Of a stretch of DNA of 64,000 nucleotides, positions 1 through 64,000 are shown in pieces. The translations under genes were made by a program, and so were the position numbers. Where the stretch lies: the NCBI RefSeq assembly GCF_000172155.1, contig NZ_ABIZ01000001.1, positions 5,675,105 through 5,739,104 of the forward strand, written 5' to 3'. This DNA is from Verrucomicrobium spinosum DSM 4136 = JCM 18804. Its GTDB lineage: Bacteria; Verrucomicrobiota; Verrucomicrobiia; Verrucomicrobiales; Verrucomicrobiaceae. The notes under the pieces are model-generated. The model did no database searches and was not told where the DNA came from. It saw only the letters and a list, made by a program, of their open reading frames with translations. Every line of letters starts with the position of its first letter. Position 1 is the stretch's first letter.

Positions 1-60
1 TGGTTGGATCCGGGGTCGGGAACAGAGCACCCAGAGACCTTCGCTCACCCAACCCACCCC

Positions 61-90
61 TGACGCTGTAGGGCAAGCGCTCCGCTTGCC
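61..90. repeat. Short palindromic repeat, copy 1
   Basis: This 30-bp element recurs at 432-461 with one mismatch. Its core is a perfect 8-bp inverted repeat (GGCAAGCG / CGCTTGCC) around a 3-base loop. It is an intergenic hairpin of the REP-like kind; no gene is visible around it. Confidence 0.7.
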
Positions 91-269
91 GCGAGCCAAC
101 CCAGACCCGGCAACCGGAGCGGTCGCCCTACAACCCAGATGGTAGATGGCTGGGGAGCGAGGAAGTGGCCAACAGGTACAAGGTCATCCTCCTCGCCCCT
201 GACCCCACCTCATCGGGAAGTTGGCTTGTCGACTTTGATGATCTGATGGTGTCCCAGCCCGGTTTGCCC

Positions 270-391
270 GATGCCGGAGGCATCAAAGCCATTAGACGGA
301 CGGTTGAAGGAGCGTAGCGACTGATACCTCCGGAACATCAGATTCAGTATTGCATCCCGGAGCGGATGCCAGCGACGTCGCCTCCGGCATC
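270..391. repeat. 122-bp element with 12-bp terminal inverted repeats
   Basis: The element begins GATGCCGGAGGC (270-281) and ends with the exact reverse complement (380-391). The interior has no convincing gene: the 61-codon minus-strand reading frame across it is Arg-rich and has no recognisable domain. It looks like a small dispersed non-coding element (MITE or REP-like). The rest of 1-468 shows no gene. I infer mobility only from the terminal repeats and have not seen a second copy in the window. Confidence 0.5.
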
Positions 392-431
392 TCAACTTCC
401 CTGGATCACTGTTCCGATTTTAATCGGTTAT

Positions 432-461
432 TGACGCTGTAGGGCAAGCGCACCGCTTGCC
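432..461. repeat. Short palindromic repeat, copy 2
   Basis: Second copy of the 61-90 element, 29 of 30 bases identical, with the same 8-bp stem and a changed loop base. It ends 7 bases before the first CRISPR repeat, so it marks the trailer side of the array. Confidence 0.7.
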
Positions 462-468
462 TCACTCG

Positions 469-2493
469 CATTCAACGAAGCCGCACCCTTTCGAGTGCGG
501 AGACCCGTGTGTGTGCTCAAGAAATCCGACTTTTCCCGTGCTTCAACGAAGCCGCACCCTTTCGAGTGCGGAGACCAATAAGGGTTTTTCCATTGCATCT
601 CCTATTCTCAAGCTTCAACGAAGCCGCACCCTTTCGAGTGCGGAGACTCCCATATTGATTACTATACCGCAAACTGCTTTGAACAGCTTCAACGAAGCCG
701 CACCCTTTCGAGTGCGGAGACGATAGATCTTGTTAACGCTGTCGCTCAGAGTGGACAAGCTTCAACGAAGCCGCACCCTTTCGAGTGCGGAGACGTTGGT
801 GAACCGATCCTTGGCCCCGTCTGATGGTTCCAGGCTTCAACGAAGCCGCACCCTTTCGAGTGCGGAGACAACCGTTTTCGTCCCAAAATCCCGCCCCAAC
901 GGAATCATGCTTCAACGAAGCCGCACCCTTTCGAGTGCGGAGACCGATTTTGTGAACGGTCACAATGCCGCGGTCATAATCGCTTCAACGAAGCCGCACC
1001 CTTTCGAGTGCGGAGACCCTTGCCGTTAGCTGGCGGTCGTGGTTTCTGTGTCAAGCTTCAACGAAGCCGCACCCTTTCGAGTGCGGAGACGATATGTGGA
1101 CTTGTATTTTCCGACCCTGCCAGAGCAGGCTTCAACGAAGCCGCACCCTTTCGAGTGCGGAGACTCCTCTTCCGTGTACTCGTCTGTGAGCTGCTCTTTG
1201 GCTTCAACGAAGCCGCACCCTTTCGAGTGCGGAGACTCAGCTCCAGCAGTTGCAGAAGGTCCGACTAAGGAGCGCTTCAACGAAGCCGCACCCTTTCGAG
1301 TGCGGAGACCTTGCTGGAGCGTCAGGTATCCGGGGCCGCGATCAACCGCGCTTCAACGAAGCCGCACCCTTTCGAGTGCGGAGACGACCTAAAGGACGCT
1401 AAAGAGGCAGCGCTCGCCATTGCGCTTCAACGAAGCCGCACCCTTTCGAGTGCGGAGACCGGCTCCCCCGGCCAAACCTGCCAAGCCCGTGAAAGTGGAG
1501 CTTCAACGAAGCCGCACCCTTTCGAGTGCGGAGACGAGCACGAGCACTCTCCCTGAACTTCGGAGATGTCACAACGCTTCAACGAAGCCGCACCCTTTCG
1601 AGTGCGGAGACAGGCAACGCGCCGGTCAAGCGGTGCCCGTGAACGGAATGCTTCAACGAAGCCGCACCCTTTCGAGTGCGGAGACCCGGGTGCCCCTGGC
1701 GCTTGACCTTGCACACGGCAACGCTTCAACGAAGCCGCACCCTTTCGAGTGCGGAGACACGGAACAAGTTGACAATGCTCAACTTGCCATGGAGCAGCTT
1801 CAACGAAGCCGCACCCTTTCGAGTGCGGAGACAACCCATAACTTTCCTTCCCTTCTATGGCTACCGTCAGCTTCAACGAAGCCGCACCCTTTCGAGTGCG
1901 GAGACCTCCCACCTGCGCCCCACTGGTGGGCCCTAGGTGCAGGCTTCAACGAAGCCGCACCCTTTCGAGTGCGGAGACTCGAGGATCATCCCCTCACTCC
2001 ACCACACAGCGCCCAGCTTCAACGAAGCCGCACCCTTTCGAGTGCGGAGACATGCCGCGGCGCTGGGGGAGAAGGAAATAACAAGCCGTGCTTCAACGAA
2101 GCCGCACCCTTTCGAGTGCGGAGACCAGCGCCGGATCGACTTTTGCCCTTAGCTCCATGGCGCGCTTCAACGAAGCCGCACCCTTTCGAGTGCGGAGACT
2201 GATAATGGCAAGGTATGTCCGGTTCCTAACCTCGGCTTCAACGAAGCCGCACCCTTTCGAGTGCGGAGACAAAACTCACGAACGTCTCCAACATCTCCGC
2301 ACCCATTGCTTCAACGAAGCCGCACCCTTTCGAGTGCGGAGACCGTGATTTCGCCCTGAGCGTGGGTATGCGTCGAGGGTGGCTTCAACGAAGCCGCACC
2401 CTTTCGAGTGCGGAGACAGCTTCAGGTGCTGCCTACCTCCGTTGCGGATGCCGCAGAGCTTCAACGAAGCCGCACCCTTTCGAGTGCGGAGAC
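469..2493 (-). CRISPR. CRISPR array, 28 repeats of 36 bp, 27 spacers of 35-40 bp
   Basis: Repeats start at 469, 540, 612, 686, 759, 834, 909, 982, 1055, 1129, 1201, 1274, 1350, 1424, 1500, 1576, 1650, 1723, 1797, 1870, 1943, 2016, 2090, 2164, 2235, 2308, 2382 and 2458. All are identical except the one at 469, whose first two bases differ. Read on the minus strand the repeat starts GTCTCCGCACTC, ends GTTGAAGC, and folds into an 8-bp stem with one G-T pair closed by a GAAA tetraloop. The degenerate repeat at the left, the TTGAAGC 3' end on the minus strand, and the cas operon arriving from the right all indicate minus-strand transcription with the leader at the right. All spacers look different from one another; I could not identify their targets. 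Confidence 0.98.
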
Positions 2494-2744
2494 GCCACCT
2501 CTGTAGGCCATTCAGCATCAAATTGCAAGAAGCTCATCTGCGAGCGGCACCCTGAATCAAACCGGGAATCGGCGAACCCTCGCCGCTTTTCTGCTGCAAA
2601 CCCCTCATCCACAACGCGCGAGCGCCTCCCGGTTGGCGCGCAGCACCTGACCGCTCGCGAGTCAGCGCGGGCGCTCCTGCTCTGAATGTTTTGGTGAATG
2701 TCAAAGATCGCCTCCTTCCCTGTTCCCCTTTCCCCTGCGGTGCT
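2494..2744 (-). promoter_or_regulatory. Probable CRISPR leader
   Basis: This 251-bp stretch lies between the cas2 stop and the newest-side repeat (2458-2493). It has no convincing gene. By position it should hold the array promoter and the integration signals. It contains a dyad CTGAC...GTCAG around 2647-2665. I could not pick a clear promoter, and the role is inferred from position and from array polarity. Confidence 0.55.
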
Positions 2745-3065
2745 TCACACCACATAGCAGGGGGCGTCAAAGCGTGCGTAGGGCAGCCCCACGGACGCAA
2801 TGACACGGTCTCCCCGGCCCTCACTGGGGCCCAGAGAGACAAACAAAACCTGGTCCTCATCGTGTTTGATCACATCCCTCAGTTCGCGCTCCAGCCGGGT
2901 TCTCTCTCTCGGGTTCAGATCACACTCGAACACCGAGTACTGCAAATGAGTACCATGGTTTTTGCAGACCTTAAACACCTTTCTCAACCGCTTGTCGTCC
3001 GCAATGTCGTAGCACACCAAATACGTGATCCGGCTGGAGATCACCGAGGAGGAATGGCGGGACAT
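2745..3065 (-). CDS. cas2: CRISPR-associated endonuclease Cas2
   Basis: Cas2 forms the integration complex with Cas1 and captures new spacers. The 106-residue product has the family's first strand ending in the conserved Asp (YLVCYDI, Asp20), followed by the R-K-V-F helix and the usual QYSVFECDL second strand. About 10 extra residues precede the first strand, so a start a little further in is possible. It is the last gene of the cas operon, 109 bp after cas4-cas1 and 251 bp before the array. The gap upstream holds simple repeats, so it may be translated from the common transcript or from its own start region. Confidence 0.95.
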   Translation of the reverse strand: MSRHSSSVISSRITYLVCYDIADDKRLRKVFKVCKNHGTHLQYSVFECDLNPRERTRLERELRDVIKHDEDQVLFVSLGPSEGRGDRVIASVGLPYARFDAPCYVV

Positions 3066-3090
3066 GGGGAGGAGGGAGTTAGGGGTTGGA

Positions 3091-3162
3091 AGTTAAATGT
3101 TAAATGTTAAACGTTATGTGCCGTGAGCCTGAACCTCTTAACCCTCTTAACCCTCTTAACCC
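3091..3162. repeat. Simple tandem repeats between cas4-cas1 and cas2
   Basis: Two low-complexity runs sit in the 109-bp gap: GTTAAAT-type 7-mers at 3092-3116, and three exact copies of the 9-mer TCTTAACCC at 3136-3162. They lie upstream of cas2 on the transcribed strand. Slippage-prone DNA in front of an adaptation gene could vary its expression, but nothing in the sequence proves this. Confidence 0.6.
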
Positions 3163-3174
3163 TCTTCCCTCCCC

Positions 3175-5718
3175 CTAGCGCGTCACCATCGGGATGTACT
3201 CTTTGATTTCGCCCGTCAGATACCGGGCCAAAATCCGCGCCTGTAGTTCCAGCACCCGCCGGTAGCTGACCTTGTAGTCGAACACCGGATGCGTGATGAT
3301 GCTCCCCATGCGTTGCTCGTACGCCTGGAAGAACACCTTGCGTCCCGCAGACGTCAGGTTCACGCCCTCCCCGGCTCTCACAAAGTGATCCGGCACCAGC
3401 ATGCGATTGTTGATGGCGGTGAGCACCACGCTCTCCGCCACCAGGGGCCGGAATTCCTCCATCAGATCCAGCGCCAGCGCCGGGCGACCGTAGCGCGGCT
3501 GGTGGTAGAAGCCCACGTAGGGGTCGAACCCCACCGCATGCGCCGCGATCGTGCAGTCCTTGGCCAGCAGACTGTAGGCCAGGGAGAGCAGCGCATTCAC
3601 CGGGTCAGTGGGTGGCCGCCGACTGCGCTTGGTAAAGTCAAACGTGAAGACACTCTCCTCCGGCACACGCGTAGCGGAGGCGGACTCCAGCCCCGGGATC
3701 TCATCATCGTCATCCGCCGCCCCCACCTTGATCATCCCGGCAAAGTGCTGCAAGTACAATGCCGCCGCTGCCCCTTCAATGCCCAACAGCGTTTCCAGAG
3801 ACCTCGCGCCCAGCGCGTCCTGACTCGCCTGCTTCAGCCTGGCCAGCACGGCTGCGGGCGGCTCCACATGCAGCCGCATCAGCAGGGTCCGGTGATTGCG
3901 GATCTTGCCCGCCACAAACCTCCGCGACAACGCCAGGCACCGCATCGGGTCATCCGCGGCGCGGAACTGCTCGATCCGCGTGAACACGTTTTTGGTCACA
4001 TGACCCCGTGTTAACCCATAGAACCACCCCCCGGTGGAAAAGTACGCCAGGGGAATCTCCTTTTCGCACAGCACCTGCACCGCCTGGGTGGTGATCTGCA
4101 CATTGCCAAAGACCGCCACGTTCGTCAGATCATTGATGCGGAACTCCTCCACCAGGGAAGCCCCATCCTTCACCACAAGCAGTTCCCCGCTGCGCCCCAC
4201 GTGATAACCGGGAGTGGACAGATACAAGGCCCGGGCATCATCCCGGGCGGCCATCAGCCTGCGGGGCGCACCGTTGACCGCCGCAGGCGATCCTGATCCC
4301 GGCTCGGCGGCGAGATCCTCCTCTGGCGATCCCACCGCCCCCTCCGTCCTCCGTCCCGCCAGCATCCACGTTTCATCTGGCAGGCAGACGGGTGCCAGCG
4401 AGCATCGCACACACTTGGGTGAGCCCACCAGCGGCGGCGGCATCTGGCCCCGGGCCGTCTCTCTTGCCTTCGCGATCTGGGCAATGATCCACCGCTCCAG
4501 CCCTTCGGTCATCGGCAGACGCACGCGCTGCTTCGTCGCCCGGTAGTAGATCACCCCTTCTTCACACTGGTAGCCATTGTCCCTCAGGATCAGGATCTGT
4601 AGCCCCAGTTGCATCTTGTCAGCGTCCCAGAGCTCGTTGGCATCCGCCCCCTTTTTCGGGGCCCCCGCCTTGTAGTCCACTGGCGTCACCGTCTTGATCT
4701 CCCGGGCCCGACCTCCGTTCTCACCCGCCACCATCCCCATTCGGACCTCGATCAAGTCCATCTTTGCCAGCACGCCCAGCCGCTCTGAACTCAGGGTGGC
4801 CGAGCGCGAGTGAATGATGCGGTCCGCCTCCCTCTCCCCTCCAACCGCCGCCTCGTCATCCTGCGCCACTCCTGCATCCTCCGGGGAAATCGCCCGCCCA
4901 TCATCCGGCACCTCGTCAGGATCCGCCGCCGCCTTGGCCCCTTCAGAGAACCAATCTCCGTCATCCCCGTCCCTCTGCGCGTTTGACGCCCCCTTCTTCC
5001 CGCCCGGATTTTTTTTCGCCTGGGGCAGATCCCCCTTGCCCTTGTCCACCTTGGCATGCAGCGCACTGCCCCGCTCCGTGTCCGCATTCGCCACGAACAC
5101 GCCCTCCACATATTCGTAGTAGAAGAGCCGGGGGCAATAGACAAACTCGTTGAGCATCCGGGAGGGCAGCACTTCCTGCTGCGGCAGGGCCTCCGGCTCC
5201 AGGCCCGGGGCGGCCTTTGCGACGATCTCAGGCGAGGACTCCAGCCCCGGCTCCCAGTCACCTGGCATCTCAGGCGGGGCCTTGTCGGCCCGTGCCTCCA
5301 GGCCCAGCTCGCCCGCCCCTTTCTCCTCAGCCTCAGGAGTCAGGGCCGGGCCACCCCAGTCCAGCTCCGGCTGCACCACCGGCAACCGTCGCGGAGCCGC
5401 CCGCAGAGGGGCCTGCGCCCCGGGCACCGCGACGCTCTCTGGAAGCGGAGCAGATCCTATCTCGGCCTTCCCAGCAAAGCTTTCCTGCCCGGCAGGCGAC
5501 GGTGCCGAGATCGGCACTGATTCCGATTCCTCCTCGTCTGGCGCACTCGGTGCCGGTGCGACCTTCCCCTGCGTCTCAGCGAACAGTTCCAGCTCAGGAT
5601 GCCCGGCCGGAGGTTTCAGGCCGGGAAACGGCAGGAGCACCTCTCCGCCCGCCTCCCCCGTCGTCAGCGGAGCCGGCGCACGAGCAGTGCGAATACGGGG
5701 TGGCGTGGGTGAGTCCAT
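3175..5718 (-). CDS. cas4-cas1: Cas4-Cas1 fusion protein with long N-terminal extension
   Basis: Adaptation nuclease and integrase in one chain of 847 residues, a fusion typical of type I-U/I-G. Residues 1-183 are a Pro/Glu/Ala-rich, probably disordered extension with no known domain. Cas4 spans about 184-450: Cys195 (FVYCPRLF), His221, Asp321 (AKMDLIE), VDYKAG at 347-352, and the iron-sulfur cysteines 436, 439 and 445. An acidic low-complexity insert of about 70 residues (230-300) interrupts Cas4 after His221. Cas1 spans about 487-847 with the catalytic Glu648 (LLGIEG), His739 (GFYHQ) and Asp751 (LDLMEEF). Usual Cas4-Cas1 fusions are about 550 residues. The ATG at 5718 gives the full extension; Met151 (5268) is an alternative start that would remove most of it. 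It lies 164 bp after the HEPN-like gene. Confidence 0.95.
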   Translation of the reverse strand: MDSPTPPRIRTARAPAPLTTGEAGGEVLLPFPGLKPPAGHPELELFAETQGKVAPAPSAPDEEESESVPISAPSPAGQESFAGKAEIGSAPLPESVAVPGAQAPLRAAPRRLPVVQPELDWGGPALTPEAEEKGAGELGLEARADKAPPEMPGDWEPGLESSPEIVAKAAPGLEPEALPQQEVLPSRMLNEFVYCPRLFYYEYVEGVFVANADTERGSALHAKVDKGKGDLPQAKKNPGGKKGASNAQRDGDDGDWFSEGAKAAADPDEVPDDGRAISPEDAGVAQDDEAAVGGEREADRIIHSRSATLSSERLGVLAKMDLIEVRMGMVAGENGGRAREIKTVTPVDYKAGAPKKGADANELWDADKMQLGLQILILRDNGYQCEEGVIYYRATKQRVRLPMTEGLERWIIAQIAKARETARGQMPPPLVGSPKCVRCSLAPVCLPDETWMLAGRRTEGAVGSPEEDLAAEPGSGSPAAVNGAPRRLMAARDDARALYLSTPGYHVGRSGELLVVKDGASLVEEFRINDLTNVAVFGNVQITTQAVQVLCEKEIPLAYFSTGGWFYGLTRGHVTKNVFTRIEQFRAADDPMRCLALSRRFVAGKIRNHRTLLMRLHVEPPAAVLARLKQASQDALGARSLETLLGIEGAAAALYLQHFAGMIKVGAADDDDEIPGLESASATRVPEESVFTFDFTKRSRRPPTDPVNALLSLAYSLLAKDCTIAAHAVGFDPYVGFYHQPRYGRPALALDLMEEFRPLVAESVVLTAINNRMLVPDHFVRAGEGVNLTSAGRKVFFQAYEQRMGSIITHPVFDYKVSYRRVLELQARILARYLTGEIKEYIPMVTR

Positions 5719-5882
5719 CGCAACAGGTCAGCGGGGCTGCCAATATGCGCCCTTATTCGCAATAGCAAAGCAAAAAACATGCACCCCCCTGCAACAAACG
5801 CCAGGCACCGGGGCCACAGGCTCAAGGGAGGCATCACATCCACCTCCACACAGCATGAGCTGGTGCCACCGGCAAGCCTCGT

Positions 5883-6539
5883 TCACGGGGGCATGGTCGT
5901 TTGCGCCTCAGCGAGCTGTATCCGCCTCAGCAGGTCACTGCGCATGAAGTTCATGAGGAAGGAGTTCAGGGAGCAGCACATCAGCGCAAGGTTGTGCGCC
6001 GGCAGTCGATACGGATTCGCCGTCAGATGCCCATGCACAAAGATGTGGCGGATGCAGGCCCCCAGCGTGAGCACGGAGAAATCATGCCCTTCCCGGTAAC
6101 GCTTCAGGAACTCCTCATGCACCGGCAGGATCGACTGGGTGATGAGGAACTCCGTGAGCTTGTGCTCCGGGTCCTGCGCCCGGCACTCACTGGCCAGATC
6201 GTGCACCAGCTTCCGCGGATGATGGGCAAAGAGATTCCGGTACGGCGGCCGGTCATTGGCCAGGTCAGCGTATCGCTCGAAGACCGACCACGTGAAGAAG
6301 ATCTGCGTCAACGCATCATACCCCGTCGCTGTTTCTTCCGTGAACCCCTTCAGGTGCAGCCCACCGAAGCACGCCGCCAGCCGCAACCGGTTGGCAAACC
6401 GGTAGAACTCCTGCTTCTCCCCCACCAACCCCAGCACCTGCAACCGATCCCCCGCCCCCTTGATGAGCCCCCGGGCCCGGTGAAAGCCGGGGAGAACCTC
6501 TTCGAGATAAGGGTAGGCCAGGGATGGCATTTCGTCCAT
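5883..6539 (-). CDS. Uncharacterised protein with HEPN-like R-x4-H motif, inside the cas operon
   Basis: I do not recognise this 218-residue protein as a standard type I-G Cas protein. It reads as mainly helical and soluble. Two motifs stand out: RHIFVHG at 164-170, which fits the R-polar-x3-H pattern (Arg164, His169) of HEPN ribonucleases followed by the common Gly, and RNLFAH at 101-106, a second R-N-x3-H. HEPN domains are RNA-cleaving or RNA-binding modules common in antiviral systems (Csm6, Csx1, Cas13, toxins). The gene starts 29 bp after csb2 and ends 164 bp before cas4-cas1, in the same direction, so it is probably co-transcribed. It could be an accessory effector, a guard toxin, or an unrelated passenger. 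The HEPN assignment rests on the motif only. Confidence 0.6.
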   Translation of the reverse strand: MDEMPSLAYPYLEEVLPGFHRARGLIKGAGDRLQVLGLVGEKQEFYRFANRLRLAACFGGLHLKGFTEETATGYDALTQIFFTWSVFERYADLANDRPPYRNLFAHHPRKLVHDLASECRAQDPEHKLTEFLITQSILPVHEEFLKRYREGHDFSVLTLGACIRHIFVHGHLTANPYRLPAHNLALMCCSLNSFLMNFMRSDLLRRIQLAEAQTTMPP

Positions 6540-6568
6540 GCGCTTTGGGGCAGATATGACCGATGACG

Positions 6569-8137
6569 CTACGGGTCCTCCACAGGAACAAACAACCCCA
6601 ACCCGAAATGGGAACCATACCCGAAGGCGAGCGGGCCTTGAACTGGCTCGTCGAACGTAAGCGTGAAAGCGCCAGACTCGTTGCCACGACTCCCACCATC
6701 GCCATCCGGGCGACGGCTTTGATATTGGAGGCAGCGAAGGGTTCTGCGACTGGGCAGCGTGATATGCCTTTCCTGATGTGAGTGGGCATGGGCGAATTGC
6801 GCATCAAGCTGAAGGAGTCGTTCCAAGTCTTGGACTACTCCGCCTATTGGGCGACCTTGCTCGTCAAGTTTCAGCCTTCCGTCTCGGAAAGTTTTCGTGT
6901 GCCGTGTTGAAACCACAGGGGTCAGTGAATGCCAGACTTTAGACGCGGCGAACAACTTGCAATCTGGAAATGTTTGGGCGTCGCCGAGGCCGACGAGCAC
7001 CAAGCGAATATCATGTCCGCCATAGCCCCAGACTTTGTTAAGGCGACGCAAAGCGATGCGGGCTTCGTCATCAAAACCTGTCTCAGCGAACACAGTAATG
7101 TGGGTAATTTCATCGCGTTTCCCATTGGCTTCGCAGAAAATGAAAGCGTGATTCTGGCCGGAAAGAGGCTCCCCTGTCACAGCATTCTTACCGCTGAAAA
7201 CGATGACGCTGGCCGGATGATCCGCCATAAAGCTGCACAATGACTTATGTACGCGATCCGCTACTGACACGGCTTGCGTGATTCGTGGGGACACGTTGCT
7301 CACCACTTGATAGCGGGCCACGGTGGGCAGACTCTTGCTGCTGGCGCGGCTTTCGCGTGGGGCGGCCGCGAATACGTCCACAGGTCGGGTGTAGTTTGTG
7401 AACACTGCTCCTGGCGGCAAGTTCCAGCCTGCAGCTTGCAGGACACTTGTATCGGCGTGTAAGGCCGCGAAGACATCGGAGGGCAATTTGGCTTGTGAGC
7501 GTGCCGCTTTCTTTGATGCAGCCTTCTTAGCAGCAGTTTTCTTGGAGGCAGGAGCCTTGGAGGTTTGCCAACCAGCGTAAAATTCAGAAGACATAGGGAG
7601 TAGCAGCCGCACAAGTTCCTGCCTTTCTCCCATGGTCTCATCGTCACGTAGGGGCCTAGTATTGCTGGGCCGGAGCAAAGTACTGTTCACCCTTGCTACG
7701 ACGAGGCTTTCCGCACGGCCAAGGTAGCCAATGCGGGCAGCCAAAAGATTTAGCGTGTCGAGCTGATCCACCGGGAGCTTCACATCCCAAGCAACGAGAA
7801 CAGGTTCACTTGAGGCGATTTGAACAAAGGCATCGAAGATTTTCGGCTTTTTGTTGGGATCCAGAGAGTTGATGGGCATGTAGTGCCGCGTATGCCCCAG
7901 AGTAGCACGAGGGAGGTGGAAGACGGGCTGTACAGCAGCGAGGCTGTGAATGAGGATGCGCACTTGCTGCTCCTCCAATTCTTTGGTCTCGCGTGCTTTC
8001 CAATACCATGTTGCCACCAAAGCGCGTAGTATCCGCCATGGGGAAGGCGGCCACTCAACTGCACCCTCATTGACGTGACGCCCCCACGGCGTCGCATGAT
8101 AGCGCCCGGCGGGAAACTCAAGTTCGAGAACGGTCAT
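6569..8137 (-). CDS. csb2: Csb2, type I-U/I-G Cas5-Cas6 fusion protein
   Basis: Csb2 (GSU0054 family) is taken to combine the Cas5 backbone subunit and the Cas6 crRNA-processing nuclease of the type I-G Cascade. The 522-residue product opens with the family signature (LELEFPAGRYHATPWG, then EWPPSPWRILRAL) and ends with a Gly-rich stretch (GYGSHFGLGLF, 506-516) like the RNA-binding loop of Cas6. Between the halves, residues 193-217 form a Lys/Ala-rich segment (KKTAAKKAASKKAA), a histone-tail-like insert that may be a linker contacting RNA. It starts 3 bp after the csb1 stop, so the two are translationally linked. The next gene downstream is the HEPN-like gene. Confidence 0.93.
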   Translation of the reverse strand: MTVLELEFPAGRYHATPWGRHVNEGAVEWPPSPWRILRALVATWYWKARETKELEEQQVRILIHSLAAVQPVFHLPRATLGHTRHYMPINSLDPNKKPKIFDAFVQIASSEPVLVAWDVKLPVDQLDTLNLLAARIGYLGRAESLVVARVNSTLLRPSNTRPLRDDETMGERQELVRLLLPMSSEFYAGWQTSKAPASKKTAAKKAASKKAARSQAKLPSDVFAALHADTSVLQAAGWNLPPGAVFTNYTRPVDVFAAAPRESRASSKSLPTVARYQVVSNVSPRITQAVSVADRVHKSLCSFMADHPASVIVFSGKNAVTGEPLSGQNHAFIFCEANGKRDEITHITVFAETGFDDEARIALRRLNKVWGYGGHDIRLVLVGLGDAQTFPDCKLFAASKVWHSLTPVVSTRHTKTFRDGRLKLDEQGRPIGGVVQDLERLLQLDAQFAHAHSHQERHITLPSRRTLRCLQYQSRRPDGDGGSRGNESGAFTLTFDEPVQGPLAFGYGSHFGLGLFVPVEDP

Positions 8138-8140
8138 GGC

Positions 8141-11625
<3,485 letters not shown>

Positions 11626-11631
11626 GGCGGT

Positions 11632-14061
11632 TCAAGCGGCTTGAGAGTTGGTGCAACCTAGCGATCTGGCTTCTGAAGCAGAGGCACGCATGTCGGCTGC
11701 GCGAAGAAGAGTTTCGAAAAATGCCAAAGCGAATGGTCCGAAGGCGTCACGCAGAGCGACTGTTCGAGCAAGCCAGGATGGCCCCTTGATTCCTTCACCG
11801 AGATGCATGAAGCTCAGATCAAGAACGGTTGGGTGAGTGGTAAGGCCTGGGATCGCAGGTAATTCGTCGCGATCCCACACACCCCTAGCGAAGAGGCGCT
11901 CGGGTTCGCTTCCGTCGCCTTTCTCATCAGGCAGCGAGCGAATGGAGAGGCGTACCTTTCCATGATGCGCAGCAATGATATAGGCAATGAAATCGCAATA
12001 CTCAACTTTGGGATTGCTGGCGAGCCAGGCGAGAGCGGAGGCAAGTTCATGACGGAAGCCAATGCGACCTTCAGGGAGACGGCGCGATTTATCCTCAGAC
12101 TTCGCCTGGAATGTGCCATCAAGCCCCGATGCATCGCCGCAGAGGAGGGTTTGGAAGATTTCATGCGTCTTTCCCACATCGTGCCAGAAAGCGGCAATGT
12201 GGAAAGCTGCGGCGAGCGGGGCATCGAGGCCCAACGCCGCGACGAGAGCATCTGTTTGGGTGACGACATTCTTCACATGCGCGTCATAGGAGAGCCAGTA
12301 GCCTTTGCGGGAAAGAGGATCATCCTTGTAGGATTCCTCGCTATTTGTGTTGGGGAGTAGCGGTTTGAGGCGGTCCTTCGCATCACCAGTCCAACCGAGC
12401 TCGTCATGATAACCGCCGCAGTCTGTGGCTATGAGATATATGGCACCAGAGCGGGCGTAGTCAGCAGCCTCCCAGCGTTCTTCCAAAGCATTCCAGGTCC
12501 AGACGCGGCCTTTATTGTTCTTAATGAACTTGGCGGCCTCCTGTCGTGGCACGCGACAGAGTTCGTGCCGTGCGGGTGCAGGCTCTTTCTCGGTGGGCAC
12601 CGCTTTTTCCGAGATATCCCGCCAGAAGAATTGCACGTCATTGTCCTCTCCGTCTCGAATGTACCGCGAGATGTCGAGATCCTGACCACAAAGGTCTGGG
12701 GTTGTGTCAAACAGGTCCAGCAAGTCGCGACGACGGATAACGGGGCGGATCACAGGCACTTCTGCCACGCTCACACCCGAAAGCGACTGCGGCCCCACGT
12801 CATTGAGCTTCTGGAGCGCTGCTCGGGACCGCGCCAACTCCTCGATAGAATACGGCAGCACGAGTTCGTCCTTTTCATCCTTAGGAGCGACATCCACCCA
12901 GATGAATTCGGCATCTGCAATGTCGCCATAGCGATTGCAGCGACCGATGCGCTGCACGATCGAAGACCAAGGAGCCAACTCGGAGATCAACAGCCTGGCC
13001 GAGACATCCACTCCGGCCTCCACAGCTTGGGTCGCGATGACAATGCGATCCCCTTTGCCAAAGAGCACCTTGGAATGACGTTCCCGGTCCACTGGCCGGA
13101 ATCTGGAGTGGATCAGTGCGATATTTTCCGATTTGACCCCAAGCCGCTTGTCCCGAAGCGCAGCATAAAGTTTCCTCGCCCGGATCACCCTGTTGACAAC
13201 GACCAGAGTGAGGGTGCCCTCAACATGCTTGTCTTTGATCAAACTGGCCAGCTCTTTGGCATGCGCGTCTTTGGTCTTCGATTCGAGGACATATCTGGAC
13301 TTAGTGACAGGCTTCCTAGCTTCGACTTTTTGCCGAACGGCGTCAGATTGGAGCTCCTCGATTGAAAGCTCAACTTTGGGCCAGCCTTCCGCAGGCACGG
13401 GATGATCTACGGTAGCCAGACGCCCATTTTCCAAAGTAGCACTCATCCACCAAGTAGGGCAGCGCCCTTCCTTTTTCCACTGAGCCAGGTGTCGAAAGCC
13501 GTCGAGTTGCGCACTCGTCTCCACACCTACCCCCATCAACTGCGTCTCATCAAGCCCCCAGAGGCAGTCATTGTTCAGCAAGCCGAAGTGCATGGGCCAG
13601 CGGTAGCGGCTCATGCCGTAGCCGCGGTTCAAGGCACGACTGAGGAGCATGTCCTGCGTGCCGATGAGAATGGCGTTCTCCTCTGGGTACAGGTCCCAAT
13701 CCACGGTTTCCTCGCCCCCCATCAAGATATGGAGGCCGACTTTGCCTGTGTGACCTTTGTCCGCCTTCGGGTCCCATTCCCTGTTTCCCATCTCCTTGAG
13801 CCAGTGCCGGCAACAATCTCTTGTCTGCTCTACGAGCGTCCTCATAGGCAGGCAGTACACCAGGCGGCGCGGCCACTTGGGATCCTGCAGGTGCACGCGG
13901 TTGTAGAGCCACGCCATCACGACGGCAGCGGTTTTACCCAAGCCCGTGGGCACGGAAATGAGGCGGGACTCGCACTCGCTCTCCGCCAGGCGTTGCTGGT
14001 AGTCATAGGGGGAGCGCCCCGAATTGAGCTGAGCAAAAAAGTCTGGAAATGATTGGCTCAT
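11632..14061 (-). CDS. cas3: Cas3 helicase-nuclease with C-terminal HD domain (type I-U/I-G)
   Basis: Single-strand DNA translocase and nuclease recruited by Cascade to degrade the target. Helicase motifs are present: Walker A VPTGLGKT (37-44), motif II variant LDETQ (170-174) in place of DEAH, SAT (207-209), and motif VI QRIGRCNR (370-377). The HD nuclease lies after the helicase, as in type I-U/I-G: DAH at 593-595, FWHDVGK at 625-631, FRHE at 669-672 and AAHHGK at 697-702. At 809 residues it looks complete. It starts 18 bp after a small unknown gene that probably shares its promoter, and is the first recognised gene of the cas operon. Confidence 0.95.
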   Translation of the reverse strand: MSQSFPDFFAQLNSGRSPYDYQQRLAESECESRLISVPTGLGKTAAVVMAWLYNRVHLQDPKWPRRLVYCLPMRTLVEQTRDCCRHWLKEMGNREWDPKADKGHTGKVGLHILMGGEETVDWDLYPEENAILIGTQDMLLSRALNRGYGMSRYRWPMHFGLLNNDCLWGLDETQLMGVGVETSAQLDGFRHLAQWKKEGRCPTWWMSATLENGRLATVDHPVPAEGWPKVELSIEELQSDAVRQKVEARKPVTKSRYVLESKTKDAHAKELASLIKDKHVEGTLTLVVVNRVIRARKLYAALRDKRLGVKSENIALIHSRFRPVDRERHSKVLFGKGDRIVIATQAVEAGVDVSARLLISELAPWSSIVQRIGRCNRYGDIADAEFIWVDVAPKDEKDELVLPYSIEELARSRAALQKLNDVGPQSLSGVSVAEVPVIRPVIRRRDLLDLFDTTPDLCGQDLDISRYIRDGEDNDVQFFWRDISEKAVPTEKEPAPARHELCRVPRQEAAKFIKNNKGRVWTWNALEERWEAADYARSGAIYLIATDCGGYHDELGWTGDAKDRLKPLLPNTNSEESYKDDPLSRKGYWLSYDAHVKNVVTQTDALVAALGLDAPLAAAFHIAAFWHDVGKTHEIFQTLLCGDASGLDGTFQAKSEDKSRRLPEGRIGFRHELASALAWLASNPKVEYCDFIAYIIAAHHGKVRLSIRSLPDEKGDGSEPERLFARGVWDRDELPAIPGLTTHPTVLDLSFMHLGEGIKGPSWLARTVALRDAFGPFALAFFETLLRAADMRASASEARSLGCTNSQAA

Positions 14062-14079
14062 AAATCTTCTGAAATCGGT

Positions 14080-14355
14080 CTAAATCACTTCTCCATCACG
14101 CGAACGCTCCCCAAGTGGAACGGCCATTGTTCCCCACAATGTCTCCGGTGAATCGCCAGCTTCGGTGATCTCGACCTCTCTGGAGGAGGGAGAAATGCCG
14201 CGTGGCAGCACCACCGGAATCAACTCGCTTTGGCCACCGACCGTGAGAGTCACCATCCCCCGCCCAGATGGCCAGAGAGAGGGCTCGGCAAGGATCAGAA
14301 AGTCCGGCCCCATCTGGGAAACGAGCCAGTGTGAGCTCTCCACCTGTAGAGTCAT
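14080..14355 (-). CDS. Small hypothetical protein heading the cas operon
   Basis: I do not recognise this protein for certain. The 91-residue product from the ATG at 14355 reads as a compact, beta-rich soluble protein (SQMGPDFLILAEP, then a VTLTVGG strand). In-frame ATGs at 14397 and 14442 would add 14 or 29 residues that look less protein-like, so I chose 14355. A competing frame (14557-14096) encodes low-complexity sequence and is less likely. It sits 18 bp upstream of cas3 in the same direction. It could be a cas-associated gene or an unrelated gene whose promoter now drives the operon. Confidence 0.5.
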   Translation of the reverse strand: MTLQVESSHWLVSQMGPDFLILAEPSLWPSGRGMVTLTVGGQSELIPVVLPRGISPSSREVEITEAGDSPETLWGTMAVPLGERSRDGEVI

Positions 14356-14628
14356 ATGGACCACCGTTGAACAACCCGGGGAAGGAGGAACGCTCATTCT
14401 GAAGAAACCGGCATGGCAGAGAGTTGCGCACAATACGCTCAATCCCGGAGCTCATCCAATATAGAAGCCTCAAAGTCACGAAATTACTCCACACAAATTC
14501 ATTGTGGAGAAAAGGGCAGCGAACTGTCAATGCATTCATGATGTCTTGCGCATTCAAGTCGGCTCAGGGATCGCAAGACACCCGTTGCCAACATTAATTA
14601 AGACATGTAAACTATCTTCACTCCCTCG

Positions 14629-14657
14629 TAAAAGAGGTCGTGAGTCGTGCTCTTTTA
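14629..14657. promoter_or_regulatory. Inverted repeat upstream of the WYL regulator, candidate operator
   Basis: Perfect 8-bp arms TAAAAGAG (14629-14636) and CTCTTTTA (14650-14657) flank a 13-base centre made of the direct repeat GTCGTG-A-GTCGTG. It lies 36 bp before the WYL-protein ATG, in the 337-bp region between two divergent transcripts (WYL gene to the right, cas operon to the left). That is a natural place for an autoregulatory operator; binding is inferred. Confidence 0.4.
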
Positions 14658-14692
14658 TTCCACACAGTTTCACGTGTCAATCGTTTTTTACG

Positions 14693-15574
14693 ATGGGTAA
14701 CAACACCAACCCTTCCCAGTGGGCCGCTTTGGAGCGCCTCCGGTTCATCGAGCGCAGCGCCTGGTGGCGGGGCATGGTGAACCGGAATGACCTACAGCAA
14801 GTGTATGGCGTCTCCCAGGCCCAAGCCTCGGCGGATCTCCAAAAGTACCTGGAACTCAATCCCACGGCGCTCAACTACAGCCTGAAACGCAAGCGCTACG
14901 AAGGCACGCCAACCATGAAATGCGTGCTGCACCGGCCCCAGCTTGAGGAAGCGCTCAGTCAGTTCCTCGAACCCGCCTCGTCGGGAGGCGCTGGTGGATG
15001 GGGCGGCTCCCTATTGGGAGGAGCACTCGAATCCCCAGCCTCTGAGGCCACAAGCCACGCCGGGACGCGGGTGGCAGGAGTGGGCCTGCCCCAGCGGACC
15101 GCGCTACCGGCCGTGCATCGCGCCATCTTTCTGGCCACCTTGCAGGAACTGCGAGTGCGGATCCACTACCTCTCGCTCACTCAACGCCGACCCGGCTGGC
15201 GCTGGATCACCCCTCACGCCTTTGCCCATGATGGCTACCGCTGGCACGTCCGCGCCTGGTGCGAGGAAAACAAGGCCTACCGCGATTTTGTGCTGGGCCG
15301 GATCAAGGAAACCGAGTGGCCCACCCTGCCGGCGGGACGACTGGAGCCGGATGCCGAGTGGCACGCATGGCTCACTCTGAATCTGGTGCCCAACCCGGCG
15401 CTCTCCCAGGAACAGCAGGAGGCAGTGAAGGCGGACTACGATCTCAAATCCGGGCGGATGAGCCTGCAGGTGCGCCAGGCCATGCTGGAGTACACCCTGG
15501 CCCACCTGCGGCTCCCCTCCCAGCATGGGAAGAAACCCACTCCATTCCTGGTGCTGGATGAGCGGGAGAAATGA
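14693..15574 (+). CDS. WYL-domain transcriptional regulator, divergent from the cas operon
   Basis: The 293-residue product has an N-terminal winged-helix-like DNA-binding part (about 10-60: VNRNDLQQVYGVSQAQ) and a WYL domain in the second half (about 145-205: RVRIHYLSL, then RWITPHAFAHDGYRW-like strand and FVLGRI). WYL domains are ligand-sensing modules of bacterial regulators, and several control CRISPR or other defence loci. I chose the ATG at 14693 because the reading frame's first ATG (14504) would add 63 residues without domain character, in DNA holding the inverted repeat. A Gly/Ala-rich linker of about 35 residues separates the two domains. Its place next to the cas operon, facing away, suggests it controls that operon and itself. 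Confidence 0.85.
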   Translation: MGNNTNPSQWAALERLRFIERSAWWRGMVNRNDLQQVYGVSQAQASADLQKYLELNPTALNYSLKRKRYEGTPTMKCVLHRPQLEEALSQFLEPASSGGAGGWGGSLLGGALESPASEATSHAGTRVAGVGLPQRTALPAVHRAIFLATLQELRVRIHYLSLTQRRPGWRWITPHAFAHDGYRWHVRAWCEENKAYRDFVLGRIKETEWPTLPAGRLEPDAEWHAWLTLNLVPNPALSQEQQEAVKADYDLKSGRMSLQVRQAMLEYTLAHLRLPSQHGKKPTPFLVLDEREK

Positions 15575-15814
15575 GGAAACCACTGATAGGCACTGATGGC
15601 ACACTCATTTGAAAACCACCCCGGGGCCGGATCTGGTTTTTGCGTGTTTCAGCCGTAGATTCATTCCGATGACATCACCGGGCCACCTCCGGCATCTGGC
15701 CGTTGCAGGGCGGGCTCCGCGCCAACGATGGGACAGGCGATGGCATTTGCAGGCAAGCAGACCTTTTCATCCTGCGGTAAGCGAGACCCGTTCACCCCTC
15801 TCTGTCCGCTCACC

Positions 15815-16282
15815 ATGTCTGAACGCATCCTCATCCTCTACGGCACCGTCACTGGGAACTCTGAATACTGCGCTGAGAAGGCCGCCAAACAGGCCCGGGC
15901 CCTGGGCTTCGACGTGAGGCTGGAGAGCATGCTGGACGCTCACCCGGAGGTGCTCACCGAGCACAAGACCGCCCTCCTGGTGGTGAGCACCTACGGGGAT
16001 GGCGAGCCGCCCGATGGCACCGAGGACTTCTTTGAAGCGGTGGTCACCAATCAACGCTTGTCCCTCCCAGCTCTCCGCTTCTCCGTGCTCGCGCTGGGGG
16101 ATACGTCCTACGACCAGTTCTGCAAATGCGGCAAAGACTATGACGCCGCCCTGGAGGCCGTGGGCGGCACCCGGCTCCATCCGCTGGTGGAGTGCGACAC
16201 CGACTACGACGAGCCCTGTGACGCCTGGATCGCCGGCGTTTTCAAAGCACTCGCTGAGCCCCGGCAGGCTCTCGCCGCCTAG
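15815..16282 (+). CDS. Flavodoxin-domain protein
   Basis: Short-chain electron carrier of 155 residues. The FMN phosphate loop is clear (YGTVTGNSE, 8-16), followed by STYGDGEPPD and LGDTSYDQFC, which contact the isoalloxazine ring. The closest relatives by motif are the flavodoxin domains of sulfite reductase and P450 reductase, here without the FAD/NADPH part. I chose the ATG at 15815; an earlier one at 15728 adds 29 residues that would disrupt the N-terminal strand. The next gene (99 bp away, same strand) is HemS-like. A flavodoxin could donate electrons for heme degradation, which is an inference from proximity. The 240 bp upstream (15575-15814) holds nothing I recognise. Confidence 0.88.
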   Translation: MSERILILYGTVTGNSEYCAEKAAKQARALGFDVRLESMLDAHPEVLTEHKTALLVVSTYGDGEPPDGTEDFFEAVVTNQRLSLPALRFSVLALGDTSYDQFCKCGKDYDAALEAVGGTRLHPLVECDTDYDEPCDAWIAGVFKALAEPRQALAA

Positions 16283-16381
16283 GCGCGAGGAAACTCTGGA
16301 CGAATCAGGCCCGCATGCCCGGACAGACACTCCGTCCGCTCTGGCTCACCTCCCAATCCCCTTCCAACCAGACTCCCAACC

Positions 16382-17404
16382 ATGGATGCTGAGGCTGAGC
16401 GCAGCGGCCGGGTGGCCTACAGCTTTCCCGCCGGCACCTTCGATCTTCAACAGACCCAGGGCAACCTGTGCCTGGCCAGTGAGGACGGCAGCACCACCTA
16501 CGTGGGCCTGCGCCTCCAGTGGGTGCGGTTGTTCGAGATGGTGCGGCACTTGCATGTCGTGCTAGGAGCCGCCGCCTCGGGCCCGATCAGCCTGGCCGAC
16601 ACCTGGGAGCGCCCGGATTTCACCTTGTTTCCCGGAACCGGATGCCTGTACGATCTGGAGTCAGCCGCAGAGATCAAATGGCACCACCTCGCCTCCGCCA
16701 TCGCCGTAGTGGATGATCACGGTCACCAGCAAACGGCCAGCATCCAGTTCTTTGACCGCCAGGGCCGGGGCTGCCTCAAGCTCATGCTCACCAACTTCTC
16801 GGATCTGGACGCGTTCGACCGGCTCGTGAAGAAGCACGCCGTGCCATTTGATTCCGGCATGGAACCGGAAGCCCCCCGCGGATCAGACTGCAAGCCGGCT
16901 GCAAAGGTGGCAGATGCCGATCTCGTCCGCCGGCTCTGGCGCGACGCCGCCCGCTCCCGCCCCGATGACCTTCTTCCCGGATTGTCCCGCTTCCAGCGCC
17001 GGGAAGCCCTCCCGCTCTTGGGCGACGATCTGGCCTGGGACTGCCAAGGCATGGTCGTCATGCGCGCCCTGGAGATAGCGACCGCCCAGAGCATCCCCCT
17101 ACGCTGCGCCGTGAACAATCAGGGCGTCTTCCTGCCCGCCCCCTTCACTCCCACGCACGGGCATCCCTGTGAAGCTGGACTCACATTCTTCAGCCCCTTT
17201 TCCCAACTCACGCTGCGGCACAACCGCGAGCCCTGGGAGGCCTGGGCCACCCGTCATAGTTCCTGGCCCATCCAGTCCCCGCTCACGCTGGAGATCTACG
17301 ATGACGCCGGACAGCTCTGCAGCACCCTCAGGCCGGCAGCGGAAGCCAGCGACATCCAGGTACACGCCTGGAACTCGGTATTGAAGAGTCATCGCCAGAT
17401 GTAG
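16382..17404 (+). CDS. HemS/HmuS-like heme-utilisation protein
   Basis: Cytoplasmic heme-binding or heme-degrading protein of the HemS/ChuX type. The 340-residue length fits HemS (about 345), which has two repeated halves. In the first half SIQFFDRQGRGCLKLML resembles the family's QFFD-x-G-x-(A/C)-x-K signature, and the second half contains a related block (NQGVFLPAPF, then AGLTFFSPF). The similarity is by pattern and is weaker in the second half, so residues that bind heme cannot be named with confidence. It follows a flavodoxin gene on the same strand. A small dyad (CTCACA/TGTGAG, 17413-17430) follows the stop, without a T-tract. Confidence 0.6.
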   Translation: MDAEAERSGRVAYSFPAGTFDLQQTQGNLCLASEDGSTTYVGLRLQWVRLFEMVRHLHVVLGAAASGPISLADTWERPDFTLFPGTGCLYDLESAAEIKWHHLASAIAVVDDHGHQQTASIQFFDRQGRGCLKLMLTNFSDLDAFDRLVKKHAVPFDSGMEPEAPRGSDCKPAAKVADADLVRRLWRDAARSRPDDLLPGLSRFQRREALPLLGDDLAWDCQGMVVMRALEIATAQSIPLRCAVNNQGVFLPAPFTPTHGHPCEAGLTFFSPFSQLTLRHNREPWEAWATRHSSWPIQSPLTLEIYDDAGQLCSTLRPAAEASDIQVHAWNSVLKSHRQM

Positions 17405-17440
17405 GCCCTATTCTCACACGAAACTGTGAGGCGAGATATC

Positions 17441-18051
17441 GTGGCTGCGTTTGTAAAAACGCGGTCAGGAGCGGGTGGCTTGGAGGAAGCGTGACCTTCT
17501 GCATGCCACACGGCCGCTTGGACCATCCGCATGGTCACCCATGCAGCCACGACTGATCTGTGGCGGCAGTCATTTGTGGCTGCGTTTGTAAAAACGCGGT
17601 CAAGCCCGCTGAGAAGCCGACAACGCCAGCAAACCCTCCCTCGGCCACAGCACCCAACACATTCTCACGAATGCATCCACGAGCATCGGTCCGGCCGACA
17701 AGCTCCTCACCACGCCAAAGCCCAGACAGCTCGTAGCTGCGCTTGTAAAAGCGCGGTCAGGAGCGGGTGGCTTGGACGAATCGTGACCTCCTGCATGCCA
17801 CACGACCACTTGGCCCCTCCGCATGGTCACCCATGCAGCCACGACTGATCTGTGGCGGCAGGCATTTGTGGCTGCGTTTGTAAAAACGCGGTCAAGCCCG
17901 CTGAGAAGCCGACAACGCCAGCAAACCCTCCCTCGGCCACAGCACCCAACGCATTCTCACGAATGCATCCACGAGCATCGATCCGGCCTGCAAGCTCCTC
18001 ACCACGCCAAAGCCCAGACAGCTCGTGGCTGCGTTTGTAAAAACGCGGTCA
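17441..18051. repeat. Five copies of a 27-bp hairpin element
   Basis: Copies lie at 17441-17467, 17576-17602, 17733-17759, 17868-17894 and 18025-18051, all in the same orientation. The core is GCGTTT-GTAA-AAACGC, extended by a G-T and a C-G pair. Copy 3 has GCGCTT-GTAA-AAGCGC: both arms changed together, keeping the stem. That compensatory change argues the hairpin itself is selected or copied as a structure. This is a REP-like intergenic family. Confidence 0.75.
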
Positions 18052-18055
18052 GGAG
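17441..18055. repeat. Tandem 292-bp repeat (about 2.1 copies)
   Basis: Unit 1 is 17441-17732, unit 2 is 17733-18024, and a partial third copy runs to about 18055. The spacing of exactly 292 bp holds for every shared block. Each unit contains two hairpin elements. The units differ at scattered positions, so the duplication is not brand new. Reading frames inside (for example 17531-17848 and 17823-18107) begin identically because of the repeat and show no protein character. The stretch 17405-18093 has no gene. Confidence 0.85.
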
Positions 18056-18093
18056 AAGCCCCCTCTTTCCGCCTCCCCCACCACAAAACAAAA

Positions 18094-18117
18094 AAGCACG
18101 GCGGTGAGGCCGTGCTT
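18094..18117 (-). terminator. Rho-independent terminator of the rpsD operon
   Basis: A 9-bp stem (AAGCACGGC / GCCGTGCTT) with a 6-base loop is followed on the minus strand by TTTTTTGTTTTG. It lies 42 bp past the rpsD stop and ends the ribosomal transcript. Confidence 0.85.
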
Positions 18118-18158
18118 CTTTGAAAGGGAGGAAGTGAGTTCTCTCGAACTCAAATCGA

Positions 18159-18770
18159 CTAGCGGGAGTAGAGTTCCACCACCAGCTGCTCGTTCACGAA
18201 CACGTCGATCTCTTCACGCTCGGGGGAGCGGTTGACGGTGCCCGTGAGCTTGTCGCGATCCACGGTCATCCAGTCCGGGGAATTCACGCCCTGGGTGAGA
18301 TCGAGGAAACGGTTGGCCAGCTGCTGGGAGCGAGCGGTGCTCTTGACGGCGACCACGTCGCCAGCCTTGATCTGGGCGCTTGCGATGTTGCAGCGCTTGC
18401 CGTTCACGGTCACGTGACCATGACCCACCATCTGACGGGCGGCGAAGCGGCTGTTGGCGAAGCCCATGCGGTACACCACGTTGTCCAGACGCTGCTCGAG
18501 CATCTGAAGAAGGATGGTACCGGTCACGCCTTTACGGCGGGAGGCTTCGGCGAAGAAGCGGCGGAACTGCTTTTCAAGAACACCGTAGGTGTGGCGGAGC
18601 TTCTGCTTCTCAGCAAGAGCGATGCCGTAGTCGGAGAGCTTGCGGCGGGTGTTGCGCGCGCCGTGCTGACCAGGCGGGAAGTTGCGCAACTCAAGGGCCT
18701 TGGAAGGGCCGAAGAGGGCCACGCCAAAACGGCGGGCAATTTTTTCTTTGGGACCAGTGTAACGAGCCAT
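18159..18770 (-). CDS. rpsD: 30S ribosomal protein S4
   Basis: Primary 16S rRNA-binding protein that nucleates assembly of the small subunit body. At 203 residues it is full length: the N-terminal region (MARYTGPKEKIARRFG), the S4 domain core (LEQRLDNVVYRMGFANSRFAAR-type helix, then VNGKRCNIAS), and the C-terminal VELYSR. The N-terminal zinc-binding cysteines found in some S4 proteins are absent, so this is the cysteine-free form. It is the last gene of the rpmJ-rpsM-rpsK-rpsD cluster. A terminator follows directly, and rpoA, which follows S4 in many bacteria, is not here. Confidence 0.98.
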   Translation of the reverse strand: MARYTGPKEKIARRFGVALFGPSKALELRNFPPGQHGARNTRRKLSDYGIALAEKQKLRHTYGVLEKQFRRFFAEASRRKGVTGTILLQMLEQRLDNVVYRMGFANSRFAARQMVGHGHVTVNGKRCNIASAQIKAGDVVAVKSTARSQQLANRFLDLTQGVNSPDWMTVDRDKLTGTVNRSPEREEIDVFVNEQLVVELYSR

Positions 18771-18803
18771 GACAGATAAGGTGGGTGCAGCAACGGGCTG
18801 AGT

Positions 18804-19376
18804 TTAGACGCGGCGCGCCTTGGGAGGACGGCAACCGTTGTGCGGCACCGGGGTCACGTCTTTGATGACGGTGATTTCAATGTTCAGAGCCTGGACGGCA
18901 CGCACAGCGGACTCACGGCCGGAGCCAGGTCCCTTGAGGCGCACTTCCACTTCACGAAGACCGTGACCCATGGCCTGACGGCAGGCATCTTGGGACACCA
19001 CCTGGCCGGCGTAGGCCGTGCCTTTGCGGGAGCCCTTGAAGCCCATCTTGCCGGAGCTGGACCAACCAATAAGGTTGCCATTGCGGTCGGTGACGGACAC
19101 CTGCGTGTTGTTGAACGTCGCGGTGACGTGAACAATGCCGCTGGAGACGTTTTTGCTGCCCTTGGCCTTGATGATTTTGGGCGCTTCGGGAGCACCGCCT
19201 TCAAGGCTCAGGAAGACATCATTGATGGTCTTCGGCTTTTCCTTCTCCTTCTCAGCAGGAGCGGCGGCGGCTGCCGGCGCTGCGGCTGCAACGGGAGCCG
19301 CAGCTTCAGGAGCAGCGGGTGCGGGGGTCACAGGCTCAACAGCGGGCTCTGCGGGTGTCACATTTTCTTCGGACAT
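18804..19376 (-). CDS. rpsK: 30S ribosomal protein S11 with Ala/Pro-rich N-terminal extension
   Basis: S11 lines the mRNA exit region of the 30S platform. The conserved core runs from about residue 70 ([21 protein letters not shown]) to the typical C-terminus ([17 protein letters not shown]). Standard S11 is about 129 residues; this one is 190, the excess being a 60-residue N-terminal tail rich in Ala, Pro and Glu ending in a Lys/Glu patch (EKEKEKPK). An ATG 9 bp earlier (19385) is an alternative start; either way the tail is in frame with no later ATG before the core. It lies between rpsM (33 bp) and rpsD (33 bp). The tail could be a flexible surface extension. Confidence 0.96.
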
Positions 19377-19409
19377 GGTATGCAATGAAATTTGAAATCA
19401 GCCCGAGGG

Positions 19410-19805
19410 TTACACCTTGCCGGACTTGGCATTCGGGTTGCGCTGGATGCCCACGGTCTTGCGCTTGCCCTTGCGGGTGCGGGAGTTGGTCTTGGTGCGC
19501 TGGCCACGAACCGGCAGCCCACGACGATGGCGGGTGGCGCGGTAGCAGTTGATGCTCGTCAGGCGCTTCATGTGTGCACCCAACTCACGACGAAGGTCGC
19601 CTTCCACCACAATGCCTTTGGCGGCAACGATGCGGCTGATCTCAGCAAGCTGTTCGTCAGAAAGTTCGCCCGCACGAATGTTCGGGTCGATACCAGTTTC
19701 AGCAAGGATCTTCCTCGTCAGAGAGGGACCAATGCCATAAATGTAAGGAAGCGATGCTTCGATGCGCTTCTCGTTAGGGATTTCTACTCCAAGCAAACGT
19801 GCCAT
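19410..19805 (-). CDS. rpsM: 30S ribosomal protein S13
   Basis: Head protein of the small subunit that contacts the P-site tRNA and 50S. The 131-residue product begins MARLLGVEIPNEKR and includes the helix-two-turns-helix (YIYGIGPSLTRKIL) and the basic C-terminal tail (RGQRTKTNSRTRKGKRK). I chose the ATG at 19805: a longer frame starting at 19910 would run back through rpmJ. It is 29 bp downstream of rpmJ and 33 bp upstream of rpsK, all on one transcript. Confidence 0.98.
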   Translation of the reverse strand: MARLLGVEIPNEKRIEASLPYIYGIGPSLTRKILAETGIDPNIRAGELSDEQLAEISRIVAAKGIVVEGDLRRELGAHMKRLTSINCYRATRHRRGLPVRGQRTKTNSRTRKGKRKTVGIQRNPNAKSGKV

Positions 19806-19834
19806 ATTCGTACGTGTTGTGTCAGTGAATGAGA

Positions 19835-19948
19835 TTAACCTTGCCGCTGCTTGTGCCGCGGGTTCTTGCAGACAACGCGCACGGTGCCCTTGCGCCGAAT
19901 GACACGGCAAGACTCACAAAGGCGTTTGACGGAGGGACGGACTCGCAT
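19835..19948 (-). CDS. rpmJ: 50S ribosomal protein L36
   Basis: A 37-residue protein, [14 protein letters not shown] at the start and NPRHKQRQG at the end. Cys11, Cys14, Cys27 and His32 form the zinc ribbon, so this is the zinc-binding form of L36. It is the first gene of the S13-S11-S4 cluster, the order found in the alpha operon of many bacteria. Too short for routine gene finding but unmistakable. Confidence 0.97.
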
Positions 19949-20005
19949 GTTGAGGGGTGGTGGAAACAGTCCCGCACCAAGTGTTAGCGGGGCGGGGAGT
20001 CGGCA

Positions 20006-20033
20006 TGTCTAGCATGAGAATCAACGCGTGCAA
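20006..20033 (-). promoter_or_regulatory. Possible sigma-70 promoter for the rpmJ operon
   Basis: On the minus strand TTGCAC (20033-20028) and TAGACA (20011-20006) are 16 bp apart, about 60 bp before the rpmJ ATG. The match to consensus is only moderate, but the operon needs a promoter in this gap. The rest of 19949-20302 holds no gene I can support. Confidence 0.35.
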
Positions 20034-20302
20034 GCAGGATTTTGCTTTTCTTGACCGATTTCGCCGTGTAAAGGCGATGGTTAACGTGCGTTAAACAACT
20101 GGACACAGGGGGGTATTTTACCTCGCTTTAGAACGAGTTACAGCAAATATCTGCTTGCTTCGCAGGGTGGAGACCGACATCCCTCACGCACTTGAACGAC
20201 CGGTTCCGCCTCCCCATTCCCCACTGCGATTGAAGCCCCGCGGAGGTAGCCCCAGAGGGCCCCAATCCCGACTTTTGAGCCTCCGCTCCGTCCTCGTTCT
20301 CA

Positions 20303-20336
20303 CAAAAAATCCCGCCCCCAGGAAGGGAGGCGGGAT
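20303..20336 (-). terminator. Rho-independent terminator of the M16 peptidase gene
   Basis: Arms ATCCCGCC (20309-20316) and GGCGGGAT (20329-20336) with a 12-base loop, followed on the minus strand by a run of T (TTTTTTGTG). It is 46 bp past the stop of the peptidase gene. Confidence 0.8.
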
Positions 20337-20382
20337 CAACTCTCAGGGTCAGCCCCTCGTTTTCAGGGGCCCATCGTCAGAC

Positions 20383-23268
20383 CTACTTGCTCACCGATCC
20401 GGCAGCAGCAGCCTTGCCAGCCCCTTCAGGAGCTTTTTCCAGCTCAGGCAGCAGACCCATGGTGATGCTCTTGGCACCTCCAAGGTAGGTCTTGGCCAAG
20501 TCATTGAGCTCCTCCTTTTTGATGCCTGTAAAGTCGTCCACGAGGGAGCGGCACCATTCCAGACGGTAAGGTTGGGACTGGCAGTTGGGCAGTACCCGGG
20601 TGAGCCAGTAGCGATTGTCACGACGCATCTGTACCAACTGCTGGAGTTGAGGCTCACGCGCACGCTGGAACTCATCATCAGAGATCCCCTCCTTGATGAT
20701 GCCTTCGGCGATCTCCAGGAACATGGGTTTCACCTGCTCCACCTGCTCTGGCTTCAGGGTGGCCATGGCGGTCATGTACCCGTAGCCAGGGAACGTGTCA
20801 CTGGCCACATGGTAGCTGGTCGGGCTGTAGGTTTCCCCCAACTCTTCACGGATCTTGAGACGCAGACGGTCATCCAGGATCTGCCCCAACAGGATCAGGC
20901 GGCGGGTACGCTTCACATCCAGCATGTCATCCGTGGGCCAGTAGGCCAGCGCATAGGCTCGCGGGATCTCCGTGGTGAACTTGATGTCCTTCGTGCGGGG
21001 CCCCTCCGGGAAGGTCATCTTGCGGGCCTCATCGTAGTTGGGGCGCTTGTCTGCCCGCTTGGGCAGGGTGCCGAATGTGGCCGCGACCAGCTCGATGGTC
21101 TTCTCGACTTCAATGTCCCCCAGGACGGTGATCTCCATATACCCGTCCTTGAGCATCGGCGTGAGCCATGCCTTGAGCTCTGTCAGGGTCCGACGCCCCA
21201 TTTCCTCCCGGGGCGGAAAGACAAACCGGAAGTCATCGCTGTGGATGAAGCCCACCACCTTGTTCTGCATCACGCCTTCGGCGGTGTGCTCCAGTTCCTG
21301 ATAGACAGCCTCAAGGTTCATCTTGAACTGGCGGTCCGCTTCTTCGCGGTAGCCCGGAGCGGACAGGGTCGCACACAGCAGTTGAAGCTGGGCGTCCAGA
21401 TCCTGGGGATTGGTCTTGCCCGCAAGGGTGAAGGTGTCATCCCCGATGGCGAACTCTGTGGAGACCGTCTTGCTGGCGAAGATGCGCCGGAGGTCGTCCA
21501 TGCTGTGCTTCTCCAGCCCGCCCTGACGGAAGACGCTCTGGGCGTAAGGCACCATGCCTGGCTTGTCAGCCGGTGCATCGAGCTTGCCGCCACCGAAGTT
21601 CACCGCCACCCGGATGCTGTTCTTTTCGAAGTCGGTCTTCTTCAGATTCAGGCGCACCTGGTTGGCAAAGACCACCTGGATGATTTCCAGGTCCTTCACG
21701 TCATTGCGGGCCACCACTTTCCCCGGCTCGCCGAAGTTTGAGTACGCAAAGACCGCCTCTGCCCCTTGGGCCGGTGCTGCGACAGGCTTCGCGGCGCTCG
21801 CCTTGTAGGCGGCCAGGATGGTCTCGCTGGCGTTGTCGAGCTTGAGATTCCCACCAATGAAAATCTGGATGTCATTCCCCTTCCAGGCATCGCGCAGGGA
21901 GGTCAGGCAGTCTTCCGCTGTGACGGTCACCAACTCCTTCTCAACGCGCTTCAGATCATCTTCCGGATCAGTGAAGACCAGTTCTGATCCCAGGGCCCGG
22001 ACGAAGCCGTCCGCCAGCTCGGCGTTTTTGCGGGTGTCTTTGCCTTCAGCCCGGAGCCGGATGCCCTTCAAATACGTGGCCTTGGCCTCGGCAAATTCCG
22101 CAGGGGTGAAGCCGTGCTGCAAAGCGCGGCGAAGCTCCTGCTCGGCGAGGTTCAACGCCGGCTCCCAGTTCTCCGGCTTGCACTTGGCGTACACCCCGCT
22201 GTTGGCGACGAACTTGAACATGTCGAAGTTGTAGGCCTCAGCTTCGATCACCGGGGAGTTCTCCTTCTTCGCCAGTTCGGACAGGCGCTGGTTCACCATG
22301 CCATCCGCCAGATTGCGGATCATCTTCTCCCGACGGCGGCTGACAGAGTCCCCTTCCTTGTCGGCGGGCTTCACCACCTCGATGCTGATCTCAGTGGCAG
22401 GGGCCTCGAGCTCGGTGTGGAGCTTGGCGACCAGTCCACGGCCTTCCGTGATTTTGCCGAGGCTCTGGTCAGGCGAGTCGCCCACCTGGGCCTTGGCATC
22501 TGAGAAGTTCTCTTTGATGAGCCTTTCCACGAGAGGGATGTCCACATCCCCTGCGACGATCACCACCGCGCGCTTGGGGGTGTACCACTTCTGGTAGAAG
22601 TCCACAAAGCGCTGCCGCTTCATGCCCTTGATGGTCTCTTCCTTGCCAATCGGGAATCGTTTTGGCAGGAGGGAGTCCGGCATGGCAAACTCATACCCCG
22701 CCTCCATGACCCGGGTTTCCACGGAGTCCCGCGCCAGCTTCTCACTCAGGATCACACCCCGCTCCTTGTCGATCTCTTCCTCGCCCAGCAGCATGCCGTC
22801 GAGGTCATCACGGAACAGGTGCAGGCCCTCCGTGAGCATTTTTTCATCCACCTTGGGCAGCTCCAGCTTGTACACCGTCTCCCGGAAGGATGTGTGGGCA
22901 TTGGTGTCTGCGCCAAACCCCATCCCGAGACGCTGAAAGCGCTCCACCATGGTGCCGGCCGCGAAGTTCTTGGACCCGTTGAAGGCCATGTGCTCCAGGA
23001 AGTGGGCCATCCCCTGCTGGTCATCCTCCTCCATCAGGGAACCCGCATCCACAAAAAGGCGGATGCTCGCACGCCCCTCCACCGGGAACTTGTTGGGATA
23101 GATGACATAACGCAACCCGTTCTCCAGCCGGCCGAAGACCGCCTTGCCATCGGGTTTGAGGTCGCTTTCCTCGTGCGTCCAGGGTTCCGCAGACAGGCGG
23201 GGGGGTGAAAACGGCACTGCTGCAAGGAGCAGCGCCACGAGACTCAGAGAGAGTTTGCGTGTCGTCAT
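20383..23268 (-). CDS. M16-family (insulinase-like) zinc peptidase, exported
   Basis: Zinc-dependent peptidase of 961 residues with two M16 units, the size and layout of E. coli PqqL. The start at 23268 gives a classical signal peptide (MTTRKLSLSLVALLLAAVPF, cleavage near Ala27), so it acts in the periplasm or outside; an earlier ATG at 23343 would bury it. The inverted zinc motif HFLEH (89-93) is intact, followed by MAFNGSKNF as in active family members. The C-terminal half looks like the usual catalytically inactive partner unit. It is transcribed alone, with its own terminator; the next gene upstream is 91 bp away on the same strand. Confidence 0.93.
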   Translation of the reverse strand: MTTRKLSLSLVALLLAAVPFSPPRLSAEPWTHEESDLKPDGKAVFGRLENGLRYVIYPNKFPVEGRASIRLFVDAGSLMEEDDQQGMAHFLEHMAFNGSKNFAAGTMVERFQRLGMGFGADTNAHTSFRETVYKLELPKVDEKMLTEGLHLFRDDLDGMLLGEEEIDKERGVILSEKLARDSVETRVMEAGYEFAMPDSLLPKRFPIGKEETIKGMKRQRFVDFYQKWYTPKRAVVIVAGDVDIPLVERLIKENFSDAKAQVGDSPDQSLGKITEGRGLVAKLHTELEAPATEISIEVVKPADKEGDSVSRRREKMIRNLADGMVNQRLSELAKKENSPVIEAEAYNFDMFKFVANSGVYAKCKPENWEPALNLAEQELRRALQHGFTPAEFAEAKATYLKGIRLRAEGKDTRKNAELADGFVRALGSELVFTDPEDDLKRVEKELVTVTAEDCLTSLRDAWKGNDIQIFIGGNLKLDNASETILAAYKASAAKPVAAPAQGAEAVFAYSNFGEPGKVVARNDVKDLEIIQVVFANQVRLNLKKTDFEKNSIRVAVNFGGGKLDAPADKPGMVPYAQSVFRQGGLEKHSMDDLRRIFASKTVSTEFAIGDDTFTLAGKTNPQDLDAQLQLLCATLSAPGYREEADRQFKMNLEAVYQELEHTAEGVMQNKVVGFIHSDDFRFVFPPREEMGRRTLTELKAWLTPMLKDGYMEITVLGDIEVEKTIELVAATFGTLPKRADKRPNYDEARKMTFPEGPRTKDIKFTTEIPRAYALAYWPTDDMLDVKRTRRLILLGQILDDRLRLKIREELGETYSPTSYHVASDTFPGYGYMTAMATLKPEQVEQVKPMFLEIAEGIIKEGISDDEFQRAREPQLQQLVQMRRDNRYWLTRVLPNCQSQPYRLEWCRSLVDDFTGIKKEELNDLAKTYLGGAKSITMGLLPELEKAPEGAGKAAAAGSVSK

Positions 23269-23359
23269 GATGATTCGGGAAATACAGACCAGCCTGAACC
23301 GGCAGGTCCATGAAAGGGCTGCGGGAACGTAATCGTCAGACAAGGCTGACGCTCAAGTG

Positions 23360-23944
23360 TTAGCCACGAGAACGTTCCAAAAGCACAAACATGAGCAGAG
23401 AAAGCACGATTCCCAGCTCGTCATGGGGCGGGACCGGCTCCACTTGTTCGACGTCAAACCGCCCCTCAAAAAAGGCGCGTCGCTTGGTCATCCGCAGCAG
23501 CGTCCGCCCTTCCTGGCGGACCGCATAGCGGGGATGGGCAAAAAATCCCGTCAGCAGCCCCACCACCGGGATCTCTCCCAGCACGGTGTCCAGCACCTTG
23601 GCGAAGGGGTTCTCCTCGTGAATCTCAAAGGTCGGCTGCCCCTGGGCATCGAGGATTTCGTACGACGCGCGCCAGAGGGACCGCAGCCCCCGGCGACGTA
23701 CCGCGCCCATCACCTGGCCATCCGGACTCCGGAACGTGTAAGACGCGCTGAAGTCAATCATCCGGTCCGCAGAAATGGTGCAGAGCAGCTCGCGGCGGGA
23801 CGAGTCAGTGAAAACCTCCACCTTCTCCTTCAGACGCAGGAGCTTCTGCTTCACATAGCAGACTTCTGCGCCTGAGGCGTCTTCTACAAAGCACTGCGGC
23901 GCGAGCGCCAGGATCTTGAAACGGAGCCTTAGAGGGTATTGCAT
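23360..23944 (-). CDS. LURP-one-related (tubby-like) protein
   Basis: The 194-residue product resembles the LURP-one-related family, beta-barrel proteins with a tubby-like fold around a C-terminal hydrophobic helix (here GIVLSLLMFVLL, near the end). The middle has the alternating strand pattern VFTDSSRRELLCTI, then MIDFSASYTFRSPDG and VMGAVRRRGLRS. The bacterial function is unknown; scramblase-like folds in this group bind lipid surfaces. I chose the ATG at 23944 because the 24 residues before it are not conserved-looking. It is not obviously part of an operon (82 bp downstream of the esterase gene, 91 bp before the peptidase). Confidence 0.65.
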   Translation of the reverse strand: MQYPLRLRFKILALAPQCFVEDASGAEVCYVKQKLLRLKEKVEVFTDSSRRELLCTISADRMIDFSASYTFRSPDGQVMGAVRRRGLRSLWRASYEILDAQGQPTFEIHEENPFAKVLDTVLGEIPVVGLLTGFFAHPRYAVRQEGRTLLRMTKRRAFFEGRFDVEQVEPVPPHDELGIVLSLLMFVLLERSRG

Positions 23945-24026
23945 GGCTGGAGTGTCAGAAAACGATGACGGAGCGGGGTAGGATACGCCTGGCACTGTCA
24001 GACCGGTTTGCCTCACACCTGCGCCA

Positions 24027-24893
24027 TCACATCAAATCCACCTGCATGTCGGGATCGTGCTCAATGAAGGCCTGGGTGACCAGGAAGTCGTCCAGCGCGT
24101 TCAGCGTCCCTTGATAGAGGTCAAAGGAAACGTTGAAGTTGAAGAAGCCATGCCCCTGCCCCTCATACACCATGAGTTCGCAGACGTTTTTCTTCTTCTT
24201 CATTTTGCGGACAAACTCCTCTGAGATCTCGAAAGGCACCACCCGGTCATGCGTGCCGTGAAAAATCAAGGTCGGCGGGAGATGTGGCGCAATAGCCGCC
24301 ATCAGGTTGGCCTTTTTGGCCTCATCAGGATGAAGGAAACGGTCGTGACCAAAACCCTTCTTGGAGGTGTCCAGCACAGGGTTGAAGAGCGCCAGGGCAT
24401 TGGGGGCACAGGAGATGCTCGCGTCCTCGCCAGGTTCATCAAACCCCTGGACCATGGCCGCAGCAGCGATCATGTGAGCTCCGCCACTCCCGCCAGCCCC
24501 GACAATCTTGCCCGGATTGATGCCCAACTCCACCGCATTCAGCCGCAGCCAGCGCATCGCAGAGCGCACGTCCGCCATGGAATCCACCGGGGTGGAGCCA
24601 TGTTTGGCCGAAACGCGGTAGTCAAAAGCCATCGCTGTCATGCCGCGGGAGGCGAAGTACAAACAATGGGGGGCGAACTGGCTCACTTGACCGTTGTCCC
24701 AGCCGCTGCTGAAAAAGAACGCGATCACGCTCTTGGGGTACGGTGGAGCCTTTTCGGCCGTCGGTTCCCAAAAGTAAACAGGCAGATCGTGCCCCCCCAC
24801 TGTCTTGTAAACTTCTTCCCGGGCAGTCTTCAAAAGCTCGCGATTGCGATCAATCGGAGGGAGTTTGGTGAGACTGTCTTCGTGAGGCAGCAT
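24027..24893 (-). CDS. Alpha/beta hydrolase, esterase/lipase type
   Basis: Cytoplasmic esterase of 288 residues with no signal peptide. The nucleophile elbow is GGSGGAHM (about 135-142), the acid Asp is in HGTHDRVVPFE, and the catalytic His in GQGHGFFN. The pattern is that of acetyl-esterase or BD-FAE type enzymes, whose substrates are usually small acyl esters or acetylated sugars. No oxyanion-hole HGGG is seen; SSGWDN occupies that place, which is a variation. The substrate cannot be told from the sequence. The 207 bp upstream (24894-25100) separates it from a divergent gene. Confidence 0.85.
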   Translation of the reverse strand: MLPHEDSLTKLPPIDRNRELLKTAREEVYKTVGGHDLPVYFWEPTAEKAPPYPKSVIAFFFSSGWDNGQVSQFAPHCLYFASRGMTAMAFDYRVSAKHGSTPVDSMADVRSAMRWLRLNAVELGINPGKIVGAGGSGGAHMIAAAAMVQGFDEPGEDASISCAPNALALFNPVLDTSKKGFGHDRFLHPDEAKKANLMAAIAPHLPPTLIFHGTHDRVVPFEISEEFVRKMKKKKNVCELMVYEGQGHGFFNFNVSFDLYQGTLNALDDFLVTQAFIEHDPDMQVDLM

Positions 24894-25100
24894 AAAAAGC
24901 AGGCGGCGATCTTCCAGAGAATATCAGGCTCGGCAAATACTTTTACGAATCCGACACAAACCCGGGCTGAGAAGGTGGATAAAGAGCATTTGGCCTGCCA
25001 GAATTCAGAAGAAACCTTCTCTCCATAAAGGATGCTTTCCCGCTGTCCAGAAGATCCTTGGTTTTGCGTTGGGCAGCCAATGTTGCTAGTCTTCCAGAAA

Positions 25101-25997
25101 ATGACCCGATTTGTGCCAGTCCCCCTTGTCGTTGCTGTTTTGACCCTCTGCACTCTCCTCCCCCAAGCCCAGGGTCAGGACGCTGCTGCCCGTCGGCAGA
25201 TGGAGCAGGCCTACTCCCGCTGGCGGGAGGCCATGGTCACCCGCAGTCTTGCCTCCTGGCAGCAGGCCACCGCCACCTCACGGCAGTTGATGACGCGCAA
25301 TCTCATCGTCAGCCAGAAGCAGGCCTTTCCCGCCGCCCTGTTCGACCTGCCCGTCCGCCCGCCGGAAACCGCCACTTTGCGCTTTCTCAAAATGGACATT
25401 AACGGCGTCACCGGGCAGCTCGCCTACTTTGGCAAGGTGGATATCGGCCTGTTGGACTCCTCTGAAGTGCCGGAGAATCTCCTCATCCTGAAATTCATCC
25501 TGGAAAACACCGGGTGGAAGTTCGACACCACCCGCCTGGTCAATCTTGCCAGCGCGCCCGACGTCCGGGCCACGCTCAAGAACGGCGGCAGCTCGGCCTT
25601 TCTCAAAGAGCCTGAGTTTGCCCCCACCGGCGTCGTGCCGCCTGTGCCCAAGGCCTGCCCGGTGCCGGACCGCATCGGCGTCCTTCAGATTGCCTCCTTT
25701 GGCTACCAGACCACCGCGGTGGTGAATGGCTTCGATGCCGCCACCGTGGAAAACAACGCGGAAGAGCACATCATCATTGGTGGTCTGCGCGACGGCGAAA
25801 ACCCTCTGCAGCTGGCCGTAAAACAGCTCCCCATCCCGGAGGGGGAAAAGCGCGTGCTGCAGATCAATGCCCTGGTGCTGACTGGAAATGAAACGCGCCC
25901 GACCATCAAGGTGTACAGCTGGAAGCCGGAGACCCACCCGGTGCCAGAAGCCGTGAGCCAGATCATTCACGTCAATCGCCTCACCTTGCGCCCTTGA
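25101..25997 (+). CDS. Hypothetical exported protein
   Basis: I do not recognise a family. The 298-residue product from the ATG at 25101 begins with a signal peptide (RFVPVPLVVAVLTLCTLLPQAQG, cleavage near residue 24) and continues with a helical region rich in Arg and Gln, then a beta-rich half containing repeated hydrophobic strands. ATGs at 25080 and 25032 lie in frame upstream and would obscure the signal. It is followed, 74 bp later on the same strand, by an exported alpha/beta hydrolase; the two may be co-transcribed. Confidence 0.7.
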   Translation: MTRFVPVPLVVAVLTLCTLLPQAQGQDAAARRQMEQAYSRWREAMVTRSLASWQQATATSRQLMTRNLIVSQKQAFPAALFDLPVRPPETATLRFLKMDINGVTGQLAYFGKVDIGLLDSSEVPENLLILKFILENTGWKFDTTRLVNLASAPDVRATLKNGGSSAFLKEPEFAPTGVVPPVPKACPVPDRIGVLQIASFGYQTTAVVNGFDAATVENNAEEHIIIGGLRDGENPLQLAVKQLPIPEGEKRVLQINALVLTGNETRPTIKVYSWKPETHPVPEAVSQIIHVNRLTLRP

Positions 25998-26071
25998 TCG
26001 AGGCTCCAGGACGATCTGGAACATTCTGCGTAACCAGACAGAACCCTGGGGCGTCTTCGCAGGGGTAACCA

Positions 26072-27175
26072 ATGAAGCCCCTCCCCTCTTCCCCCCATCT
26101 TACGACGTTCCCGCTGCGATTCCTGCACCGGGCCCTGCTCCCTGCACTGCTTATCCCAGGTGGTCTTTGCCTGCTGCAACCCTACAACCTGCTGGCGGAC
26201 CCCCGACCACGCCCCGCTACAGCGCCATCGGCATCGACCGCCTCCCCAGCCACACCTGCCAGCGCACCTCTTAAGCTGGACTGGGTGGACGCTTCCCGGA
26301 AGCGATCGGTACCCGTCCTGATCTATCTCCCACCCACCAGCCCCGCCACCAAGGGAGAGCCCGTCCCGGTGATCATCTTCTCCCATGGCCTGGGCGGCTC
26401 CCGCGAAGGGTACTCCTACCTGGGGCAGCACTGGTCCCAGGCAGGCTACGCCAGTGTGCATGTCCAGCACCTGGGCAGTGACGATACCGTGTGGAGGGAG
26501 ACCCGCCCTGCTGAGCGCATGCAGGCAGTGAAAAAAGCTGCCGCCACTCCTGCCAATGCCCTGGCCCGCCCTGCTGACCTGACGTTTGTGATCGATGAAC
26601 TGACCCGGCAGAACCAGGATCCCAAGTCTCCCCTTCATGGTCGGCTGGATCTGAGCCGCATTGGAGCAGCGGGGCACTCCTTTGGTGGCTTCACCGTCAT
26701 GGCCATTGCAGGGCAGTCATTTCGTGGCGGTGCCTCGCCTCTGGCGGATGCCCGGGTAAAGGCGGTCATCCAGATGAGTGCACCAGTCATCGGTGGGCAG
26801 CGGGTTCCACAAGAGAATTTCGACAACATCCGCATCCCGGTCTTCCACATGACGGGAACGCTTGATGACAGCCCGGTGGGCGAGACCTCCGCCGCTGACC
26901 GCCGCATTCCCTATGATCGTATGCAGCACTCCTCCACCTGCCTGGTGATCTTCAAAGACGGCGATCACATGATCTTCTCCGGCCGCATGCAAAGGGACCC
27001 CGAGCGTGAAGCCTCCGACGAAGCTTTTCAAAAACTCATCACGAAAAGCACCACCGCCTTTTGGGACGCTCATCTGAAGAACAAGGCGGAGTCCCGGAAG
27101 TGGCTCTACGAAGGTGGCTTCACCACCGCGCTGGGCAGCTCCGGCACCTTTGAGCAAAAGGCACCGGCCGAATAG
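26072..27175 (+). CDS. Exported alpha/beta hydrolase, PAF-acetylhydrolase/dienelactone-hydrolase type
   Basis: The 367-residue product has a signal peptide (LLPALLIPGGLCLL, about 22-36) and a Pro/Ala-rich linker, then an alpha/beta hydrolase: SHGLGGSREGY (oxyanion region), the nucleophile in GHSFGGF (about 202-208), and a catalytic His likely in DGDHMIF. This layout resembles platelet-activating-factor acetylhydrolase-like and chlorophyllase-like proteins. It should act in the periplasm or outside on an ester. The substrate is unknown. It follows the unknown exported protein at 25101 in the same direction. Confidence 0.82.
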   Translation: MKPLPSSPHLTTFPLRFLHRALLPALLIPGGLCLLQPYNLLADPRPRPATAPSASTASPATPASAPLKLDWVDASRKRSVPVLIYLPPTSPATKGEPVPVIIFSHGLGGSREGYSYLGQHWSQAGYASVHVQHLGSDDTVWRETRPAERMQAVKKAAATPANALARPADLTFVIDELTRQNQDPKSPLHGRLDLSRIGAAGHSFGGFTVMAIAGQSFRGGASPLADARVKAVIQMSAPVIGGQRVPQENFDNIRIPVFHMTGTLDDSPVGETSAADRRIPYDRMQHSSTCLVIFKDGDHMIFSGRMQRDPEREASDEAFQKLITKSTTAFWDAHLKNKAESRKWLYEGGFTTALGSSGTFEQKAPAE

Positions 27176-27209
27176 AATGTCTGACCCGTGCCTCGGGAAT
27201 CAGCGGAGA

Positions 27210-28664
27210 CTACTTCTCAAGCAATCCCTTTAGGAATCCGGCCGCCGAGTCCTTCACCATGTCTTTCAGGTCGCCAAAGATGTTGTCAAAACCGAAGTCA
27301 GGCTTTGCCAGGCTCCCCTTGGACTTGAAGGGCAGGGAGAGGCGGTTCTGAGAGTCAATCAATGTTCCCACAGCCAGCGGAAACAGCGCCTCGGTGATGT
27401 CCTTGCCGAATCTCTCTGACAGGGTCTTTTTCACCTCCTCCAGCTTTTTGGCGGTGAGATCCGCATTAAGCACCAGCCGGGCCTTCACGTTGTGCAGGTC
27501 CTGCGAGGCATTCACCCAGCTGCCATCATTGAGGATGATCTCATACTGGGGAAACACGAGGCGGGTCTCCCCTTTCATGATCACCTTGCCACGCACCTGG
27601 TGGACCTTGACGAGGGAGTCTTCCAGGAGAGCACCACCCAGCAACACGCCCTCGAGATTGAGCCCGTACTCTGCGATCTTCTCGCGATCCTTCTTTTTCA
27701 ACTGGTCACCCAGATCCATGCCGCCGAGAAGACTTCCCTTGGCCAGTGTCACCTCCAGATTCAGGTCTGGCATCCACTCCCCAGTGCCCACATCAAAGGG
27801 CTCCATCGTGCCCTTGGAGTTCACCTTGATATCCGCCACCTGCTGTTTCTTCTCCAGGTTCTCAACGCGGATTCCTCCGGCAAGCTCAAAGCCGCAGTGA
27901 TTGTGCGCGGCCAGATCTGCCGCATTCACATCGATCTCCTTGAGCTTCAGGTTCACGTCGCTGAGCTGGATCTTCGACGCATTCTTCTGGTTGGTGATTT
28001 CCACGCTACCCCGTTCCAGGCTGGCCTCGTCCACACGCACCGCCACCTTCATATCGCTGGCGCGGAAGACGCTCTTGGGTTTCGCTTCCTTGGTGGCCGC
28101 CACTGGCGTCGCAGCGGGTTCGGTCTTTAATTCCGTGACCTGCACCCCCTTCGCCGTCGTCGTCCCAGCATCGCCCGTAACGGCTTGCTCCGTCGGCGCG
28201 GCAGGGGTCTTGGGAGCATCCACCGTCCCCGGAGACTTGAAGAGAGCCTGCAGGCTGCTTCTCCCGTCCTCGTCCACCTCAGTCTTTACAGACACTCCAC
28301 CGATGTGGAGTTCTTTGACATTGATCTTGCCATTCACCAGGTCCTTGAGTTCCACCTCCAGCACCGCGAGTTCCGTGGAGAGGAGGACTCTATCAGGGGA
28401 GAGGGCCTGCCGTTGCGAGGCGGGCAGAGCCGACTGATCGTCCCTGGGGGCCAGCTTCAGGCCATGCAGTTCCAGCCTCGCTGGTGAGGAAAGAATCTTC
28501 ACCTGGGTGGAATCAAGCTGCGCACGACAGCTCCATGAGGCCTCCATCTGGGCAATGATCGCGTCCTTGTCGAACCGCCCCAACAACCACTGGTATCCTC
28601 CCACGCCGAGTCCTGCGAGGAGGAGGACGAAAGCCGATCCCGCGATAAGCACCTTCTTCTTCAT
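27210..28664 (-). CDS. AsmA-like inner-membrane-anchored protein
   Basis: The 484-residue product starts with a single membrane anchor (KKKVLIAGSAFVLLLAGLGV) and then a long periplasmic region with AsmA-like character (SSPARLELHGLKL, then repeated LEVELKDLVNG strands). AsmA-family proteins bridge inner and outer membrane and are linked to phospholipid transport and outer membrane assembly. At 484 residues it is of medium size for this family. A Pro/Ala/Thr-rich stretch (about 145-200) interrupts it. I chose the ATG at 28664; one at 28676 is possible, and the frame's first ATG (28799) would overlap gltX. It is divergent from gltX, 104 bp away. Confidence 0.7.
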   Translation of the reverse strand: MKKKVLIAGSAFVLLLAGLGVGGYQWLLGRFDKDAIIAQMEASWSCRAQLDSTQVKILSSPARLELHGLKLAPRDDQSALPASQRQALSPDRVLLSTELAVLEVELKDLVNGKINVKELHIGGVSVKTEVDEDGRSSLQALFKSPGTVDAPKTPAAPTEQAVTGDAGTTTAKGVQVTELKTEPAATPVAATKEAKPKSVFRASDMKVAVRVDEASLERGSVEITNQKNASKIQLSDVNLKLKEIDVNAADLAAHNHCGFELAGGIRVENLEKKQQVADIKVNSKGTMEPFDVGTGEWMPDLNLEVTLAKGSLLGGMDLGDQLKKKDREKIAEYGLNLEGVLLGGALLEDSLVKVHQVRGKVIMKGETRLVFPQYEIILNDGSWVNASQDLHNVKARLVLNADLTAKKLEEVKKTLSERFGKDITEALFPLAVGTLIDSQNRLSLPFKSKGSLAKPDFGFDNIFGDLKDMVKDSAAGFLKGLLEK

Positions 28665-28768
28665 GGCAGAGACCATACGGTGGGATACAAGCCCCTCAAG
28701 CGACAAACCTCGTCGAGCCCAAGGGGATTGACGCTTGAGAAGCCCGTCAATCCCCTCTACATCGTTGG

Positions 28769-30085
28769 ATGTCCATTCGCGTTCGCTTCGCCCCCTCACC
28801 CACTGGCTACCTCCACGTTGGAGGCGCCCGCACGGCCTTGTTCAACTGGTTGCTCGCCCGGAAAAGCGGCGGCACCTTCATTCTGCGCATTGAAGACACG
28901 GACGAGGCGCGGAACACCGAGGCGGCCATGAACGCCATTTTCGAGGGACTGAGCTGGTTGGGAATCGACTGGGACGAAGGTCCCCAGAAAGGTGGGGACT
29001 ACGGCCCCTACTTCCAGAGCCAGCGCCAGGGCATCTACGACGCCCACTTCAAAAAGCTGGAAGAAGCTGGTCGCGTGTACTTTGAAGACAACGGAGCCGC
29101 CCGTTTTAAGTTCAGCCGTGAGGCCATCACCATCCCGGACATGGTCTGCGGAGACATTCGCTTCGCCCCCACGGAAGAGCCCGACATGACGGTGCGCCGC
29201 CCGGACGGCAGCTACATCTTCCACTTCTGCAATGTGGTGGACGACATCGAGATGGGCATGACCCATGTCATCCGCGGGGAAGACCACATCTCCAACACTT
29301 GGAAACACATCGACCTCTTCAACGCCTTTGGCGCGAAGGCTCCGATCTATGGGCACATCCCCCTCCTCCTCAATCCCGGCGGCTCCAAGATGAGCAAGCG
29401 GGACGAAGGAGCCAGCATCGACAGCTACCTGCAGGCTGGCTTCCTTCCCCAGGCGGTGTTCAACTACCTTTGCCTGCTGGGCTGGACCCCCAAGCTTGAA
29501 GGTGAAACCTTCTCTGCGCAGCAAGCCGTCGAACTGTTCGACATCAGCGATGTTCATCACAGCAATGCCCGGTTCGACATGACCAAATGCACCTGGGTGA
29601 ACCAGCAGCACCTCCGTCTGCTGGACGACGCTGCCCTCGTTGCCTATGCCCGCCCCTGGCTGGAAAAGGCCGGCATCACCCCGGGCAGCGACGAGGCTTA
29701 CATTGCCCGCACCCTGAACAGCGTGAAGGAAAAGGTGAGCTTGGCCTCGGAGTTCCCCTCCTGGGTGCATTTCTTCTTCACGGAAGACTTCGCGTTCGAG
29801 GACGAAGTGATGACCAAGCTGAAGGCCAACGCCCAGGCCCCCAAACTGCTGGCCGCCCTTCAGTCCGGACTCCGGGCCACCAGCGAATGGAGCGAAGCGG
29901 GTCTCAGCGAGGCCCTGACCCAAGTCGCCGCCACCGAAGGGGTGAAGCCCGGAGCCCTCATGCCACTGCTGCGATTCTCTCTGAGCGGTCAGACCCGCGG
30001 TCCAGATGTGAAGGTGATGATGGTTGTGCTCGGGCAGGAGCGGTCCATCGCCCGCCTCGGCCGCGCCGCCGCCCTTCTGGCGTGA
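28769..30085 (+). CDS. gltX: Glutamate--tRNA ligase
   Basis: Charges tRNA-Glu. The class I motifs are present: HIGH variant HVGG (16-19) and KMSKR (207-211). The N-terminus (IRVRFAPSPTGYLHVGGA) is the standard GluRS signature. At 438 residues it is somewhat shorter than typical (about 470), the loss being in the C-terminal anticodon-binding region, which is still present. Divergent promoter region of 104 bp shared with the AsmA-like gene. The next gene starts 16 bp after its stop, so it is probably co-transcribed with the polysaccharide lyase and aroE. Confidence 0.97.
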   Translation: MSIRVRFAPSPTGYLHVGGARTALFNWLLARKSGGTFILRIEDTDEARNTEAAMNAIFEGLSWLGIDWDEGPQKGGDYGPYFQSQRQGIYDAHFKKLEEAGRVYFEDNGAARFKFSREAITIPDMVCGDIRFAPTEEPDMTVRRPDGSYIFHFCNVVDDIEMGMTHVIRGEDHISNTWKHIDLFNAFGAKAPIYGHIPLLLNPGGSKMSKRDEGASIDSYLQAGFLPQAVFNYLCLLGWTPKLEGETFSAQQAVELFDISDVHHSNARFDMTKCTWVNQQHLRLLDDAALVAYARPWLEKAGITPGSDEAYIARTLNSVKEKVSLASEFPSWVHFFFTEDFAFEDEVMTKLKANAQAPKLLAALQSGLRATSEWSEAGLSEALTQVAATEGVKPGALMPLLRFSLSGQTRGPDVKVMMVVLGQERSIARLGRAAALLA

Positions 30086-30101
30086 ATTCATAACGATCCC
30101 T

Positions 30102-30971
30102 ATGATGTTCCGCCAAACCATCCTGGCCCGTCGTCGGTTGCTCCCCGCCTTCGTGCTGGGGATGGTGCTGGGCATGAACCTGGCCATCAGCCCTTCCGGG
30201 CACGCTGGGGAGGAAGCACCTCGGCTCATTCTCCTCAATGGACCCGCAGGGCCCTACTCGCTGGCCCAGTGGAAGAAAGACTGGCCCGGCTGCAGGTTTG
30301 AAGGCGGCATCCGCGAAGGCAGAGTTGCTCTGACAGAGGCCGACCACCAGCGCTGGTTGCGTGTTTCCTATACCCCGGGTCAGATCGGCCCGGAGAAAGG
30401 CGGCGCAGGATGGAGATTCCCCTTTGGCGCGCATGAGTTCGCGGAGCTCACGTACACGTTGCGCTTCAGCCCGGACTTTGACTGGGTGAAAGGCGGCAAG
30501 CTGCCCGGCCTTTGTGGAGGGCCGGAAAACGTGAGCGGAGGCCGCCCGGCCAACGGCAACAACGGATTCTCCGCACGGCTCATGTGGCGGAAGGACGGCC
30601 GGGGACAGGCTTACGTGTACCACAAGCACCAGCAGACAAACTACGGCGACCAATTCAACTTTCCCGATGATTTCCGATTCCCCACCGGATCCCCCTTTCA
30701 GGTGAGAATTCAGGTGGGCATGAATACACCCGGGCAACGTAATGGCACCCTGCGCGTCTGGATCACCGCGGCATCCACCCCAGCCCGCCTCATGGTGGAT
30801 CGCGAAGATCTGCAATGGCGGGACAACCCCAGTTTTGGCGTGGACTCACTCTATTTTGAAACCTTTCACGGCGGCAGTGATGACACCTGGGCCCCCACGC
30901 GGCCCTGCTGGGCGGAGTTCGGCGGGTTCAAGCTCGACTTCACCCCAGCCACTCCAGATTCCAAGAAATAA
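30102..30971 (+). CDS. Exported polysaccharide lyase-like protein (PL14-like)
   Basis: The 289-residue product has a signal peptide (LLPAFVLGMVLGMNLAI) and a beta-jelly-roll-like body with the blocks KGGKLPGLCGG, FSARLMWRKDGRGQAYVYHKHQ-like region and TFHGGSDDTWAP near the C-terminus. These resemble PL14 polysaccharide lyases (alginate or glucuronate type), in which the Gly-Lys-Leu-Pro-Gly and Tyr-x-Tyr motifs sit in the substrate cleft. Substrate is not certain. It begins 16 bp after gltX and ends 8 bp before aroE, so is in the same operon. Alternative start at 30105. Confidence 0.7.
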   Translation: MMFRQTILARRRLLPAFVLGMVLGMNLAISPSGHAGEEAPRLILLNGPAGPYSLAQWKKDWPGCRFEGGIREGRVALTEADHQRWLRVSYTPGQIGPEKGGAGWRFPFGAHEFAELTYTLRFSPDFDWVKGGKLPGLCGGPENVSGGRPANGNNGFSARLMWRKDGRGQAYVYHKHQQTNYGDQFNFPDDFRFPTGSPFQVRIQVGMNTPGQRNGTLRVWITAASTPARLMVDREDLQWRDNPSFGVDSLYFETFHGGSDDTWAPTRPCWAEFGGFKLDFTPATPDSKK

Positions 30972-30979
30972 CCCGATAC

Positions 30980-31888
30980 ATGTCCAAGGCCTGCTACACC
31001 CTGGAGGACCTGCGAAACTGGTCCTCCGTTTCTGCTGAGATCAATCCACCCGCCCGGCTCGCCGTCATCGGCGATCCCATCGCCCACTCGCGCTCACCTC
31101 AGATGCACAACCCCGCCCTCAAGGCCAGGGGTATTGATGCGCAATACATTCGTGTGCACGTTCCTCCGGGATCGGTGGCGGAGGCACTCAATCTGTTTGC
31201 TCTGCATGGGTTCGTGGGGGTGAACTGCACCATTCCCCACAAGTTCGAGGCACTGGAGGCCATGGACGAACTCAACGGTCTGGCCGTCGCGTTGGGCGCG
31301 GTGAATACTGTCCATCTCCTTGGCGGTCAAAAGATCGGCTACAACAGCGACGGTCCCGGATTTCTCCGGTCCGTCGAAGAAGCCTTTGGCTCATCAGTGA
31401 AGGATCTCCGGGTGCTCATTATTGGAGCGGGCGGCGGTGCCGGGCAGGCGGTGGCCATTCAAAGTGCGCTGGAGGGCTGCCCCAGTCTGCGCCTTGCCAA
31501 TCGCACCGTCACCAAGCTCGCGCCCCTCGTAAAAAACTGCCAGCAACTCTCCTCCACCACCCGGGTGACGGCGCTCACCTGGTCCGACGAGGAGATTTCC
31601 TCGATCCTTGATGACGTGGATCTCATCGTCAATGCCACGCCTGTGGGCATGAAGGATGGCGATGGACCTCTCTTCGGCTACCAGCGCATCCAGCCCCGGC
31701 ACCTCGCGTATGACATGGTCTATCGTACAGCGTCCCCCACTCCATTTATCAGTGCCGCCAAAGCAAGCGGAGCCCGTACCTGCGATGGACTTCAGCTTCT
31801 TCTGCACCAGGGAGCCATCTCGTTTGGACACTGGTTTGGAGAACCCGTGCCACTTGAGGCCATGCGCGCTGGGTTGATGCAAAGCTAG
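30980..31888 (+). CDS. aroE: Shikimate dehydrogenase
   Basis: Reduces 3-dehydroshikimate with NADPH in aromatic amino acid synthesis. The substrate-binding SRSP motif (AHSRSPQMHN), the catalytic Lys in TIPHKFEA and the Asp in NSDGPGF are intact, and the NADP loop GAGGGAG follows. The 302-residue protein is about 30 residues longer than usual; the extra residues are at the N-terminus before LAVIGDPIAHS, and no other start codon allows a shorter one except downstream ones within the core. It follows the lyase gene by 8 bp. Confidence 0.95.
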   Translation: MSKACYTLEDLRNWSSVSAEINPPARLAVIGDPIAHSRSPQMHNPALKARGIDAQYIRVHVPPGSVAEALNLFALHGFVGVNCTIPHKFEALEAMDELNGLAVALGAVNTVHLLGGQKIGYNSDGPGFLRSVEEAFGSSVKDLRVLIIGAGGGAGQAVAIQSALEGCPSLRLANRTVTKLAPLVKNCQQLSSTTRVTALTWSDEEISSILDDVDLIVNATPVGMKDGDGPLFGYQRIQPRHLAYDMVYRTASPTPFISAAKASGARTCDGLQLLLHQGAISFGHWFGEPVPLEAMRAGLMQS

Positions 31889-32016
31889 TCGTCAGCGAGC
31901 CCACTAAAGCCATGAATTCCAGGCTTTTAATCAATCGTGGAGATTGATTGATCCTTCTGTCACCCCTCCGCATCTCTTTTGCACTCGCTGAGGGGGGGGG
32001 AATCCGTTTTGGTGGC

Positions 32017-32552
32017 ATGGGGACTCACAATGACAAAGGTTCCAGTGATGAAAACGTTTCCCAAGCCAAGCCTTCGCTGGGAAGAACCCTCCGACAATTC
32101 TGGATCATCGCGAAGGCGTTCCTCGGGTCCAAAAGCAAGCGCAAGGCCCGCAGCTTCTTGGCTGTCCTTCTGCCCCTCTCGCTGGCCGTCGGCGGCGTCC
32201 AGGTGCCGCTGAGCTATGCCGGCAGGGACTTCATGAATGACATCGCCCTCACAAGGATGGTGTAGCCTACTGGCGCAGTCTCGGGTGGTATCTTGCCACC
32301 TTTGCCCTGGCGGTGCCGATTGGCACCTACTACCGCTGGACCGAGGAGCGACTCGCCCTGCTCTGGCGGGAATGGCTCACTCAACACCTCATCAAGCGCT
32401 ACTTCAACAATCGGGCATACTACCGTCTCCGGAGCTCCCCCAATGGGGACAACCCGGACCAGCGTATCAGTGCAGACGTGCGCAACTTCACCGTCAGCAC
32501 GCTGAGCTTCCTGCTAATCCTCCTGAACTCGCTCGTCACGCTGATTGCCTAA
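32017..32552 (+). pseudogene. Frameshifted, truncated ABC transporter (SbmA/BacA-like membrane domain)
   Basis: The remnant starts MGTHNDKGSSDENV and runs into a membrane domain of the YddA/SbmA type (FWIIAKAFLGSKSK...AGRDFMND). At about 32250-32265 the frame breaks: the first frame stops at TAG (32263-32265), while the continuing protein (KDGVAYWRSLGWYL) is in another frame, as if two bases had been inserted near CCTCACAAGG. The second part keeps the family signature (NNRAYYRL, then NPDQRISADVRNFT) and stops after LNSLVTLIA, before the rest of the membrane domain and the whole ATPase. About 180 codons of about 580 remain. A run of nine G lies at 31992-32000. The neighbouring minus-strand gene cluster probably replaced its 3' end. 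Confidence 0.8.
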
Positions 32553-32554
32553 AA

Positions 32555-32585
32555 AACGGGGCACCACAGCATGTGAGGCCCCGTT
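32555..32585 (-). terminator. Terminator of the toroid-protein gene, possibly bidirectional
   Basis: Arms AACGGGGC (32555-32562) and GCCCCGTT (32578-32585) with a 15-base loop. On the minus strand the stem is followed by TTTTTTAGG, so it serves mainly the gene ending at 32608; on the plus strand the T-tract is weaker (CATTTTC) but it could also stop the pseudogene's transcript. Confidence 0.8.
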
Positions 32586-32607
32586 CATTTTCAGTTGATC
32601 TCGAAAA

Positions 32608-34362
32608 TCACTTCCGATCGAAGATCGAAGAGCTTTCGCGGTCAGCCACCTTGAGGTAGCGATAATACACTTCCAGCATCAGGATGCAGAGAGAGGTGGG
32701 ATAGATGTTGTCCCCACCGGCACTGGCGTTGTGGAAATTGGTGGGCGACTTCCAACTCCCGTCCGGCTGTTGGTTCTTGAGGATCTCTTTCAGCACGGCT
32801 GCATTCCAGTAGTTCCATTCTTCCCCACCATATTGGAAGAATGCCTGCTGGTAATAATACCAGGAGTAGAGGTTGGCATGATCCCAAGACGGAGGCTCTT
32901 TTTTGAAGAGTTCATGGGCAAAGCTGATGGCCTTTTTGATCTCCGTCTTCCGGCCATTGGCCAGAGTCTGCAGCCCCAGCGCACCGGCTCCCGTAAGTTC
33001 CCACTGGTTGTAGCTGGTCTCGCGATTGGTACCGCCAATGCCGCCATCCTTGGTCTGTTTGTTCTCGAGGTATTTAACAGTGTTGTCGATGGCGCCGTGC
33101 AGACCATTGATCTTCAAGTTCGTGAGCTTGGCCGCCTTCAGTGCCTGGTACTGCCAGCCCGTGACTGAGAGGTCCTCGCGGCCCTGAAGATAGGTGCCTT
33201 TGTCCGTGTCATACACCCAGCTGCCACTCTTCTGCTGGTTGTCGATGATCACCCCCACACCGGTCTCGAATGCCTCACGCATGCCCGGCAGTGACTTGCT
33301 GCCCATACGAGCGAGGGTGTACATCTCCCCCAGAGCGTAGGTGGCGATCCCGTGCTCATACACCGGTGCATTGCCAGAGGTGGCCTGAGAGAACAACTTG
33401 TTGGGATTCTTCTTCTGGGTCTCCACCAAGAACATGATGCCCTTCATGACGTTCTCCCCATAGAAAGGAGAGTCCGGAGTCTCACAACGGCCCAAGTAAG
33501 CGAGAAGAGCAAAACCTGTCATGGCCCCCTTGTACTGAGTGCCCCAGGATCCGTCCGCCTTTTGCTTGCTCTTGAGGTATTCCAGAGCAGTGCTCACCGC
33601 TTTTTCACACTCGGCCACGCCGCCGCTCTCCTTGAGTTTCTGAAGCCGCTCGGCCGTGCTGCAACGGCTTTTCAACGTCGGTGGCAGGCTCACAAAACCG
33701 GACTGCCCCCCCATGCCAATCCCCTTGCCAAATCCCCCACCCGCACCGCCAGAACCAAACCCACCGCTGCCCATGGAGCCCCCCATCAGACTGCCCACTT
33801 CCGGCATGTCGATGGATTCCATCGGCACGTCATTGAGCGCTATCGCCGCATTGGCACTCGTGCTCACCACCTTTTTCATGGGGGTGCTCTTGTTCAGGGA
33901 GCTACGCTTCTTATTTTGAACCGTCTGCGCCAGCTGTTGGTTGGCCTCAGCCCCCTGCTTGCTGCCACCGCCCGGGAGGAAGTCCACTTTGTTCTCCGTG
34001 ACGATCGTCTCCACCAGGAAGTAGGCCCCGACCAGCAAACCCGCATGGATGAGCAGACTGATCATAAAGGAGCCGCCGCCTGCCTTGCGCCAATACTGGG
34101 CAAAGATGTTCTTCTTTACCGGAGGGGCGATAGGCGCATGAAAGTGCGGAGCCTCAAAGTGCTCGATCTGCTGGGGAACGTCATGCTGGTGCGCAGGAAC
34201 TGCCTGTTCGTATTGAGGGATCTGCACCGGCTGGGATCCGGTGGGAGCCGTGGGGTCCAAAGATTGAATCTGTACCAACGGCACGGAGGCGCTGCCCGTC
34301 GTGGGCGGCAGCACGGGAACAGGATTGGAGGAAGGCTGGTGCTCGGAGTCGGAAGGATTCAT
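32608..34362 (-). CDS. Membrane-anchored toroid protein (prenyltransferase/squalene-oxidase repeat), paralog 1
   Basis: A 584-residue protein with a Pro/Gln-rich cytoplasmic part (1-83), one transmembrane helix (about 100-120, FMISLLIHAGLLVGAYFLV), a basic and Gly-rich linker (151-222), then an alpha/alpha toroid from about 250 with repeated Q-x3-GSW motifs (QKADGSW, QQKSGSW, QQPDGSW). The anchor plus linker resembles TonB in layout, without the TonB C-terminal domain. Toroids of this kind bind hydrophobic or peptide ligands; the catalytic Asp cluster of squalene cyclase is not evident, so it is probably not an enzyme of terpene cyclisation. Start at 34362 is chosen over 34446 because the added residues are not conserved in paralog 2. 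A terminator follows at 32555-32585. Confidence 0.85.
   Translation of the reverse strand: MNPSDSEHQPSSNPVPVLPPTTGSASVPLVQIQSLDPTAPTGSQPVQIPQYEQAVPAHQHDVPQQIEHFEAPHFHAPIAPPVKKNIFAQYWRKAGGGSFMISLLIHAGLLVGAYFLVETIVTENKVDFLPGGGSKQGAEANQQLAQTVQNKKRSSLNKSTPMKKVVSTSANAAIALNDVPMESIDMPEVGSLMGGSMGSGGFGSGGAGGGFGKGIGMGGQSGFVSLPPTLKSRCSTAERLQKLKESGGVAECEKAVSTALEYLKSKQKADGSWGTQYKGAMTGFALLAYLGRCETPDSPFYGENVMKGIMFLVETQKKNPNKLFSQATSGNAPVYEHGIATYALGEMYTLARMGSKSLPGMREAFETGVGVIIDNQQKSGSWVYDTDKGTYLQGREDLSVTGWQYQALKAAKLTNLKINGLHGAIDNTVKYLENKQTKDGGIGGTNRETSYNQWELTGAGALGLQTLANGRKTEIKKAISFAHELFKKEPPSWDHANLYSWYYYQQAFFQYGGEEWNYWNAAVLKEILKNQQPDGSWKSPTNFHNASAGGDNIYPTSLCILMLEVYYRYLKVADRESSSIFDRK
33554..34052. repeat. Near-identical block shared with 35496-35994
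   Basis: About 499 bp that match 35496-35994 (offset 1942) with about five mismatches by my reading. It covers the membrane anchor, the Gly-rich linker and the first part of the toroid. Sequence on both sides, within the same two genes, is much less alike. That pattern fits gene conversion between the paralogs. Confidence 0.85.
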
Positions 34363-34552
34363 AGCGGAGGAGGCGGCGTTGCCAGTCACAAGTGATGACG
34401 GGCAAGTCGGGCAGATCTTGGTCTTTCGCAGAAGAAAGCTGCGCAATTCCTATCCCACCCAAAGGGTTAACCCTTCGATCCGACCATTTCTTAGACTCAA
34501 AGACAAGTAATATCTCGCCATCCGGTCAAAATCCACCCATCCACTTTGATGC

Positions 34553-36313
34553 CTACTTGCGGTCAAAGAGGGAGGATGATTCGCGATCTCCCACCTTCAA
34601 ATAACGGTAGTAAACCTCCAGCATCAGAGTGCACAGCGCAGTGGCATAGACGTTATCCCCGCCCGCAGTCGCACTCCTGTGCGTCCAGCTGCCATCCTTG
34701 TTTTGATTTTGAAGGAGTTGCGGCAAGACAGCCTTGTTCCAGTAGTCCCATTCTTCTCCGCCAGCCTGGAAGAACGCCTGCTGATAGTAGTACCAGGTGT
34801 AGAGGAGCTGGCTATTTCCATCTGACCAGAGGGGGGGCTCCTTTTTGTAGAGTTCGTACGAAAAGTCGATGGCTTTCTTGATCTGGGATTTCTTCCCGTT
34901 GCCCAGCGTCTGCAAGCCGAGGGCTCCAGCGCCGGTCAGGTTCCACTGATTGTAATGAGCCTCCCGGTTGGTACCTCCAATGCCGCCATCCTTGGTCTGC
35001 TTGCCTTCCAGATACTCCACTGTCTTGTCGATGGAGGAATGCAATCCGTTGATTTTCAAATTGGTCAACTTGGCCGCCTTGAGTGCCTGGTATTGCCACC
35101 CTGTTACCGAGAGGTCCTCACGGCTCGGGGAATAAAAACCCGTGGACTGGTCATACACCCAGCTCCCGCCCTTCTGCTGATTGTCGATGATTACCCTTAC
35201 CCCTTCCTCGAAGGCTTCACGCATGCCCGGCAGCGATTTGCTGCCCATACGAGCGAGGGTGTACATCTCCCCCAAAGCGTAGGTCGCAATGCCGTGTTCA
35301 TACACCGGGCCGTTGCCAGCCGTGGCTTGGGAGAACAGTTTCTGTGGATGTTTCTTCTGCGTCTCGATGAGGAACATGATGCCCTTCATGACGTTGTCCC
35401 CGTAGAAAGGGGAATCCGGAGTTTCGCAGCGCCCCAGGAAGCAAAGCAAGGCAAAACCGGTCATGGCTCCCTTGTTGTTTGTGCCCCAGGAACCATCCGC
35501 CTTTTGCTTGCTCTTGAGATATTCCAGAGCAGTGCTCACCGCTTTTTCACACTCGGCCACGCCGCCGCTCTCCTTGAGTTTCTGAAGCCGCTCGGCCGTG
35601 CTGCAACGGCTTTTCAACGTCGGTGGCAGGCTCACAAAACCGGACTGCCCCCCCATGCCAATCCCCTTGCCAAATCCCCCACCCGCACCGCCAGAACCAA
35701 ATCCACCGCTGCCCATGGAGCCCCCCATCAGACTGCCCACTTCCGGCATGTCGATGGATTCCATCGGCACGTCATTGAGCGCTATCGCCGCATTGGCACT
35801 CGTGCTCACCACCTTTTTCATGGGGGTGCTCTTGTTTAGGGAGCTACGCTTCTTATTTTGAACCGTCTGCGCCAGCTGTTGGTTGGCCTCAGCCCCCTGC
35901 TTGCTGCCACCGCCAGGGAGGAAGTCCACTTTGTTCTCCGTGACGATCGTCTCCACCAGGAAGTAGGCCCCGACCAGCAATCCCGCATGGATGAGGAGAC
36001 TCACCATGAAAGACCCGCCCCCGGCCTTGCGCCAGTACTCGACAAAGATGTTCTTTTTTACGGGCGGAGTGGTCGGCGCATGAAAGTGCGGAGCATCGAT
36101 CGGGTGTACCACAGGTGGAGATGCCGCATAGGATGGAGAGGCGTCCATCAAAACGGGAGCCGCCACCGAATGCCCCCCGGAGGGAGCAGTAGGTTCCAAA
36201 GATTGAATCTGCACCAGCGGCACTGAGGCACTTCCCGTCGTGGGAGATAGCGGAGGTGCGGGTGAATCAATTTCGAGCGCAGGCAACGGGTGGGATGCGG
36301 ATGCAGGATTCAT
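34553..36313 (-). CDS. Membrane-anchored toroid protein (prenyltransferase/squalene-oxidase repeat), paralog 2
   Basis: A 586-residue paralog of the 32608-34362 product with the same plan: Pro-rich N-terminus, one transmembrane helix, Gly-rich linker, alpha/alpha toroid. The variable cytoplasmic tail (about 1-70) is quite different from paralog 1, apart from the shared TTGSASVPLVQIQSL block, so the two may have different partners on that side. The start at 36313 was chosen because residues before it have no counterpart in paralog 1. A possible promoter lies 64-92 bp upstream, separate from the ExbBD operon, which ends at the 36532-36562 terminator. The 190 bp to paralog 1 contain no clear terminator. 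Confidence 0.85.
   Translation of the reverse strand: MNPASASHPLPALEIDSPAPPLSPTTGSASVPLVQIQSLEPTAPSGGHSVAAPVLMDASPSYAASPPVVHPIDAPHFHAPTTPPVKKNIFVEYWRKAGGGSFMVSLLIHAGLLVGAYFLVETIVTENKVDFLPGGGSKQGAEANQQLAQTVQNKKRSSLNKSTPMKKVVSTSANAAIALNDVPMESIDMPEVGSLMGGSMGSGGFGSGGAGGGFGKGIGMGGQSGFVSLPPTLKSRCSTAERLQKLKESGGVAECEKAVSTALEYLKSKQKADGSWGTNNKGAMTGFALLCFLGRCETPDSPFYGDNVMKGIMFLIETQKKHPQKLFSQATAGNGPVYEHGIATYALGEMYTLARMGSKSLPGMREAFEEGVRVIIDNQQKGGSWVYDQSTGFYSPSREDLSVTGWQYQALKAAKLTNLKINGLHSSIDKTVEYLEGKQTKDGGIGGTNREAHYNQWNLTGAGALGLQTLGNGKKSQIKKAIDFSYELYKKEPPLWSDGNSQLLYTWYYYQQAFFQAGGEEWDYWNKAVLPQLLQNQNKDGSWTHRSATAGGDNVYATALCTLMLEVYYRYLKVGDRESSSLFDRK
35496..35994. repeat. Near-identical block shared with 33554-34052
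   Basis: Partner of the 33554-34052 block; see there for the extent and the mismatch count. Both blocks are on the same strand and within homologous genes. Confidence 0.85.
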
Positions 36314-36376
36314 GAGGATCTCGATTAGGCCTGCCGCGGCACCTATTTCACCCATCCACACGCAGGAACGACTCTC

Positions 36377-36405
36377 ATTAGATCAATTTTCATCCACCTC
36401 CGCAA
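36377..36405 (-). promoter_or_regulatory. Possible promoter of toroid paralog 2
   Basis: On the minus strand TTGCGG (36405-36400) and TCTAAT (36382-36377) are 17 bp apart, about 65 bp before the ATG at 36313. The -10 box has one mismatch to consensus, the -35 box three. It lies downstream of the ExbBD terminator, as a separate promoter should. Confidence 0.35.
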
Positions 36406-36531
36406 GATTCAATAACCTCAATGGACAAGCATTATCCCTAAACATCTGGCTACAATCATGTGGATCGCACCCAAAACAACACCTCAGCGCTCAACTCGGG
36501 GCACTACAGCCCATTCTGAAGCAAGACAAAA

Positions 36532-36562
36532 AGACCCACCCTGATCAACACAGGGTGGGTCT
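36532..36562 (-). terminator. Rho-independent terminator of the TPR-ExbBD operon
   Basis: A perfect 12-bp stem (AGACCCACCCTG / CAGGGTGGGTCT) with a 7-base loop, followed on the minus strand by TTTTTGTCTT. It lies 42 bp after the exbD stop at 36605 and separates the operon from the toroid genes. Confidence 0.92.
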
Positions 36563-36604
36563 AACTTGAACAAAATTGGGAGCCGACGCTCCGCGAAAAC
36601 TTCT

Positions 36605-37075
36605 TTAGAACTCTTCAGAGCCGACAGTGAAGGTCACGTTGGCAATTTTGGCCGCAGCCAGTGCGTTCATCACTTGAATGATGCGCTCATACTTGGTCTG
36701 CTCTTCCGTTTGCAAGGTGACGAGCACCTTGTTGTTCCGGAGGTCAGCATCCTTGCGAAGTCTGATCAGGCTATCTGTCAGAGAGGGGAGCTTGGGATCC
36801 GTAGGGGAATCAAACTCCTCATCATTCATGGCGACCGCACCATCTTCCGAGATAGCAATCAAGATCTCGTCCGGAGGGGTTTCTGCTACGACAGGGTTGG
36901 CCGTCACAGCCCCCGGCAGGGCGGTTTTCAACTCATGTTCGACCTTCACACTGTTGGCCATGACCATGAAAAACAGCATGATCACAAACACCACGTCGAT
37001 CATCGGAGCGATCTGGAACCCTGTCCCGATCTGCTCCACTTCAATTTGTTTTCGGCCTTTGCTGCTACCGCTCAT
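36605..37075 (-). CDS. exbD: ExbD/TolR-type biopolymer transport protein (second)
   Basis: Partner of the ExbB/TolQ proton channel; one transmembrane helix and a periplasmic domain. The 156-residue product has the conserved helix start IAPMIDVVFVIMLFF (about 22-36), whose Asp carries the proton. The periplasmic part (about 45-156) has normal size, with IAISEDGAVAMNDEEF and a C-terminal VMNALAAAKIANVTF. Differs from the other ExbD (37106-37540) throughout, so these are distinct subunits, not a recent duplicate. It is the last gene of the operon. Confidence 0.93.
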   Translation of the reverse strand: MSGSSKGRKQIEVEQIGTGFQIAPMIDVVFVIMLFFMVMANSVKVEHELKTALPGAVTANPVVAETPPDEILIAISEDGAVAMNDEEFDSPTDPKLPSLTDSLIRLRKDADLRNNKVLVTLQTEEQTKYERIIQVMNALAAAKIANVTFTVGSEEF

Positions 37076-37105
37076 AATGGATGGGTGAGATTGGCTCTTT
37101 AAAAT

Positions 37106-37540
37106 TTACTGGTTCAAGGCCGAGAAGGCCAGATCATCCATGCCTGCTTCACCCAACACACTCATGGTGCGCTGGATTTCCACCGCAGGAAGACGTCTGT
37201 CACCACGAATGATGACTCGATAGTCCGGTGCTTTGGCCTTCTTCCCCTTGAGCACCTCCACCAGCGCGCTGACATCATCATAGGTATTCCCCTCGAAGTT
37301 CAACTCACCCTTCTGGGTCTTGGGATTCCACTTCACATTCAGAGCGCCTTCCGACATCTTGCTTTTCTCCTTCTTCTTGGCCTCGGGTGCCGCTGGCAAC
37401 TGGATGTCTTTGTCCAGTTGGAGCACCTCCGCCGTGGTGATGCTCATGAAGAAAATGAGCAAGACAAGAAGACAGTCGATCATCGGAGCAATTTGAAACT
37501 CCGGTTCGCCGCTCTCCATACTGCCGCCGCCGCCGCCCAT
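37106..37540 (-). CDS. exbD: ExbD/TolR-type biopolymer transport protein (first)
   Basis: The 144-residue product has the transmembrane stretch IAPMIDCLLVLLIFF with the proton-carrying Asp and a periplasmic domain containing a Lys-rich loop (AKKKEKSKM). It begins with a Gly run (MGGGGG). The C-terminal domain has the family's VIIRGDRRLP strand. It is 30 bp upstream of the second exbD and 92 bp after exbB. Two different ExbD proteins for one ExbB are common in Planctomycetota and Verrucomicrobiota, where they may form a heteromer. Confidence 0.92.
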   Translation of the reverse strand: MGGGGGSMESGEPEFQIAPMIDCLLVLLIFFMSITTAEVLQLDKDIQLPAAPEAKKKEKSKMSEGALNVKWNPKTQKGELNFEGNTYDDVSALVEVLKGKKAKAPDYRVIIRGDRRLPAVEIQRTMSVLGEAGMDDLAFSALNQ

Positions 37541-37588
37541 AGTGTTAAAAAGGTAAGGGTTAACTGACTGACTGACTCAAAATAATAT

Positions 37589-37607
37589 GCAGGGGCTACG
37601 CCCCTGC
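37589..37607. other. Hairpin between exbB and exbD
   Basis: A perfect 8-bp inverted repeat (GCAGGGGC / GCCCCTGC) with a 3-base loop lies between exbB and the first exbD, followed on the minus strand by the A/T stretch ATATTATTTTGAG. It could reduce read-through so that the channel subunit is made in excess over ExbD, or stabilise the upstream mRNA. A TGAC tandem run (37563-37577) is next to it. Confidence 0.5.
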
Positions 37608-37632
37608 TGGAACTGACCTGCTCTAGAATCCA

Positions 37633-38526
37633 TTACGCAGGAAGTGCTGTAGCAGCAGCATCTTCATCGGACACCCAGTTTGGCCGGGCCGCGAAGAACT
37701 CTTCTTCACCCACATGGCAATCCTTGAGGTCTTCGTAAGGCATCTTGCGGAAGAGGCTCACCACGATGTCCTGGCAATAGTGGATCGAACCCTGAAGACG
37801 GTTACGAAGCACATAGAACATCATGAAGGCCGGAATGGCGATGGCCAGACCGGAGGCCGTCGCGATCAACACTTCACCGATGGCTGCCGAAAGGCCGGAG
37901 GGGTCACCCACGCCGGATGCACCAAGGTGTTCGAAAGCGGTCACCATGCCCGTCACGGTACCGAGCAGCCCCACCATCGGAGTGCACACACCGATAACGG
38001 AGAGGTAGTTGATCCGGGTGGTGGTAGCGGCGTTGAACTTGTTGAGTTCGCCCATCATGGCGTCTTCGGTGGCATGCTGGCCGTCTCCAATGAAACTCAG
38101 GGACACGCGCACCGTGTCGCTGAAGGCAGAGGGGTTGTTCTTGCAGTGCTGATAGGCACCTACATAGTCCCCCATACGGAAGAGATCCTTCGCCCCGTTC
38201 ACATGGGCGTCAGGAGCAAGCTTCTTCTTGCCGGTGCGGATCCAGAGGTCGGTGGAAAGCCAGATGGTCAACACGGAAAAGCCGAGAATGGGGTACATGA
38301 CCCAGCCGCCTTCCTTGAACTTGTCGAGCATGGACTTCTTATGCACGATCGGGGCCGTTGAAGCGCCTTCCGCCGGAGCCGGGGCCTCCTCTGCATGAAG
38401 TGCCGAGATACCAAACTGCAAACCACCGAACGCGAGGGTGGCGCAGACCAACAGGCGGCCAAGCCTAAGTTTCAAGCGGGAGCGTGTGATGTGCATGGGC
38501 AGATTATACATGGTTTGACGTTGCAT
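37633..38526 (-). CDS. exbB: MotA/TolQ/ExbB-family proton channel protein with signal peptide
   Basis: Channel protein that, with ExbD, turns the proton gradient into motion of a periplasmic partner. The 297-residue product has an N-terminal signal peptide-like segment (LLVCATLAFGGLQFGISALHA), a first membrane helix (WVMYPILGFSVLTIW), and the conserved pair of helices with GVCTPMVGLLGTVTGMV and AIPAFMMFYVL. Signal-peptide-bearing ExbB proteins are typical of this bacterial group. Its ATG shares one base with the stop of the preceding gene (TAATG), so translation is coupled. Internal ATGs (38511, 38496) are alternatives. Confidence 0.95.
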   Translation of the reverse strand: MQRQTMYNLPMHITRSRLKLRLGRLLVCATLAFGGLQFGISALHAEEAPAPAEGASTAPIVHKKSMLDKFKEGGWVMYPILGFSVLTIWLSTDLWIRTGKKKLAPDAHVNGAKDLFRMGDYVGAYQHCKNNPSAFSDTVRVSLSFIGDGQHATEDAMMGELNKFNAATTTRINYLSVIGVCTPMVGLLGTVTGMVTAFEHLGASGVGDPSGLSAAIGEVLIATASGLAIAIPAFMMFYVLRNRLQGSIHYCQDIVVSLFRKMPYEDLKDCHVGEEEFFAARPNWVSDEDAAATALPA

Positions 38527-39428
38527 TACTTGGATTCAGTTTTCGTTGGGGAATCTTTGCCACCAGCCGCTGCCGGCCGGTCTGGCTTGTTTTCACGACC
38601 GTTGTAAATGACCATTTCTTTTTTGGCCGTTTCAGCGGTTTCGGAACCGGGGTAAGCTTCGGCAATGCGCTGGTAGAACCCCACGGCATCCTTAAAACGC
38701 TCCATCTTTGTGAGCGTACGGGCGGCGGCAAGCTCCGCCTGAGGCACCAGTGCTGCCTGGCTGCCGTAAAACACGGGCACATGCAGATAGGCCATCAACG
38801 CGGGTTCCCAACGCTCTTTCCGGGTGTGAATCTCTGCAACGGTCATCCAGAGACGGGCGGAGATTTCTGCATCCAGAGTGTCCTTCAAAAGATCTTCCGC
38901 CTGACTCAGAATGGCATCCTGGTCGCTCGAGGTGCGACGGGCCATGTTGAGCTTCAGAATCCGCACCTTGAGCTTCTTCTGTTCGTCCCATTTCATGGCT
39001 TCCACTTCAGGGAGCACACGAATCAAGGCATCAAAGTCACCTGCCTGATCCAACGCTTCCACGTGAGCGAGCGAGATGTCATTGTAGGGGCTGCCAGGAA
39101 TAGACTTGAAGGGCTTGAAGAACTCTTTGGATTTGGCGAGCACCTCAATGGCCTCCTTGGCCTTGCCTTCACCCAGCATGGCCTGGGCTTCGAGCACCTC
39201 GCGAACTTCCGGCCACTCCAGTCGGGCGATGTCGGTGAGATTGATGCTGGCCTTGGCCTCAGCACCATTGCTCATCTTGATCGTGCGGCTGACCTTGCCT
39301 CCTTCGACGCTAAAGCTACCAAAGGGAATGCGGTCGTTGTTCTTGAGCACGAGCGCCTGGGCGTGAAGCGCCGGCGCACTGAGAGCCAAACAAGCCAGCG
39401 GAAACAACAGTGATTTGAAAGAAAGCAT
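38526..39428 (-). CDS. Exported TPR-like protein
   Basis: A 300-residue periplasmic protein: signal peptide (MLSFKSLLFPLACLALSAPALHA), an N-terminal beta-strand segment (LVLKNNDRIPFGSFSVEGGKV), and TPR-like helices (RERWEPALMAYLHVPVF, then FKDAVGFYQRIAEAYPGSETA). The Lys-rich tail may be a contact site. It overlaps the ExbB start by one base and lies 15 bp after the larger TPR gene, so it is cotranscribed with them. TPR proteins next to ExbBD probably form the scaffold that transmits movement; the partner is not visible here. Confidence 0.85.
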   Translation of the reverse strand: MLSFKSLLFPLACLALSAPALHAQALVLKNNDRIPFGSFSVEGGKVSRTIKMSNGAEAKASINLTDIARLEWPEVREVLEAQAMLGEGKAKEAIEVLAKSKEFFKPFKSIPGSPYNDISLAHVEALDQAGDFDALIRVLPEVEAMKWDEQKKLKVRILKLNMARRTSSDQDAILSQAEDLLKDTLDAEISARLWMTVAEIHTRKERWEPALMAYLHVPVFYGSQAALVPQAELAAARTLTKMERFKDAVGFYQRIAEAYPGSETAETAKKEMVIYNGRENKPDRPAAAGGKDSPTKTESK

Positions 39429-39443
39429 GGATCGAGAGGAAAA

Positions 39444-42440
39444 TTAGTTGCTGGTCTTGCTCAGGAGGGCCTTGCCTTCATTGAATTCGGGGAACTCCGT
39501 GATGTCCTTCTGGGCAAGCATTTGCTGGAGGACCGTCCGGGCGCTTTCTTTGTCGCTGAGTTCGATGAAGCACTTGGCCGCACGGAGATAGGCTTGGGCA
39601 AGCACGGCCTTGTCGCGACGATAGGCAAGGATGATGCGCTGATAAAAGCTCACCGCCTTCTTGAGATCTTTCTTCGCCTCAGAGGCTTCGCCCAACCCCA
39701 ACAGGGCGGCGGGATGGGCACCGCGCCATTCCTTGGTGGCCTGGATGGTGGTGAAGACCTTCTCAGCTTCGTCATACTTTTTCAAGGCCAGGAGAGCCTT
39801 GGCCTTGCCCAGTGTTGCCTCAAGGATGCTGGAGCTGGAGGCATACTTCTCAATGGCCTCGTTGTAGAGGTCGAGAGCCTTCTGGTACTCCTTGTTGTTG
39901 AACTCGATGTCCCCCAGACCCACTGGAGCTTTGTCACCAAATTCACTGTTGGGATACTTGGCACGCAACTGCTGGAAGCAGGCTGCGGCCTTTTCTGCAT
40001 CCCCCTTCTTGGTCAGCATTTCACCCAGGCCAGCGAGAAGCAGGGGGCTGAGTTCCTCAATCTTTGCGGCATCGGGAATGATGCTCATGAGGTTCTCATA
40101 CTTGGCCACATCACGGAAACCACGGGCGATCAGCGCGCGACCATAGAGGATGCGGGCTGCCGCCGTGCCATTCAGGAGCCCATTATCGCCTTGCGGTGTC
40201 ATGAGCGTTTTGAACTCGGTCTCCACTTCCTCAAAAGTTGGGCCAGGGGCGGGAGTTGGTGCCGCCGCAACGGCCGTATCAGTTGCCTTGCTGGCATCCG
40301 CCGCCTCGCCTTCCTTCTTGGTGGCGTCGGCAGGCGTCACGGCCGCTGGTTTGGTCGCAGGAGCTGCGGCGCGGGGACGTTTCTTGGGCACCATCATGGT
40401 GACAAGCTGCTGAATGAGGACTTCCACCTGCTCATTGGCTGGATTGCCAAGGTGAGGCGCCATCGCACCAGCCACCAGCTTGCGACCTTCATTCAGTTTC
40501 TCCTTGGCCTTGTCCGGCATGCCTTCGCTCTCCAGAGACTTGGCTTCGCGCTCTACTCCCCGTGTAATCCAGTAAATGGCCTTTAGGGCAGAGGGCTTGT
40601 CCTTGTTCGCCTGATAGTAGCTGGACCACATCTGGGTCAGCTCTTTCCACATGTTCTTGTCCACCATCAGGTTGGTGGCTGCGTCGATTGCGTAGTTGAG
40701 CACGTCTTCGGTCTTGGCCTTGTCCACCGCATTCCGGTAGGCCTCGAGGCACTTGGCGGTGTAGTCGATCTTGCCACTCTCGTCCACCATCTGGCTGTAA
40801 ATGTCGCCCAGAAGCGACCAGACTTGACCCACGTTCTGATCGTTCGGGGCTTCCACCACCAGCTTCTCGAGCTGCTCCATGGCGTCTTTTTTGTCGCCGC
40901 CCTGGAAGTCGATGAAGGCAAGACGGTATTTGGCGTCCACCAAGTACTGCCCCTTGGGGTTCCCAGCGATGTACTCACGCAGGGCCTTCCGGGTCTTCTG
41001 CGAATCGTTCTGGAAGAAGTAGCTCAGCGCGATGCGGTACTCAGCCTCGTCTTTGTAGGCGGAAGTCTTGTTAAGGCTGATCAGTTCTTGGAAAGCGAGA
41101 CGACAGTCGTCGAAGCGTTGGGATTCGAAGAGCACCACCCCGAGTAGATAGTTGAGACGCTCTTTGTCGGCATCTTTGGCGAGCTTGGCCCGCTCGAACG
41201 CTTTGATGGCAGCCTCGATATTGCCACTTTCAAAGGCCAGCGAACCGAACATGTCGGTCACCTGTCCGATGTTTGCCCCCTCAGGGAACTCGTTCATGTA
41301 CTTCTCACAGAGAAGATAGGCACGACCGGCACGTTGCAGGCCGGCGTTGCACACGATCATGCCGAAGAGACAGCGATCACGATCTTTGTTGTCTTTGAAA
41401 TCTTCGTAGATGGTCTGAAAGGCCAGAAGGGACTCATACAAGCGGCCCATCTCATAAAAGCACTGGCCAAGACGATAGATGATGGAGGCATCGTAGTCCT
41501 TCACCCCTTCGATATCTGCGAGGATCTTCTTGTTGGTGTCCAGCAGGCCAGCCGCTTCTTCCTTGCTGAGCAGTTTGCCCATGAACTGAACCCGACCACC
41601 TGCGGCAATCTGGGTCTGCCACTGCTCAATTTTTGAAATACGAGCCTTCTGAATGGCCACCAGTTCGCCCTGGCGACGCATGCTTTGATAGGCACGGAGG
41701 GCCTCCCCATAACGCTTCTGCTCCAGCATGGCATCCCCCACCTGCTGGGAGAGCACATTCAACTGAACGACGCTTTCATCTGCAGAAGCCCCTGCACGGA
41801 GCTTTTCCATCATCTGGCCAGCCTTGTCAGTGTCGCCCTTGCCTACGTAGATTTCAGAAGCCATGAGGATGGCCTGCTGTTGCTCTGCGGTAGGCGTTCC
41901 CTGAAGGTCTTTCAGCACCACTTCAAGAATGCTGAGGGCCTCATCAGGCTGGCCGCCCTTCTTGTGATGATACGCGATCATCAAACCTGCGCGGTCCCGG
42001 AGTTCCGGCACGGCAGCGGCTTCCTTGAGGGAAGCGATCCCTTTGTCGGCATTGCCTGCGTTCAGGTAGGCCTCGCCAACGGCCATTTTCGCATCATTGA
42101 GACTGTTACTCTGGGGAAACTTCTTGATGAAGTCTTCGAAAAACTTAATGGCCTCCGCCCACTGCTTAAGATTGAAGTGCGCCGCACCTTCAAGGTACAT
42201 CACAGCCTCGAAATCTTTGTTGCTGGTGGCGGTGTGAATGGCACCAATTTTTTGCAACGCCACGTCAAAGCGGCCCTGGCCAAACGCCGCCTGGGCCTCG
42301 GAGAAAAGCGCCTCCATTTCCTGCTCCTTGTTCATCGGCGCAGTTGCCGGTGCAGCAGGAGGGGTCGCAGGAGGTGCTTGACCGCAGACAAGAGAGGCGG
42401 AACCAACGGATAGAAGAGCGAACAGGAAAAACGGTCTCAT
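39444..42440 (-). CDS. Large exported TPR protein
   Basis: A 998-residue protein with a signal peptide (RPFFLFALLSVGSASLVCG), a Pro/Ala-rich linker, then many tetratricopeptide repeats over the whole length. Clear units include WAEAIKFFEDFIKKFPQS, AAIKAFERAKLAKD, and near the C-terminus YQKALDLYNEAIEKYASSSS and LKKAVSFYQRIILAYRR. A Ala/Thr/Pro-rich stretch (about 700-750) divides the repeats into two arms. Start at 42440 is the one giving the signal peptide. First gene of the operon (followed by the small TPR protein, ExbB, ExbD, ExbD). The protein probably forms a long periplasmic scaffold. Confidence 0.88.
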   Translation of the reverse strand: MRPFFLFALLSVGSASLVCGQAPPATPPAAPATAPMNKEQEMEALFSEAQAAFGQGRFDVALQKIGAIHTATSNKDFEAVMYLEGAAHFNLKQWAEAIKFFEDFIKKFPQSNSLNDAKMAVGEAYLNAGNADKGIASLKEAAAVPELRDRAGLMIAYHHKKGGQPDEALSILEVVLKDLQGTPTAEQQQAILMASEIYVGKGDTDKAGQMMEKLRAGASADESVVQLNVLSQQVGDAMLEQKRYGEALRAYQSMRRQGELVAIQKARISKIEQWQTQIAAGGRVQFMGKLLSKEEAAGLLDTNKKILADIEGVKDYDASIIYRLGQCFYEMGRLYESLLAFQTIYEDFKDNKDRDRCLFGMIVCNAGLQRAGRAYLLCEKYMNEFPEGANIGQVTDMFGSLAFESGNIEAAIKAFERAKLAKDADKERLNYLLGVVLFESQRFDDCRLAFQELISLNKTSAYKDEAEYRIALSYFFQNDSQKTRKALREYIAGNPKGQYLVDAKYRLAFIDFQGGDKKDAMEQLEKLVVEAPNDQNVGQVWSLLGDIYSQMVDESGKIDYTAKCLEAYRNAVDKAKTEDVLNYAIDAATNLMVDKNMWKELTQMWSSYYQANKDKPSALKAIYWITRGVEREAKSLESEGMPDKAKEKLNEGRKLVAGAMAPHLGNPANEQVEVLIQQLVTMMVPKKRPRAAAPATKPAAVTPADATKKEGEAADASKATDTAVAAAPTPAPGPTFEEVETEFKTLMTPQGDNGLLNGTAAARILYGRALIARGFRDVAKYENLMSIIPDAAKIEELSPLLLAGLGEMLTKKGDAEKAAACFQQLRAKYPNSEFGDKAPVGLGDIEFNNKEYQKALDLYNEAIEKYASSSSILEATLGKAKALLALKKYDEAEKVFTTIQATKEWRGAHPAALLGLGEASEAKKDLKKAVSFYQRIILAYRRDKAVLAQAYLRAAKCFIELSDKESARTVLQQMLAQKDITEFPEFNEGKALLSKTSN

Positions 42441-42611
42441 AAGCACACGGCCGCTAGGGCGAACATCACAAATGGTAGTTTGCAAGATAGGTCGGGACAT
42501 GGGCAAGGCTATTTTTCCTGAAAGAAAGCGATTTTCTCACGCGCCCCTTCAGAGGACTTGAGCATTCCAAAACGGGTGGCCCGCTATTTCATTAGAAAGG
42601 TTTTAGACTCC

Positions 42612-42633
42612 GAATGAGAAAAGTCACTCATTC
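42612..42633. promoter_or_regulatory. Inverted repeat upstream of proB, candidate operator
   Basis: Perfect 7-bp arms GAATGAG (42612-42618) and CTCATTC (42627-42633) around 8 bases. It lies 59 bp before the proB ATG in the 252-bp region shared with the divergent TPR-ExbBD operon, so it could serve either. The role is inferred from position alone. Confidence 0.35.
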
Positions 42634-42692
42634 TCCCTCTGCTTGCAAAGCGAGCCGGTCTCGCCCATGCTGCGGATTCCAAAAAATCAGTC

Positions 42693-43475
42693 ATGAGCGG
42701 CAGACGAGTCATTCTCAAGTTCGGCAGTGGCATCCTCACCCGTACGGATCGTGCGGAGATGGATGAGGAACAGTTGTGCAAACTGGTGCAGGCCATTGCT
42801 GAGCTCAAGCGCCGCGGCCATGCCGTGGTCGTCGTGAGCAGCGGTGCCGTGGCCTCCGGCCTCAAGGCCATGGGGTTCCGGGAACGGCCGCAGGAAATCA
42901 CCACCCTGCAGGCGTGTGCGGCCGTCGGCCAGACTTACCTCATGCACACGTACCAGAGCTATTTGCGTGGTCACGGCCTTTACGTTGCGCAACTCCTGCT
43001 CACCCACGCCGACCTGGAGAGCAAAGAACGCGCAGAGAAGGTGAAGAATACCCTGCTGCGCCTGTTGGAGAACCCCAATGTGGTTCCCATCATCAACGAG
43101 AATGACTCGGTGGCGGTGGAAGAATTGCGTTTCGGCGACAACGACAAGCTCTCTTCCCGCGTGGCCCAGCTTTGGAGTGCGGATTTGCTGATCCTGCTGA
43201 CGAGCGTGCCGGGCCTGATGGATCTCAAGAACGATGGGGCGGTCAACATCGTGCCGATGGTTGAAGACGTGAACTCGGTCCTGCACCTGGCGCAGGAGGA
43301 CAAGGGTGCCTTTTCCGTGGGAGGAATGGCTTCCAAACTCCGCGCCGTAGCTGATGCCGTGGCGGGCAATGTGGAGTGCATCATCGCTTCTGGACGTCAT
43401 CCGGAACAGATCGCCGATCTCGTGGAAGGGAAGGGCACGGGCACCCGCTTCCCCCTGCCCGCCTCCAAAGCCTGA
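42693..43475 (+). CDS. proB: Glutamate 5-kinase (short form)
   Basis: First step of proline synthesis: phosphorylates glutamate. The 260-residue protein is an amino acid kinase domain with the glycine-rich start KFGSGIL, the S-S-G-A motif (VVVSSGAVASGL) and NENDSVAVEE with FGDNDKLSS. It lacks the C-terminal PUA domain of the 367-residue E. coli enzyme, so feedback control may differ. It forms an operon with proA, whose ATG is 75 bp downstream. Confidence 0.95.
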   Translation: MSGRRVILKFGSGILTRTDRAEMDEEQLCKLVQAIAELKRRGHAVVVVSSGAVASGLKAMGFRERPQEITTLQACAAVGQTYLMHTYQSYLRGHGLYVAQLLLTHADLESKERAEKVKNTLLRLLENPNVVPIINENDSVAVEELRFGDNDKLSSRVAQLWSADLLILLTSVPGLMDLKNDGAVNIVPMVEDVNSVLHLAQEDKGAFSVGGMASKLRAVADAVAGNVECIIASGRHPEQIADLVEGKGTGTRFPLPASKA

Positions 43476-43550
43476 TCTCCCGCGTATCCCTCGCCGGAGC
43501 AATCTGCCCCCCCTCCTTGCTCCCTTTCCCGTCCCGTCAACTACCGATCA

Positions 43551-44819
43551 ATGTCCCAACCGTCTGACATCGCCAACGCCATCCTCGCCATGGGGGCCAG
43601 AGCCCGGGCTGCCTCTCATGAGCTGGTCAAATTGACCACGGCCCAGAAGAATGACATCCTGCGGGCCATGGCGGTCGGCGTGAGAGAGCAGCGCGACAGC
43701 ATCCTGGCCGCCAACGCCAAAGACGTGGCTGCTGCCGAGGAAAAAGGACTCAGCAAACCGATGGTGGACCGCCTGCGACTCGATCCAAAATCTCTGGAAG
43801 GTATCGCCGCAGCCATCGAGCAAGTCGCAGAGCTCCCCGACCCCGTGGGTGAAGTGCTCGGTAAATGGACACGTCCAAACGGTCTCGCTATGCAAAAGGT
43901 GCGGGTGCCAATCGGCGTCATCGGCATCATCTACGAATCCCGGCCCAATGTCACCAGCGACGCGGCCATACTTTGCTTTAAAACCGGCAATGCCACCATC
44001 CTGAGGGGCGGCTCGGAGGCTATTCACTCCAACACCGCCCTCGCGGCTGCCTTGCAGGCCGGGGGTGAAAAAGCAGGGCTACCCCAAGACAGCATTCAGC
44101 TCATCCCCTTCACCGACCGGGAGAGCGTGGATCATCTCGCCAAGATGGACCGCTACCTGGATCTGATCATCCCTCGGGGTGGGAAGGGACTGATCGAGCG
44201 CGTCGTGCAAGCCGCCCGCATGCCGGTGATCAAGCACTACGATGGCGTCTGCCACGTCTATGTGCACCACACGGCGAGCCACGAGATGGCCGCCAACCTG
44301 ATTCTCAACGGCAAGTGCCAGAAGCCCAGTGCCTGCAATGCGGTGGAAACGGTGCTGGTGGACCGCGAAGGGGCTGAAGATTTCTATGCCACCCTCCGGG
44401 AGGTTCTGAGACCAAGTGGCGTGGAAGTCCGGGGCGATGCAGGGGTGCTAGCCGTCTGGCCCGGGGCGAAGCCCGCCACGGAAGAGGACTGGAGCACGGA
44501 GTACCTGGATCAGATTCTGTCCATCAAGACCGTTTCAGGCACTGACGAAGCCATCCAGCACATCAACACCTATGGCTCCCACCACACGGACGTCATCGTT
44601 TCCGAAGATGCCACCGTAGCCGCCCGGTTCCAGCATGAAGTGGACTCTGCCGTGGTGCTCTGGAATGCGAGCACCCGTTTTAACGACGGTGGCGAGTTCG
44701 GATTCGGTGCCGAGATTGGCATCAGCACCGACAAGCTGCACGCCCGCGGCCCGATGGGGCTGGCAGAACTTTGCAGCTACAAGTATCTGGTCAACGGCAA
44801 CGGTCAGGTGCGACTTTGA
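43551..44819 (+). CDS. proA: Gamma-glutamyl phosphate reductase
   Basis: Second step of proline synthesis: reduces gamma-glutamyl phosphate to the semialdehyde with NADPH. The 422-residue protein has the aldehyde-dehydrogenase fold with the catalytic Cys in KPSACNAVETVLVD. The N-terminal part (ARAASHELVKLTTAQKND) and the conserved ending (ELCSYKYLVNGNGQVR) are standard. Co-transcribed with proB. The sulfatase gene starts 74 bp after its stop, probably with its own promoter. Confidence 0.97.
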   Translation: MSQPSDIANAILAMGARARAASHELVKLTTAQKNDILRAMAVGVREQRDSILAANAKDVAAAEEKGLSKPMVDRLRLDPKSLEGIAAAIEQVAELPDPVGEVLGKWTRPNGLAMQKVRVPIGVIGIIYESRPNVTSDAAILCFKTGNATILRGGSEAIHSNTALAAALQAGGEKAGLPQDSIQLIPFTDRESVDHLAKMDRYLDLIIPRGGKGLIERVVQAARMPVIKHYDGVCHVYVHHTASHEMAANLILNGKCQKPSACNAVETVLVDREGAEDFYATLREVLRPSGVEVRGDAGVLAVWPGAKPATEEDWSTEYLDQILSIKTVSGTDEAIQHINTYGSHHTDVIVSEDATVAARFQHEVDSAVVLWNASTRFNDGGEFGFGAEIGISTDKLHARGPMGLAELCSYKYLVNGNGQVRL

Positions 44820-44893
44820 TCCCCAGGGCCTTGACTGTCCGGTCCAGGACAAATTTCCCAGAAACATCGCCACATGCCTTTCGTCTGGAAGGC

Positions 44894-46336
44894 ATGAGTT
44901 TCTCTTTGTTGAAGCCCCCAACGGCCGCCCTGCTCCTGGCGGGCATCGTTTTCAGCCAGCTCTTGTCCCCTCTTCAGGCCCAGGATCCGACCGCCAAACG
45001 GCCCAATGTGCTGTTCATCGCCGTGGACGACCTCAATCATTGGGTGGGTTATCTGGGCCGCAACACGCAGAGCAAGACGCCCAATCTGGACCGTCTGGCC
45101 GAGATGGGAACCCGCTTCACCAGAAGCTACTGCGCCTCCCCCTCTTGCAATCCATCACGAGCTGCTCTCATGACGGGTCTTCGCCCCTCGACCTCCGGCA
45201 TCTACGACAACGATGATGACTGGCGGCCAGTCATCCCGGAAGAAAAAACCCTCCCTACCACGTTCCGGAAAGCGGGCTATGAAGTGCTGGGTTCAGGGAA
45301 AATCTATCATGGGGGTTTCGACCGGAAGAGTGAGTGGAACGAATACCCTGCGGAGAAGAAGAGCGATCCCAAACCCACGGGCAATGATGGCGTAGGCGGG
45401 ATCAAGTTCGCCCCTCTTGACTGCAAAGACGAAGATCTAAGCGACTGGCAGATCACTGACTACGCCATCGAGCAACTCAGCAAAAAACATGACCGACCTG
45501 TATTTATTGCCTGCGGTCTGCACAAGCCTCACATGCCGTGGAATGTGCCACAGAAGTACTACGACCTGCACCCGCTGGACAAAATAGAGCTGCCACCTCA
45601 CATTCCGGGGGACCTCACCGATGTGCCCCCAGCCGGCGTGCGTATGGCAGGCCCCAACGGGGACCACGCCAAGATGCTGGCCAGCGGGCGATGGAAGGAG
45701 GCGGTCCAGGGTTATCTGGCGGCCATCAGCTACACGGACATGAACATCGGCCGTCTGCTGGACGCCTATGAAAAGTCGCCCCTGCGGGAAAACACCATCA
45801 TCGTCCTCTGGGGAGACCACGGCTGGCATCTGGGGGAGAAAGAACATTGGCGGAAATTCGCCCTCTGGGAAGAGAGCACGCGCGCACCCCTCCTTTGGGT
45901 GGTGCCCGGTGTGACCAAGGCTGGCAGCGTATGCGAGCGCACGGTGGATTTTATGAGCCTCTACCCCACTCTGTGCGACCTGAGCGGCATCCCCGTACCT
46001 GCGCATGTCGAAGGAAAGAGCATCAAGGCCCTGCTGCAAAACCCTGCTGCTGAATGGACCACCCCGGCCCTGACGACCTACAAGTTTGGCAACCACACCG
46101 TGCGCAGTGAAGGCTGGCGCTATACCCGGTACGAGAACGGTGACGAAGAACTCTATGACGAAACCAAGGACCCGCTGGAGCATACCAACCTGGCGTCGGA
46201 CACCCGTTTTGCGGAGCAAAAGGCGCAACTGGCGCAATGGTTGCCCAAAGCCAATCAGGCGGATGCCAATGGCCGCCCCGGCAATGGGGGCGGCGGAAAG
46301 GGCAGGAAGAAGGCAGCCCAATCCGGTAGGGACTGA
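44894..46336 (+). CDS. Sulfatase, iduronate-2-sulfatase-like, exported
   Basis: Arylsulfatase-family hydrolase of 480 residues. The signal peptide (LLKPPTAALLLAGIVFSQLLS) is followed by the metal-binding VDDLN (Asp45, Asp46) and the formylglycine site CNPSR (Cys85), which needs maturation by a formylglycine-generating enzyme not in this window. Downstream LWGDHGWHLGEKEHW carries the usual metal-binding Asp and His. The type is that of iduronate-sulfatase-like enzymes that desulfate polysaccharides. Start at 44894 gives the signal peptide; the frame's first ATG (44771) lies inside proA. Gly/Lys-rich C-terminal end. Confidence 0.93.
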   Translation: MSFSLLKPPTAALLLAGIVFSQLLSPLQAQDPTAKRPNVLFIAVDDLNHWVGYLGRNTQSKTPNLDRLAEMGTRFTRSYCASPSCNPSRAALMTGLRPSTSGIYDNDDDWRPVIPEEKTLPTTFRKAGYEVLGSGKIYHGGFDRKSEWNEYPAEKKSDPKPTGNDGVGGIKFAPLDCKDEDLSDWQITDYAIEQLSKKHDRPVFIACGLHKPHMPWNVPQKYYDLHPLDKIELPPHIPGDLTDVPPAGVRMAGPNGDHAKMLASGRWKEAVQGYLAAISYTDMNIGRLLDAYEKSPLRENTIIVLWGDHGWHLGEKEHWRKFALWEESTRAPLLWVVPGVTKAGSVCERTVDFMSLYPTLCDLSGIPVPAHVEGKSIKALLQNPAAEWTTPALTTYKFGNHTVRSEGWRYTRYENGDEELYDETKDPLEHTNLASDTRFAEQKAQLAQWLPKANQADANGRPGNGGGGKGRKKAAQSGRD

Positions 46337-46424
46337 CTGCAGACGAGGGCTTATTGAGCCTGGCGGCCGGTTTTCCAGCCGGCCACCAGCCGGTTTCCTG
46401 TAGAACTGCGAGAGAGGCTGAGTT

Positions 46425-46919
46425 CTAGATGTCGTCCACCATCTGGTCTGACGTCGTGAGGTTGATCTCGAAGATGACTTCGATTTCGACTGCAATGTTG
46501 CCCGGGAGGGGGCCCATGCCGACAGCGCTGCGCGCGCCCACTCCGTTGTCCTTGCCCCAGATCTCTGCGAACAACTCGCTGCAGCCGTTGATCACCTTGG
46601 GATGGTCGTAGAAATCAGGAGCAGAATTCACCATGCCCAGCACCTTGACGACGCGCTTCACGGCATCCAATGAGCCCAAGTGCTTCCGAAGCGTGGCCAG
46701 GATGGCCAGCCCCACCTGACGGGCGGCAGCGTGCCCCTCCTCCAGCGTCAGATCAGCACCGACACGCCCCACGATCAGGGAACCATCCGCCTGGACCGGG
46801 CCGTGACCAGACACATAGGCCTTGTTCCCGGCGATAACGAGCGGCTTGTACACAGCTACCGGGGTGGGTGCGGGAGGGAGGGCGACGTTCAATTGCAATA
46901 AATTGGCTTCAGCTGACAT
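46425..46919 (-). CDS. RidA-family protein (long form)
   Basis: Members of the RidA/YjgF family hydrolyse reactive imines and enamines formed by PLP enzymes. The 164-residue product has the pattern of the family's longer type (ISGHG-like VSGHGPVQADGSLI, then VVKVLGMVNSAPDFYDHPKVING and SAVGMGPLPGNIAVEIE), about 35 residues longer than standard RidA. In the C-terminal motif the usual catalytic Arg appears in the context GARSAVGMGPLPG. I chose the ATG at 46919; the reading frame's earlier ATG (47048) would overlap the VanZ gene. Convergent with the sulfatase gene, 88 bp away, and a weak GGCCGG/CCGGCC dyad (46365-46384) lies between. Confidence 0.85.
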   Translation of the reverse strand: MSAEANLLQLNVALPPAPTPVAVYKPLVIAGNKAYVSGHGPVQADGSLIVGRVGADLTLEEGHAAARQVGLAILATLRKHLGSLDAVKRVVKVLGMVNSAPDFYDHPKVINGCSELFAEIWGKDNGVGARSAVGMGPLPGNIAVEIEVIFEINLTTSDQMVDDI

Positions 46920-47072
46920 GTCCGCAGAAAAGCAAAAATGCCAGGCTGAGTAAAGCATGGCGCGGAGCCAGGACGCGATTTCACTCCGCAACCGTCCTCG
47001 AACGGTCAGGAAACACGGCCCCGGGGGTGGATTCTTCATTTGCACCATGCCTTCCCCCGCCGTTCTTGGCAG

Positions 47073-49504
<2,432 letters not shown>

Positions 49505-49599
49505 TCTTTGCCCTCAGGGAGGGACGATACCACCTATGGACGAAAATGTTGCGGTGTTTCTCTTTTCTCCCGCACGATTCCTGCTCTTTTGGAGGTAGC

Positions 49600-51198
49600 A
49601 TGAGATTGTTTTCAATTGGCAACATCACTAAGGGTGACTTGGACGGCTTTTTTGGTCTTTTTATAGACAACCTGCTTCAGCTACTTCTGATTTTTACCCT
49701 TTGCCCGCTGTTTTGCGGGATGTCTGCCGCTGATGTGACAACCAAGATCCTACCAGGGGCAGCGATCTCGATTCTGGTCGGAAACATCTTCTTCGCGGTC
49801 CAGGCGTGGCTGCTCGCGAAGAAGGAAAACCGGAGTGATGTGACAGCGATGCCCTACGGCATCAATACGGTGAGCCTGATTGCTTACATCATCTTCATCA
49901 TGGCTCCCGTTTACCGGCAAACGCAAGACGCCAGCTTGGCCTGGAAGGCAGGCCTGCTGGCCTGTTTCGTGAGCGGGATCATGGAGTTGATGGCGGCGGC
50001 TTTCGGCGGCTGGTTGCGCCAACACACGCCGCGGGCAGCTTTGCTGTCCACCCTGGCAGGTATTGCCATCACCTTCATCGCCATGGGATTTGTCTTTCAA
50101 GCCTTCGCGAATCCGGCTCTGGGTATGCTCCCTTTGCTGATTATCCTTCTCGGGTATGCTGGCAAGGTAAAGCTGCCGCTGGGTCTGCCGGCTGGCTTTG
50201 TGGCAGTAGTGATCGGCACGGCACTGGCTTGGATTTTGCGTGGGTTTGGAGCTCTCCCCATGCCACCCTCTGCGGAGGGCGGCCTTCTCGGATTTCATCC
50301 CCCCCTCTGGTATGGGAACGAGCTTTTTGGGTTCCTGATGACGCCGGTCGGTTGGGGTTACCTCTCGGTGATCATCCCCATGGGCCTGTTCAATATCATC
50401 GGATCACTCCAGTGCCTGGAGAGCGCCGAAGCGGCGGGCGACCAATATTCGACCACCAATTCTCTCTGTGCCAATGGGATCGGCAGCATCGTGGCGGCCT
50501 GCCTGGGAAGTCCGTTCGCGACCACACTCTACATCGGCCACCCAGGCTGGAAGGCGATGGGTGCGCGCTGGAGCTACTCCTGGCTCAACGGGGTGGTCAT
50601 CTGTGTCATCGCGCTGGTGGGTGCAGTGGGGGAAGTGCTCCGTTTTGTTCCGCTGGAGGTGACCCTGGGGATCCTGCTCTGGATCGGTCTGGTGATCACC
50701 GCTCAGGCCTTCCAGGCAAGCCCCAGCCACCATGCGGTGGCAGTGGCGGCGGGTCTCGCCCCCTCTCTTGCTGCCTGGTTGCTGGTGCAGGTCCAGGAGA
50801 CTCTCCGCGTGGCGGGCAAGACACTCTATGAAACCGTAGATCAGTTCGGCTCCGCGCTGCACATCCGGGGAGTCATTGCTTTGAGCCAGGGCTTCATCGT
50901 GACATCCATCATTTACGCCGCCGTGATCGTCTTTGTCATCGACCGAAAGTACCGCCAGGCTGCCGCATGGATGCTGGCAGCAGCGGTGCTCTCCGCAATA
51001 GGCCTCATGCACGCCTACAAGCTGACTCCTGGCGGAGTGGAGAATAACTTCGGGTGGTTCGCAGCCCCGGAGTTTGCGATCGTTTACGCGGTGGTCGCAG
51101 GACTGCTGTGGCTGCTGGCCAGACGCCCGCAGGCCACAGGGTTCGTGGCGGTGACCGGTCCGGACAACAAGATCCGGATCACCACCCGCTCCAACTAG
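49600..51198 (+). CDS. NCS2-type nucleobase permease-like membrane protein
   Basis: A 532-residue protein with about 12 hydrophobic segments. It matches the NCS2 (xanthine/uracil permease, AzgA-like) layout: MPYGINTVS near the third helix and GSPFATTLYIGHPGWKAMGA near helix 8 are variants of the family motifs. The substrate is probably a purine or related base but cannot be read from the sequence. The start at 49600 is set by a GGAGG ribosome-binding site at 49591-49595, 4 bases before the ATG; an earlier ATG (49546) would lie upstream of it. It follows ligA by 95 bp. Convergent with the PQQ-propeller gene. Confidence 0.82.
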   Translation: MRLFSIGNITKGDLDGFFGLFIDNLLQLLLIFTLCPLFCGMSAADVTTKILPGAAISILVGNIFFAVQAWLLAKKENRSDVTAMPYGINTVSLIAYIIFIMAPVYRQTQDASLAWKAGLLACFVSGIMELMAAAFGGWLRQHTPRAALLSTLAGIAITFIAMGFVFQAFANPALGMLPLLIILLGYAGKVKLPLGLPAGFVAVVIGTALAWILRGFGALPMPPSAEGGLLGFHPPLWYGNELFGFLMTPVGWGYLSVIIPMGLFNIIGSLQCLESAEAAGDQYSTTNSLCANGIGSIVAACLGSPFATTLYIGHPGWKAMGARWSYSWLNGVVICVIALVGAVGEVLRFVPLEVTLGILLWIGLVITAQAFQASPSHHAVAVAAGLAPSLAAWLLVQVQETLRVAGKTLYETVDQFGSALHIRGVIALSQGFIVTSIIYAAVIVFVIDRKYRQAAAWMLAAAVLSAIGLMHAYKLTPGGVENNFGWFAAPEFAIVYAVVAGLLWLLARRPQATGFVAVTGPDNKIRITTRSN

Positions 51199-51214
51199 AC
51201 TGGAGCTCCCTCAC

Positions 51215-52492
51215 TCAGGGCACAGCGACGGTCTTGGCCCCGAGTGCCCAGAGGGAAGTGTCGGTGCGAACATACACCCGGCCATGCCCGATGGCTGGCG
51301 TGGCGTTGATTGGCCCGTCGAGCTTGTTGGTGGCCAGGATCTCAAACTGGGGCCCGGCCTTCACCACCACGACGTCTCCGGTTTGGGAGCTACAGTAGAT
51401 TTTGCCGTCTGCTGCGACGGGGCTGGAGAAATACTTGGTGCTGCGGCCTTGGGTACCGATGACACGCTCGTTGTACACTTCCTCCCCCGTCTCCAGCTTG
51501 ACGCACTTCAAGATGCCACCGTCGCCGAGAAGGTACATGAGGTCTCCAACCACCAAGGGGGTGGGCACATAGGGAATTCCCATGACAAGGCGGTACAGTT
51601 CCGTCGGCTTGTCAGCCCCGAGCTTGAGCACGGCCGATTCCTTGCCACCGCCCCCGGACCCCATCGTGCCGAAGATGATGTCCTTGGCATACGCAAACGA
51701 CCCCACACTGCGCTGGGTAAAACCGGGATTGTGCTGCCAGGTCATCTTGCCAGTGGCAGCGTCCACGCCAAAGAATCCGCTGGTGGTGTCGGCCATGATG
51801 AATTCACTCCCTTTGGCGGTCTTCCGCACAAGAGGGGTGCTGTAGGGATTCTTGCTGTTGGGCAACGGCAGCTTCCACTTGGTGTTGCCTGTGGCGATAT
51901 CCAGCCCCAGCAGGCAGCTGGTGCCCCCGCCTTCGCCTTCTGGAAGCTCTGATTCGCAACGGACCAGCATCACACCGTCAGCAACCACGGCGGAAGCCCC
52001 AGAGCCGTGCTCATGAACATAAGGTGCGAGATTCTCCTTTCTCCAGAGGAGCTTCCCCTGGTGATCCAGCGCGAGCGCCTCCACCGCATCACCATTCGTC
52101 CAGTTTACATAGATGCGCTCCGCATCCACAAACGGGGTGGAGGAGGCGAAAGCATTAAACTTGTGCTGTTTGTGGGGGTGGTAAGGAACCTCGAACTTCC
52201 AGGCCACGGAGCCATCCGAGGCATTGAGGCACTCGACTGCCCGCTTCCCTTCGCCAGTCTCGGCTGTGAGGATGACCTTGTCCTTCCACAACACGGGAGA
52301 TGACCACCCCGGGCCCACCGCAACCTTCCAGGCCGTGTTGGCCCCCTCAAAGGTGGCGGGAAGGTTGCCCACATCGGCAACGCCGCTGCCGTTGGGACCG
52401 CGGAAACGGGACCATTCCTCGGCCCGAATCCCCACGGAGGAAAAGGTCACGGCAGAAAGGGTGATGAGCGGGAGCAGCAACGAGCGGTTCAT
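51215..52492 (-). CDS. Exported PQQ-like beta-propeller protein
   Basis: A 425-residue protein with a signal peptide (LLLPLITLSAVTFSSVGIRA) and repeated beta-propeller blades carrying the PQQ-repeat pattern (GSVAWKFEVP, GKLLWRKENL, GNTKWKLPLP, GKMTWQHNPG). This matches the BamB-like proteins that are very numerous in Planctomycetota and Verrucomicrobiota, where most have no known function. The opening WSRFRGPNGSGVAD is a common start of this subgroup. No redox active site is apparent, so it is probably a binding rather than a dehydrogenase protein. Convergent with the permease gene, 16 bp between stops. Confidence 0.9.
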   Translation of the reverse strand: MNRSLLLPLITLSAVTFSSVGIRAEEWSRFRGPNGSGVADVGNLPATFEGANTAWKVAVGPGWSSPVLWKDKVILTAETGEGKRAVECLNASDGSVAWKFEVPYHPHKQHKFNAFASSTPFVDAERIYVNWTNGDAVEALALDHQGKLLWRKENLAPYVHEHGSGASAVVADGVMLVRCESELPEGEGGGTSCLLGLDIATGNTKWKLPLPNSKNPYSTPLVRKTAKGSEFIMADTTSGFFGVDAATGKMTWQHNPGFTQRSVGSFAYAKDIIFGTMGSGGGGKESAVLKLGADKPTELYRLVMGIPYVPTPLVVGDLMYLLGDGGILKCVKLETGEEVYNERVIGTQGRSTKYFSSPVAADGKIYCSSQTGDVVVVKAGPQFEILATNKLDGPINATPAIGHGRVYVRTDTSLWALGAKTVAVP

Positions 52493-52663
52493 GGCGACAA
52501 AGGGAAGGAAATGAAGGCAGGCCAGACTAAAGCAACGGTGGAGAGTTGATCACATCAAACGTCGGACGGGGGCGCAACCTTTAACCATTTACACTCTGGA
52601 GACATTTGCACACGCTGGAGAATCTCCGTTGCCTGAAGGAGCGCTCCCATTCACACGTACTCA

Positions 52664-55390
52664 ATGGCTACCATGATCCTGAAGACTGCATTTTTCACCA
52701 CTCTGCTCGCCTCACTGGCGTCGGTCTCCTGCGCCAAGGACAAGGAGCAGGAGAAGGCGGATGCCGCCGCCAAGGCCAGTTCGCAGAAGGAAAAAGCCCT
52801 GTTGACCGCCCGTATGGCATCTGGCTATGGGGATTGGGTCGAAGCGGACTTCCCGTTCTTTTCCACGGTGCTGGATGCAAGGGAGCTGGGCGAAGGCTGG
52901 CCGAATAACAATCTCACACCGCGCGGCATCGTGTTGAACCTCGGCGGCAACACCTGGGCTTGCTTCGATACGGACCTCCTACGCATGGCGCTGATCTGGC
53001 AGGGTGAAGAGGGCAAACCGCCGATGACCCAAAACGCCCTGTCCACCGGCTCCTACCATCTGGCAGGCCAGAAAACGAAGGACGGGCAGGAGGATCTGGT
53101 CAAGCCCATTGGCAAGCCCTGGGTGGCCAATGGCATCTACCCCGGATGGCAGGTGGGGAGCAAGGCAGACCTTAAGGATCCCCGATCCCCCACGAACTCT
53201 CCCGAAGAGGTGGGCCGCGGTCCGCTGGACAACTCAATGGGCCGGTTTCTGGGAATCGAACTGAGCGATCCCGGTCCGGTGTTGAAATACGTCGTAGGGG
53301 GCGTGGAGCTGAAGGAGTGGATCACCTCCCGACGCAGCGGTGACCAGACACAAGTGGAACGGCATTTCTATGTGCCAGCACACGATCAACCTTTGACGCT
53401 CGTAGCGGGTTGGGGGCGTGAGACCAGGCTCTCTGCCTCGGTGCAGGGAAATGGCAGCGTCCAACACTCGAACCAGGACGGCATCAACTTCATCACGCTG
53501 CCCGCAAGCCAGTCCCCGGTAAAGCTGCTCGTCCGCAACTGCTTGGGCGTAAAAATGACTGTGCCGGAGATGACGCCAGCGGGAACGCCTGATGTCACTT
53601 TCGAAATCCCAAAGGCAACCAGGTGGACCGAGGCCGTCACCACCTCCGGCAAAGTCGATCCCAACACCAAGGATGCCTATGCCATCGAGGACATCCCGCT
53701 TCCCAATCCCAATCCATGGAAGCGCAATGTCCGCGTGGCGGACCTGGCCTTCCTGGACGATCAAGGTAACGCGGCGGCGGTGACGATGGATGGCGATGTG
53801 TGGCTGGTCTCTGGCCTCAAGGGCGATCTCAAAACGGTGACCTGGAAGCGCTACGCCTCCGGCCTGCATGAGCCCATGAGCCTGGTCGTGCGCAAGGGCG
53901 AGCTTTTTGTCTTCGACCGCAACGGCATCTGGAAACTGCGCGACACGAATGGAGACAAGGTGGCAGACCAGTATGAGATGTTCTGCGATCTCTTCGGCCA
54001 GACTGCGGAGACTCGTGAGTTCCCCAACAGCATGAAACTGGCTCCAGATGGCTCCTTTGTGATCAGCAAGGGCGGCCAGGAGGGCACCACCTATGGCAAG
54101 CACAACGGGACGGTGATCCGCATCTCGCCGGATGGGAAGTCCTTCGAGATACTGGGCCATGGGCTGCGCCAGCCTTTCATTGGGGTGCATCCGAAGACGG
54201 GGCTTGTCACTGCCAGTGACCAACAGGGCAACTATGTGCCCTCCACCCCGCTTCAGATCATCAGGGATGACCAGTTCTATGGTCACCTGCCCACCATCGC
54301 TCCCAAGGAGCAGTACCCGGCAGCCATTGCTGATCCCCTGACGTGGATCCCCCACCCGGTCAATGCCAGTGCGGTGACGCAGACTTGGGTGGTAGATGCC
54401 AAGATGGGCACGCTGAATGATGAGATGATCCACATCGGCTACAATCGGCCGGAGCTTTTCCGCGTGCTGATGAATGACCGGGCTCCAAAGCCACAGGCCG
54501 CGGTGGTCCCCTTCACCCAGGACCTGGACTTCTCACCGCTAAACGGCGCAGTGAATCCGGCGGACGGCCAGCTCTATGTGACAGGCTTCCAGATCTGGGG
54601 CACCACCGCCAAGCGAATCAGCGGGCTGGCCCGCATCCATTACACGGGTGGTCGCCGGGTGCTGCTGACGGGCCTCGTGCCCATGGACAAAGGCGTGCTA
54701 CTCAGGTTCAATGAAGCACTGGATCCGAAGTCGGCCACCGATCCTGCCAGCTACAGCGTGGAGCGTTGGAACTACAAACGCACCTTTGACTACGGGTCCC
54801 CCCACCTGAAGCTCGATGGCTCCCCTGGCCAGGAATGGATGGTGCCGAGCAGCGCCTATCTTTCCAAGGACGGTAAATCCGTGTTCGTCGGGATCCCTGA
54901 CATGAAGCCGGTCATGCAGATGCGCACGGGCTGGGGCATCAAGGACAGTGAGGGTCTGGAGGCGCACAACAACGCCTACTACACCCCCTATGAGCTCACC
55001 AAGTTTGAGCCCGAGAAAGAAGGGTTCGAGCCGCTCACGGTGGACCTCACTCCGCGGAAGGCTGTAGTGGTGGAAGCTGCCAAGCCCACGGTGGAGGAAG
55101 GCTTCAAACTGTACCAAATGATCGGCTGCATGGCCTGTCACTCGACGGATGGCAGCGTGGTGGGCAAGGTTGGTCCTAGCTGGAAGGGGCTCTTCGGCAG
55201 CGACCGGATGCTCAAGGATGGCAACAAAACCCTCGCCGATGAAGCCTATCTCCGTGAGTCTATCCTCAACCCCAGCGCCAAGGTGGTGAAGGGCTTTGAG
55301 AAATTCGACGCCGGGATGCCCATTTATGCGGGGATCTTGAACGATTCACAGATCGAATCGCTCGTCCTCTACATCAAGACGCTGAAGTAA
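52664..55390 (+). CDS. Large exported protein with C-terminal cytochrome c domain
   Basis: A 908-residue protein that begins with a signal sequence (KTAFFTTLLASLASVSCAKD); the Cys could be a lipoprotein site, though the lipobox (SVSC) is not typical. The middle is a long propeller-like region with glucose/sorbosone-dehydrogenase-like or heme-binding character (KGELFVFDRNGIWKLRDTNGDKVADQYE). The C-terminal 90 residues hold one c-type heme site, CMACH at about 822-826, and a possible axial Met (DAGMPIYAG). Such proteins in this phylum are annotated as membrane-bound dehydrogenase or DUF6797-like; the substrate is unknown. It faces the RND gene, stops 48 bp apart. Confidence 0.8.
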   Translation: MATMILKTAFFTTLLASLASVSCAKDKEQEKADAAAKASSQKEKALLTARMASGYGDWVEADFPFFSTVLDARELGEGWPNNNLTPRGIVLNLGGNTWACFDTDLLRMALIWQGEEGKPPMTQNALSTGSYHLAGQKTKDGQEDLVKPIGKPWVANGIYPGWQVGSKADLKDPRSPTNSPEEVGRGPLDNSMGRFLGIELSDPGPVLKYVVGGVELKEWITSRRSGDQTQVERHFYVPAHDQPLTLVAGWGRETRLSASVQGNGSVQHSNQDGINFITLPASQSPVKLLVRNCLGVKMTVPEMTPAGTPDVTFEIPKATRWTEAVTTSGKVDPNTKDAYAIEDIPLPNPNPWKRNVRVADLAFLDDQGNAAAVTMDGDVWLVSGLKGDLKTVTWKRYASGLHEPMSLVVRKGELFVFDRNGIWKLRDTNGDKVADQYEMFCDLFGQTAETREFPNSMKLAPDGSFVISKGGQEGTTYGKHNGTVIRISPDGKSFEILGHGLRQPFIGVHPKTGLVTASDQQGNYVPSTPLQIIRDDQFYGHLPTIAPKEQYPAAIADPLTWIPHPVNASAVTQTWVVDAKMGTLNDEMIHIGYNRPELFRVLMNDRAPKPQAAVVPFTQDLDFSPLNGAVNPADGQLYVTGFQIWGTTAKRISGLARIHYTGGRRVLLTGLVPMDKGVLLRFNEALDPKSATDPASYSVERWNYKRTFDYGSPHLKLDGSPGQEWMVPSSAYLSKDGKSVFVGIPDMKPVMQMRTGWGIKDSEGLEAHNNAYYTPYELTKFEPEKEGFEPLTVDLTPRKAVVVEAAKPTVEEGFKLYQMIGCMACHSTDGSVVGKVGPSWKGLFGSDRMLKDGNKTLADEAYLRESILNPSAKVVKGFEKFDAGMPIYAGILNDSQIESLVLYIKTLK

Positions 55391-55438
55391 GAGCCCAGTT
55401 GGTCATCGGCGGGCGGGGCGGAAAACGCCCCGGTCCTG

Positions 55439-58400
55439 TCACGCTCTCACAACTGCCCCGTTGTCATCCGGAGAAGCGATGGTCGCGGCCTTGCGGGGTT
55501 GTTTCCTGAAAAGCCCCAGCAGATCATCCACCGCCAGGTAGCTCAGAGGCACCAAGTAGAGGGTAATCACCGTGGCGAAGAGGCTGCCATAGCCCATCGC
55601 TACCGACACCGGCAGAAGGAACTGATTGTGGGTGCTCTGCGGGCTGTTGTCGAAAATGAGCGGGACAAGCCCGAAGAAGGTGGTGATCTGAGTAAGCAGG
55701 ATGGCGCGGAATCGTGCTGCGCCACCTTCCCGGGCGGCCATTTCGAGGTCCCCTGTCTCGTCGCGCTGGGAGTTGATTTCATCCACCAGCACCAGCGTGT
55801 CATTCACGATCACACCGGACACTGCGAGCATGCCAAAGAGACTCATCATGCTGACCGGCATGCCATGGAACAAGTGCCCCAGCACGGCCCCTACTACGCC
55901 AAAGGGGATGACCAACAAGACAATGAGTGGCTGGGTATAGGACTTGAACGGGATGGCCATCATCGCATAAAGCCCCAGTCCTACCGTGATGAGAGCCATC
56001 CAGCCCGCGGAAGCGGATTCCCGCTCAGACCTCGCCTCCCCCTCAAAACTCCAGTGCACGTGCGGATGTGCGGCCATGAGCTCGTTGAGATACTCGGAAA
56101 GCCCCGCCCGCACGACAGCCACGTCCGTGCTGGACTTGTCCACATCCGCCGTCACATTCAGCGCCCTGCGGCGGTCCACCCGGCGGATGCTCGTAAAACT
56201 CTTGTCCACCTTGATCTCGGCCACACTGGAGAATGGCAGCTCCAGCCCATCCGCAAGACGGACCCGCATGGTATCGAGCGTGGCCAGATTACGACGCTCG
56301 TTCCGTGGAGAGCGGACCATGACTTTCACTTCATTGCGTCCCCTCTGGATACGCTGCACCTCGAACCCGTAAAACGCCTGCCGCACCTGACGAGCCAGAT
56401 CGTTGACCGTCACCCCAAACTGGCGGGCCTCGGGCTTGAGGCGGAGCTGGATTTCATTGCGACCGGAATCAAGGGAGTCGGCAATGTCAAAAACTCCGCG
56501 ATACTGCCCCAGCTTGTCTTTGATCTGGCTGGACAGGGCGAGAAGCTCCTGGGGATTGGTGCCGGAAAGCTGGACGTCGATGGGGTCACCGCTGCGCAGA
56601 ATTTCCGCCCTGAAGTTGAGCTCTTCTGCCCCGACAATCTGGCCGATGCGCCGACGCCACTCGTTGGCGATATCGGGCGTCCGGATCTTGAGACTGCGTT
56701 CTTCGGGGCCATAGCACTCCATGTTCACCTCACCCAGATGCGACACTCCGCCACTGCCTCCGGTGCTGCCGGTCAGCCGTGTGGTTCCGGTGGTGGCAAG
56801 GATGTGGCGGATGACCGGCCTGCCATCCGGCCCCACGTATTCCCGGCGGAGCTGTTCGCCAATTTCATAGATCCTCGCAATGTGGCGGTCGGTCACCTCG
56901 AAGGGCGTGCCATCGAGCATGGTGAGCCGGGCCTCGATGCGCTCGCTATCGATCCTGGGAAACTTGACGAAAAGGATGCGTCCGCCGAAGAAGAAGCCAC
57001 ATAGGAGCAACAGACCCCCAAAGAAGATGGCCAGCACTGTGTAGCGGTGGTCCAGGCTCCACCGAATGGAAGGCCGGTAGAGACGGGTGATGACCCACTG
57101 CAAACAGCCGTCGGTGAAGTTGTAAAACGGAGCCAGATGCTTCATCACCGGTTCCATGAAGGGATGAGCCAGGTGAGCCGGCAGAATGATCTTGGTCTCC
57201 ACCAGTGCGATCAGCATGACGGTGACGAAGACGAGCGCAATGGGCTGAAACATGCGGGCCCAGTCCCCTTTCTCGAACACCATGGGCAGGAAGGCCATCA
57301 CGGTGGTGAGCACCCCAAAGGTGATGGGAACGGCCATCCTTCGGGTCCCCTCAATGGCGGCCTGGAGAGGCGGCAGCCCCTGTCGCTGCAGCTTGTCCAC
57401 GTGCTCGCTGATGACAATGGCGTCATCGACGACAATCCCGAGCACGAGGATGAACCCGAACAGCGTGGCGGTGTTGATGGTGATCCCTAGCCAAGGCATG
57501 AGGGCGAAGGCCCCCAGGAAGGCAACCGGAAGCCCCAACGCCACCCAGATGACCGAGTCCAGCCGCAGAAAAAGACCAATGCAAAGGAACACCAGGATCA
57601 GTGAGCTCTGGGCGTTGCCCAGCAGGAGGTCGATGCGTCCTTTGACGATTTTGGATCTGTCGTTCCAGTACTCGATGGTGACGCCATCTGGCAACTTGCT
57701 GCGGGCGGCTTCAATGTAGCCTTTGACATCATCGGCGATCTTGATCGCGTTCTGCGACCCTTCCCGCATGACATTGACGACGACGCACTTCTTGCCGTTC
57801 AAGCGGGCGATCAGCGGGTTTTCATTGAACCCATCTTCGATCATGGCGATGTCCCCAAGCGTCAGTTTGGTGCCGTCCTCCCGCGTCAACACGACCACCT
57901 TCGCATAGTCGTCACCGCTGTAGGCTCGCCCTCGCGTGCGAATGGCCACGTCGCCAGACTCGGTCTGGACCACTCCAGCCGGCAAGTCGATAGCGGCACT
58001 CTGAATGGCCCGGCTGATGGACTCCAGGGTCAGCCCGTACTTCCGTAGGGTTGCCTCGGGGATCTCCATGCTGATTTCCAAGGGCCGGATCCCGCCCAAG
58101 GAGACGTGTGAGATGCCTGGTAGAGCCCCTACTTCATCCCGCACCTGTTCCCCCAATCTGCGGAGGTCCCGATCCGCCATCTCCGCTGAGATGACCACCG
58201 TGATGACAGACATAAACCAGTCATCGAGCTGCACGACGGGCTTTTCAGCCTCCTCTGGAAACTGAGGCACCGCATCCACCCGAATCTTCACATCCTCCAG
58301 CACTTGCCGGGGATCGCTCCCCTCCTCCACCTCAATGCTGATATTCGCCCCGCTGGAACTCGCCGTGGAGTTGATATGCTTGATGCCCTGAACCTGCTGG

Positions 58401-58612
58401 ATCGCTTCCTCGATCTTCAGTACGATCATTTCCTCCACCTCCTCCGGAGTGGAGCCCGGATAGGGCACGCTTACGGAGAGCATCCGGGACGGCACGTCCG
58501 GAAACACCTCCAACGGGATCTTCCCGGAAAACAACGTCCAAGCCCCCGCCGCCACCACCGCGAGCATGAGGAGGTTGGCAGCGACGTGATTGCGGGCAAA
58601 CCAGGAGATCAT
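55439..58612 (-). CDS. RND-family efflux permease subunit
   Basis: Inner-membrane proton-driven exporter of the AcrB/MexB (HAE) type. The 1057 residues have the usual layout of 12 membrane helices with two large periplasmic loops. The TM4 proton-relay region (VVDDAIV) has the Asp pair, and the C-terminal half has the matching VNDTLVLVDEIN. The N-terminus (MISWFARNHVAANLLMLAVVAAG) is typical. No periplasmic adaptor or outer-membrane channel gene is next to it: downstream is the convergent cytochrome-tailed gene, upstream the pseudopilin cassette. Its partners must be encoded elsewhere. Confidence 0.95.
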   Translation of the reverse strand: MISWFARNHVAANLLMLAVVAAGAWTLFSGKIPLEVFPDVPSRMLSVSVPYPGSTPEEVEEMIVLKIEEAIQQVQGIKHINSTASSSGANISIEVEEGSDPRQVLEDVKIRVDAVPQFPEEAEKPVVQLDDWFMSVITVVISAEMADRDLRRLGEQVRDEVGALPGISHVSLGGIRPLEISMEIPEATLRKYGLTLESISRAIQSAAIDLPAGVVQTESGDVAIRTRGRAYSGDDYAKVVVLTREDGTKLTLGDIAMIEDGFNENPLIARLNGKKCVVVNVMREGSQNAIKIADDVKGYIEAARSKLPDGVTIEYWNDRSKIVKGRIDLLLGNAQSSLILVFLCIGLFLRLDSVIWVALGLPVAFLGAFALMPWLGITINTATLFGFILVLGIVVDDAIVISEHVDKLQRQGLPPLQAAIEGTRRMAVPITFGVLTTVMAFLPMVFEKGDWARMFQPIALVFVTVMLIALVETKIILPAHLAHPFMEPVMKHLAPFYNFTDGCLQWVITRLYRPSIRWSLDHRYTVLAIFFGGLLLLCGFFFGGRILFVKFPRIDSERIEARLTMLDGTPFEVTDRHIARIYEIGEQLRREYVGPDGRPVIRHILATTGTTRLTGSTGGSGGVSHLGEVNMECYGPEERSLKIRTPDIANEWRRRIGQIVGAEELNFRAEILRSGDPIDVQLSGTNPQELLALSSQIKDKLGQYRGVFDIADSLDSGRNEIQLRLKPEARQFGVTVNDLARQVRQAFYGFEVQRIQRGRNEVKVMVRSPRNERRNLATLDTMRVRLADGLELPFSSVAEIKVDKSFTSIRRVDRRRALNVTADVDKSSTDVAVVRAGLSEYLNELMAAHPHVHWSFEGEARSERESASAGWMALITVGLGLYAMMAIPFKSYTQPLIVLLVIPFGVVGAVLGHLFHGMPVSMMSLFGMLAVSGVIVNDTLVLVDEINSQRDETGDLEMAAREGGAARFRAILLTQITTFFGLVPLIFDNSPQSTHNQFLLPVSVAMGYGSLFATVITLYLVPLSYLAVDDLLGLFRKQPRKAATIASPDDNGAVVRA

Positions 58613-58725
58613 CGGCCGTGAAAGGCCTTCATCAAATCACAGGAGGAGGCCGGGGGCAACAGTCTCCCTCGCGAACCAATATCTGAAGCGCTCCCAAAAT
58701 GCAAGTCACCCGTTCCGGATGAGCA

Positions 58726-59415
58726 TCAGAATCCCGGGCGGTAGGATCGTGACTTTCCAGTGAACGGATCGGTTTGGATAATGTAGAAGTTGTCCGGCAG
58801 TGCTGCTGCCGCGGTATTGGTGTCCTCTACGAGGGTAAAGAAGCTATTGGGCAACGTCTGGTACTGGAGCGCAGCAATTCCTCCAGCCGCGCTGGCGACC
58901 GCTTTACATGTTCCATCTGGGAGAAACCGCATCGCACTATAGCTCGCTCCAGTAACTCCAGAGTTGGCGTCCGAATCTGCAAATGTACCACCAACCAAAG
59001 TAGGAGACATCGAGGGAGCTGCCGAAATATAGACTCCATCAGGAAGCTTGACCGTTTCACTGATCTTTGTGATCTGTTCAGTGTTGGCACCGTCCGGGCT
59101 GCTCACTTTGAAAAACTGGTAACCTCTGAACCCTACCACTCCTGTACTGGGATCAGTGTACTGGTAAAATCTAACCTCAACAGGATAGCCCTGGCTGAAC
59201 GCTGTTTGCTGAGCCTCAGACATGGCACCTAGCAGGCTTTCACCAGCTCCCGTCATTCTATTTCCCCGGAGAGCGCCAAAAATCGAGGGTCCAGCAAAGG
59301 CGAGCAGGATCGCGATGATGGTAACGACCAGCAACATCTCAATCAGCGTAAACGCTGGAGAACCTGCCTTCCGGGGGTGCCTCCCCGGCAATGAAAAGAA
59401 AGGTGACATCTTCAT
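58726..59415 (-). CDS. Verru_Chthon cassette protein D (pseudopilin-like)
   Basis: A 229-residue protein with a type IV pilin-like N-terminus: a basic leader (PGRHPRKAGSPA), then FTLIEMLLVVTIIAILLAF with the expected Glu at +5. The residue before the cleavage site is Ala instead of the usual Gly. The body (LLGAMSEAQQTAFSQGYPVEVRFYQY, then GFRGYQFFK) matches the cassette D family named in Verrucomicrobiota. Last gene of the cassette (A-B-C-D on the minus strand, gaps of 35, 3 and 21 bp). Function unknown; by analogy with pseudopilins it would be part of a secretion or assembly filament. Confidence 0.88.
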   Translation of the reverse strand: MKMSPFFSLPGRHPRKAGSPAFTLIEMLLVVTIIAILLAFAGPSIFGALRGNRMTGAGESLLGAMSEAQQTAFSQGYPVEVRFYQYTDPSTGVVGFRGYQFFKVSSPDGANTEQITKISETVKLPDGVYISAAPSMSPTLVGGTFADSDANSGVTGASYSAMRFLPDGTCKAVASAAGGIAALQYQTLPNSFFTLVEDTNTAAAALPDNFYIIQTDPFTGKSRSYRPGF

Positions 59416-59436
59416 AGTACCCGTACCTGCAAAGTT

Positions 59437-60639
59437 TTAGAGGCTCCACTTTGCCTGCTTCAACGAAACCACAGTGGTAAAAACGCGGAAGTTATAATGC
59501 TTGGAGGTTAAGAAAGTCTTCAGGGTTTCCAGATCGGCTTCGTAAGAACCCGCCATGGAAAACCCTGCACCCGACGAACCGAGAAGATTGGGGGAGGTGC
59601 CACCTGCCGCACCCTCTGCCAGGATTTCAGCGGTCTGCTGATCTATGGCGACCAGCGTGAGTTTCAACGCGGGAGGCAATTGATGCTGCGTGCCTTGCGG
59701 CCCAAGTCCAGCTCCAGTATTGGCGACCGCAGTAGAATCGAACTCATAGTTGGGAGCAATCCAGGTCGGAGCCCTGTTGCCAGCATTGTTTCCTTCCACT
59801 ATTGGAGAGATGATCAGGGCGATGACATTGTCGGCCACAGGCCGGGTATAACCATGCCCTGTTGCAGCGTCACCCGTGGTGGCAGTATTAGAAATGGCAT
59901 CCTGGAACCATTCTTTTGAGTGGTTGACCGAAGCGGCCGTGGTGTCGCCGAAGTCAGGAACGATCGGGCGAAGGTCCGCATCATAAATTCTATTCGCTTC
60001 AGCCGGTGGAGCGTACTCCATCAGACGATAGCGGAAGCGGGGTCTGACCGTCGTCACCCCTGCCAGGATCGCTGGACGAAACGCACTGTCGTCTCCCCAA
60101 CTGACAAAGTACCCACGACCACAAAGGAGGTTCACCATGTTCGCCGTGTCCGCCTGGGTCACCCCATCGGCAGTTGGATTGAAGTTGGTCACTCCCAGGG
60201 GCGCCTGAAAAAAGACCCCAAAACCAGGATAGTTGGATGCAGTGGCACCGGTGTTAAACAAGCCGTCAGTGCGTCCACAAACAAATTGCAACTCGGACTT
60301 GCGGACATAGGAAACCGCCTCCCGACGGGCTTCACCAATGATATCGCTGGTCAACTGGTTGAAGCCGTTCTGCCAGTACGCATTTAAAGTGGCCTGCCCC
60401 AAATTCCTCGACATTGTATCGAAGGCTGCCCGGGCTTCGCGAAATTGCGACACGCGCGAACTAGTCCGCACCCAGGTCTTCTGCACCATGGAGAGCACAT
60501 TGGCCACCAAGGTCATCAAAATGGCCAGGATGGTCATCGACACCAGCAACTCGACCAGGGTGAAACCTGGCAGCCGCCTCCTGAAGATCCGCCTTCCTCC
60601 ACTGGATGGAATAGAATGTAATTGGCACATCGTCATCAT
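59437..60639 (-). CDS. Verru_Chthon cassette protein C (pseudopilin-like)
   Basis: A 400-residue protein with a prepilin-type N-terminus: RRRLPGFTLVELLVSMTILAI, with Gly before the cleavage site, Phe +1 and Glu +5. The body has LSMVQKTWVRTSSRVSQFREARAAF, then FDTMSRNLGQATLNAYW, typical of family C. It is larger than ordinary pseudopilins, with an Ala/Thr-rich beta region. ATGs at 60636 and 60630 are alternative starts. It starts 3 bp after protein B stops, so the genes are translated together. Confidence 0.88.
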   Translation of the reverse strand: MMTMCQLHSIPSSGGRRIFRRRLPGFTLVELLVSMTILAILMTLVANVLSMVQKTWVRTSSRVSQFREARAAFDTMSRNLGQATLNAYWQNGFNQLTSDIIGEARREAVSYVRKSELQFVCGRTDGLFNTGATASNYPGFGVFFQAPLGVTNFNPTADGVTQADTANMVNLLCGRGYFVSWGDDSAFRPAILAGVTTVRPRFRYRLMEYAPPAEANRIYDADLRPIVPDFGDTTAASVNHSKEWFQDAISNTATTGDAATGHGYTRPVADNVIALIISPIVEGNNAGNRAPTWIAPNYEFDSTAVANTGAGLGPQGTQHQLPPALKLTLVAIDQQTAEILAEGAAGGTSPNLLGSSGAGFSMAGSYEADLETLKTFLTSKHYNFRVFTTVVSLKQAKWSL

Positions 60640-60642
60640 GTT

Positions 60643-61116
60643 CTATCTCCCCTTTGCGATGTATTGCACAAACGTCCGATAGTTACGGCTGTTGGGCTCA
60701 GAGAAATCGAAATTGCGCTGCTGAGAACTGGTCACCTTGATGGTCACCTTTTTAAGTGCGGTTTCGTCCGTCTTGGCACCAGGCATCCGGAGGTTGGTAG
60801 AAGCAACCTCGATCTTGGCGGAGAAAGTGCGACCAAGCTCATTGGCACTCTCCATCTCCACACCCTGATCGTCGTAATATTTCATTGAATCCCCAACGGT
60901 GACGAGATTCCAGGATGTCTGTTCCAAGTTCCGGATGATTTGCTCGACCAAGTGACGTTCAGAGACGATCTGACCGGTCTTTCTCGACATCTCCAACCCC
61001 TGAGGCATGAGCCCCAGGATCGTAAGAAGTCCAAGGGAAGCGATCCCCATGGCGAGCGTCACCTCGACCAAGGAGAAACCCAACCATTTTTTAGGGAGTT
61101 TGACAGAAGATTTCAT
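60643..61116 (-). CDS. Verru_Chthon cassette protein B (pseudopilin-like)
   Basis: A 157-residue protein with the prepilin-type N-terminus KKWLGFSLVEVTLAMGIASLG (Gly before the cleavage site, Glu at +5). The rest (LMPQGLEMSRKTGQIVSERH, then VEQIIRNLEQTSWN) fits cassette protein B. I chose the ATG at 61116; an earlier one at 61149 would add 11 residues before the basic leader. It follows protein A by 35 bp and precedes C by 3 bp. Confidence 0.87.
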   Translation of the reverse strand: MKSSVKLPKKWLGFSLVEVTLAMGIASLGLLTILGLMPQGLEMSRKTGQIVSERHLVEQIIRNLEQTSWNLVTVGDSMKYYDDQGVEMESANELGRTFSAKIEVASTNLRMPGAKTDETALKKVTIKVTSSQQRNFDFSEPNSRNYRTFVQYIAKGR

Positions 61117-61151
61117 GGCAGTATGTCTGAAGATTCGGGGGGGGGTCACAC

Positions 61152-64000
61152 TTAAGGAGCAAAACGCTTCGATTCGAGCGCACGGAACTGGTAGAACGTA
61201 TCCAACGGGAGCTCATTCAGAGGATCACTGGATGCAGCGTAGTCCGGAAGAGGCTTACTCGTGTCGGTCGGATCAATGAACCGTTCGATCAAAGTCGATC
61301 CACGATATTCGCTTAGGACAGCGTCTCTTTCGACATCAAACGTACCCGGTGCCGTGGAACGAGCCTTCTTAATGACTTGAGACCGCACATGAACCCGGAA
61401 CGTATTGCTGCGCGTGGTGATGCGAGCGTACAGGTTCGAATAGGGACCCTCGCGAACATTTTCGCCAGTGGCAGCATGCGATTGCCAGAAGGCCTGCATC
61501 AAGGTCTTGCGCTGGGATTCCGAAGTCGCTCCCGTGAAGTAACCAGCAGCAAGGGGATCGTTTGCCGCAAGCCCCGTCTTGGGAATGAGGAACACTTCGC
61601 AAATCTGGCTGGCAGCGCGGAAGAGCCCCTTCTGGTTGGTGGCAGCCGATTGTCCTTTGAAACGCTCCTGGAATTGGAGAAGCGTCTTCTCCACATCAAT
61701 GGGGCGGTGCCAGTATTTGCCGTCGGAGTCTGCCCAGTAGATGTCCCCAGCCGTATTGGTGAAGTTGCTGGTCTTGAAGCCCTTGGCCAGATAGTTGTTA
61801 TTAATTTCCGTATTCGGGATTGCCGTGAGGAACTCGCCCTTCATCAGAGCATGCAATCCGGTGGCACGTTTGATGTGGGTAAACGGAAGAATCTGGTAGT
61901 TCAAATTGATCCTGCCAGCCTGAGAGAGCGGTTCACTGATGGCATACGGCTCCACCACTGGCATGAAGAACAGATCAAGCAGGTAATGGTCCCGTGGATT
62001 GCGTGCCCCAGGATGGATGTCTTTGGCTGTGGTGACGTTCTTCACGTAGGGGCGGAACAGCAGCGTCTGCCACGGATGGGGCACCGCTGGATCAAGCCCC
62101 TTGCTTCCAGGCACCGTCATTCCGGGCCACACCGCTGTCGGCAGAGAGCCAAACATGACGGGGGACGAGATCATCCGGTTTGGCGTCATGAAGATTCCCG
62201 TACGCCAGTCATCGGTCTGGCGCCAGGATTCGTAAAAGTAGCCCGAACGGTAGAATTTTGTGATGTTGTTGCGATTAAAACTCCCGGCGAAATAGTTACC
62301 TTCATCAGGTTTGTTGATGTACGCGCCTTCACGGGCGTTGCCTATTCCAGCATCAAAATCAGCAAAGCTGTTGGCAACCGTTGCCGAAGCCGCCGAGCCG
62401 GGAATGTCCGGCTGCATGCCATCAGCATAGTTGATGCCGGCCACTAGTTGTAGAGCAAGCGACCTAGTGTTGTAGGTTGGAGTCCCATCAGTCGCTAATG
62501 GCTGCGGATTCGCAGGATCCTTGGCCACTTTATAACCCGCCTCATAAGTGCCATGGAAACTCGTGAAATTGTGAGCAACCCTAAGGTCAGTGCGATCCCA
62601 CATGGGGTGTGGCTGCCAGAGATTCATGGTGGGTTCTTTCCGTGCCGCCACGATTCGATAGTCCCCATCGGCAGGAATCATGGTCCTCTGAACGTCCGAG
62701 TTATTGTATGGCGCCGGAGGGGCAAGTCCCAAGCCCGTTGAATAAGAATTCGCAGGGGGAGAACTGACATCGCCATTCGTATCCAATCGGCCACGAACGA
62801 TCTGATGTTGGGCTGACTTCAAATAGTCATTGGTCTGAAGGGACGGTGTCTGCGCGTTTTCCCAGAAGGGGCCGTTCGGATACTCTTCTGATGGCTTGAG
62901 TCTCTGATAGCGATCCACCACGCCCGCATAGTTGAAAGCCCACCAATGGGGGCCCTGTTGGGCACGTGAATAGACCCACCGCCCACTTCCATCCTGGGAC
63001 AATTTATAAAAGAGGTTTTGAGATTGGCCTCCATCTGCACACGCCAGATCGGGAACAGGAGTGGTCAGCGGCGCATTGGGAAATCCGATTTTGATCTTTT
63101 GGATCGCTGACTTTTGTGGATTTTGAAGGTCATGCGTATTCCAAACTTCGACAACAAGCGGGGTAACGTTGGGATCAGGGAATGTGATCGTAAGTGGCGT
63201 ATTACGCTTCACCGTGATGAAGTCGCTCACAAAGTTCATGTTCGAAAGATTGGTGTGGTAGCGGGAAACGCTATCCGGATCCGAGGAAAAATCAGGGTCG
63301 CTTGGCATTTGCGTTCCCGCAGCCGTGATGGCTCTGATCCTCCGTCCACCCGAAATCACCCGCGGCGGGGCATGCCCCCCAACAGAGTAGGTGTTGTCCT
63401 GCTCGTAAATGTTCCCGTTCGACTTCAGCGAAAAGTTTGACGTGTTCTGGAACAGGGATTGACCGTTGATCTTGATGCCGCGAATGAAAGCAGAGTCAAT
63501 CACGAAGGTGAACTCCGGGTAGAACTTCGTCCAACCCAATGCTGGACAGAAGGCCTCTAATGTCAACATTGCCTGAATCCGTTTTTCATCCGTTGCCAAT
63601 GGAGTATTGGGAGCCAGCGAGAGGTTCCAAAATTCAGGGCGGAAACCTGGGTGCCGAATAGGATGGAAGTCGGTACTGGCTGGATTCACCCCATACTTGG
63701 CAAAGATTGTTCCAAACGGAGGCGCACCTCGCAGGGGAGGAAAGTTGGAATACCACCGCAACTGATTGCTATAAGTGCCAGCGTTGTTGGGAACATTCAA
63801 TTCATTGTACCCGTTGGACCGCAATCCGATGTGAGTGTTCTGGGCATTGGGCATGACGCCATCTTCGATTTTCATGGCCGACTTGCCACCGCTGATGACC
63901 CCGTTGTAGTTCACCGAGAAATCATCATTTTCACCGTCAGCAGTGCAGATGATATGAAGCCCAGCTTCAGAAAGCGTGAACATGCGGCCCATACCCATGT
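61152..64000 (-). CDS. Verru_Chthon cassette protein A, 3' part (gene runs off the window)
   Basis: At least 948 residues of a large protein whose start lies beyond the right end of the window. I identify it mainly from its place upstream of proteins B, C and D; the large size (over 1000 residues) also fits family A. It is rich in Asn, Pro, Tyr and Trp, with no membrane segment in the visible part. It ends 35 bp before protein B. In this cassette A is the only member with no pilin signal in the part seen here; it may be the substrate or a large surface subunit. Confidence 0.75.
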   Translation of the reverse strand, partial: MGMGRMFTLSEAGLHIICTADGENDDFSVNYNGVISGGKSAMKIEDGVMPNAQNTHIGLRSNGYNELNVPNNAGTYSNQLRWYSNFPPLRGAPPFGTIFAKYGVNPASTDFHPIRHPGFRPEFWNLSLAPNTPLATDEKRIQAMLTLEAFCPALGWTKFYPEFTFVIDSAFIRGIKINGQSLFQNTSNFSLKSNGNIYEQDNTYSVGGHAPPRVISGGRRIRAITAAGTQMPSDPDFSSDPDSVSRYHTNLSNMNFVSDFITVKRNTPLTITFPDPNVTPLVVEVWNTHDLQNPQKSAIQKIKIGFPNAPLTTPVPDLACADGGQSQNLFYKLSQDGSGRWVYSRAQQGPHWWAFNYAGVVDRYQRLKPSEEYPNGPFWENAQTPSLQTNDYLKSAQHQIVRGRLDTNGDVSSPPANSYSTGLGLAPPAPYNNSDVQRTMIPADGDYRIVAARKEPTMNLWQPHPMWDRTDLRVAHNFTSFHGTYEAGYKVAKDPANPQPLATDGTPTYNTRSLALQLVAGINYADGMQPDIPGSAASATVANSFADFDAGIGNAREGAYINKPDEGNYFAGSFNRNNITKFYRSGYFYESWRQTDDWRTGIFMTPNRMISSPVMFGSLPTAVWPGMTVPGSKGLDPAVPHPWQTLLFRPYVKNVTTAKDIHPGARNPRDHYLLDLFFMPVVEPYAISEPLSQAGRINLNYQILPFTHIKRATGLHALMKGEFLTAIPNTEINNNYLAKGFKTSNFTNTAGDIYWADSDGKYWHRPIDVEKTLLQFQERFKGQSAATNQKGLFRAASQICEVFLIPKTGLAANDPLAAGYFTGATSESQRKTLMQAFWQSHAATGENVREGPYSNLYARITTRSNTFRVHVRSQVIKKARSTAPGTFDVERDAVLSEYRGSTLIERFIDPTDTSKPLPDYAASSDPLNELPLDTFYQFRALESKRFAP

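Follow-up and report, generated by a model that had tools for sequence, protein, structure and literature searches.

A TPR-TPR-ExbB-ExbD-ExbD operon of Verrucomicrobium spinosum and its adjoining anchored toroid proteins: a probable energised envelope machine

The operon and its adjoining genes

The window, i.e., the whole 64,000-nucleotide stretch of Verrucomicrobium spinosum DNA analysed here, contains on its minus strand an operon (42506-36605) in the order TPR, TPR, ExbB, ExbD, ExbD, the features of which are collected in Table 1. A preliminary description of this DNA had claimed one ExbB, two ExbD and two TPR genes, a TAATG coupling of TPR2 to ExbB, and two anchored toroid genes next to the operon. 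All five operon genes are indeed present on the minus strand, the stop codon of TPR2 and the start codon of ExbB overlap by base 38526 (TAATG), and the toroid genes were found at 36361-32608 (minus strand). The same description had assigned the five genes to a shared transcript; here the short intergenic gaps (15, -1, 92 and 30 bases, in operon order) are in agreement and suggest a single transcript, yet a hairpin interrupts the ExbB/ExbD1 gap. Another, terminator-like hairpin lies between ExbD2 and toroid A. Since the number of terminator-like sites was near that of shuffled sequence (13 observed, 11.1 expected), what speaks for this stem is its own strength. Toroids A and B are probably on a transcript separate from that of the motor in this genome.

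Table 1. Coordinates of the operon, toroid genes and hairpins in the window.
Feature	Coordinates	Strand	Remarks
TPR1, large TPR protein	42506 (TTG) or 42440 (ATG)-39444	-	1020 aa from TTG; 7 TPR_6 stretches
TPR2, small TPR-like protein	39428-38526	-	NF052542 29.2 bits and TPR matches, all below cut-off
ExbB/TolQ-like motor subunit	38526-37633	-	PF01618 81.3 bits
Hairpin with T-rich tail, ExbB/ExbD1 gap	37607-37589	-	
ExbD1	37540-37106	-	PF02472 65.1 bits; membrane Asp in APMID, by eye
ExbD2	37075-36605	-	PF02472 70.7 bits; membrane Asp in APMID, by eye
Terminator-like hairpin between ExbD2 and toroid A	36562-36532	-	12 pairs and T tail
Toroid A, candidate anchored force transducer	36361-34553	-	PF13243
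Toroid B, paralogue of toroid A	34446-32608	-	PF13243

The ExbB (PF01618) and both ExbDs (PF02472) exceeded their cut-offs and, with conserved Thr residues in the former and a membrane Asp in the latter, display the sequence features of the ExbB/ExbD 5:2 motor family. The best-scoring models were tolQ for ExbB and tolR for the ExbDs, at scores far from the curated cut-offs (58 vs 221 bits for tolQ; 52 and 58 vs 127 bits for tolR), and TPR1 scored above the YbgF cut-off (128.7 vs 90.1 bits). No TPR match above cut-off was obtained for TPR2 in the profile search. This small protein is a weak relative of Akkermansia Mul1B, and its assignment to the Mul1B family proper was rejected because its NF052542 score, 29.2 bits and in a further comparison 28.6 bits, falls short of the cut-off of 75 bits. 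In an alignment of the window ExbB with 61 close relatives, residues S84, T190, T223 and P232 were kept in all 62 sequences; we take T190 and T223 to be the pore threonines. A signal-like extension was read by eye at the N-terminus of ExbB. The genome has ten ExbB places and three operons of this kind, two of which are paralogues of the window operon.

Toroids A and B are 82% identical, with nearly identical DNA over the anchor and linker, and their PF13243 scores (27.2 and 26.3 bits) lie just above the cut-off of 26.1. Toroid A consists of an anchor helix (residues 115-140, with His125), a linker (141-246) and an alpha-alpha toroid (about 255-585), and its AF2 model has the anchor helix, a disordered linker and a confidently predicted toroid. 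The fold is close to that of 8pak, of the squalene-hopene cyclase type (Z 24.2, rmsd 3.1 over 282 residues), while sugar epimerases and GH76 also resemble it (Z 22-23); QW-like repeats are present in the tip, as are many invariant aromatic and polar residues. Identity as a terpene cyclase was rejected, the toroid fold being there but the DxDD motif missing from both proteins; the motif was found in 3 of 51 toroid domains and was absent from the other 48. The thioester motif GCGEQ is likewise absent from toroids A and B. TonB identity was also rejected, because the toroids gave no match to the TonB C-terminal domain (PF03544, TonB_C) at E<=1.

The preliminary description had stated that no TonB gene is present, and in fact no TonB_C match was found in the operon and toroid proteins, the only one in the genome being at C1:1597555 (1.6 Mb), with no second at E<=0.001. 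This gene adjoins an ExbB and an ExbD of its own; the search for a dedicated TonB elsewhere that might be the partner of the window motor thus led only to a gene that sits with another ExbB-ExbD pair.

Gene order and anchor helix among relatives

The operon order is repeated across the taxonomic order to which the window belongs; beyond the window it was found in 59 TPR-first operons, a part of which had been selected for holding a toroid. All 46 genomes searched of the window's own family had a toroid match; a TPR1 match at E<=1e-30 was found in 46/46 genomes of this family and 64/141 of the order. In the first 40 genomes of the phylum outside the order, the best toroid gene lay 1.0-2.4 kb downstream of ExbB in 28, which answers in the negative the predefined question of whether toroids occur mostly without ExbBD. 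Two ExbD genes lay between ExbB and toroid in 13 of the 14 linked distant cases searched, and at least one in the 14th. With 59 operons plus the distant genomes, the gene order and the motor-toroid neighbourhood are more than chance. Unlinked toroids are common alongside linked ones in the window's own family. Among the operons chosen by TPR1, 11 of the 32 evaluable ones had no neighbouring anchored gene in the stretch read, and two loci (L221, L222) comprised TPR1, TPR2 and an anchored gene without ExbB/ExbD. The ExbB-first (MUL1-like) operons had an anchored gene beside them in only 2 of 18 cases.

Of the motif with which TonB and TolA bind their motors, the toroid anchor contains the Ser-x3-His part. 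In TonB, Ser16 and His20 contact Ser34 and Trp38 of ExbB, and Trp38 touches Pro190 (excerpts of PMC12215075); in the alignment of the window ExbB with its relatives, no Trp next to S84 reached 90% conservation. Every one of the 45 anchored proteins adjacent to a motor had the anchor His (35 of them carry a toroid, and in 10 the tip is of another kind or cut); a filter detected it in 42, and in L206, L233 and L234 it was read by eye from the helices. In the aligned set (n=34), which leaves out L314 and L230_549 and includes three proteins truncated at the end of a contig (L182, L204, L205), the His and, four residues ahead of it, a Ser or Ala occurred in 34/34, no residue of the anchor helix other than the His being invariant in these motor-adjacent proteins. 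The sequence V-D-F-L/M-P follows closely on the anchor motif in 24/34 by a count made by eye. The full SHLS was not seen, with Ala or Gly at +7 in 31/34 and Val at +11 in 25/34; the Leu and second Ser of SHLS are less well conserved in Ton too (PMC12215075, in the portion consulted).

The unlinked toroids were counted with one copy each, as were the linked ones, after removal of 32 helix-less rows (mostly fragments), 16 duplicates and one short toroid with a signal-like N-terminus. Of the 47, 27 kept the His, which the filter detected in 26 and inspection by eye in L114, and the remaining 20, spread over 13 genomes of which none had a TPR1 match at E<=1e-30, possessed the helix without a His at the site. 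Nineteen of these 20 belonged to family f2 and one (L290) to f3, so the statement that orphan toroids are mostly devoid of the His is true only outside the window's family. Four His-bearing unlinked toroids (L068, L288, L289, L320) were in third-family genomes lacking a TPR1 match; these, and the 27/47 overall, indicate that the His needs no neighbouring motor. The notion that every toroid is a motor arm was rejected on account of the 20 without His. On a tree of 59 toroids (8 skipped; L305 and L317_12667 dropped), which, like the aligned set, omits sequences also filed as loci L071-L150, including several of the window's own family, the His and motor adjacency gave 4 pairs, 2-3 concordant and 0 discordant, and were not significantly associated. 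In the coding of this tree, L314 was entered as not adjacent, its ExbB neighbour being on the other strand, and L209, L212 and L213 were set by hand to His-bearing. The link between His and adjacency therefore stands on few independent events in the reduced set.

Anchored arms and the candidate motor

Six anchored genes located elsewhere in the genome, none near any of the ten ExbB places, have docking segments that are 66-80% identical to that of toroid A; their identity to the arms belonging to the two paralogous operons is 18-28%. Their tips are vWA-like or PA14-like domains. The vWA-like Pfam scores were below cut-off (L046, at E 0.099, was named by its DVSGSM), and the PA14 Pfam scores were 14 bits or there was no match; a structure was predicted for one of the three PA14-like proteins and matched a PA14-like fold, the other two proteins being 56 and 52% identical to this one. 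Because it was the anchor that led to these arms, its conservation in them is partly built in. A vWA-like tip is also borne by the operon at 7.72 Mb (L235), which, by analogy, looks like the published vWA transducer kind. Counting the toroid, there are at least three types of tip.

Gene order, conservation, the His with its motif, and the tip types are established at the level of sequence, and on this footing we consider it likely that the operon encodes a proton-driven motor with anchored, exchangeable-tip arms instead of TonB. ExbB and the ExbD1/ExbD2 pair would form a proton-driven motor of the 5:2 type with two TPR partners, and the moving arms would be inner-membrane-anchored proteins rather than TonB. 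Each arm would dock on the motor through its TonB/TolA-like Ser-x3-His helix, with the V-D-F-L-P just behind the helix engaging ExbD and the Gly-rich linker spanning the periplasm, and would end in an exchangeable globular tip, namely a toroid in the window and a vWA-like or PA14-like domain elsewhere in the genome. We infer the docking, the proton-driven force, the 5:2 stoichiometry and the sharing of one motor from these sequences. The earlier proposal of a toroid as the moving part has fared well: distant synteny, a TonB with its own motor and the anchor Ser-x3-His all argue for a toroid protein that would act in TonB's place, a reading that is well supported. More tentatively, one motor may act as a tool holder, in which the arms anchored in the inner membrane, eight or more in number (two with a toroid, three with a vWA-like and three with a PA14-like tip) and with one docking segment in common, would compete for, or switch onto, the same ExbB-ExbD1-ExbD2, and recombination would keep the docking ends alike while swapping the tips. 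Energised glycan handling or import at the outer membrane is the preferred function, a weaker suggestion made on two grounds: the sugar-binding fold of the PA14-like tip, and the match of all five core parts to the MUL1 mucin locus of Akkermansia.

The structural likeness to squalene-hopene cyclase and (alpha/alpha)6 sugar enzymes, the many invariant aromatic and polar residues, and the existence of unlinked toroids with and without His would also fit an enzyme of terpene or sugar chemistry that is tethered to the inner membrane and neighbours the motor through co-regulation only. We nonetheless regard this as unlikely, given the lack of DxDD in toroids A/B and 48/51 toroid domains, the His as sole invariant anchor-helix residue beside motors, and the unrelated tips borne on the same anchor. 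A machine of the Tol-Pal kind that constricts or stabilises the envelope, having a TolQR/CpoB-like motor with TPRs and the toroid as TolA, appears quite improbable: inspection of the ORF lists by eye showed neither Pal nor TolB next to the operon, the curated tolQ/tolR cut-offs are far away, and three operons with several tips would be odd for a division system, even if the tolQ/tolR models score best, TPR1 is over the YbgF cut-off, and toroid and TPR1 occur in 46/46 family genomes searched. Gliding of the Agl-Glt type, where a MotA-like and two MotB-like subunits, TPRs and TonB-like arms move surface adhesins, could draw on a motor make-up like that of AglR with AglQ and AglS (excerpts of PMC9389320) and on the PA14-like tip recognised by fold match; the tips are, however, expected to be periplasmic, behind an inner-membrane anchor, and this explanation is very unlikely. 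A last possibility, in which the anchored proteins act as regulators, or as static scaffolds that hold the motor, and another, unlinked protein is the moving arm, would suit the operons without a neighbouring anchored gene but is likewise very unlikely, considering that force-transmitting TonB and TolA use the same Ser-His contact (PMC12215075, in part) and that a further match to TonB_C is absent from the genome at E<=0.001.

Known systems and significance

The motor with exchangeable arms proposed here can be compared with several known systems. In PVC bacteria, transducers of the vWA type with an SHLS helix were reported in 2025 next to TPR-tolQ-tolR-tolR genes (Williams-Jones et al. 2025, PMC12204202, in the portion available). 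As in the window, a TPR gene, one gene of the TolQ type and two of the TolR type precede the gene for an inner-membrane Ser-x3-His protein, which has a motor-box-like motif, about 100 residues of linker and a tip other than that of TonB. In contrast, the window tip is an alpha-alpha toroid, with no vWA C-terminal domain, and this genome has in addition PA14-like tips, as well as unlinked arms in which the docking segment is the same. The terms toroid, squalene, prenyltransferase and terpenoid are absent from the main text of PMC12204202, and no toroid or PA14 tip on such an arm was found in print within the openly licensed literature. TonB-ExbB-ExbD and TolA-TolQ-TolR have in common with the window the motor families, the ExbD membrane Asp, the anchor Ser-His and the disordered linker, whereas the window has two unlike ExbDs and TPR partners and is without a TonB C-terminal domain. 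Agl-Glt of Myxococcus also combines one MotA/ExbB-like and two MotB/ExbD-like subunits with TonB-like arms, as far as the consulted part of PMC9389320 describes it, but the arms of the window system bear other tips. Squalene-hopene cyclase-type toroids match in tip fold and QW-like repeats; in contrast, the window has a single toroid on a membrane arm, without DxDD.

The MUL1 locus, reportedly described by Davey et al. in 2023, contains the same five families in Akkermansia (L272), namely ExbB, two ExbD, and a large and a small TPR protein, although in the order ExbB-ExbD-ExbD-TPR-TPR, whereas the window is TPR-first; the MUL1 loci L271 and L272 also differ in having no anchored gene inside, the toroids there being unlinked and without His. 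MUL1 is the mucin-utilisation locus of Akkermansia muciniphila (via NF052542, and excerpts of PMC12418764 and PMC13174399), and glycan accumulation by this species depends on mul genes, while substrate acquisition in aquatic Akkermansiaceae has been called largely understudied (both from the part of PMC13174399 consulted).

In Verrucomicrobiota, how outer-membrane work is energised and how large polysaccharides are taken up are largely open questions. Within the literature searched, the tips of proton-driven force transducers of this candidate type would increase from the published vWA alone to three (toroid, vWA-like and PA14-like), and others can be searched for by a signature, namely a helix with Ser-x3-His, frequently followed by V-D-F-L-P, in the neighbourhood of ExbB-ExbD-ExbD. 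Sharing of the motor becomes directly testable through a single histidine mutation. If the tool-holder reading is true, it would amount to a general, TonB-independent delivery of force to many outer-membrane targets in Verrucomicrobiota, perhaps serving the intake of large glycans.

The window operon and its toroid proteins

All genes that the preliminary description assigned to the TPR-TPR-ExbB-ExbD-ExbD operon and its two toroid neighbours were located, on the minus strand of the window, and the TPR2/ExbB overlap is indeed the coupling sequence TAATG. The single transcript also proposed there is more plausible for the five genes of motor and TPR proteins than for all seven, because a terminator-like hairpin of 12 pairs (36562-36532) lies between ExbD2 and toroid A; a second, smaller hairpin separates ExbB from ExbD1. 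By eye, the membrane Asp is present in both ExbDs, and residues S84, T190, T223 and P232 of ExbB are kept throughout (62/62) an alignment of the window's ExbB with 61 close relatives.

Genes of the window operon and the paralogous operons of the source genome
Feature	Position	Strand	Remark
TPR1	42506/42440-39444	-	
TPR2	39428-38526	-	
ExbB	38526-37633	-	
ExbD1	37540-37106	-	
ExbD2	37075-36605	-	
Toroid A	36361-34553	-	
Toroid B	34446-32608	-	
Paralogous operon L233	7.60 Mb, source genome		arm with SAM and PA14 domains over cut-off
Paralogous operon L235	7.72 Mb, source genome		vWA-like arm, 22.5 bits vs 27

Several further features were recorded. ExbB has an N-terminal extension resembling a cleavable signal sequence (ALHA-EE) ahead of its first membrane helix. 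In two same-genus genomes, ExbD2 is followed, ahead of toroid A, by an extra copy with 73-75% identity (L055:8709-9275 and L056:12833-13354), where the window has the terminator and a 243-base gap instead. The source genome is one contig of 8.22 Mb; among named strains, Verrucomicrobium sp. BvORR034 and BvORR106 are closest to it. Elsewhere in the window, the repeated coding pattern FNEAAPFRVRR at 1420-14061 stands beside large genes that, by eye, we take to resemble a CRISPR-Cas locus, and the gene run at 58726-63998, with two pilin-like N-termini (GFTLVELL, AFTLIEML), resembles pseudopilin cassettes.

In the AF2 model of toroid A (34 sequences), residues 115-140 form a helix, the linker behind it is disordered, and pLDDT is mostly about 90 or above in the toroid. 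The toroid resembles the squalene-hopene cyclase fold (Z 24.2), although the cyclase DxDD motif was not found in toroids A and B, and sugar epimerases and GH76 match nearly as well. Its many invariant aromatic and charged residues suggest a putative ligand pocket, which may be for lipid or for glycan.

A probable docking helix shared by many arms

Motor-adjacent anchored proteins ('arms': an inner-membrane helix, a linker and a tip) were aligned on the helix histidine, His125 in toroid A; the 34 sequences had toroid, vWA-like, PA14-like or cut tips. The His is present in 34/34, preceded four residues earlier by Ser in 28 and Ala in six, and the helix has no other invariant position. A fuller count gave 45/45 (42 by filter, three by eye), a conservation that is independent of the detection route for toroids, while the other tips were detected via the anchor. 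The arms thus share the Ser-x3-His half of the TonB/TolA motif Ser-x3-His-x6-Leu-x3-Ser, of which the Leu and final Ser are less conserved in Ton systems; TonB Ser16 and His20 touch ExbB Ser34 and Trp38, the latter in contact with Pro190 (PMC12215075). Behind the helix, 24 of the 34 carry, by eye, V-D-F-L/M-P in the place of TonB's ExbD-binding D-box (PMC10907165), and this may be a motor box. At sequence level, the proposal that the toroid protein is the moving part in place of TonB is well supported. The source genome's own TonB (L239:9553-10314, at 1.6 Mb) has an anchor helix that by eye lacks Ser-x3-His, unlike the toroid arms.

Six further genes of the source genome match toroid A in anchor and linker only (49-61% identity). 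Three of their tips are vWA-like and three PA14-like, with weak Pfam scores; the structure model of one PA14-like protein best matched the PA14 sugar-binding domain 6m8m (Z 12.7, rmsd 2.9, 160 residues). Over the docking segment of 50 residues they share 66-80% identity with toroid A; against the arms encoded in the two paralogous operons, identity is only 18-28%. Since the motor subunits of L233 are 53-56% identical to those of the window, docking ends diverge more than motors. None of the six lies closer than 79 kb to any of 10 ExbB places. Most simply, the window's motor would be used by all eight arms, one motor serving many arms through a common docking end. In the L233 arm (L233:8683-10455), the SAM domain precedes the membrane helix and is presumably cytoplasmic, the tip being PA14.

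Codons for the same residue differ between toroids A and B at 6/160 positions over residues 131-290, against 119/248 over residues 291-602. Two relatives of the genus repeat this pattern of alike docking ends and divergent tips, and because it is reversed in L057 and L058, where the toroids agree and the anchors differ, recombination seems to take place between anchors and tips. Numerous draft contigs begin or stop inside a toroid gene, often at the linker (e.g. L107, L113, L118, L123), as expected for a gene repeated within a genome; many metagenome assemblies probably lack toroid genes or contain them in pieces.

Conservation with and without the motor

Within the order, toroid matches were found in 134/141 genomes and TPR1 matches (E<=1e-30) in 64/141; in the window's own family, both occur in all 46 genomes searched. 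Neighbourhoods of TPR1 and toroid genes, part of them fetched for holding a toroid, revealed 59 operons in TPR-first order, followed by ExbB and two or three ExbDs (counting L235, whose small TPR gene escaped the model used), and 18 in ExbB-first order. Anchored genes were counted only in the 32 TPR1-fetched loci (L181-L232) with at least 2.5 kb past the last ExbD: one lies within 3.5 kb of ExbB in 19, directly upstream of TPR1 in two (L231, L232), and none was found within the stretch read in 11. Several additional loci stop at a contig edge right behind ExbD2. In two exceptions (L221, L222), an anchored vWA-like gene accompanies TPR1 and TPR2 without any ExbB or ExbD, and in two third-family genomes (L069, L287) an anchored toroid lies within the operon, between ExbD2 and TPR1.

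Across the phylum, 149/288 genomes have a toroid at E<=1e-20. For each of the 40 top-ranked genomes outside the order, the position of the best toroid was set against every ExbB place found; in 28 of them an ExbB precedes the toroid by 1.0-2.4 kb, both on one strand, against a chance expectation of about 0.3% per genome by a simple, rough estimate. Among the 12 misses, the toroid starts less than 700 bases from the contig edge on the upstream side in two (G154, G268), and in three (G302, G249, G330) another listed toroid adjoins an ExbB by eye. Two ExbD places intervene in 13 of 14 adjacent cases from the first 20 genomes; the fourteenth (G294) has at least one among the matches listed. The possibility that toroid genes occur mostly without ExbBD thus failed in these 40 genomes.

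Unlinked toroids were counted if they have a helix and if 5 kb or more was read to either side; of these 47, 27 keep the docking His and 20 lack it. Most of the former come from the window's own family or from another family, f4, in genomes that hold the TPR1 operon elsewhere; four (L068, L288, L289, L320) are in genomes of family f3 without a TPR1 match. The 20 His-less toroids are spread over 13 genomes (12 from the family of Akkermansia and its relatives, one from f3), and in none of the 13 was TPR1 matched at E<=1e-30. In genomes of the Akkermansia family with a window-type motor, the adjoining toroids carry the His (L066, L067, L223-L225, L227, L229, L230). This count weakens the notion that orphans lack the His, but it links the loss of the His to genomes in which the TPR1 of the motor is missing; the odds of the overall reading are unchanged by it. 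In a reduced-set tree, L066 and L067, which have both the His and a motor, are nested within toroids having neither, the independent changes being too few for significance. In three Akkermansia-type loci (L301, L302, L303), toroid frames stand in tandem, two to four per locus; they have the helix and lack the docking His, and no motor was found in the 20 kb read.

Relation to known systems

Williams-Jones et al. 2025 described vWA proteins with a TonB-like helix as a new force-transducer class in PVC bacteria, encoded beside tolQ, a tolR pair and TPR genes; the main text does not use the words 'toroid', 'squalene', 'prenyltransferase' or 'terpenoid' (PMC12204202). The Akkermansia mucin-utilisation locus MUL1 has the same five gene families as the window operon in a different, ExbB-first order: L272, from an Akkermansia-type genome, reads ExbB-ExbD-ExbD-TPR-TPR, its final TPR gene being Mul1B (292 bits, model NF052542). 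Mul1B matches exceed the cut-off in 49/141 genomes of the order, and ExbB, two ExbDs and a large TPR gene cluster in all 18 ExbB-first loci read. In G138 and G108, about 7.5 kb separates a Mul1B-type from a window-type TPR2, the Mul1B-type TPR pair and the window-type operon standing back to back on opposite strands (L273, L281), an arrangement that suggests an old duplication of one system. MUL genes are reportedly needed for mucin-product accumulation in internal compartments (PMC12418764); MUL1 has been termed Sus-like, with no MUL1 synteny reported in aquatic Akkermansiaceae (PMC13174399).

Judged from sequence, the window system is a variant of the published motor-driven transducers, in which the toroid and PA14-like tips are new, as is a genome-wide set of arms sharing one docking end. 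Glycan handling is our best guess at its function, and a tentative one.
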